Assembly (NCBI GenBank): GCA_012514225.1
Contig: JAAZAQ010000026.1
Location: 1-25,864 of the forward strand
From: Clostridiales bacterium
GTDB taxonomy: Bacteria > Bacillota > Clostridia > Christensenellales > Aristaeellaceae
DNA length: 25,864 bases
Direction: 5' to 3'
Shown piece by piece: positions 1-25,864 of the stretch. The first letter of the stretch is position 1, and every line of letters starts with the position of its first letter. The position numbers and the translations under genes are program-made. The notes beneath the pieces are model-generated. The model worked only from the letters and a program-made list of their open reading frames with translations, was not told the origin of the DNA and made no database searches.

Positions 1-28
1 AAGGTCGGCAAATGAACGAAGCGTCTTG

Positions 29-769
29 TCAAATCATCGCGATTCCGCCGTTGACGTCCACGCACGCGCCGGTGATGTAGGACGCGTAGTCGCTCGCCAG
101 GAAGAGGCAGGCGCCGGCCACGTCGTCGCCGTTCCCGATGCGGCCGAGCGGGACCGAAGCGGGGTCGTACCCAAAGTCCCTGGTCATGTCCGTGGCAATC
201 AGGCCCGGTGAAACGGTGTTGACGCGGATTTGATGCTTTGCCCCTACTTTCGCCAGGCTTTTGCTCAGCGCCAGCACCGCCGCCTTCGAGGCGGGATAAT
301 CGGGCGAGACGACCAGACCGCCGGAGCGCGCCGCCTGGGACGACAGGTTGACGATGCAGCCGCCGCCCTGCCGCTGCATGGCGCGGAACGCCTCCCGGCA
401 CAGGAAGAACAGCCCTTTCACGTTGATGTCAAAGGTGAAATCCCACTGCTCCTCCGTCACTTCATACAGGCCGCCCAGGCGGGACACGCCGGCGCAGTTC
501 ACAAGGACGTCCAGCCGGCCCATCCCTTCCACCGCCGACTGGACGATTCGCTTCACGGTCGCCTCGTCCCGCAGGTCGCCCGCGATGGCCAGGGGCTCCA
601 GGCCCGTTTGCGAATGGATGTCCCGGGAGAGCGCCTTCAGGCTCTCTTCGCGCAGGTCGGTCACCGCCACGGCCCTGGCCTGGTGGCTTGAGAACATCCG
701 GGCGCAGGCCGCGCCGATTCCGCCCGCCGCGCCCGTAATCAGGACGGTTTTGCCCTCCAGCGTGAACAT
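29..769 (-). CDS. NAD-type short-chain dehydrogenase/reductase (SDR)
   Basis: Classical SDR of 246 residues, the usual family length. It has the Rossmann TGxxxGxG motif at residues 12-19 (TGAAGGIG), NCAG at 91-94, a catalytic serine around 143-144, and the YPASK motif giving Tyr158 and Lys162. Asp38 at the end of the second beta strand (VTDLR) argues for NAD(H) over NADP(H). It would interconvert a secondary alcohol and a ketone in the cytoplasm; the substrate cannot be read from sequence. It is the last gene of the operon in this window, starting 2 nt after the malic enzyme stop, so it is probably translationally coupled. In an acetoin-type operon an acetoin/diacetyl or butanediol dehydrogenase would fit. 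3-oxoacyl-ACP reductase (FabG) is the default alternative, but no fatty-acid genes are nearby. Confidence 0.9.
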   Translation of the reverse strand: MFTLEGKTVLITGAAGGIGAACARMFSSHQARAVAVTDLREESLKALSRDIHSQTGLEPLAIAGDLRDEATVKRIVQSAVEGMGRLDVLVNCAGVSRLGGLYEVTEEQWDFTFDINVKGLFFLCREAFRAMQRQGGGCIVNLSSQAARSGGLVVSPDYPASKAAVLALSKSLAKVGAKHQIRVNTVSPGLIATDMTRDFGYDPASVPLGRIGNGDDVAGACLFLASDYASYITGACVDVNGGIAMI

Positions 770-771
770 CG

Positions 772-1944
772 TTACACCCTGGCCACGCCGGAATCCCGGG
801 CGGCCTTGGCGACCGCCTGGCCGACCGCCTCGCCCAGCCCCGGGTCGAACGCGTTGGGCACGATGAAGGTGTCGCTCAGCTTGTCGCCCACGAAGTCCGC
901 GATGGCGTGCGCGGCGGCGATTTTCATTTCCTCGTTGATATCCGAGGCGCGCACGTCCAGGGCGCCGCGGAAGATGCCGGGGAAGGCCAGCACGTTGTTG
1001 ATCTGGTTGGGGAAGTCGCTGCGGCCGGTGCCGACGATAGCAGCGCCGGCTGCGAGGGCTTCCTCGGGGAAGATTTCAGGCGTCGGGTTGGCCATCGCCA
1101 GCACGATTGCGCCCTTGTTCATGCTCCTGACCATGTCGGCAGTGAACAGGCCGGGCCCGGACAAGCCAATCAGCACGTCCGCGCCCGCCGCCGCGTCGGC
1201 CATCGTGCCTTTCAGGCGGCGCTTGTTCGTGATGTTTGCAATGGCCAGCTTGGAGCTGTCCATCCCTTCCTGGCGCTCCGGGTGCAGGATACCCCTGCGG
1301 TCGCAAAGGATAACGTCGTCGACCTCCATGGACAAGAGGAGCTTCGTCACGGCCACGGCGGCCGCCCCGGCCCCGCTGACGGCCACCCGGATGCCGCGGA
1401 AATCCTTTTTGACCAGCTTGAGCGCGTTGATGACGCCCGCCAGCGTGACCACGGCAGTGCCGTGCTGGTCGTCATGGAAAATCGGGATGTCGCAGACCTC
1501 CTTGAGCCGGCGCTCGATTTCAAAGCACCGCGGGGCGGCGATATCCTCCAGGTTGACCCCGCCGAAGCTGCCGGCGATGAGGCGCACGACGTTGACGATT
1601 TCGTCCACGTCCTTGCTGCGGACGCACAGGGGGAAGGCGTCCACGTCGGCGAAGGACTTGAACAGCACGCATTTCCCCTCCATGACGGGCATGCCGGCTT
1701 CCGGCCCGATGTCGCCAAGTCCGAGCACCGCGGTCCCGTCGGTCACCACCAGCACGAGATTGCCCCGGCGCGTGTACTTGTAGGATAAATCGACGTTATC
1801 GCTGATTTCCAGGCAGGGGTTCGCGACGCCCGGCGTGTAGGCAACCGACAAGTCGTGCTGGTTCCGGACGGGCACCCGGCTGACGACTTCGATTTTGCCG
1901 CCCCAGCGCTCATGCATCTGCAGGGATTCCTGTTTGATGTCCAT
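772..1944 (-). CDS. NAD(P)-dependent malic enzyme (short, bacterial type)
   Basis: Oxidative decarboxylation of malate to pyruvate and CO2. The 390 residues match the short bacterial malic enzymes. Visible motifs are Tyr36 in the YTPGVA region, Lys91 in MEGKCVLFK, Glu133-Asp134 in NLEDI, Asp158 in HDDQHGT (metal site), and a Rossmann segment VAVSGAGAAAVA. I place the start at 1944 (MDIKQES) because AGAAGG (1952-1957) lies 7 nt upstream; an in-frame ATG at 1962 overlaps the previous gene and lacks that spacing. It follows the E3 gene by 14 nt. Its role may be to feed pyruvate to the adjacent dehydrogenase complex or to supply reducing power. The enzyme family is certain; its fit to the pathway is unclear. 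Confidence 0.93.
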   Translation of the reverse strand: MDIKQESLQMHERWGGKIEVVSRVPVRNQHDLSVAYTPGVANPCLEISDNVDLSYKYTRRGNLVLVVTDGTAVLGLGDIGPEAGMPVMEGKCVLFKSFADVDAFPLCVRSKDVDEIVNVVRLIAGSFGGVNLEDIAAPRCFEIERRLKEVCDIPIFHDDQHGTAVVTLAGVINALKLVKKDFRGIRVAVSGAGAAAVAVTKLLLSMEVDDVILCDRRGILHPERQEGMDSSKLAIANITNKRRLKGTMADAAAGADVLIGLSGPGLFTADMVRSMNKGAIVLAMANPTPEIFPEEALAAGAAIVGTGRSDFPNQINNVLAFPGIFRGALDVRASDINEEMKIAAAHAIADFVGDKLSDTFIVPNAFDPGLGEAVGQAVAKAARDSGVARV

Positions 1945-1958
1945 GCTTCGACCTTCTT

Positions 1959-3344
1959 TCAATACAATTTGTGAACGCTCAGACCCTCCAGGTCGTGAGC
2001 CGCCTCGAGGATGATTTCGCTGACGGAGGGGTGAGGGAAGATGGCCGACGCCAGCTCCTCATCCGTGGCCTCGGCGCGCATCGCGAGCGAAATCCCCGCG
2101 ATCAGCTCCGTCACGCCGGGCCCCGCGAGGTGCGCGCCCAGCAACTCGCCCGTGGCCGCTTCCGACAGGATTTTCGCCGTCCCGAGCGACTGGCCGTGAA
2201 TCATGCTCCTGCCGTTGGCAGAGACGGGGAATACGCCGGTACGGGCTTTCATTCCCCGGCCGCGCGCCTGTTCCTCCGTCAGCCCGATGGCGGCGATTTC
2301 CGGGGATGTGTATACGCAGACGGGGACCGCGTCGTAGCGCATCGCCGCCGGCTTGCCCGCCAGCGCGTCCGCCGCCGTCAGCCCCTGCGCGGTCGCCACG
2401 TGCGCCAGCTGCTGCTTCCCGGTGATATCGCCAATCGCGTAAATCCCCTTCACGTTCGTCCGCATCTGCTCGTCCGTGGGGATGTAGCCGGCCGCGTCCA
2501 CGCGCACGCCGGCCGTTTCCAGGCCGATGTCCCGGGTGTTGGGTTTCCGCCCGGTGGCAATCAGGACAAGTTCTGACAGCACGGTTTTTTCCTGGCCGTT
2601 TACAAGGTAGGCCGTGGAGACGGCCTGGTCCTTCCTTTCGAACCCCTGAACCCGGGCGCCGGTGATGATTTTGGCGTTCTGCCGCTGCATCGAGCGCGTC
2701 ACCGCCGCCACGGTGTCCGGGTCGAACCCGGCGAGCGCCTGCGGCAGCGCCTCCAGAACCGTCACAGGGATGTCCAGCTGCGAGAACAGGGTGGCGAACT
2801 CCATGCCGATGACGCCGGCGCCCACGATCGTTACGGAGGCGGGCGCGGCCGTCAGCGAAAGAAGGCCGTCGGAGTTCAGAATGCCCGGCAGATCCGCGCC
2901 GGGCAGCGGCAGCGCGGCCGGGCGCGAACCGGTCGCCAGGATGATGGAAGGCGCGGTATAAACCTCGCCCTGCGCGCGAACCTCATGGGGAGAGACCAGT
3001 TCCCCCCTCGCGGGAATCACGGTGACGCCCGCGCCCTTGAGGAGGGCGGCGACGCCGCCGCGCAGGCGGTCGACGATTTTGTCCTTCCGCGCGGCCGCCT
3101 TCTGGTAGTCGAACCGCAGGTTGTCGCAAAGAACGCCGGTTTCGGCGCCGTTCTTCGCGTGCTGGTACAGCGCGGACGCGTGCAGCAGGGCTTTTGTCGG
3201 GATGCATCCCCGGTTCAGGCAGACGCCGCCCACCTTGTCCTGCTCGATCAGCGCGACCCGGCTGCCCCTCCTGGCGGCGCGTATCGCCGCCGCGTATCCC
3301 CCCGGGCCGCCGCCCAGCACAATCAAGTCAAAGCTTTGCATCAT
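1959..3344 (-). CDS. lpdA: Dihydrolipoamide dehydrogenase (E3)
   Basis: Flavoprotein disulfide reductase of 461 residues that reoxidises the lipoyl group of E2 and passes electrons to NAD+. Residues 11-16 (GGGPGG) bind FAD. The redox pair is Cys42/Cys47 in GGVCLNRGCIPT. A second GxGxxG (VGAGVIG) binds NAD. ATGRKPN and AIGDITG are typical, and the C-terminal HPSVSE segment carries the His-Glu acid/base pair. There is no N-terminal lipoyl domain, so lipoylation rests on E2. A good AAGGAG lies 7 nt before the 3344 ATG. It is the fourth consecutive gene of one complex (E1alpha, E1beta, E2, E3), and the order matches acetoin and branched-chain dehydrogenase operons. Confidence 0.96.
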   Translation of the reverse strand: MMQSFDLIVLGGGPGGYAAAIRAARRGSRVALIEQDKVGGVCLNRGCIPTKALLHASALYQHAKNGAETGVLCDNLRFDYQKAAARKDKIVDRLRGGVAALLKGAGVTVIPARGELVSPHEVRAQGEVYTAPSIILATGSRPAALPLPGADLPGILNSDGLLSLTAAPASVTIVGAGVIGMEFATLFSQLDIPVTVLEALPQALAGFDPDTVAAVTRSMQRQNAKIITGARVQGFERKDQAVSTAYLVNGQEKTVLSELVLIATGRKPNTRDIGLETAGVRVDAAGYIPTDEQMRTNVKGIYAIGDITGKQQLAHVATAQGLTAADALAGKPAAMRYDAVPVCVYTSPEIAAIGLTEEQARGRGMKARTGVFPVSANGRSMIHGQSLGTAKILSEAATGELLGAHLAGPGVTELIAGISLAMRAEATDEELASAIFPHPSVSEIILEAAHDLEGLSVHKLY

Positions 3345-3383
3345 CGACCGGCTCCTTCCCAGGCTTTGTCGGTTATTGCCGCA

Positions 3384-4679
3384 TTACAGCAGCTTGTACG
3401 GGTTTTCGAGGTATTCCTTGACCCGGGCAAGGAACTGGGCCGCCGGCGCGCCGTCCACGAGGCGGTGGTCGTAGGAAAGGGTCAGTTTCATCACCGGATG
3501 GATTTCAACGCGGCCGTCGACCGCCACCGGCATGTCCGCGATCCGGCCGACGGCGAGGATGCCCGCCTCCGGCGGGTTGATGATGGCCTCAAACTCGTCC
3601 AGGCCGAACATCCCGAGGTTTGAGAGGGTGAACGTCCCTCCGGCGTATTCCTCCGGAAGCAGCTGCCCCTCGCGGGCCTTCCTGGCCAGCGCGGCGGCCT
3701 GTTCCGACAGCATATGAAGTGTCATCGATTCGGCGCCATGCACCACCGGCACGATCAGGCCGTCCTCCAGGGCAACGGCAATCCCGAGGTTCACGAAATT
3801 TTTCCGCCAGATTCCTTCGTCCGTCAGCTCGGCGTTCATCTGCGGGTAGTCCATCAGCGCGCGGACCGTCGCGAAGGCAATCAGGTCGTTGTAGCCGACG
3901 GACTTGTCAAGCGCTTCACGGGCTTCCCGCACCTTGTCCATCCGGACGCTGATGCGGTGGGACGCCTGCGCGGTGACGTCCAGGCTGGCTTTCATCCGGT
4001 CGGCGATAATCTTGCGCATGCCGCGCATCGGCTGGAGATCCCGCTCTCCCGCCGCTGGCGCGGGCTTGCGGGCGGCGGCATGGAGGACGTCCTGCCGGAC
4101 GACCTTCCCCCGCGCGCCTGTGCCGACGACCCCCTCCAGGGGGACGCCCGAAATGTCGGCCGTTTTCTTTGCCAGCGGCGTGGCACGGGGCGCAGCCGCG
4201 GCGGCCTGCAGGATATCCCGCTCGATGATGGTGCCGTCCGGCGCGCTTCCGGCAATGCTCTCATAGCCGACGCGAAGCTCCTCCGCCCGCATCCTTGCGC
4301 GGGGGGTGATGAACTTCCGCTGCCCCGGGGCGCCGGTCGCGCTGACCTGCTGCGCTTTTTCGGGAACAGGCTGGGGCGGGGGCGCGCCAGGGTCAGGGGC
4401 TTCGGGCGCCGCGTCCGCCAGCAGGGCGGACACGTCTTCGCCGGGCGCCCCGACAATCGCGATGGTTTCGGTGATGGGAACCGTCTCGCCCTCTTCCTTG
4501 ACGATTTTCAGCAGCGTGCCCGAGACCGGCGCGTCGATGGTGATGGTCAGCTTGTCCGTTTCCATTTTAAACAGCGGCTGTCCCTCGGTCACGGCCCCGC
4601 CTTCGGGAACGAGCCACTCCAGGATCGTGCCCTCCGTCATCTGGAGGCCCTGCTTGGGCATGATAATCCGCTCTGCCAT
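3384..4679 (-). CDS. acoC: Dihydrolipoyllysine acyltransferase (E2) with two subunit-binding domains
   Basis: Core acyltransferase of a 2-oxoacid/acetoin dehydrogenase complex, 431 residues. The lipoyl domain (about 1-78) carries the lipoylated Lys43 in METDKL. After a Pro/Ala-rich linker (about 85-118) come two peripheral subunit-binding modules, about 122-160 (ITPRARMRAEE, DGTIIERDIL) and 165-202 (ATPLAKKTAD, GARGKVVRQDVL). The catalytic domain starts near 212 and holds His405 and Asp409 in SYDHRLVDG. Most E2 chains have one binding module, so two is noteworthy. The ribosome binding site AGGAGG overlaps the E1beta stop codon. The acyl group (acetyl, or another) cannot be fixed from sequence; acetyl fits the acetoin-like E1. 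Confidence 0.93.
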   Translation of the reverse strand: MAERIIMPKQGLQMTEGTILEWLVPEGGAVTEGQPLFKMETDKLTITIDAPVSGTLLKIVKEEGETVPITETIAIVGAPGEDVSALLADAAPEAPDPGAPPPQPVPEKAQQVSATGAPGQRKFITPRARMRAEELRVGYESIAGSAPDGTIIERDILQAAAAAPRATPLAKKTADISGVPLEGVVGTGARGKVVRQDVLHAAARKPAPAAGERDLQPMRGMRKIIADRMKASLDVTAQASHRISVRMDKVREAREALDKSVGYNDLIAFATVRALMDYPQMNAELTDEGIWRKNFVNLGIAVALEDGLIVPVVHGAESMTLHMLSEQAAALARKAREGQLLPEEYAGGTFTLSNLGMFGLDEFEAIINPPEAGILAVGRIADMPVAVDGRVEIHPVMKLTLSYDHRLVDGAPAAQFLARVKEYLENPYKLL

Positions 4680-4688
4680 AAAAACCTC

Positions 4689-5672
4689 CTACATACGGTA
4701 CAGCACGGACTTCGCGGCCTCGACGATGTCCGCGACCTGGGGCACGACCGCGTTTTCCAGGCCCAGGTTGAAGGGGAGGGTGCACATTTTCGCGCCGACG
4801 CGCGCGGGTGGCGCGTCCAGGTACTTGAAGGCCTTTTCCGTCACCTGCGCGGCGATCTCCGTCCCGAAGCCCATCGTGCGGTGCGCTTCGTGCACCGTCA
4901 CCAGGCGGCCGGTTTTCCTGACCGACTCGACGATGGTGTCCGTGTCGAGGGGAACCAGCGTACGCGGGTCGATGACCTCGGCCGAAATCCCCTCTTTTTC
5001 AAGCAAATCAGCGGCTTCCAGCGCTTTTCCGAGGTAGAGGTAGTTCCCCACGATGGTGACGTCCTTGCCCTCGCGCACGACGTTGCTTTTGCCGAAGGGT
5101 ACGGAGAACTCCGGGTCGTCGGGCACCTCGCCCTTGGTCGCGTACAGCGCCTTGTGCTCGATGAACACGACCGGATTGTCGTCCCGGATGGCGGTCCGCA
5201 ACAGCCCCGCGGCGTCCGCCGGTGTGGACGGGCAGACGACTTTCAGGCCGGGAATGTGCATCAGCAGGGATTCCACCGACTGCGAATGCTGGCCGGCGTT
5301 GCCCCGGCCGATGCCTTGCTGGCCGCGCACGACAAGCGGCACCTTGACCTTGCCGCCGAACATGTAGCGCATCTTCGCGGCCTGGTTGAGAATCTGGTCC
5401 ATCGCCAGGTAGAGGAAATCCATGTACATCAATTCGACGACCGGGCGCATCCCGACGCTGGCCGCCCCCACGCCCGCCCCGACGAAGGTGTTTTCCGAAA
5501 TGGGCGTGTTGCGGACGCGCTTGTCGCCGAACTCCTGCAGGAGGTCGCGGGTGCATCCAAAGATGCCGCCCTGTTCCGCGATGTCCTCGCCCATCAGGAA
5601 GACGTTCTGGTCCCGGCGCATCTCCTGCGCGAGCACGTCACGGATTGCCACCGCATAGGTCTTGATACTCAT
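4689..5672 (-). CDS. acoB: Acetoin/2-oxoacid dehydrogenase E1 component, beta subunit
   Basis: Thiamine-diphosphate-dependent E1 beta subunit, 327 residues, the standard size. Features include the N-terminal YAVAIRDVLAQEM helix, Glu60 in the TPISE motif (the residue that activates ThDP in the family), GQHSQSVES near the active-site tunnel, and the C-terminal swivel domain with HEAHRTMGFG. It forms an alpha2beta2 E1 with the adjacent alpha subunit. The ATG overlaps the E1alpha stop by 4 nt (ATGA), which suggests coupled synthesis in equal amounts. Overall it resembles AcoB and PdhB; substrate choice between acetoin, pyruvate and a branched 2-oxoacid is not certain. Confidence 0.93.
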   Translation of the reverse strand: MSIKTYAVAIRDVLAQEMRRDQNVFLMGEDIAEQGGIFGCTRDLLQEFGDKRVRNTPISENTFVGAGVGAASVGMRPVVELMYMDFLYLAMDQILNQAAKMRYMFGGKVKVPLVVRGQQGIGRGNAGQHSQSVESLLMHIPGLKVVCPSTPADAAGLLRTAIRDDNPVVFIEHKALYATKGEVPDDPEFSVPFGKSNVVREGKDVTIVGNYLYLGKALEAADLLEKEGISAEVIDPRTLVPLDTDTIVESVRKTGRLVTVHEAHRTMGFGTEIAAQVTEKAFKYLDAPPARVGAKMCTLPFNLGLENAVVPQVADIVEAAKSVLYRM

Positions 5673-6661
5673 ATCGGATACGCCCCCTCCACATACATCC
5701 CGTCCATGACGTGCGCGGGATCCGGCTCGGGACTGTCCAGCGCGAACTGGGCCGCCTCCGCCACGTCTGCCGCCGCCTGCTCGTCAATCGCGTCAAGCTC
5801 TTCTTCCTTCGCAATCTTGTTCGACAGCAAGTATTCCCTGAACCGCTTGATGGGGCATTTCTCCATCCATGCGGCGACCTCCTCGCGCGTGCGGTATACC
5901 TCGGGGTCGCCTGTCCAATGGCCCTTCCAGCGGTAGGTTTTCGCCTCGATCAGCGAGGGGCCTTCCCCCGCCCTGGCGCGCGACAGCGCCTTTTCAAAAG
6001 CGTTGAGGATGGAAAAGACGTCGTTGCCGTCCACCACGTAGCCGGGCATGTCATAGGCCGACGCGCGCACGGCGATGTCCTTGACCGATGTGGACTGGCT
6101 GATGGGGACCGAAATCCCGAATCCGTTGTTTTCGCACACGAAAATCACCGGGAGCTTCCAGACGGACGCCAGGTTCATCGACTCGTGGAAAGTGCCCTGG
6201 TTGGAAGCGCCGTCGCTGAAGAAGGGGACGGTCACCCGGTCGGTGTTGCGCATCTTCTGCGCGAGCGCGCCGCCGACCGCGATGGGCAACCCGCCCCCCA
6301 CGATGGCGTTCGCGCCCAGGTTTCCCTTATCCAGGTCACAGATGTGCATCGAGCCGCCGCGCCCGTGGCAGAACCCGGTCTGTTTGCCCATCAGCTCCGC
6401 GAACGCGGACTTCAAATCCCGGCTCTTGGCGATGCCGTGCCCGTGCCCCCTGTGGGTCGACGTGATGTAATCGTCGTCGTCCAGCAGCTCGGTGACGGAC
6501 GCGCTGATGGCTTCCTGCCCGATGCACAGGTGCACGGAGCCGCGCAGCTTGTTCTCCTGGAAGAAACGGAACGCCGTTTCCTCAAACAGCCGGATTTGCT
6601 TCATAACCGTGTAAATGTTCAGAAGCGTTTCCCTGCTGTACTTCTTGTCCGGTTTCGTCAA
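5669..6661 (-). CDS. acoA: Acetoin/2-oxoacid dehydrogenase E1 component, alpha subunit
   Basis: E1 alpha subunit, 330 residues from a TTG start at 6661. That start has AAGGAG (6671-6676) 9 nt upstream and overlaps the sucD-like stop codon (TTGA). The frame is open further upstream, but those codons lie inside the preceding gene and look unrelated. The ThDP motif runs from 149 (SDG, where the family usually has GDG) to Asn178-Asn179. Segments STHRGHGHGIAKS, CHGRGGSMHICD and NLGANAIVGGGLPIAVGGA resemble acetoin dehydrogenase alpha subunits more than pyruvate dehydrogenases, judged from memory of the families. It would cleave acetoin, or decarboxylate a 2-oxoacid, and pass the acyl group to the lipoyl arm of E2. 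Confidence 0.9.
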   Translation of the reverse strand: MTKPDKKYSRETLLNIYTVMKQIRLFEETAFRFFQENKLRGSVHLCIGQEAISASVTELLDDDDYITSTHRGHGHGIAKSRDLKSAFAELMGKQTGFCHGRGGSMHICDLDKGNLGANAIVGGGLPIAVGGALAQKMRNTDRVTVPFFSDGASNQGTFHESMNLASVWKLPVIFVCENNGFGISVPISQSTSVKDIAVRASAYDMPGYVVDGNDVFSILNAFEKALSRARAGEGPSLIEAKTYRWKGHWTGDPEVYRTREEVAAWMEKCPIKRFREYLLSNKIAKEEELDAIDEQAAADVAEAAQFALDSPEPDPAHVMDGMYVEGAYPI

Positions 6662-7542
6662 TGCTTCTCCCTCCTTATCAGTTCCTGTACCAGTTCCACC
6701 ACGTGTTCGGTGCTCTGCGCGATGTGGCATCCCGCTTCGCGCAGCGCCTTTTCCTTGTTCTGGGCGCTTCCCGTGCCGTCGGCGGCGACGATGGCGCCCG
6801 CGTGCCCCATGCTGGTGCCCTTCGGGGCGTTCTTGCCGGCAATCAGCGCGACGACGGGCTTTGTAACATGCGCCTGGATATACTCCGCCGCGCGCTCCTC
6901 CGCGCTGCCCCCGATTTCGCCGATGATGACGATGACTTCCGTTTGCTCGTCCCGCTGGAAATCCGGGAGCATTTCCACGAAGCTGGTTCCCGGAATCATG
7001 TCCCCGCCGATGCCGATGCAGGTGGACTGCCCGATGCCGCGCTGGGACAGCATGAAGACCGTCTCGTAACAGTTCGTCGCGCTGCGGCTCATCAGCCCGA
7101 CGGGACCCGGTGTAAAGATGCTGTGCGCCATAAAGCCGACTTTCGATTTGCCGGGGGAAATGATGCCGAAGGAATTCGGGCCGAACAGCCTGACGCCCTT
7201 CTCACGCGCGAGCATGCGGCAAAGCATCATGTCCTGGACGGGGGTGTGCTCGGCCAGGGTGACGATGAGCGGGATGCCGGCGTCGATGGCTTCCATCGCG
7301 CTGGCCTTCAGATGCTGCGCGGGCACGAACAGCACGCTCGCGTTCGCGCCGGTTGCCTCCACCGCTTCCCTGACGGTGTTGAACACCGGTACGCCCAGCG
7401 CGCGCTGCCCGCCCTTCCCGGGCGTGACGCCCGCGACGACGTTCGTGCCGTAGGCCAGCATCTGCTCGGTATGGAACGTACCCTCACGGCCCGTAATTCC
7501 CTGAACAATCAGCCTTGTCTGCGTGCCGACCAGAATGCTCAT
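6658..7542 (-). CDS. sucD: ADP-forming acyl-CoA ligase alpha subunit, SucD-like
   Basis: Homologue of succinyl-CoA synthetase alpha, 294 residues, with the phosphohistidine His247 in MGHAGAI and CoA-binding N-terminal segments (GITGREGTFHT, TPGKGG). The two-subunit enzyme makes ATP while releasing a carboxylic acid from its CoA ester. Several positions conserved in ordinary SucD differ here: GPNSFG for GPNCPG, SRSATNCYE for SRSGTLTYE, GGDMIPG for GGDPIPG, and KGTSMGHAGA for KGKRMGHAGA. This suggests an acyl group other than succinyl. The ATG overlaps the sucC stop by 4 nt, and the stop overlaps the E1alpha TTG. With an acylating aldehyde dehydrogenase first in the operon, the substrate is probably the acyl-CoA that enzyme produces. 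Confidence 0.92.
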   Translation of the reverse strand: MSILVGTQTRLIVQGITGREGTFHTEQMLAYGTNVVAGVTPGKGGQRALGVPVFNTVREAVEATGANASVLFVPAQHLKASAMEAIDAGIPLIVTLAEHTPVQDMMLCRMLAREKGVRLFGPNSFGIISPGKSKVGFMAHSIFTPGPVGLMSRSATNCYETVFMLSQRGIGQSTCIGIGGDMIPGTSFVEMLPDFQRDEQTEVIVIIGEIGGSAEERAAEYIQAHVTKPVVALIAGKNAPKGTSMGHAGAIVAADGTGSAQNKEKALREAGCHIAQSTEHVVELVQELIRREKH

Positions 7543-8711
7543 TTTGCATCCCTCCTTCCCGCGGATGCGGAAAGCATCTCGGAAACGATGCGGACCCCTT
7601 CCACAATCCCCCCCGCGCTGACTGCCTGCGGCGTCCTCCCGATGATTTCCTGGCCCACCTCCTTGTTGGTGCCTTCCATGCGCACGACGACCTTGCTGCC
7701 GCCCGAACCCTCTTCCAGGGCCAGCCGGACGCCCTCCGCGACCTCGTCGCAGCGCGTGATCCCGCCGAAGATGCAGATGAACAGGGTGTCCACGCCCGGC
7801 GTCGAAAGGACGATGCGCACCGCTTCCCGGATGCGGTCCTTGGTCGCCCCGCCGCCCAGGTCCAGCGCGCAGGCGACGGAAATCTCCTTCTTCGACAGCA
7901 AGTCGATCATGCTCATCAGCATGCCGGAGCCGTTGGACATGACCGCGACGCGGCCCTCCGCGCCCACGGGGATGTACAAAAAGCGGAACGCGCGCGCCTG
8001 TGTGACAAGCGGCGGCTCCGAATGCGCCTCGCGCATCGCCAGCAGATCCGCGTGCCGCTGCAGGGCGGAATCGTCGACGTCGATTTTGCCGTCGACGGCC
8101 GCCAATGTGCCGTCCTTCCCGACCGCCACCGGATTGATTTCCGCCAGCAGGCAATCCCGCTGTGTAAACAGCCGGTACAGGCCGCAAAGCAGGTTTTTCA
8201 GCGCGGGGAGGTGCTCCCCGCCGATGCCGGACTTGGAGACAAGGTACTGGACCGTGTAATCCGCGACGCCGACCAGGGGATTTACGGGAACCTTCAGGAT
8301 GGCGCCCGGGTTCTCCCGCGCGGTTTCCTCGATATCCACCCCGCCGCAAGGCGAGAAGATCACCATCGGCATGCCGGCGTCCCGGTCAAGGAGGATCGAC
8401 AGATACCATTCCGCGGCCATCTCGACCTTCTCGACCACCAGCAGCTGGCGGACCTGGATTCCCTTCAGGCTGGAAAAGAGCAGCGCGCCGACGATTTCGG
8501 CCAACTCCTCCGGGTTTTGCGCAAAGCGGACGCCGCCTGCCTTGCCGCGACCGCCGACCTGCACCTGCGCCTTGACGACGACAGGGTAATCGAGGCCTGC
8601 CGCCGCGACCGCTTCCGCCGCGCCTTCCCCGGACGAGAGCACGACGCCCTTCGGCGTGGCAAGCCCGTATTGGTCAAACAGCTCCTTTGCCTGGTATTCC
8701 AGCAGTTTCAC
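7539..8711 (-). CDS. sucC: ADP-forming acyl-CoA ligase beta subunit, SucC-like
   Basis: ATP-grasp subunit of 390 residues, colinear with succinyl-CoA synthetase beta. It has the N-terminal LEYQAKELFDQYG, the grasp motif VVVKAQVQVGGRGKAGGV, the INPVAV and DGKIDVDDSAL metal-binding segments, LDLGGGATKDR, and FGGITRCDEVAEG near the acyl site. The E. coli VNGAGLAM stretch is replaced by SNGSGMLM, again hinting at a different acyl substrate. The start is a GTG at 8711, 4 nt after the aldehyde dehydrogenase stop, behind a G-rich Shine-Dalgarno region. It works with the SucD-like subunit downstream. Confidence 0.92.
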   Translation of the reverse strand: MKLLEYQAKELFDQYGLATPKGVVLSSGEGAAEAVAAAGLDYPVVVKAQVQVGGRGKAGGVRFAQNPEELAEIVGALLFSSLKGIQVRQLLVVEKVEMAAEWYLSILLDRDAGMPMVIFSPCGGVDIEETARENPGAILKVPVNPLVGVADYTVQYLVSKSGIGGEHLPALKNLLCGLYRLFTQRDCLLAEINPVAVGKDGTLAAVDGKIDVDDSALQRHADLLAMREAHSEPPLVTQARAFRFLYIPVGAEGRVAVMSNGSGMLMSMIDLLSKKEISVACALDLGGGATKDRIREAVRIVLSTPGVDTLFICIFGGITRCDEVAEGVRLALEEGSGGSKVVVRMEGTNKEVGQEIIGRTPQAVSAGGIVEGVRIVSEMLSASAGRRDAK

Positions 8712-8715
8712 CCGC

Positions 8716-10065
8716 TCACCCCCAAATCTCGTCGTCGCTGGGCTGGTGCCAGCCCGGCTTGACCGTCGCGACGTGCGTTACGTTGAACAGATGCGTATAG
8801 AACAGGTTCTCGGAAATCGAGTTGTTCCCCCAGCTTCCGCACCCGAGCGTGGTGGTGGGGCTCAAGCCGTTGGTGAACGCGCCGCCGTTCTGCGTCGCGC
8901 AGACCTGGTTGACCAGGACGCGGCATACCGGCAGCGTCCTGCCCGCGTAGTCCAAATGCTGCGCGTTGTTGGAGTGAATCGAGACGCTGTGCCCCATCCC
9001 TTCGACGGACAGGTTGTCGATGGCGATTTTGACGGCTTCTTCCCATGTGTCATACGCGTAGGCGCTCATGACGGGGAACATCTTCTCCTTGCTCCAGACG
9101 CAGCCCGCCCCGGCATGGTCGGGTTTCACGATGATAAGCCGGGTGCCATCCGGAACGCTGACGCCCGCCAGTTCCGCCACCTTCAGCGCGCCCTGGCCGA
9201 TGGCGTCGCGGTGGATGACACCGCCCGGGAACAGCTTCTCGCCCATCGAGCGGACGAGCGCCGGGTCGTCGACGTAGTACGCGCCGTTCTCCTTGAACGC
9301 GGCGATGACCTCGTCAAACGTATCCTTCGGCGCGATGATGGTCTGTTCGCCGGAACAGATGATTCCATTGTCGAAAACCCGCCCGTCGACCGCCTTCTTG
9401 GCCGCGTCGCGGACGTCGATGCCCCGGTCGAAGATGCACTGCACGTTGCCCGCCCCGACGCCAAAACTGGGCTTTCCGCTGGAATAGGCGGACTTCACCA
9501 TCGCCATGCCGCCGGTCGCGATGACCACGTCGCAGGCGGACATCAGCTCGTTGGTCAGCGGGATGCTGGGCTCGGGAATCGTCTGGTACGCGTCTTCCGG
9601 CGCGCCGTGCTCCTTCAGGATCGCCCGGAACGCCTCGTTGAGGCGCATGGCGCACTTCTTCGCGCGGGGGTGCGGCGAAACGATGATCGCGTTTCCGCCC
9701 TTGAACGCGAACATCGCGTTGCACATGGGCGTGACAATCGGGTTGGTGCAGGGGGTGACGGCGGCCACGACGCCCATCGGCTTCGCCACTTCGGTGATGC
9801 CCTGCTCCGGGATGACCCGCAGCACGCCGACGGATTTCTTTCCCTTCAGCGCGTGCCAGATAATCCTGGCTTTGCCCTTGTTTTTCAGGACCTTGTGCTC
9901 GTAGGTTCCCATCCTCGTTTCTTCAGCCGCCATTTTCGCCAGCGGTTCCGCCTGGTCATAGACATACTTGGCGATGCTTCGGACGATGCCGTCGATGCGC
10001 TCCTGGTCATACCCGGCGAGCACCTGCTGCGCCGCGCGCGCTTTTGATACATACTCTGCAATCAT
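8716..10065 (-). CDS. CoA-acylating aldehyde dehydrogenase
   Basis: Aldehyde + CoA + NAD(P)+ to acyl-CoA, 449 residues. Catalytic Cys237 is in FDNGIICSGEQ. The signature SPHPRAKK (130-137), VTPCTNPIVTP (104-113) and the nucleotide-binding GVGAGNV (202-208) place it with AdhE N-terminal/EutE-type, CoA-acylating succinate-semialdehyde and sulfoacetaldehyde dehydrogenases, not with hydrolytic ALDHs. I choose the ATG at 10065 (MIAEYVSK) because AGGAG (10073-10077) is 7 nt upstream; the frame is open to 10116, but this extension lies in the promoter region. It is the first gene of the operon, divergent from the GntR regulator. Acetaldehyde and sulfoacetaldehyde are both plausible substrates. Confidence 0.93.
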   Translation of the reverse strand: MIAEYVSKARAAQQVLAGYDQERIDGIVRSIAKYVYDQAEPLAKMAAEETRMGTYEHKVLKNKGKARIIWHALKGKKSVGVLRVIPEQGITEVAKPMGVVAAVTPCTNPIVTPMCNAMFAFKGGNAIIVSPHPRAKKCAMRLNEAFRAILKEHGAPEDAYQTIPEPSIPLTNELMSACDVVIATGGMAMVKSAYSSGKPSFGVGAGNVQCIFDRGIDVRDAAKKAVDGRVFDNGIICSGEQTIIAPKDTFDEVIAAFKENGAYYVDDPALVRSMGEKLFPGGVIHRDAIGQGALKVAELAGVSVPDGTRLIIVKPDHAGAGCVWSKEKMFPVMSAYAYDTWEEAVKIAIDNLSVEGMGHSVSIHSNNAQHLDYAGRTLPVCRVLVNQVCATQNGGAFTNGLSPTTTLGCGSWGNNSISENLFYTHLFNVTHVATVKPGWHQPSDDEIWG

Positions 10066-10103
10066 CACGATTCTCCTCTCTGGTCTATGGCTTTGAACGC
10101 TAT

Positions 10104-10132
10104 TTGACATCCTCATTCTATCGCATTAGGAT
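10104..10132 (+). promoter_or_regulatory. Promoter of the GntR gene with embedded dyad operator
   Basis: TTGACA (10104-10109), a 17-nt spacer and TAGGAT (10127-10132) make a near-consensus sigma-A promoter, predicting transcription from about 10139. An imperfect inverted repeat, ATCCTCAT (10109-10116) and ATTAGGAT (10125-10132), with 7 of 8 positions paired and an 8-nt centre, covers the spacer and -10 box. That is a classic position for an autorepressing GntR operator. A second -10 candidate for the opposite direction (TAGAAT on the minus strand) falls inside the dyad. Confidence 0.7.
10115..10120 (-). promoter_or_regulatory. Candidate -10 box of the catabolic operon
   Basis: On the minus strand TAGAAT matches TATAAT at five of six positions and lies about 50 nt before the aldehyde dehydrogenase ATG, giving a short leader. 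No good -35 box is found at 16-18 nt (the best is TCTCAA or CTCTCA), so this promoter may need an activator. It lies inside the dyad proposed as the GntR operator. Confidence 0.35.
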
Positions 10133-10230
10133 ATGAATTGAGAGATTATCGGCGGTATTATTATCAAACCTGCGGCGCTTGCCCAAGCCGTTTCTACAAA
10201 GGCGGACCCGCGCGCCAAAAGGGGGACACA

Positions 10231-10929
10231 TTGTTCAGGGTGCTTCCGCACAAGCAAATCTACGAGGAAATCATCGAGGAAATCGGCAGCCGGATCCGTT
10301 CGGGCGAGTTGCCCGTGGGGGCGAAGCTGCCGCCAGAGCGCGTGCTGGCGGAACAACTGGGCGTCGGCCGGACATCGCTGCGGGAAGCGCTGCGCGCGAT
10401 GAAACGGATGGGGTGCATCCGCTCGGTGGTGGGAGACGGCAACTACGTCGACCGCGTGCTGCCCGGCCACGTCGCCCTGCCGCTGTCCATGATGCTCAGC
10501 CAGGGAAACGCGCTTGCCGCGGACGTCATCCAGGTGCGGCAGTACCTGGAGGTCCATATGGCGTCGATGGCGGCGGCCAGCGCGACGGAAGACCAACTCC
10601 GGAGCATCCGCGAAGCCATCGAAGAGATGGAAAGCCAGATCCGGGAGGGCGGCAACGGCGTCGAGGGGGACAACCGCTTTCACCTCGAAATCGCGAAGGC
10701 TTCCCAGAACAAGGCGTTCAGCATTATCGTGGAACTGCTCGCGGAACTGCTGGCGGAATCGCGCAAGGCGACCTTGAGCATCCCGGGGCAGCCGGTCAAG
10801 AGCGTCGAGGACCACCTGAGAATCTACGCGGCCATCCAGTCCGGCGACGCGGCGGCCGCGGAAGCCGCGATGGCCGACCACCTGATGAAAGCGCACCAGA
10901 TCCTCGTGGATTCGGATACCGGAAACTGA
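10231..10929 (+). CDS. GntR-family (FadR/FCD) transcriptional regulator
   Basis: DNA-binding regulator of 232 residues. The N-terminal winged helix (about 6-73) contains GAKLPPERVLAEQLGVGRTSLREALRAM, the GntR recognition region. The C-terminal helical FCD domain has Asp147, His151, His195 and His217, the family metal/ligand-binding set, so it likely senses a small acid or related metabolite. The start is TTG at 10231 with AAAAGGGGG just upstream. The frame is open back to 10138, but that lies at the predicted transcription start and gives an unrelated, odd sequence. It is divergent from the catabolic operon and convergent with the transporter operon, and is the likely local repressor or activator of both. 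Confidence 0.92.
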   Translation: MFRVLPHKQIYEEIIEEIGSRIRSGELPVGAKLPPERVLAEQLGVGRTSLREALRAMKRMGCIRSVVGDGNYVDRVLPGHVALPLSMMLSQGNALAADVIQVRQYLEVHMASMAAASATEDQLRSIREAIEEMESQIREGGNGVEGDNRFHLEIAKASQNKAFSIIVELLAELLAESRKATLSIPGQPVKSVEDHLRIYAAIQSGDAAAAEAAMADHLMKAHQILVDSDTGN

Positions 10930-10945
10930 ATCCAGGGTGGATTCA
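10927..10945. repeat. Perfect 8-bp inverted repeat at the regulator stop codon
   Basis: TGAATCCA, GGG, TGGATTCA form a perfect 8-bp-armed inverted repeat with a 3-nt centre, beginning at the TGA stop of the regulator. No T tract follows on either strand, so it is not a standard intrinsic terminator. It may stabilise the mRNA end or be a binding site. The rest of the 93-nt gap to the convergent cyclase gene shows only weak hairpins. Confidence 0.5.
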
Positions 10946-11022
10946 TCCCTGCTGGCGCGAAAACGACCGTTCCACCCGCATTGATAAGCTTAGGCCGAGA
11001 CGGGAAACCTTCGCGTTCCCCG

Positions 11023-11679
11023 TCATTCCCCGTCCAGGATTGCGATGGCTCGCACGGGCGAACCGTCCCGCCCCTGCAATTTCAGGGGCATGGAAAAGAA
11101 GTGGAACGGCTTGTCCACCGGCAGCGCTTCGAGATTGGTCAAACCCTCCACGATGATAATGCCTTTGCCCAGCAAACGGATATGGACGTACTTCCAGTCG
11201 ATCGGGTTGGGGGTCGGCAGGTCCATGCCCACCAGCCCGATGCCCTTTTGTACGAACCAGTCCGCAAGCTCTTTTGACATATACGGGAAGCCGCTGAAAT
11301 AGGACACGTCGGGAAACCGTTTGTCCCATCCTGTGTGCAGCAGCACCGCGTACCCCTTGTCCACATAGGGTTCCACGGCGGACAGGTCGGCGGGCGTGAT
11401 TTCCTCTCCCGCCTTTTTGTGCGTCAGGTCGACCCGGACGGCCGGCACGACGCAGCGCTCGAGCGGAATGGCGTCCACCGTTTCCCCGTCGTTATAGAAA
11501 TGCCTCGCGGCGTCCATGTGCGTCCCCTGGTGAGTGGACGTCGTGAGCCGGGACAGGTTATACCCGAGCGTTTCCAGCGTGCAATGCCAGCTCAGGGACA
11601 TTTTGGGGTCCATCGCCATCGTCGGCGCACCGTCGAACATCGGCGCGGTCAGGTCGATGATTTTTCCAAGCGGTTTCAT
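11023..11679 (-). CDS. Cyclase-family metal-dependent hydrolase (PF04199 type)
   Basis: Protein of 218 residues in the cyclase/kynurenine-formamidase-like family. The metal-site motif HxGTHxDxxxH is present as HQGTHMDAARH, residues 50-60, with His50, His54, Asp56 and His60. Characterised relatives hydrolyse N-formylkynurenine or isatin and use Mn or Zn. No tryptophan-catabolism gene is near, so kynurenine formamidase is unlikely. As last gene of the ABC-importer operon, 9 nt after an SDR, it could open a lactone or similar ring made by that SDR. AGGAG lies 7 nt before the ATG. The substrate is unknown. Confidence 0.85.
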   Translation of the reverse strand: MKPLGKIIDLTAPMFDGAPTMAMDPKMSLSWHCTLETLGYNLSRLTTSTHQGTHMDAARHFYNDGETVDAIPLERCVVPAVRVDLTHKKAGEEITPADLSAVEPYVDKGYAVLLHTGWDKRFPDVSYFSGFPYMSKELADWFVQKGIGLVGMDLPTPNPIDWKYVHIRLLGKGIIIVEGLTNLEALPVDKPFHFFSMPLKLQGRDGSPVRAIAILDGE

Positions 11680-11688
11680 AACAATCTC

Positions 11689-12489
11689 CTATTCGCTTCC
11701 GGCGTAGTTCGCGTCTTTGCCAAGGCCTTCCGGACCCATGGCCAGATAGCCCGAATCCGCGAAGAGGTCGTGGCCGGTGACCGCGCAGGCGTCGTCGCTG
11801 AGCAAAAAGGCAACAGAAGCCGCAATCTGGCTCGGCTCCTGCAGTTTCTGCAGCAGGTGGTAATCATCCCAGGCTTTGGGGACGCTCTCGCGCTTCCCGT
11901 CCTTGGTGGCCTTGGCCACTTCATCCGTCCAGACCCAGGCGGGGCTGCACGCGTTGACGCGGATATCCGGCGCCAGGTCCATGGCCGCGCAGCGGATCAA
12001 CTGCTTGACGGCGCCTTTTGCGGCGTTGTATGTCCAGCGGACAGGCTGCGCGATATGCCCGCTGATGCTTGAGATGCATACGACGGCGCCTTCCTTCCTG
12101 GTGCGGTTCTTGGCGAATTCGGCAATCATCAGCGCGTAGGCAGCCGGCCCCGCCATGAAGGTGTGCATCCAGTCGTCACGTGTGGCGTCCGCCCCCTTGG
12201 CGGTGAAAGGAAACGCGTTGTTCACCAGGAAATCCACTTCCCCGAACAACGCCCTTGCCTTCCGAAACAGCAAGCCGGGCGTGTCCGGGTTCTCCATGTC
12301 CGCCACGATGAACGCGACCTTGCCCGGATGCCGTTTCTCCAGTTCGGAAAGCGTTTGAAGGCCGACTTTTTCATTCCGTCCGCAAAACAATACTTCTACG
12401 CCCTCGTCCAGCAGACGCTCCACGATGGCTTTACCGATGCCGCGCGAACCGCCGGTGACAATCGCGCTTTTCCCTTTCAGACCGTTCAT
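11689..12489 (-). CDS. NADP-type short-chain dehydrogenase/reductase
   Basis: SDR of 266 residues with TGGSRGIG at 12-19, a serine pair near 140-141 and YNAAK giving Tyr154 and Lys158. Arg38 in FCGRNE after the second strand suggests NADP(H), in contrast to the NAD-type SDR at the left end of the window. The usual NNAG motif reads NNAF (90-93), an uncommon change beside the cofactor. The start at 12489 (MNGLKG) is supported by AAAGGA 6-7 nt upstream; an ATG at 12522 has no comparable site. It lies in the importer operon after a strong hairpin, so may be made at a lower level than the binding protein. Likely an early oxidation or reduction of the imported compound. Confidence 0.9.
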   Translation of the reverse strand: MNGLKGKSAIVTGGSRGIGKAIVERLLDEGVEVLFCGRNEKVGLQTLSELEKRHPGKVAFIVADMENPDTPGLLFRKARALFGEVDFLVNNAFPFTAKGADATRDDWMHTFMAGPAAYALMIAEFAKNRTRKEGAVVCISSISGHIAQPVRWTYNAAKGAVKQLIRCAAMDLAPDIRVNACSPAWVWTDEVAKATKDGKRESVPKAWDDYHLLQKLQEPSQIAASVAFLLSDDACAVTGHDLFADSGYLAMGPEGLGKDANYAGSE

Positions 12490-12528
12490 CTGGATTCCTT
12501 TCATCAACCTTGTTGCCGTCAAACGGGC

Positions 12529-12561
12529 GGCGGCGCCCGGCGTATGCTGCCGGACGCCGCC
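12529..12561 (-). promoter_or_regulatory. Strong intercistronic hairpin after the binding-protein gene
   Basis: A 13-bp GC-rich stem (12529-12541 with 12549-12561, one G-U pair) with a 7-nt loop. On the minus strand only a short CGTTTGA follows, so it is probably an attenuator or 3'-end protector, not a full terminator. It lies between the abundant-product gene (binding protein) and the enzyme genes, a usual place to set unequal expression. Confidence 0.65.
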
Positions 12562-12592
12562 AGGGTCAGTCTATTGCTGTCTGTCAGTCAGA

Positions 12593-13624
12593 TCAGAACA
12601 GCGCCGCATACTCCTCGATGTTGGTGATGTCATAGAGCATCGGGTCAACCAGCGACAGGATCTGGCCGTTCTCCAGGATGGTGTACTCGCCCAGCTTCCC
12701 AGCGGAGAAGGTCGCGCCGGGTTCGGTCTTGAAGCCGCCCTTCACCGCCGTGGCGAGGTAGACAGCGAGGTAGCCCTCGTATGGCGGGTTCCACAGTTGG
12801 AAGCCCAGGCAGGTCCCGTCCATAACGAATTCCTTCATCTCGGAAGGGAGGCCAAGGCCGGTCACGCGGATTTTTTCCGCCAGGCCCCGGGTCTGGACCA
12901 CCTTGCAGGCCGCCGCGATGCCGACCGTGGTCGGGGCGATGACGCCCTTCAGGTTCGGGTACTTCGTGATGAGCGCTTCCATCTCGATGGTGGATTTCTC
13001 CGGCTGGTCGTCCCCGTAGACGACTTCGACGAGCGTCATCTTCGAGTAGGCTTCGTCGTTCGCCAGCACTTCCTTCATCAGCTCAATCCAGGTGTTCTGG
13101 TCGGGCGCGTCGGTGGTGGCGGACAGGATGGCGAACTCGCCCTCATAGCCGATCTGCTCCGCCATCAGCTTGATCTGCGCCTTGCCGATGGTGCTGAAGT
13201 CCACGGGCATGATGGCCGCGTCGCGGTGGCTCTCGCTGCCGGGGATGTCCTGGTTGATGAGGTAGATCGGCACGCCCGCGTCGCGCGCGTCGTCAAAGGT
13301 GCCGTTGAGCGCATCGTTGGAGTTCGCCGCGATAAAGATCGCGTCCGCGTCGTTCTGCACGGCCGCTTCGACGTACTCGATCTGGCTGGTGGCCTCCGCG
13401 GTGGCCGGGCCGGTGAAGATGTACTCGTACTTGTCTTCGCCAAGCTCCGCGATGGCGTCCTTGAACCCGGAGCTCAAGGCTTCGAAGTACGGGTTGCCGA
13501 GGTTCTTCGGGATGAAGTAGATCTTGATCTTGCCCTCCTCGGCGGACACGGTCGCGACCAGCCCGCAGCAGGTTACGAGCATCAGCGCAGCCAGCGCAAT
13601 CGCCAGGATACGGTTCCTCTTCAT
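12593..13624 (-). CDS. ABC-importer substrate-binding protein, rhamnose/AI-2 (RhaS/LsrB-like) type
   Basis: Extracytoplasmic type I periplasmic-binding-protein fold, 343 residues. The signal peptide (1-28) has a basic start MKRNR, a hydrophobic core and a likely signal peptidase I site VSA|EEG. The two cysteines at 19-20 are not in a good lipobox, which is unusual for a Gram-positive binding protein. The segments KNLGNPYFEALSSGFKDA and AVQNDADAIFIAANSNDAL resemble rhamnose- and autoinducer-2-binding proteins more than ribose RbsB. A strong GGGAGG site precedes the ATG. The ligand is probably a small polyhydroxy or keto compound; it cannot be named. Confidence 0.88.
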   Translation of the reverse strand: MKRNRILAIALAALMLVTCCGLVATVSAEEGKIKIYFIPKNLGNPYFEALSSGFKDAIAELGEDKYEYIFTGPATAEATSQIEYVEAAVQNDADAIFIAANSNDALNGTFDDARDAGVPIYLINQDIPGSESHRDAAIMPVDFSTIGKAQIKLMAEQIGYEGEFAILSATTDAPDQNTWIELMKEVLANDEAYSKMTLVEVVYGDDQPEKSTIEMEALITKYPNLKGVIAPTTVGIAAACKVVQTRGLAEKIRVTGLGLPSEMKEFVMDGTCLGFQLWNPPYEGYLAVYLATAVKGGFKTEPGATFSAGKLGEYTILENGQILSLVDPMLYDITNIEEYAALF

Positions 13625-13657
13625 GCTTTTCCTCCCTTTCAGGTTTGTTTATTACTC

Positions 13658-13672
13658 ACCGGACCAGCCGGT
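13658..13672 (-). repeat. Short palindrome upstream of the binding-protein gene
   Basis: ACCGG, ACCAG, CCGGT: perfect 5-bp arms in the 87-nt gap between the second permease gene and the binding-protein gene. It could form a small hairpin that protects the binding-protein message. The signal is weak. Confidence 0.35.
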
Positions 13673-13711
13673 TTGAGCCGATTGGATGCCGTTTCTCCCC
13701 CGTGCCCGGGC

Positions 13712-14710
13712 TCAGCGGTCCCTGAAGCCCTGGACCAGCTTGCCGATGTTGGGAATAATGATCGAAAGCAACAAAATCAACCCCATCATGAACATCTGCG
13801 CGTCGGACGTGACGTTGGCGACAATCAGCCCGGTTTTCAATACGATGACGAGCAGAACCGCGATGAACGTGCCGATAATGCTCCCGTTTCCCCCGCTAAT
13901 TTCCGCGCCGCCCAGCAGCACCATCGCCACCACGTCAATTTCGGAGTTCAGGTTCATATCATACCGCACCAGGAGCAGCCGAGACATCGTCAGCAGGCCG
14001 GCGATTCCCGAAACGAACCCGGAGAGCAGAAACAGCTGCAGTTTGACCCGCCGCGTATTGACGGAGCTGAAAATCGCCGCCTGCTCGTTGGCCCCCACGG
14101 CAAGCACCTTGCGGCCAAAGCCGGTTTTGTGCAGGACCAGGTAAAAGGCAAAGGCGAGGAGGATAAAGGCCAGAATCGTGACGCCGAAGCGCGCCTTCCC
14201 GATCATGAAAACGGGGATCTTCTCGATGCTGTTGAACCATTCAGGGAATTTCCCCAGGCTCTTGTCGCCGATGAAAATCTGCGAAATCCCGCGGAACACG
14301 CTCATCGTGCCGATGGTCACGATCATCGAGGGCAGGTTCAGGTACGCGATCAAAAGCCCGTTGACGGCGCCGCAGGCCAGGCCGGTCAACAGCCCCAGCG
14401 GAATGGCCGCCTCCATGGGCAATCCGGCGTGAAAGGCCAGCGCGGCGACCGTCGCCGAGCAGCACATGGTCGCGGGGACGGAAAGGTCGATCATGCCCGC
14501 AGACACGATCAGCGTCATCGTCAGCGCCGTCATCCCCAGTTCCATGTAGCGGGTCGTGGTCCTTAAAAGATACGCGAGGTCGCGGAAACTCTCGGAAAGA
14601 GACGCGCTCACGATGAGCGTGGCGAGCAGCAATCCGAAGGGAACCCACTCCCGCCTTGAGAACACCGCGCTCAATTTGCCCCGTTTGGAGCGCCCGTCCA
14701 ACCCCTTCAC
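13712..14710 (-). CDS. ABC-importer permease (ribose/rhamnose type), second
   Basis: Inner-membrane permease of 332 residues (RbsC/BPD_transp_2 family) with about eight to ten hydrophobic helices. The conserved cytoplasmic loop SMIVTIGTMSVFRGISQIFIG and the later AEISGGNGSIIGTFIAVLLV are typical. It starts at GTG 14710, overlapping the stop of the first permease by 4 nt (GTGA) behind an AAGGAGG. The frame is open further upstream, but that part is the other permease's coding region. It pairs with the first permease as a heterodimer, as in rhamnose and AI-2 importers, unlike the homodimeric RbsC. Confidence 0.92.
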   Translation of the reverse strand: MKGLDGRSKRGKLSAVFSRREWVPFGLLLATLIVSASLSESFRDLAYLLRTTTRYMELGMTALTMTLIVSAGMIDLSVPATMCCSATVAALAFHAGLPMEAAIPLGLLTGLACGAVNGLLIAYLNLPSMIVTIGTMSVFRGISQIFIGDKSLGKFPEWFNSIEKIPVFMIGKARFGVTILAFILLAFAFYLVLHKTGFGRKVLAVGANEQAAIFSSVNTRRVKLQLFLLSGFVSGIAGLLTMSRLLLVRYDMNLNSEIDVVAMVLLGGAEISGGNGSIIGTFIAVLLVIVLKTGLIVANVTSDAQMFMMGLILLLSIIIPNIGKLVQGFRDR

Positions 14711-15738
14711 CGCAGCGCCTCCTTTCCCGCCACCTGCTGTGCCATGCGGCGCTTCGAATCGAGGGAAAGGACGATGCGGTCCACGAGGAGGGCGGTTACG
14801 ATGATCAAGCCGTAGGTGAAGAGCTGAACCGTCCCCGGGATGCCGACGTTCGCAATCATCGTATTGACCGTGCCCAGCAGCAGGCATCCCAGCAGGACGC
14901 CCACCACGGTCCCCTTCCCGCCGTTAACACTCACGCCCCCGATAATCGTGGCGGAAATGACCACAAACTCGAGGCCCTTGCCCGTGTTGCTGGGATTGAT
15001 ATAGCCGAAGCGGGAAGCAGACATCATCGCGGTGATGCCGCAGAGCGCCCCGACGATTGTGAACACCAGGAACTCCGTCTTCTTGCAATTGATGCCGCGC
15101 AGGTAGGCGGCCTCCCTGTTGGAGCCGACGGCGTACACCTCGCGCCCGAAGTGCGTGTACTTTAGAATCAGGTAAAAGACCAGCGCAAGCAGCAGGGAGA
15201 TGACGACCAGCCAGGGAATCAGGACCCCACCCAGGCGCACGCCTTCCGCAACGAAATCGGTCGTGCCCGGCGGCAGCTCATACCCCGTCACCTGCTTGCC
15301 CTGGGAGATGATAAACGTAAGCCCCCGGTAGGCATTCATGGTGCCCAGGGTTACGATGATGGGCGGTATCCTGAGGTATGCGATCAAAAACCCGTTGATC
15401 ATGCCGCACGCGGCGCCCACCGCCACGGCGACAACGATTCCCTGCCAAAGCGACGCGCCGTGGTCGCGGAAGAGGATGCCGGCGACCATCGCGCTGAGGG
15501 CGACGTTTGAGCCGATGCTCAGGTCGATTCCCCGCATGATGACGACCATCATCATGCCAAGCGCCATCGTCAGGTTCAGCGGCGTCCACAACAGGACGCT
15601 GTTGACGACGCCCGCCATCCGGCCGCCGGAAAGCACCTCGGGGCGCAGCACGCCGGCGACGAGGTAAATCAGCAGGATAAAGGCCAGCGTCACAAATTCC
15701 TTGACGTTCTGGGTGACAAACCGTCTCGCTTCTTTCAT
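14707..15738 (-). CDS. ABC-importer permease (ribose/rhamnose type), first
   Basis: Permease of 343 residues in the RbsC-like family. A short basic, cytoplasmic N-terminus leads into the first helix (VTLAFILLIYLVAG). RGIDLSIGSNVALSAMVAG, PPIIVTLGTMNAYRGLTFI and GGVSVNGGKGTVVGVLLG are family signatures. It starts at 15738, overlapping the ATPase stop by 4 nt (ATGA). It forms the transmembrane channel with the second permease. Confidence 0.93.
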   Translation of the reverse strand: MKEARRFVTQNVKEFVTLAFILLIYLVAGVLRPEVLSGGRMAGVVNSVLLWTPLNLTMALGMMMVVIMRGIDLSIGSNVALSAMVAGILFRDHGASLWQGIVVAVAVGAACGMINGFLIAYLRIPPIIVTLGTMNAYRGLTFIISQGKQVTGYELPPGTTDFVAEGVRLGGVLIPWLVVISLLLALVFYLILKYTHFGREVYAVGSNREAAYLRGINCKKTEFLVFTIVGALCGITAMMSASRFGYINPSNTGKGLEFVVISATIIGGVSVNGGKGTVVGVLLGCLLLGTVNTMIANVGIPGTVQLFTYGLIIVTALLVDRIVLSLDSKRRMAQQVAGKEALR

Positions 15739-17252
15739 TCCCCGGCGCTCCTGCCTTGAATCGTGGAAGCGGCTGCCATGATTTTTTCGCTGGTCATATC
15801 CTGCCTCGTCAGTTCCGCGGTCACGTGCCCCTCGCACATGACGTAGACGCGGTCTGAAAGCTGCAGAATCTCCGGCAACTCGGAAGAAATCATCAGCACC
15901 GCTTTCCCTTGCTTGGCCAAATCGCTGATCAGCCGGTAAATCTCCATCTTGGCGCCGATGTCGATGCCGCGCGTCGGCTCATCCAGGATCAGGATGTCGG
16001 ACTCGGTCAGCAGCCATTTCGCGATGAACACCTTTTGCTGGTTGCCGCCTGAGAGCTCCTTGACCGTCTGCTCCGGGTCGCGCATCCGGACGCTGAGGTA
16101 ATCGGTGTACTGCTGGACAAGCGGCGCTTCCGCCTTTCGCCTGATGAACCCGGCCCGCGACGCGACGCGCTTCAGGATGGCGAAGGTCATGTTGAAGCGG
16201 ATGCTGAACGCCGTCAGCAGCCCCGTCCTCGAACGGTCTTCCGAAACCATCGCGATGCCGTGCCGCATCGCGTCCACCGGATTATGAATCCGGACCTTTT
16301 CACCCTTGACCCAAATCTCGCCGGATTGCGCGGGCTCGACCCCGAAAACCGCGGAGGCGAATTCGCTCCGGCCCGCCCCGACCAGGCCGGACATTCCGAC
16401 GATTTCCCCTTTGTGGAGCTTCAGGCTGACGTCGTAGTACTTCCCCGGATACGTGAGGTTCCTCGTTTCCAGCGCGAGGACGTCCCCGGGGACGTTTTCC
16501 TTGACAATCAGTTCCTTGAAGGAGCGCCCCACCATCATCCGGACGATATCGTCCTGGGTAATCTCGCCCACCATCCGCTCGCTGACGCGCTCCCCGTCCC
16601 GCAGCACGGTGAGGCGGTCGGCGATCTGCATGATTTCTTCCAGCCGGTGCCCGATGAACACAATCGCTTTGCCCTGTTCCTTCAGGCGTGAAATCGTCTT
16701 GAACAGGGTTTTCACCTCGCCGTGCGACAGCGCCGCGGTCGGCTCGTCCATGATGATGACGCGCGCGTTCTGGGAGAGGGCGCAGGCGATTTCTACCATT
16801 TGCTGGTCGGCGATGCTCATGCCGCGGACGGAATCCCTGGAACGGATCCGCACGTTGAGCGAGTTGAGCAGCTCGTCAGTTTTTTTGTGCAGCTCCCGCC
16901 AGTTGATGACCGGCTTCCCGTTGGAGCGCGTATGCCCGAGGTACAGGTTTTCCGCAACGTTCAAGTCCTGGAAGGTCAGGGGCTCCTGGTGAATCAGCGC
17001 GATGCCCGCCTCGCGCGCGTGATGCGGGTCCCTGAAGCGGACCGGCTTCCCGTCCAGCAGCAGCTGGCCTTCGGTGGGCTGGTAAACGCCGCTGATGATT
17101 TTCATCAGGGTCGATTTGCCCGCGCCGTTTTCCCCGACCAGGGCGTGCACCTCGCCCGGGCGGATATCAAAATCCACGTGCTTCAGAACAAAAACACCGC
17201 TGAACGACTTGCTGATGCCCTTTGCCTGCACAACCGGTGCGTCTTTTACCAT
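15735..17252 (-). CDS. ABC-importer ATPase with two nucleotide-binding domains (RbsA/RhaT type)
   Basis: Fused double ATPase, 505 residues, the standard length. The first domain has Walker A GENGAGKST (40-48), a degenerate signature MSIADQQ and Walker B IIMDEPT. The second has the degenerate Walker A GLVGAGRSE typical of sugar importers, the signature LSGGNQQ and Walker B LILDEPTRGID. It powers import of the binding-protein ligand. It is the first gene of the operon, with AGGAG 7 nt before the ATG. Reading order is ATPase, permease, permease, binding protein, SDR, hydrolase. Confidence 0.95.
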   Translation of the reverse strand: MVKDAPVVQAKGISKSFSGVFVLKHVDFDIRPGEVHALVGENGAGKSTLMKIISGVYQPTEGQLLLDGKPVRFRDPHHAREAGIALIHQEPLTFQDLNVAENLYLGHTRSNGKPVINWRELHKKTDELLNSLNVRIRSRDSVRGMSIADQQMVEIACALSQNARVIIMDEPTAALSHGEVKTLFKTISRLKEQGKAIVFIGHRLEEIMQIADRLTVLRDGERVSERMVGEITQDDIVRMMVGRSFKELIVKENVPGDVLALETRNLTYPGKYYDVSLKLHKGEIVGMSGLVGAGRSEFASAVFGVEPAQSGEIWVKGEKVRIHNPVDAMRHGIAMVSEDRSRTGLLTAFSIRFNMTFAILKRVASRAGFIRRKAEAPLVQQYTDYLSVRMRDPEQTVKELSGGNQQKVFIAKWLLTESDILILDEPTRGIDIGAKMEIYRLISDLAKQGKAVLMISSELPEILQLSDRVYVMCEGHVTAELTRQDMTSEKIMAAASTIQGRSAGE

Positions 17253-17372
17253 CGGTGGCTCCTATCCAATGCTACAGTTCCGATAAAGCGCTGCGCCCAT
17301 TTCCGCGCCGGCAGAGGATGACCTGTTCACTGCTGGTACCGATATTATCCGGGATTCTACCCGCGCCGGGCT

Positions 17373-17383
17373 TCTGATTCAGA
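17373..17383. promoter_or_regulatory. Palindrome just downstream of the importer transcription start
   Basis: TCTGA-T-TCAGA is a perfect 5-bp-armed palindrome located about 4-14 nt after the predicted start point, a common repressor position. In the same leader, ATCC-G-GGAT (17347-17355) is a second small palindrome. The remaining leader shows no riboswitch that I recognise. Confidence 0.4.
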
Positions 17384-17393
17384 CTCTCCGAGA

Positions 17394-17422
17394 ATTATAT
17401 GGAAAGGCCCGCAAAGATTCAA
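17394..17422 (-). promoter_or_regulatory. Promoter of the ABC-importer operon
   Basis: On the minus strand, TTGAAT (17417-17422), a 17-nt spacer and a perfect TATAAT (17394-17399). Predicted start near 17387 gives a leader of about 135 nt before the ATPase ATG. This is one of the clearest sigma-A promoters in the window. Confidence 0.8.
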
Positions 17423-17459
17423 GTGAAACGTGGTTCTATTAATAAACCGCCTGCCGCTT

Positions 17460-17480
17460 TCCAAATCAGCGGCTGTAAAG
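17460..17480 (-). terminator. Possible weak terminator after the MATE gene
   Basis: On the minus strand GCCGCT and AGCGGC can pair across a 9-nt loop shortly after the MATE stop codon, followed by GGCGGTTTATT. The stem is short and the T tract poor, so termination may be partial. Confidence 0.3.
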
Positions 17481-17485
17481 AAAAC

Positions 17486-18901
17486 TCAATCCTGCAGGGA
17501 CGCAGCGGCTTCCCCGGCGGCGACGATGTTCCGGCGCCACACCCCCGAGCGCACCAGGGCGATGCCGATGGCCGTCTTGACGACGTTCAGGGACTGGCTG
17601 AGCAGGTAAACGGGCAGGATGGCCAGGTCGGTCCAGTGCACCAGCGCCCAGGTCGCCGGGATGAGCAGCAGCCAGGTGAAAGCGCTGTCAAACAGGAAGG
17701 TGAGCACAGTGGAGCCGCCGGAGCGCAGGGTGAAGTAGCTGGCATGGGACACCGCGTGGAAAGGCATCAGCACGGCGCTGATGAGGATGAAGCGGGACGC
17801 CAGGGCACGGGCTTCCTGCTCGATGTTGTACAGCTCGGGGAACAGCGGGGAGAAGGCCGCCATCAGCCCGCCGATGACGACGCACATGGCGAAGGAGAGG
17901 AAGAACAGCTTCCAGACCTCGTCCTCCGCTTTCCTGAGCTTGCCCGCCCCCAGTGAATGGCCGATGAGCACCGCCACGGCGTTACCCATGCCGAAGAAAA
18001 AGACGTTGAAGAGGTTGGTGACGGTGGTGGAGATGTTGAGCGCGGAAAGCACCAGCAGGGCGCGGACCGAATAAGCCTGGGTCAGCGCGGTCATGCCCAG
18101 GGACCAGAGCACCTCGTTGAGGAACAGCGGCGCGCCGCGGCGCGCCACGCTCAGAAGCAGTTCCCGCGGGACGCGCAGGCGCCTGTACACGTGGTGGAGG
18201 TAGGAAAAGCGCCCGGTCCGGGCAACGGTGCCCATCAATACGCCCAATTCCACAAAGCGGGAGGCGACCGTTGCAATCGCCGCCCCCTTCACGCCCAGGG
18301 CGGGGAAGCCCAGGTTCCCGAAGATCAGCAGCCAGTTCCCCACCAGGTTGGTCAGTACCGCGGCGATGCCCGCCTTCATGGGCAGCACCGCCTCCCCGGA
18401 CTCGCGCAGCGTGGTCGCGTAACTCATCGACAGCGCGAAGGGAATCAGGCCCGGCAGCATCCAGGCCAGGTATTCCTCCCCGAAGCCCAGCATCCGCTCT
18501 GCCTGGGCGGGGTCGCCCTGGCCGGTCAGGAAGAGGCGGATGAGCGGAGAGTGCCAGATGATGAGGGCGGCGCCGGTCAGCAGCGTAATGGCGCCGACAA
18601 ACCAGAGCTTGACGCGGAAGGTGTCCCGCAGCCCTTCCATGTCCCCCGCGCCGTAGTACTGCGCGGTGAAGATGCCCGGGCCGGACAGGCCGCCGAAGAT
18701 GCACAGCGCGAATACGAACAGCAGCTGGTTGGTGATGGCGACGCCGGACATCTGCGCCGTCCCCAGCTGGCCGACCATGATGTTGTCCAGAAGGCTGACA
18801 AAATTGGTGACGCTGTGCTGGATGATGACCGGGACGACGATGAGGCGCACCGAACGGTAAAAGGCCCTGTCCCCGATGAAGGTCCGCCGGAATTTGCCCA
18901 T
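17486..18901 (-). CDS. MATE-family multidrug/metabolite exporter
   Basis: Integral membrane protein of 471 residues with about twelve helices in two similar halves, expected for the MATE (NorM/DinF-like) family of cation-coupled exporters. Diagnostic stretches are SVTNFVSLLDNIMVGQLGTAQMSGVAITNQ in the first half (written in the N-terminal 60 residues) and NAVAVLIGHSLGAGKL in the second. I start at 18901 (MGKFRR), just before the first helix; the frame is open to 19015, but that part includes the terminator of the previous gene. The Shine-Dalgarno is weak (GGGTGG). It lies between a cell-wall gene and the importer operon on the same strand with its own promoter candidate. The substrate is unknown. 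Confidence 0.92.
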   Translation of the reverse strand: MGKFRRTFIGDRAFYRSVRLIVVPVIIQHSVTNFVSLLDNIMVGQLGTAQMSGVAITNQLLFVFALCIFGGLSGPGIFTAQYYGAGDMEGLRDTFRVKLWFVGAITLLTGAALIIWHSPLIRLFLTGQGDPAQAERMLGFGEEYLAWMLPGLIPFALSMSYATTLRESGEAVLPMKAGIAAVLTNLVGNWLLIFGNLGFPALGVKGAAIATVASRFVELGVLMGTVARTGRFSYLHHVYRRLRVPRELLLSVARRGAPLFLNEVLWSLGMTALTQAYSVRALLVLSALNISTTVTNLFNVFFFGMGNAVAVLIGHSLGAGKLRKAEDEVWKLFFLSFAMCVVIGGLMAAFSPLFPELYNIEQEARALASRFILISAVLMPFHAVSHASYFTLRSGGSTVLTFLFDSAFTWLLLIPATWALVHWTDLAILPVYLLSQSLNVVKTAIGIALVRSGVWRRNIVAAGEAAASLQD

Positions 18902-18956
18902 AGCCACCCGCTTTGACGAAATGTCGGCGCCGATGCGCCGCGTGAAAACAGCCCCT

Positions 18957-18985
18957 ATATTGCCACAGCGCCTTCCGGCTGGCAA
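18957..18985 (-). promoter_or_regulatory. Candidate promoter of the MATE gene
   Basis: Minus-strand TTGCCA (18980-18985, five of six to consensus), a 17-nt spacer and a poor -10 CAATAT (18957-18962). Between it and the MATE ATG, CGGCGC-CGAT-GCGCCG (18925-18940) is a perfect 6-bp-armed hairpin in the leader. It follows the upstream terminator directly, so some promoter is needed here. Confidence 0.4.
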
Positions 18986-18991
18986 CCGCTG

Positions 18992-19023
18992 AAAAAAACG
19001 CGCCTGCCCATCCATGGGCAGGC
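18992..19023 (-). terminator. Strong intrinsic terminator after the penicillin-binding protein gene
   Basis: Minus-strand 9-bp stem GCCTGCCCA / TGGGCAGGC (19002-19010 with 19015-19023), a 4-nt loop, and a run of seven T after GCG. It lies about 22 nt after the stop codon. Confidence 0.92.
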
Positions 19024-19045
19024 GGAACCGCGGGATGTTTCGCTT

Positions 19046-21790
19046 TTACTGGGCGGCTGCCATCGCCTGGGTCAATTGCCCCATGGCGCTGGCCAGCTGC
19101 TCCAGGGTGGGTTGGCCGGCAATGACGGCGTTGAGCTGATTGATGGCGTTTTGCAGCATCGCGTGCTGCGGGCTGCCTGGCAGCAGGGCGGCCAGCTGAT
19201 TGGAAGCCTGCACCATCAGGTTATTGGCGTCCGGAAGCAGGGTATTGGCAAGGATGCCCTGGTCCGTCCCGCCCGGATGCTGATGGACCGCGCAGGTCCT
19301 GGCGTCCAGCAAAGCAGCGTTGGCGCTCTGGCTGTCGGTGAAGCGGATGGTTGCGTAGGAACCCAGGTATTCCGCCAGCACGTCGGAATACCCGGTGCCG
19401 GCGAACCGCTCCAGCGGGTGGCCCAGCGGCAGCACCACCAACCCGCGCTCAGCAAGCGATTCCGGCGGGCAGTAGGGCCCGGCCAGCATGTTGCTGACGG
19501 TGCAGACCGTGCGCCGGTAGTGCATCTGGCAGGAGACCTGCGGCACGGCGTCCCGGGCGAAATAGTCCGTCACGGTGCCGTAGCCCATCGCGTCCTGGCT
19601 GCAGGCCTCCGTCGCCAGCTGGCCGGACACGGCGCAGGTGGTCACCCGGACAAGGCCGTAATTCTCCGCGCCGCCCTGCAGGATGTCCCGGTCGGGCAGG
19701 CCTTTTTCCTTGTGGATGCGCTCCATGAAAACCTGCCAGAGCCTGGCGGCCGAGTTGCCGCCGGTCGTCTTGCTGGAAAGTGCCTTGTAATTGTCATGCC
19801 CGATCCAGACGGCGGCGGAATAATAGCCGGTCATCCCCGCGAAAAAGACGCCCTTCTGGTCGGAATTGGTGCCGGTTTTCCCCGCGACCGTCTGCCCGGT
19901 GATGCGCGCCGCGCGGCCGGTTCCCTTGGAGACGACGTCCTTCAAGATGTCGACGGTCAGCCAGGCGGTGGAGGGCTTGAACACCTCGCGCCGCGCCTGG
20001 CTCTGGTGGGCGTCGTAGATGACCTTGCCCCCGCTGTCCAGGATGCCAAGGATGCTGACGGGCTGCTGGTATACGCCGCCGTTGGCCAGGACGCCGAAGG
20101 CGACGGCCATCTCCATCGGGGTGATGCCTGATGAGCCCAGGGACACGCCGAAAGGCGTCGGGTTGATGTGCCCGTCGGCGACGCCCAGGCGGCGCAGGTA
20201 GTCCACCGAGCGCTCCACGCCCACGTTGTTCATCAGGACGGAAGCGGCGGCGGTGTTGTCGGACTGGACCATGGCCGTCCGGAAGGTCTCCGGACCCCGG
20301 TAGCGGCTGCCGCCGTAATTCTCCGGCCAGGAGTCCTTCCCGTCGTTGCCCCGCCAGCCGGGGATGGGCAGCGGCAGGTTGTAGGCGATGGAGCCCGCGC
20401 CCATGCCCATGTCGATGGCCGGCGCGTAGACCCCCAGCGGCTTGATGGAGGAGCCCACGGGCATGTTCATGTCCACGGCGCGGTTTAAGGTCTTCCGGGT
20501 GGCGGGGGGCGTGCGGCTGCCCACGATGGCCATCAGTTCCCCGGTGCGGTAGTCCACCACGCAGGCCGCGGCCTGGGGCTGCTGGACGTCGGTATAGGTG
20601 CCGTCGCGGTTGCGGGAGCGGTAGACCTCCGTGCCCGGGTCGCGCAGGCGGGGGTAATCGTCGTAGCTGTACAGGGTGTCTTCCAGTGTTGTCTGGATTT
20701 TGGTATCCAGCGCCAGGTAGACCTTGTACCCGCCGGTCCTCAGTTCCGTCTCCATCCGGGCGCGGTTGGCGGCGGTGTTCTCCAGCCTGTTGATGCCCAG
20801 CAGCACCTGCACGGCGTCCCTGACGGCGTATTCGACGTAGTGGACGTAGGGGTAGAGGTTTTTGGACTCCGGGTCCTCCCGCAGGACCTGCGCCGTGGCC
20901 GGGTTTTGCGCCTCGGTGAACTCCTTGTGGGTGATCATCTGGTTTTCGTACATGACCCGCAGCACGTAGTCCGTGCGGTTGTTGGTGCGAGCCAGGTAGT
21001 CCGTCCCGTCGGCCTGGCGGGTGTAGAGGTTGCGGCGGATGTTGTAATAGTAGGGGTTGGTCGTCATCCCGGCCAGCATCGCGCACTCCCTGAGGGTGAG
21101 CTGATTCAATTCCTTGCCGAAATAACCCGTCGCGGCGACCTTGACGCCGTAATAGTTTTCCCCAAGGTAAATGGTGTTGAGGTAGCTTTCCAGGATTTCG
21201 TCCTTGGAATAGCCGGCTTCCAGCTGCATGGCCAGGTAGGCTTCCTGGATTTTCCGCTTGTAACTTTGCTCGGAAGACAGCAGGGTGTTCTTGATGAGCT
21301 GCTGGGTGATGGTGGAGCCGCCCTGCTGGGAGCCGGAAACGAAGTTGGTGACGAAGGCGCCGACGATGCGCTTCAGGTCGACGCCGCCATGTGTGTAGAA
21401 GCGCACGTCCTCCGCGGCGACGAAGGCGTTCCGCAGCCGGTGGGGCATGGAATCGATGGATACCATGATGCGGTTTTCCGTGCCTTTATAGTCTGTGATG
21501 AGGTTTTCATCCCGGTCGTAGAAGAAGCTGGTCTGCGCCTGGTCGTCAATCTTGGCGATGTCCAGCACCGGGGCGGTGTCCACGTAGGTGCGCGCGATGC
21601 CCACCAGGGCGCCCACGCCGGAAAGCGCGGCGATGAGCAGGCACAGCAACAGCAGCCTGAAGCCGTTGATGACGACAGCCAGGACAAAGCTGGGTTTGCG
21701 CGTGCGGCGCTTGAACAGCGACCGGCGGCCGCCCTGCGGCGGTTCCGGGCTGTATTCCTCCTGCCCCCCGTCCGGGGGCCGATCGAACAA
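19046..21790 (-). CDS. Class A penicillin-binding protein (glycosyltransferase/transpeptidase, PBP1A family)
   Basis: Bifunctional peptidoglycan synthase, about 914 residues. A short proline/arginine-rich cytoplasmic part is followed by one membrane anchor (about 36-65). The glycosyltransferase domain has Glu127 in EDVRFYTHGGVD and GGSTITQQ (157-164). The transpeptidase domain has Ser447 and Lys450 (SSIK), Ser510-Asp-Asn512, and Lys638-Thr-Gly640. A Cys-containing C-terminal tail (TTCAVSGQLATEACS) and a Gln/Ala-rich end (LASAMGQLTQAMAAAQ) follow. The start is uncertain: an ATG at 21862 lies upstream of the predicted transcription start. The first usable NTG is TTG 21790, while GGAGGG is ideally spaced for an ATC at 21799. 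It makes cross-linked wall glycan outside the membrane. Confidence 0.93.
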   Translation of the reverse strand: MFDRPPDGGQEEYSPEPPQGGRRSLFKRRTRKPSFVLAVVINGFRLLLLCLLIAALSGVGALVGIARTYVDTAPVLDIAKIDDQAQTSFFYDRDENLITDYKGTENRIMVSIDSMPHRLRNAFVAAEDVRFYTHGGVDLKRIVGAFVTNFVSGSQQGGSTITQQLIKNTLLSSEQSYKRKIQEAYLAMQLEAGYSKDEILESYLNTIYLGENYYGVKVAATGYFGKELNQLTLRECAMLAGMTTNPYYYNIRRNLYTRQADGTDYLARTNNRTDYVLRVMYENQMITHKEFTEAQNPATAQVLREDPESKNLYPYVHYVEYAVRDAVQVLLGINRLENTAANRARMETELRTGGYKVYLALDTKIQTTLEDTLYSYDDYPRLRDPGTEVYRSRNRDGTYTDVQQPQAAACVVDYRTGELMAIVGSRTPPATRKTLNRAVDMNMPVGSSIKPLGVYAPAIDMGMGAGSIAYNLPLPIPGWRGNDGKDSWPENYGGSRYRGPETFRTAMVQSDNTAAASVLMNNVGVERSVDYLRRLGVADGHINPTPFGVSLGSSGITPMEMAVAFGVLANGGVYQQPVSILGILDSGGKVIYDAHQSQARREVFKPSTAWLTVDILKDVVSKGTGRAARITGQTVAGKTGTNSDQKGVFFAGMTGYYSAAVWIGHDNYKALSSKTTGGNSAARLWQVFMERIHKEKGLPDRDILQGGAENYGLVRVTTCAVSGQLATEACSQDAMGYGTVTDYFARDAVPQVSCQMHYRRTVCTVSNMLAGPYCPPESLAERGLVVLPLGHPLERFAGTGYSDVLAEYLGSYATIRFTDSQSANAALLDARTCAVHQHPGGTDQGILANTLLPDANNLMVQASNQLAALLPGSPQHAMLQNAINQLNAVIAGQPTLEQLASAMGQLTQAMAAAQ

Positions 21791-21830
21791 CCTGCTGATG
21801 GCAAATCCCTCCGGGCGTATGCCCGGCGCG

Positions 21831-21859
21831 ATTATATCACAGGCGGCACAGGCCGCCAA
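21831..21859 (-). promoter_or_regulatory. Promoter of the penicillin-binding protein gene (extended -10)
   Basis: Minus-strand TTGGCG (21854-21859), 17-nt spacer and TATAAT (21831-21836) preceded by TGA, an extended -10 element. Predicted start near 21824. The inverted repeat GGCGGC-ACAG-GCCGCC (21842-21857) covers the spacer and most of the -35 box. Confidence 0.75.
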
Positions 21860-21888
21860 CAAAGGCGTCAGGCCCCGAAGGCCGGCCC

Positions 21889-21908
21889 GGCGAAAGGCCC
21901 GTTTCGCC
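21889..21908. repeat. Inverted repeat in the divergent intergenic region
   Basis: GGCGAAA-GGCCCG-TTTCGCC, perfect 7-bp arms with a 6-nt centre, midway between two divergent promoters. Both genes are transcribed away from it, so it is not a gene-end terminator; a shared protein-binding site is more likely. Confidence 0.5.
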
Positions 21909-21917
21909 TTGCGTTGC

Positions 21918-21946
21918 TTGACACTCCAAGCACCGTGGAGTAAAAT
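21918..21946 (+). promoter_or_regulatory. Promoter of the Ig-like membrane protein gene, with dyad between -35 and -10
   Basis: TTGACA (21918-21923), 17-nt spacer, TAAAAT (21941-21946): very close to consensus, start near 21953. ACTCCA (21923-21928) and TGGAGT (21936-21941) form a perfect 6-bp-armed dyad with a 7-nt centre that exactly bridges the two boxes, as operators do. Confidence 0.78.
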
Positions 21947-22004
21947 GGCACAAACAACTGATTCCAGCCACAGCGCGCCCCGCGCGCCGGAAGGAGGGAC
22001 GGGC

Positions 22005-23972
22005 GTGAATCATGCCCAGAACAGCCAGAGGAGCCGCGTTTTCCTTCTCCTGATTATCATGATATGCCTGCTCCTCCCCCATTTCAGCGCGGGTGCGCAG
22101 AGTGCGCCGGACGGGCTGGGCATCGAGCTGAGCGTTGAGCCCGCCAGCCTGACCGCACCGGGCACGGTGACCGTGTCCGCCCGGGTGTCCAATGCCAGCA
22201 CGGCGGAGATCGCGACCCCCCTGTCCCTGTACGACCCGGACGGCAAGCCGGTCAATTCCTTCGGCGACGGCGGCATGCTGCTGCGGCTCGCCCCGGGGGA
22301 GACCTATCCCTGGCAGGGCCAGTACATGGTGACCCAGGCCCAGCTGGACGAGGGCAAACTGGTTTACTCCCTGCGCTACAGCACCCAGGACGCGGCCGGC
22401 GCGCTGGTCGAGAACACGCTGCCCGCCACCGCCAACCTGACATACACAGGCGAGAAGGTGGAACTGAAGGTCAACCGGACCATCACCCCGGAAGTGGTGC
22501 GGCGCGGCAAGGAAGTATCCGTGCTGTACGAACTGGTCAACCAGGGGAACGTCAAGCTGACCAACATCCAGGTCAAGGAGAACCGTCTGGTTTCCACCCG
22601 GACGCAAACCGTCGCCTCCCTGGACCCCGGCGCGACCGCCAAACTGACCTTCACCAAGACCAACGTGACGGGCGACCTGACCAGTTCGGCGCTGGTCACC
22701 TACCGCAAGGAAGGCGAGCGGCGGACGGAGCAGATTACCGTCGAGCCGGTGCAGGTGCCGCTGGCCACGCCGCGGCTGAGCTACACGCTGACCGCGGACA
22801 AGACCCAGGTCAACATCGGGGAAACGGTGACGCTGACCCTCGAAATCAAGAACGCAGGCAACATCAGCTATTCCAACGTGACGGTGACCGACCCCAAACT
22901 GGGCGAGGTGTTCACCAACCTGCAGATTGGCGCCGGGCAGACCCGGGAGCTGAAGAAAGAGGTCATCGTCAGCGAGACGGCGACCTTCACCTTCACCCTG
23001 AAGCTGGAGGACAACACCGGGACCGCCCAGGAAGAGAAGGTGCCGGAGCTGAAGGTCTCCGCCTATACGGAAGGGCAGATGCTGCGGCTCAACCTGACGC
23101 TGAGCGCGCAGAACGAGACCATCTCCTCCCTGCCCGGGGACATCCGCTTCGACCTGACCGTCACCAACGACAGCAACACCGCCGCCAAGAGCATCTTGAT
23201 CCGCCACGCGGGCACCGATATCTACACCATCCAGGAACTGGCGCCTGGGCAAAGCACCGTGCTGACCCGCGATTTCCGCCTGTCCCAGGCGGGCAAGTAC
23301 CAGTTCACCGCCATCGCGACGGACGTGCAGAACAACCGGGTGGAGTTCCTGTCCAACCCGCTGAACATCAGCTACGTCGCGCCGACGCCCGCGCCGACGC
23401 GCAAGATTATCCAAACCATTCCGCCGGTCGTCACCCATTCCCCCGTGCCGGCGGGATTTGTCCCGCAGGGAGGCCAGGCGCGCGACGCGCTGTTCATCCT
23501 GACGCTGGCGCTGGGCGTCCTCTTCGGGCTCGCGCTCATCCTGCTCGCCGTCAGCGCGGAGATGCGCGCCCGCTCGAAAGCCAAGAGCAACGCCGCCTAC
23601 GACACCTTTGAGACCAGCGTGACCCGCGATTACACCGCCGTGCCGGACGAAACCCGGCAGGCCCTGGACGCCGACCCAAAGGAAGGGGAAGCCGCGCCGG
23701 CCAGTTCCGCTGAAGAAAAGGTGGAGATGCCGCACGAAAAGTACCTGAAACCCAAACCGGCCGAGGAATCGGTCCAAGCGGCGGAGGATGCTCCCGCCGA
23801 ACCGGGGGAAGCGGTTCCGCCCACCGAAGGGGAGGACGGCGCCTACCGCCTCACGCGCGACGCGCAAAGCGAGCCCGCCGAAAGCCCTGAAGCAGAAACG
23901 GCGGAAACGGAAACCCGCAGCCGGCGCTCCCAGCGTCACAAGGCGGAGGGAGACCAGGGCACGGAAGGCTGA
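22005..23972 (+). CDS. Secreted, membrane-anchored protein with repeated Ig-like (CARDB/DUF11-type) domains
   Basis: Protein of 655 residues, function not recognised. The GTG start at 22005 has AAGGAGGG (21991-21998) 6 nt upstream; an in-frame ATG at 21945 lies inside the -10 box. A signal peptide (about 1-32, core VFLLLIIMICLLLPHF) precedes four beta-rich repeats at about 36-148, 152-250, 256-352 and 359-457. They share patterns such as NIGETVTLTLEIKNAGNISYSNVTVTD and LAPGQSTVLTRDF, typical of CARDB/DUF11-like folds. A Pro/Thr linker (458-493), one helix (about 495-517, LTLALGVLFGLALILLAV), a basic stop-transfer segment and an acidic, Glu/Ala-rich cytoplasmic tail of about 135 residues follow. 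It is divergent from a cell-wall synthase, so a cell-envelope role is plausible. Confidence 0.85.
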   Translation: MNHAQNSQRSRVFLLLIIMICLLLPHFSAGAQSAPDGLGIELSVEPASLTAPGTVTVSARVSNASTAEIATPLSLYDPDGKPVNSFGDGGMLLRLAPGETYPWQGQYMVTQAQLDEGKLVYSLRYSTQDAAGALVENTLPATANLTYTGEKVELKVNRTITPEVVRRGKEVSVLYELVNQGNVKLTNIQVKENRLVSTRTQTVASLDPGATAKLTFTKTNVTGDLTSSALVTYRKEGERRTEQITVEPVQVPLATPRLSYTLTADKTQVNIGETVTLTLEIKNAGNISYSNVTVTDPKLGEVFTNLQIGAGQTRELKKEVIVSETATFTFTLKLEDNTGTAQEEKVPELKVSAYTEGQMLRLNLTLSAQNETISSLPGDIRFDLTVTNDSNTAAKSILIRHAGTDIYTIQELAPGQSTVLTRDFRLSQAGKYQFTAIATDVQNNRVEFLSNPLNISYVAPTPAPTRKIIQTIPPVVTHSPVPAGFVPQGGQARDALFILTLALGVLFGLALILLAVSAEMRARSKAKSNAAYDTFETSVTRDYTAVPDETRQALDADPKEGEAAPASSAEEKVEMPHEKYLKPKPAEESVQAAEDAPAEPGEAVPPTEGEDGAYRLTRDAQSEPAESPEAETAETETRSRRSQRHKAEGDQGTEG

Positions 23973-24022
23973 CATCCCCAAAAGGGATTCCTGCGGCAAC
24001 AGCCTGAAACGTCAGATAAAAG

Positions 24023-24053
24023 GCAAAGAAGCGCCGATTCGGCGCTTCTTTGC
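24023..24053. terminator. Bidirectional intrinsic terminator between convergent genes
   Basis: A 14-bp stem (24023-24036 with 24040-24053) with a 3-nt loop, lying between the plus-strand Ig-like gene and the minus-strand S4 gene. The stem ends in A/T pairs, giving CTTCTTT on both strands, and the minus strand continues with CCTTTTATC. It can serve both directions. Confidence 0.88.
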
Positions 24054-24105
24054 GATTCCGCCCATCACACCGTTTTGATTAACCGGAAGCAGGCGGCGGC
24101 CGCCA

Positions 24106-24381
24106 CTACCCGTTGCGCTCCACCCGCACCGATTCGTCCTCGGACAGCACGCGGTACATCTCCGCGGCGGCGTCCTTCCGCACCGTCTCCTGCAGGCGGA
24201 CGACCTCGTAGCGCCCCAGGCGGCTTCCGAAGCGGATTTCCAAAACGTCCCCCTCGCGAACCTCCGCCCCTGCCTTGGCCGCGCGCCCGTTCAGGCTGAC
24301 GCGCCCGCCGTCGCAGGCTTCCTTGGCGACGGTCCTGCGCTTGATGATGCGCGACACCTTCAGAAATTTGTCCAACCTCAT
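24106..24381 (-). CDS. rqcP: Small S4-domain RNA-binding protein, RqcP/YabO (Hsp15-like)
   Basis: A 91-residue protein that is almost all S4 domain: MRLDKFLKVSRIIKRRTVAKEACDGGRVSLNG followed over about residues 33-60 by the glycine-containing strand pattern GAEVREGDVLEIRFG. Length and sequence match RqcP (formerly YabO), which stabilises peptidyl-tRNA on the large ribosomal subunit during alanine-tail synthesis in ribosome quality control. The start at 24381 has GGAGGG 6-7 nt upstream. It follows the HU gene after a strong terminator, so it depends on read-through or its own promoter; I see no convincing one. Hsp15 of proteobacteria is the related alternative but is longer. Confidence 0.88.
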   Translation of the reverse strand: MRLDKFLKVSRIIKRRTVAKEACDGGRVSLNGRAAKAGAEVREGDVLEIRFGSRLGRYEVVRLQETVRKDAAAEMYRVLSEDESVRVERNG

Positions 24382-24433
24382 CGGAATCCCTCCCAAGCCA
24401 GGAAGCCCTTCGATCAAAAGCCCCCATGATATC

Positions 24434-24464
24434 AAAAAGCCGCCGCGCAGACGCGCGGCGGCTT
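24434..24464 (-). terminator. Strong intrinsic terminator after the HU gene
   Basis: Minus-strand 10-bp GC stem (24439-24448 with 24453-24462), a 4-nt loop, flanking A/T pairs and a TTTTT run. It lies 24 nt past the HU stop codon. Confidence 0.92.
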
Positions 24465-24487
24465 ACGTCCTAATCCGGCCGTCCGCC

Positions 24488-24760
24488 TTAGTTCAGCTGA
24501 TCCTTGAACGCCTTGCTGGCCTTGAACGCGGGGGCCTTGGAGGCCTTCACCTTGATCTCGGCGCCGGTGCGCGGGTTGCGCGCCACGCGGGCGGGGCGCT
24601 TGCGGGACTCGAAGGTGCCAAAGCCGATGAGCTGAACCTTCTCGCCCTTCTTCAGGGTCTTCTGGATGGTGGAGATGACGGCGTTGACGGCCTTGTCGGC
24701 GTCAACCTTCTTCAGTTCGGTTGCCTTTGCCACGGCGGCGATCAGTTCGGTTTTATTCAT
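24488..24760 (-). CDS. hup: HU-family nucleoid DNA-binding protein
   Basis: HU protein of 90 residues, the typical length. [18 protein letters not shown] forms the dimerisation helices; [21 protein letters not shown] is the beta arm with the conserved Arg-Asn-Pro tip (RNP) that kinks DNA. The start at 24760 has GGGAGG 7 nt upstream, inside the end of mazG. The ATG overlaps mazG by 8 nt, so translation may be coupled, while a dedicated terminator follows. Extra lysine/alanine repeats near the C-terminus ([17 protein letters not shown]) are ordinary for Firmicutes HU. Confidence 0.97.
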
Positions 24761-25864
24761 GTGCATTCCTCCCGTTTATCTGAGTTTTTGAAGCCCTGTC
24801 AAGCGATACCGCCTTGCTTCGTTCCCAGTATACCCCGATTTCCTTGCTTGTCAACAAGTTCAGGCTTTTTTTATCTGAAATCACCGCATTTTCAATCCAT
24901 TTGAGCCGAGAGGCGAACTTGTCGACCGCGTTTTGTAAGGCCTGGTCTGCCGAAACGCCCATCAGGCGCGCGACGTTGACACAGGAAAAAAGCAAATCGC
25001 CCAGCTCCTCCTCAGCCGCTCCCTCCCCATGCAGCGCCTCATGAAGCTCCGCCGCCTCCTCCGGCACCTTTTGGAGGGCATCCAGGGCGCCTTCCCAGTC
25101 CAGCCCGGCTTTGCCGGCGACCTTCTGGATTTTCTCCGCCCGCGTCAGCGGCGCGAGGCTGCGGGGGATTGCGTCCACCTCCCCGGACAGCCCGCCCGCC
25201 TTCTTTTCCGCTTCCTTGATTCTGTCCCAGTTGACCAGCACTTCCTCCGCCGTGCCCAGCATCAGGTCGCCGAACACGTGGGGATGCCGCCGGATGAGCT
25301 TCAGGCAGATGGCGGCCAGCATGTCCTCCCAGCCGAAGGTCGCGTACTGTTCCCCCACCACCGCGTGGAAGGCCAGTTGCAAAAAGACGTCGCCCAGCTC
25401 CTCCGCCGCCCCGTCCCAGTTACCCTCCAGCAGCTCGCCCGCCGCCTCGTTGGCTTCCTCCACCAGGTAGCGCGCCAGGCTCTGGTGGGTCTGCTTGCGG
25501 TCCCAGGGGCAGCCGTCCGGCGCGCGCAGACTGCGCATGATGGCCAGCAGGTCCTCGGCGTCAAATCGGGTTCTCGACAGCAGGGGAAGGGGAAAAATCA
25601 CCAGTCCGGCGGTGTGGTCGTAAGCCGGCTGGCGGTCCAGGTCCTCCAGCAAGATGTCCAGGCCCTGACGGCGCGGCTCCTCGCCCGGCGGGAAGAAGAG
25701 CAGGCGGGCACCCTCGCCATATTTCTGCAGCAGTTTGAGCTTGACCTCGCCCGCGAGGGCGCGGCTGTTCAATTCGGTCACGCACAGCGGGAACTGGGCG
25801 TTGTGGACGACGAGGCCGACGGCGCCGGACATTGTCAGCGGCTGGCAAACGCCGGATGCCGCCG
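24753..25864 (-). CDS. mazG: MazG-family nucleotide pyrophosphohydrolase, YabN type (5' end beyond window)
   Basis: At least 369 residues; the frame stays open to the right window edge, so the true start lies outside. The first about 90 visible residues ([21 protein letters not shown] region, then [10 protein letters not shown]) match the end of the tetrapyrrole-methylase-like domain of YabN. Two MazG domains follow: a complete one with [23 protein letters not shown] and [14 protein letters not shown], and a second with [10 protein letters not shown] and [11 protein letters not shown]. The Glu/Asp residues of EExxE and ExxD bind Mg. The enzyme hydrolyses non-canonical or excess NTPs to NMP and PPi. 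Together with hup and rqcP downstream it forms a typical Firmicutes group. Confidence 0.93.

What the first reader, a model, noticed from the sequence alone, without database searches (positions are those of the whole stretch)
29..10065. Nine-gene operon joining acetoin-type dehydrogenase complex, acylating aldehyde dehydrogenase and ATP-yielding CoA ligase
Seen: gene order ALDH, SucC-like, SucD-like, E1alpha, E1beta, E2, E3, malic enzyme, SDR, with 4-nt overlaps or very short gaps. Model A (acetoin): E1-E3 splits acetoin to acetyl-CoA and acetaldehyde, ALDH converts acetaldehyde to acetyl-CoA, the ligase releases acetate with ATP, and the SDR interconverts the diol or diketone. Model B: the complex splits an acetoin analogue bearing an acidic group (for example a sulfonate) into acetyl-CoA and an acidic aldehyde, and ALDH plus ligase convert it to the acid and ATP. 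From memory, a variant sulfoglycolytic pathway uses an acylating sulfoacetaldehyde dehydrogenase plus an ADP-forming sulfoacetate-CoA ligase. I know of no described pathway with this whole set. The malic enzyme is unexplained in both models.
Basis: partly seen in the sequence, partly recalled or inferred. Interest (0 to 1): 0.8.

Follow-up and report, generated by a model that had tools for sequence, protein, structure and literature searches.

The report
Likely sugar-to-malate pathway gene cluster
A bacterium carries sixteen neighbouring genes that together look like a pathway that takes up a deoxy sugar, cuts it with an enzyme complex usually linked to acetoin or pyruvate, and earns ATP by turning the other half into malate; relatives share the core, but the exact sugar and the reactions are untested.

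Summary
The nine-gene operon is real and is a conserved unit: of 16 loci with ALDH next to sucC, window included, E1-alpha follows sucD in 12 of the 14 whose contig reaches that far. The ALDH resembles succinyl-CoA reductase and keeps both residues (Lys70, Ser243) that bind the substrate's far carboxylate, so the aldehyde is probably an acid, not acetaldehyde. Malate is the best candidate product: malic enzyme is in the cluster in four loci, and all five LarA homologues found in sister clusters pass the malate racemase cut-off. The system extends beyond the given coordinates: a rhamnose-like ABC importer, a second SDR and a cyclase-family hydrolase (11023-17252) are conserved with it in one other genome and share an operator-like palindrome. 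Best reading: a deoxyhexose is oxidised to a keto-acid, E1-E3 cuts it into acetyl-CoA and malic semialdehyde, and ALDH plus the SucCD-like ligase give malate and ATP. An ordinary pyruvate dehydrogenase role for E1-E3 is not excluded. Acetoin and sulfonate are disfavoured. No substrate was tested.

The parts
29..769 (-). SDR1, classical short-chain dehydrogenase; proposed to oxidise the secondary alcohol that gives the alpha-ketol (or, in the rival, an alcohol acid)
   Evidence: Pfam adh_short_C2 7.7e-58; 238 NCBIfam families match, best generic FabG/glucose dehydrogenase types at 212 bits, meso-2,3-butanediol dehydrogenase 179 < 270 cut-off; 64% in L022, 47% in L099
772..1944 (-). Malic enzyme (small bacterial type)
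   Evidence: PF00390 and PF03949 over cut-off; PDB 5cee 442 bits; motifs YTPGVA and DDQHGTA
1959..3344 (-). E3 dihydrolipoyl dehydrogenase
   Evidence: TIGR01350 513 > 408.8; CLNRGC and HPSVSE motifs
3384..4679 (-). E2 dihydrolipoamide acyltransferase, one lipoyl domain
   Evidence: PF00198, PF00364, PF02817; METDK lipoyl site and DHRLVDG
4689..5672 (-). E1-beta (ThDP enzyme, pyrimidine-binding subunit)
   Evidence: PF02779/PF02780; module clade 99/98
5669..6661 (-). E1-alpha (ThDP-binding subunit), TTG start overlapping sucD; loop signature GHWTGDP
   Evidence: PF00676; TIGR03182 366.1 < 393.85; loop signature
6658..7542 (-). SucD-like alpha subunit of ADP-forming acyl-CoA ligase (GHAGA motif)
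   Evidence: TIGR01019 384.6 > 353.2; GHAGA
7539..8711 (-). SucC-like ATP-grasp beta subunit
   Evidence: PF08442; TIGR01016 361.4, just below 375.55
8716..10065 (-). CoA-acylating aldehyde dehydrogenase of the succinyl-CoA reductase type with acid-binding Lys70/Ser243 equivalents
   Evidence: PDB 8cei 496.9 bits, next 307.1; alignment; residue check
10154..10170 (.). Operator-like palindrome GGT-N11-ACC in the ALDH/GntR intergenic region
10231..10929 (+). GntR/FCD-family regulator, divergent from the operon (TTG start chosen by comparison with L022; the longest ORF starts at 10138)
   Evidence: PF00392, PF07729; 58% in L022
11023..11679 (-). Cyclase-family metal hydrolase (proposed lactonase), HxGTHxD motif
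   Evidence: PF04199 4.8e-32; HQGTHMDAARH; 62% in L071
11689..12486 (-). SDR2 (proposed sugar C1 dehydrogenase)
   Evidence: PF13561; 79% in L071; 73-79% relatives named Treponema, Lachnospiraceae and Bacteroidales families
12593..13624 (-). Rhamnose-type (RhaS-like) substrate-binding protein
   Evidence: PDB 4kvf 232 bits and 5bq3 217 bits, next 164; TIGR02637 302.8 < 342.25; 8 of the 12 plasmid hits listed are annotated rhaS
13712..14710 (-). CUT2-type ABC permease 1
   Evidence: PF02653 (run on the longer ORF 13712-14887)
14707..15837 (-). CUT2-type ABC permease 2 (its start lies within the end of the ATPase gene in the longest reading)
   Evidence: PF02653
15735..17252 (-). CUT2-type sugar ABC ATPase
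   Evidence: PF00005, two stretches; 70% in L022
17432..17448 (.). Second copy of the operator-like palindrome, upstream of the ABC-SDR2-cyclase operon

Best explanation
A GntR-controlled, kinase-free catabolic pathway for a deoxyhexose. Inferred steps: (1) a rhamnose-type ABC importer brings in the sugar; (2) SDR2 oxidises C1 to a lactone and the cyclase-family hydrolase opens it to the aldonate; (3) SDR1 oxidises the C5 alcohol, giving an acetoin-like alpha-ketol CH3-CO-CHOH-R; (4) the E1-E2-E3 complex works as an oxidative ketolase, splitting it into acetyl-CoA and a four-carbon acid aldehyde; (5) the acid-specific acylating ALDH and the SucCD-like ligase turn that aldehyde into the diacid, best malate, with NADH and ATP; (6) malic enzyme takes malate to pyruvate. 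Carbon balance: C6 = acetyl (C2) + malate (C4), which fits a 2,6- or 3,6-dideoxyhexose. Shown by sequence: gene content, conservation, the acid pocket, the malate-linked partner genes, the shared operator-like site. Inferred: every reaction, the order of steps, the regulation and the identity of the sugar.
For: ALDH: best solved relative is C. kluyveri succinyl-CoA reductase 8CEI, 497 bits, next 307. Lys70 and Ser243, which hold the distal carboxylate (PMC10249356, passages), are kept in 16 of 16 ALDHs from loci with sucC beside ALDH, window included, while L009, L010 and L014 have Ala at both. Malate: malic enzyme lies in the cluster in window, L052, L099 and L100; 5 of 5 LarA homologues found in sister clusters (L072, L073, L076, L113, L114) score 548.9-595.1 on malate racemase NF052593, cut-off 500, and the L073 one is nearest Mar2 6d6z, 395.6 bits, next 209.6; genome G085 has both genes. 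E1-E3 as the cutter: the genes shared by window and L022/L071 (ABC, SDR1, SDR2, cyclase, core, GntR) include no kinase, dehydratase or aldolase, so E1-E3 is the only sugar-cutting enzyme among them. SDR genes (40-42% to SDR1) precede E1 in the sister E1 clade, L162 in the own genome and L074. The own genome has PFOR at 1806 bits, cut-off 911, so a pyruvate dehydrogenase is not required. Deoxyhexose: RhaS-like binding protein and a RhaM mutarotase gene in the L022 cluster (L071). One regulon: a palindrome read off L022 and L071 finds exactly two sites in the window at up to 2 mismatches, one in each operon's promoter region; 1 of 100 shuffles had as many.
Against: E1-alpha and E1-beta have their closest solved relatives among pyruvate dehydrogenases, and no authenticated acetoin dehydrogenase sequence was available to compare. 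Malic enzyme beside a pyruvate-using complex also fits a plain pyruvate dehydrogenase. The binding protein falls below the RhaS cut-off (302.8 against 342.25), and RhaM was seen in one locus only. The L022/L071 stretch has neither malic enzyme nor racemase (that genome has a malic enzyme on another contig). Upstream of the L022 unit, beyond GntR, lie genes that by eye look like glycerol, phosphofructo- and glycerate kinases, so kinase-free holds only for the shared genes. Sister clusters carry ribokinase-like kinase and DeoC genes that this scheme does not use. L114 lacks E1 beside sucD, but another, distant E1-E3 set lies about 8 kb away, so its lack there says little. A plain 6-deoxyhexose such as rhamnose would give tartrate, not malate. 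No dideoxyhexose source is shown. The operator pattern was chosen after I had seen the regions.
Confidence: 0.42

Rival explanations
1. E1-E3 is an ordinary pyruvate dehydrogenase. A C4 compound (for example 2,4- or 3,4-dihydroxybutyrate or its lactone or aldose) is oxidised by the SDRs to malic semialdehyde; ALDH and SucCD make malate and ATP; malic enzyme makes pyruvate; E1-E3 makes acetyl-CoA.
For: Uses all nine genes in one line; nearest solved E1 relatives are pyruvate dehydrogenases; E1-beta passes subfamily model NF006667, 395.7 > 321; no C6 cutting enzyme is then needed; G150, the genome of L022, has no PFOR over the cut-off.
Against: PFOR is present over cut-off in the own genome and in 8 of 9 genomes checked; of the 12 loci with E1-alpha after sucD, malic enzyme was seen in 3 (window, L099, L100), some others being on short contigs; sugar-type (RhaS-like) importer; E1-alpha is below the PDH equivalog cut-off, 366.1 < 393.85. 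The loop GHWTGDP is in all 14 module-clade E1-alpha listed, with Trp where, as I recall, human PDH has Ser; two paralogues outside the clade (L162, L168) also have Trp there, so this is weak.
Confidence: 0.27
2. The same alpha-ketol scheme on a plain 6-deoxyhexose (rhamnose or fucose type): C4 product is tartrate semialdehyde, giving tartrate plus ATP; malic enzyme and racemase are side partners or act on tartrate.
For: RhaS-like binding protein, RhaM in L071; rhamnose is common. A malate racemase of this superfamily also epimerises tartrate, more slowly (PMC11770544, passages).
Against: Malic enzyme with canonical motifs and racemases passing the malate equivalog cut-off point to malate. I did not search for tartrate dehydratase.
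Confidence: 0.13
3. One reading: acetoin or 2,3-butanediol catabolism with ALDH oxidising acetaldehyde and the ligase releasing acetate.
For: Acetoin-type E1-E2-E3 layout plus an SDR with a butanediol-dehydrogenase hit below cut-off, 179 < 270; one 75% E1-alpha relative bears the source name acetoin:2,6-dichlorophenolindophenol oxidoreductase (P0079).
Against: Acid-binding residues in ALDH, malate partner genes, sugar importer. No evidence that SucCD acts on acetate.
Confidence: 0.07
4. One reading: an acetoin-like sulfonate is split and sulfoacetaldehyde is oxidised to sulfoacetate plus ATP.
For: ALDH plus ADP-forming ligase pairs exist for sulfoacetaldehyde (SqwD/SqwKL, SauS/SauCD; PMC12890257, passages); the putative SqwD in L057 (row L008) also has Lys and Ser at the two positions.
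Against: Window ALDH is 39% identical to the L057 one but 52-62% to enzymes in loci with 4-hydroxybutyrate-type genes; SauS model 400.7 < 600, though the L057 protein also misses it, 536.2; no glycosidase or separate transketolase among the 18 window proteins run through Pfam; malic enzyme has no role.
Confidence: 0.04

Closest known systems
Acetoin dehydrogenase complex (AcoABCL) with butanediol dehydrogenase (recalled)
   Same: E1-alpha, E1-beta, E2, E3 operon layout and an SDR; proposed reaction type (alpha-ketol to acyl-CoA plus aldehyde)
   Different: Acid-type ALDH, ADP-forming ligase, malic enzyme and sugar importer; substrate untested; acoX and acoR were not looked for
Sulfo-TK variant: SqwD (acylating sulfoacetaldehyde dehydrogenase) plus SqwKL (ADP-forming ligase)
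   Same: Acylating ALDH plus ADP-forming ligase; aldehyde with an acid group turned into acid plus ATP after a cut by a ThDP enzyme (PMC12890257, passages)
   Different: Transketolase instead of E1-E3; sulfonate; the ALDH of the putative SqwD cluster L057 is 39% identical
Clostridium kluyveri succinyl-CoA reductase SucD
   Same: ALDH family and acid-binding Lys and Ser (497 bits)
   Different: Works reductively toward 4-hydroxybutyrate there (PMC10249356, passages); here with a ligase and E1-E3
LarAH6 nickel malate racemase plus malic enzyme
   Same: Both kinds of gene occur in clusters of this module
   Different: No racemase in the window itself
Sinorhizobium plasmid cluster: ABC importer, sugar kinase, oxidoreductase, E1-E3, class II aldolase (L151); similar in Agrobacterium without the aldolase (L152)
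   Same: E1-E3 complex inside a sugar-type gene cluster (50-52% E1-alpha)
   Different: No ALDH or SucCD annotated in the stretch; sugar kinase present

Membership tests
Pyruvate dehydrogenase complex | E1-alpha passes PDH equivalog model (TIGR03182 cut-off 393.85) | tested here: not met
   366.1 bits
Pyruvate dehydrogenase complex | E1-beta passes subfamily model NF006667 (cut-off 321) | tested here: met
   395.7 bits; subfamily level only
Acetoin dehydrogenase complex | E1-alpha, E1-beta, E2, E3 encoded together | tested here: met
Acetoin dehydrogenase complex | E1 cleaves acetoin | not testable with these tools
   no assay; no authenticated AcoA/AcoB sequence was compared
Succinyl-CoA reductase type ALDH (acid acyl-CoA) | Lys70 and Ser243 equivalents | tested here: met
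   residue roles from PMC10249356
Succinyl-CoA reductase type ALDH (acid acyl-CoA) | 4-hydroxybutyrate genes beside it | tested here: not met
   none among the 18 window proteins run through Pfam; such genes (by eye) in loci of related ALDHs, e.g. L109, L023, L105
Acylating sulfoacetaldehyde dehydrogenase (SauS/SqwD) | NF047625 cut-off 600 | tested here: not met
   400.7; the putative SqwD in L057 also misses it, 536.2
ADP-forming succinate-CoA ligase | alpha subunit TIGR01019 cut-off 353.2 | tested here: met
   384.6
ADP-forming succinate-CoA ligase | beta subunit TIGR01016 cut-off 375.55 | tested here: not met
   361.4, slightly below
Malate-CoA ligase (MtkAB) | beta subunit NF010647 cut-off 604 | tested here: not met
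   247.3
Malic enzyme | both Pfam domains and signature motifs | tested here: met
Malate racemase (sister clusters) | NF052593 cut-off 500 | tested here: met
   5 of 5 LarA homologues found: 548.9, 578.6, 595.1, 581.3, 593.5
Rhamnose ABC importer | TIGR02637 RhaS cut-off 342.25 | tested here: not met
   302.8; nearest solved proteins are annotated rhamnose-binding
Rhamnose ABC importer | binds rhamnose | not testable with these tools
   no binding assay

The most novel reading that the evidence does not exclude
A kinase-free and aldolase-free sugar pathway in which an acetoin/pyruvate-dehydrogenase-type complex acts as an oxidative ketolase on a keto-dideoxyhexonate, yielding acetyl-CoA plus malic semialdehyde, with ATP formed by a SucCD-like malate-CoA ligase; sister modules with other front ends use the same E1 clade on other sugars and a malate racemase when D-malate is formed.
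Probability: 0.33. Interest if true: 0.8.

Novelty: new variant of a known kind. Interest (0 to 1): 0.6.

Why it matters
If right, it gives a function to a family of acetoin-type E1-E2-E3 complexes that sit in sugar-type gene clusters of the window's class (and, judging from protein hits, of Treponema): cutting sugar acids oxidatively instead of by aldolase. It would add an ATP-forming route from an acid aldehyde to malate, the carboxylate counterpart of the sulfoacetaldehyde route, and a possible way to degrade dideoxy sugars. My one search on dideoxyhexose catabolism returned 3 papers (listing only), none with such a pathway in what was shown.

Tried and rejected
Acetoin/acetaldehyde and sulfonate models: disfavoured by ALDH residues, ALDH branch and malate genes. 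Caballeronia plasmid ALDH: alone between an integrase and a transposase, no context. Enterococcus gilvus ALDH: beside a phosphate acyltransferase and butyrate kinase, another system. SDR2, cyclase and binding protein against plasmids: only relatives under 60% identity; I did not read their surroundings; 8 of 12 listed binding-protein hits are annotated rhaS. SDR1 in PDB: mostly FabG-type and other SDR hits, no clear substrate hint. Carnitine: malic semialdehyde is known in print as an intermediate of L-carnitine breakdown (28 papers hold one of the two terms, 20 listed, abstract starts only); that needs a monooxygenase, and none is among the 18 window proteins run through Pfam. Literature: 0 papers; 3; 3; 3; 12, mostly chemistry; 1; titles and abstract starts only, none describing this gene set. 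Most subscription journals are missing from the library, so this does not show that the pathway is unpublished. An operator was sought in the 173 loci held: four carry it, one a copy of part of the window (L001) and three from the L022 genome (L022, L071, L154). The degenerate form used was tuned on the sites; the pattern was read from L022 and L071, but after I had seen the window regions. A malic enzyme tree with only three rows is uninformative. The window proteins at 19046-24427 were not run through a family library (one search failed). Structure prediction was not used. DeoC, ribokinase-like kinase, cupin and UlaG-like genes of sister clusters remain unexplained.

Full report
Observation. 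The window lies in G000, a 1.93 Mb, 401-contig genome, 89% complete. Nine intact - strand ORFs in the stated order were found and assigned with Pfam and NCBIfam. Junctions are three 4-base overlaps and gaps of 2 to 39 bases. A GntR/FCD gene diverges from ALDH. Beyond the stated coordinates, 11023-17252 codes for a cyclase-family hydrolase, SDR2 and a CUT2-type ABC importer.

Conservation. ALDH relatives of any context at E <= 1e-145 were found in 11 of 396 genomes of the order, 13 of 391 of the class and 2 of 398 of the phylum; each tally includes the own genome. A family search at 1e-60 gave 47 of 150 genomes (48 places); six places, the own included, are at 55% identity or more, and 34 of the other 42 lie in frames over 700 aa, the size of AdhE. 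The six same-genus genomes listed had no match. The genome-contig scan gave 28 ALDH loci, of which one (L022, a Lachnospiraceae MAG) has sucC beside ALDH. The neighbourhoods mapped give, with the window, 16 loci with ALDH beside sucC: window, L022, L052, L054, L055, L056, L095, L099, L100, L102, L108, L110, L111, L112, L113, L114, each from a different genome. (For L100 and L102 some of these genes were labelled only.) In L052 and L095 the contig stops too early to judge. In the other 14, E1-alpha follows sucD in 12; the exceptions are L055 (next ORF unrelated; its genome G040 has only distant E1-alpha matches) and L114 (racemase and alcohol dehydrogenase there, with another E1-E3 set about 8 kb away). 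In G010 the core is split: E1-E3, racemase and sucCD on one contig (L072, L171), ALDH on another (L053). L099, from another family of the order, has SDR, malic enzyme, ALDH, sucC, sucD, E1-alpha, E1-beta and E2 with a divergent GntR gene: nearly the window's set in another order (its contig ends before any E3). Of 13 sucC-less ALDH loci of 50-62% identity mapped, 7 hold matches to 4-hydroxybutyrate dehydrogenase- and 4-hydroxybutyryl-CoA dehydratase-like genes (L023, L025, L040, L101, L105, L116, L159); the two queries came from an eighth, L109, and were named by eye, not by a family library.

E1 clade. In a 23-row E1-beta tree, 12 rows from the loci above (L073 standing for G085) plus L072 (G010) and L163 (a second E1 of G240) form one group of 14, 99/98 support, needing one change. 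One E1-beta row (L168, 7841) was dropped before this tree as a distant outlier. L163, which has no ALDH-sucCD beside it, was put in the group after I had seen a quick tree, so the grouping is partly post hoc. All 14 E1-alpha of this clade listed have GHWTGDP in one loop; none of the 7 listed paralogues has it, though L162 and L168 share the Trp. That the human enzyme has Ser at the Trp position is recalled, not from a call.

ALDH. The nearest solved protein is C. kluyveri SucD. PMC10249356 (passages) says that Lys70 and Ser243 coordinate the distal carboxylate and that PduP has Leu and Val there. 16 of 16 ALDHs with sucC beside them have Lys and Ser; so do, or nearly do (Lys with Ser or Thr), most of the sucC-less relatives; L009, L010 and L014 have Ala and Ala; L008 (putative SqwD) has Lys and Ser, so these residues say acid group, not which acid.

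Malate. Malic enzyme is in the cluster in window, L052, L099 and L100. LarA homologues lie in L072, L073, L076, L113 and L114; all five pass the malate racemase LarAH6 cut-off. [quoted passage not shown] G085 has both, on two contigs (L052, L073). In L022's genome malic enzyme exists on another contig. So malate is the most economical product of ALDH plus SucCD. NCBIfam does not settle the ligase: its alpha subunit passes the succinate model, its beta subunit lies just below the succinate cut-off and far below the malate one.

Front end. In L022/L071 the order is GntR / ALDH-sucC-sucD-E1a-E1b-E2-E3-SDR1-ATPase-permease-permease-SDR2-cyclase-RhaM-SBP. E1-beta (83%) and SDR2 (79%) are the most alike proteins between the two. 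Further upstream in L022, beyond GntR, are genes that by eye look like glycerol, phosphofructo- and glycerate kinases. The binding protein is nearest to proteins annotated rhamnose-binding but below the RhaS cut-off. The palindrome GGTNNATTAATANNACC, read from L022 and L071, has in the window two sites at up to 2 mismatches, 10154-10170 (2 mismatches) and 17432-17448 (none); mean 0.05 in 100 shuffles, one shuffle with two. In L022 one site was found, where 38 of 100 shuffles also had at least one; in L071 one exact site and two with 2 mismatches. The L022 genome's sites are in front of ALDH/GntR and in front of RhaM, not in front of the ATPase gene.

Spread. The protein searches (best 120 listed of 7923, best 120 of 276, and 48) name Treponema among relatives of E1-alpha (80-82%), SDR2 (73-76%) and ALDH (64-66%).

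What E1-E3 does. For a ketolase: no other sugar-cutting enzyme is among the genes shared by the two matching clusters; SDR genes precede E1 in the sister clade (L162, L074); 5 of 7 further E1 loci of G240 (L163, L165, L167, L168, L169) and the two rhizobial loci read hold sugar-type ABC transporter genes; PFOR is over its cut-off in 8 of 9 genomes, own included, though not in G150. For pyruvate dehydrogenase: nearest solved relatives and malic enzyme.

Sulfonate check. L057 in the same family has ALDH-sucC-sucD, a DASS-type transporter, a GH31 enzyme passing NF007746 (871 > 553) and, by eye, a transketolase-like gene; that this GH31 type is the sulfoquinovosidase YihQ is recalled. In outline it matches the known sulfo-TK variant (PMC12890257, passages), and its ALDH is only 39% identical to the window's.

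Limits. No assay, no authenticated acetoin dehydrogenase reference, many contigs short, genomes unnamed, gene names in relatives partly by eye, and the sugar is an inference from transporter type, carbon balance and malate.

Noticed in passing
G000:C260 (L162:1-3573): The same genome has a second SDR, E1-alpha, E1-beta set (42%, 50%, 61% to the window's), on a short contig.
   Followed up: partly
L163-L169 (genome G240): One genome carries eight E1-alpha places over 250 bits; 5 of the 7 loci fetched hold sugar-type ABC transporter genes, some with kinases, aldolase or dehydrogenases, suggesting a family of sugar-linked E1-E3 complexes.
   Followed up: partly
L057: A likely sulfoquinovose sulfo-TK variant cluster (ALDH, sucCD, DASS transporter, GH31 passing NF007746, transketolase-like gene by eye) in a genome of the window's family.
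   Followed up: partly
L054, L072, L073, L110, L112: Sister modules with DeoC aldolase and, in most, a ribokinase-like PfkB kinase; the genomes of L054, L072 and L073 also have malate racemase, and L054 and L072 a UlaG-like hydrolase and a cupin; their substrate is unclear.
   Followed up: partly
L151, L152 (Sinorhizobium and Agrobacterium plasmids): Rhizobial clusters with sugar ABC importer, sugar kinase, an oxidoreductase and E1-E3 (one followed by class II aldolase, one by lipoyl synthase); I do not know which pathway they serve.
   Followed up: no
P0134-P0192: SDR2 is 73-79% identical to proteins named for Bacteroidales families, in another phylum, which suggests transfer between lineages.
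   Followed up: no
L072:17497-18867 and L053:13622-14725: Transaldolase/fructose-6-phosphate aldolase-like proteins near sucC or ALDH, role unknown.
   Followed up: no
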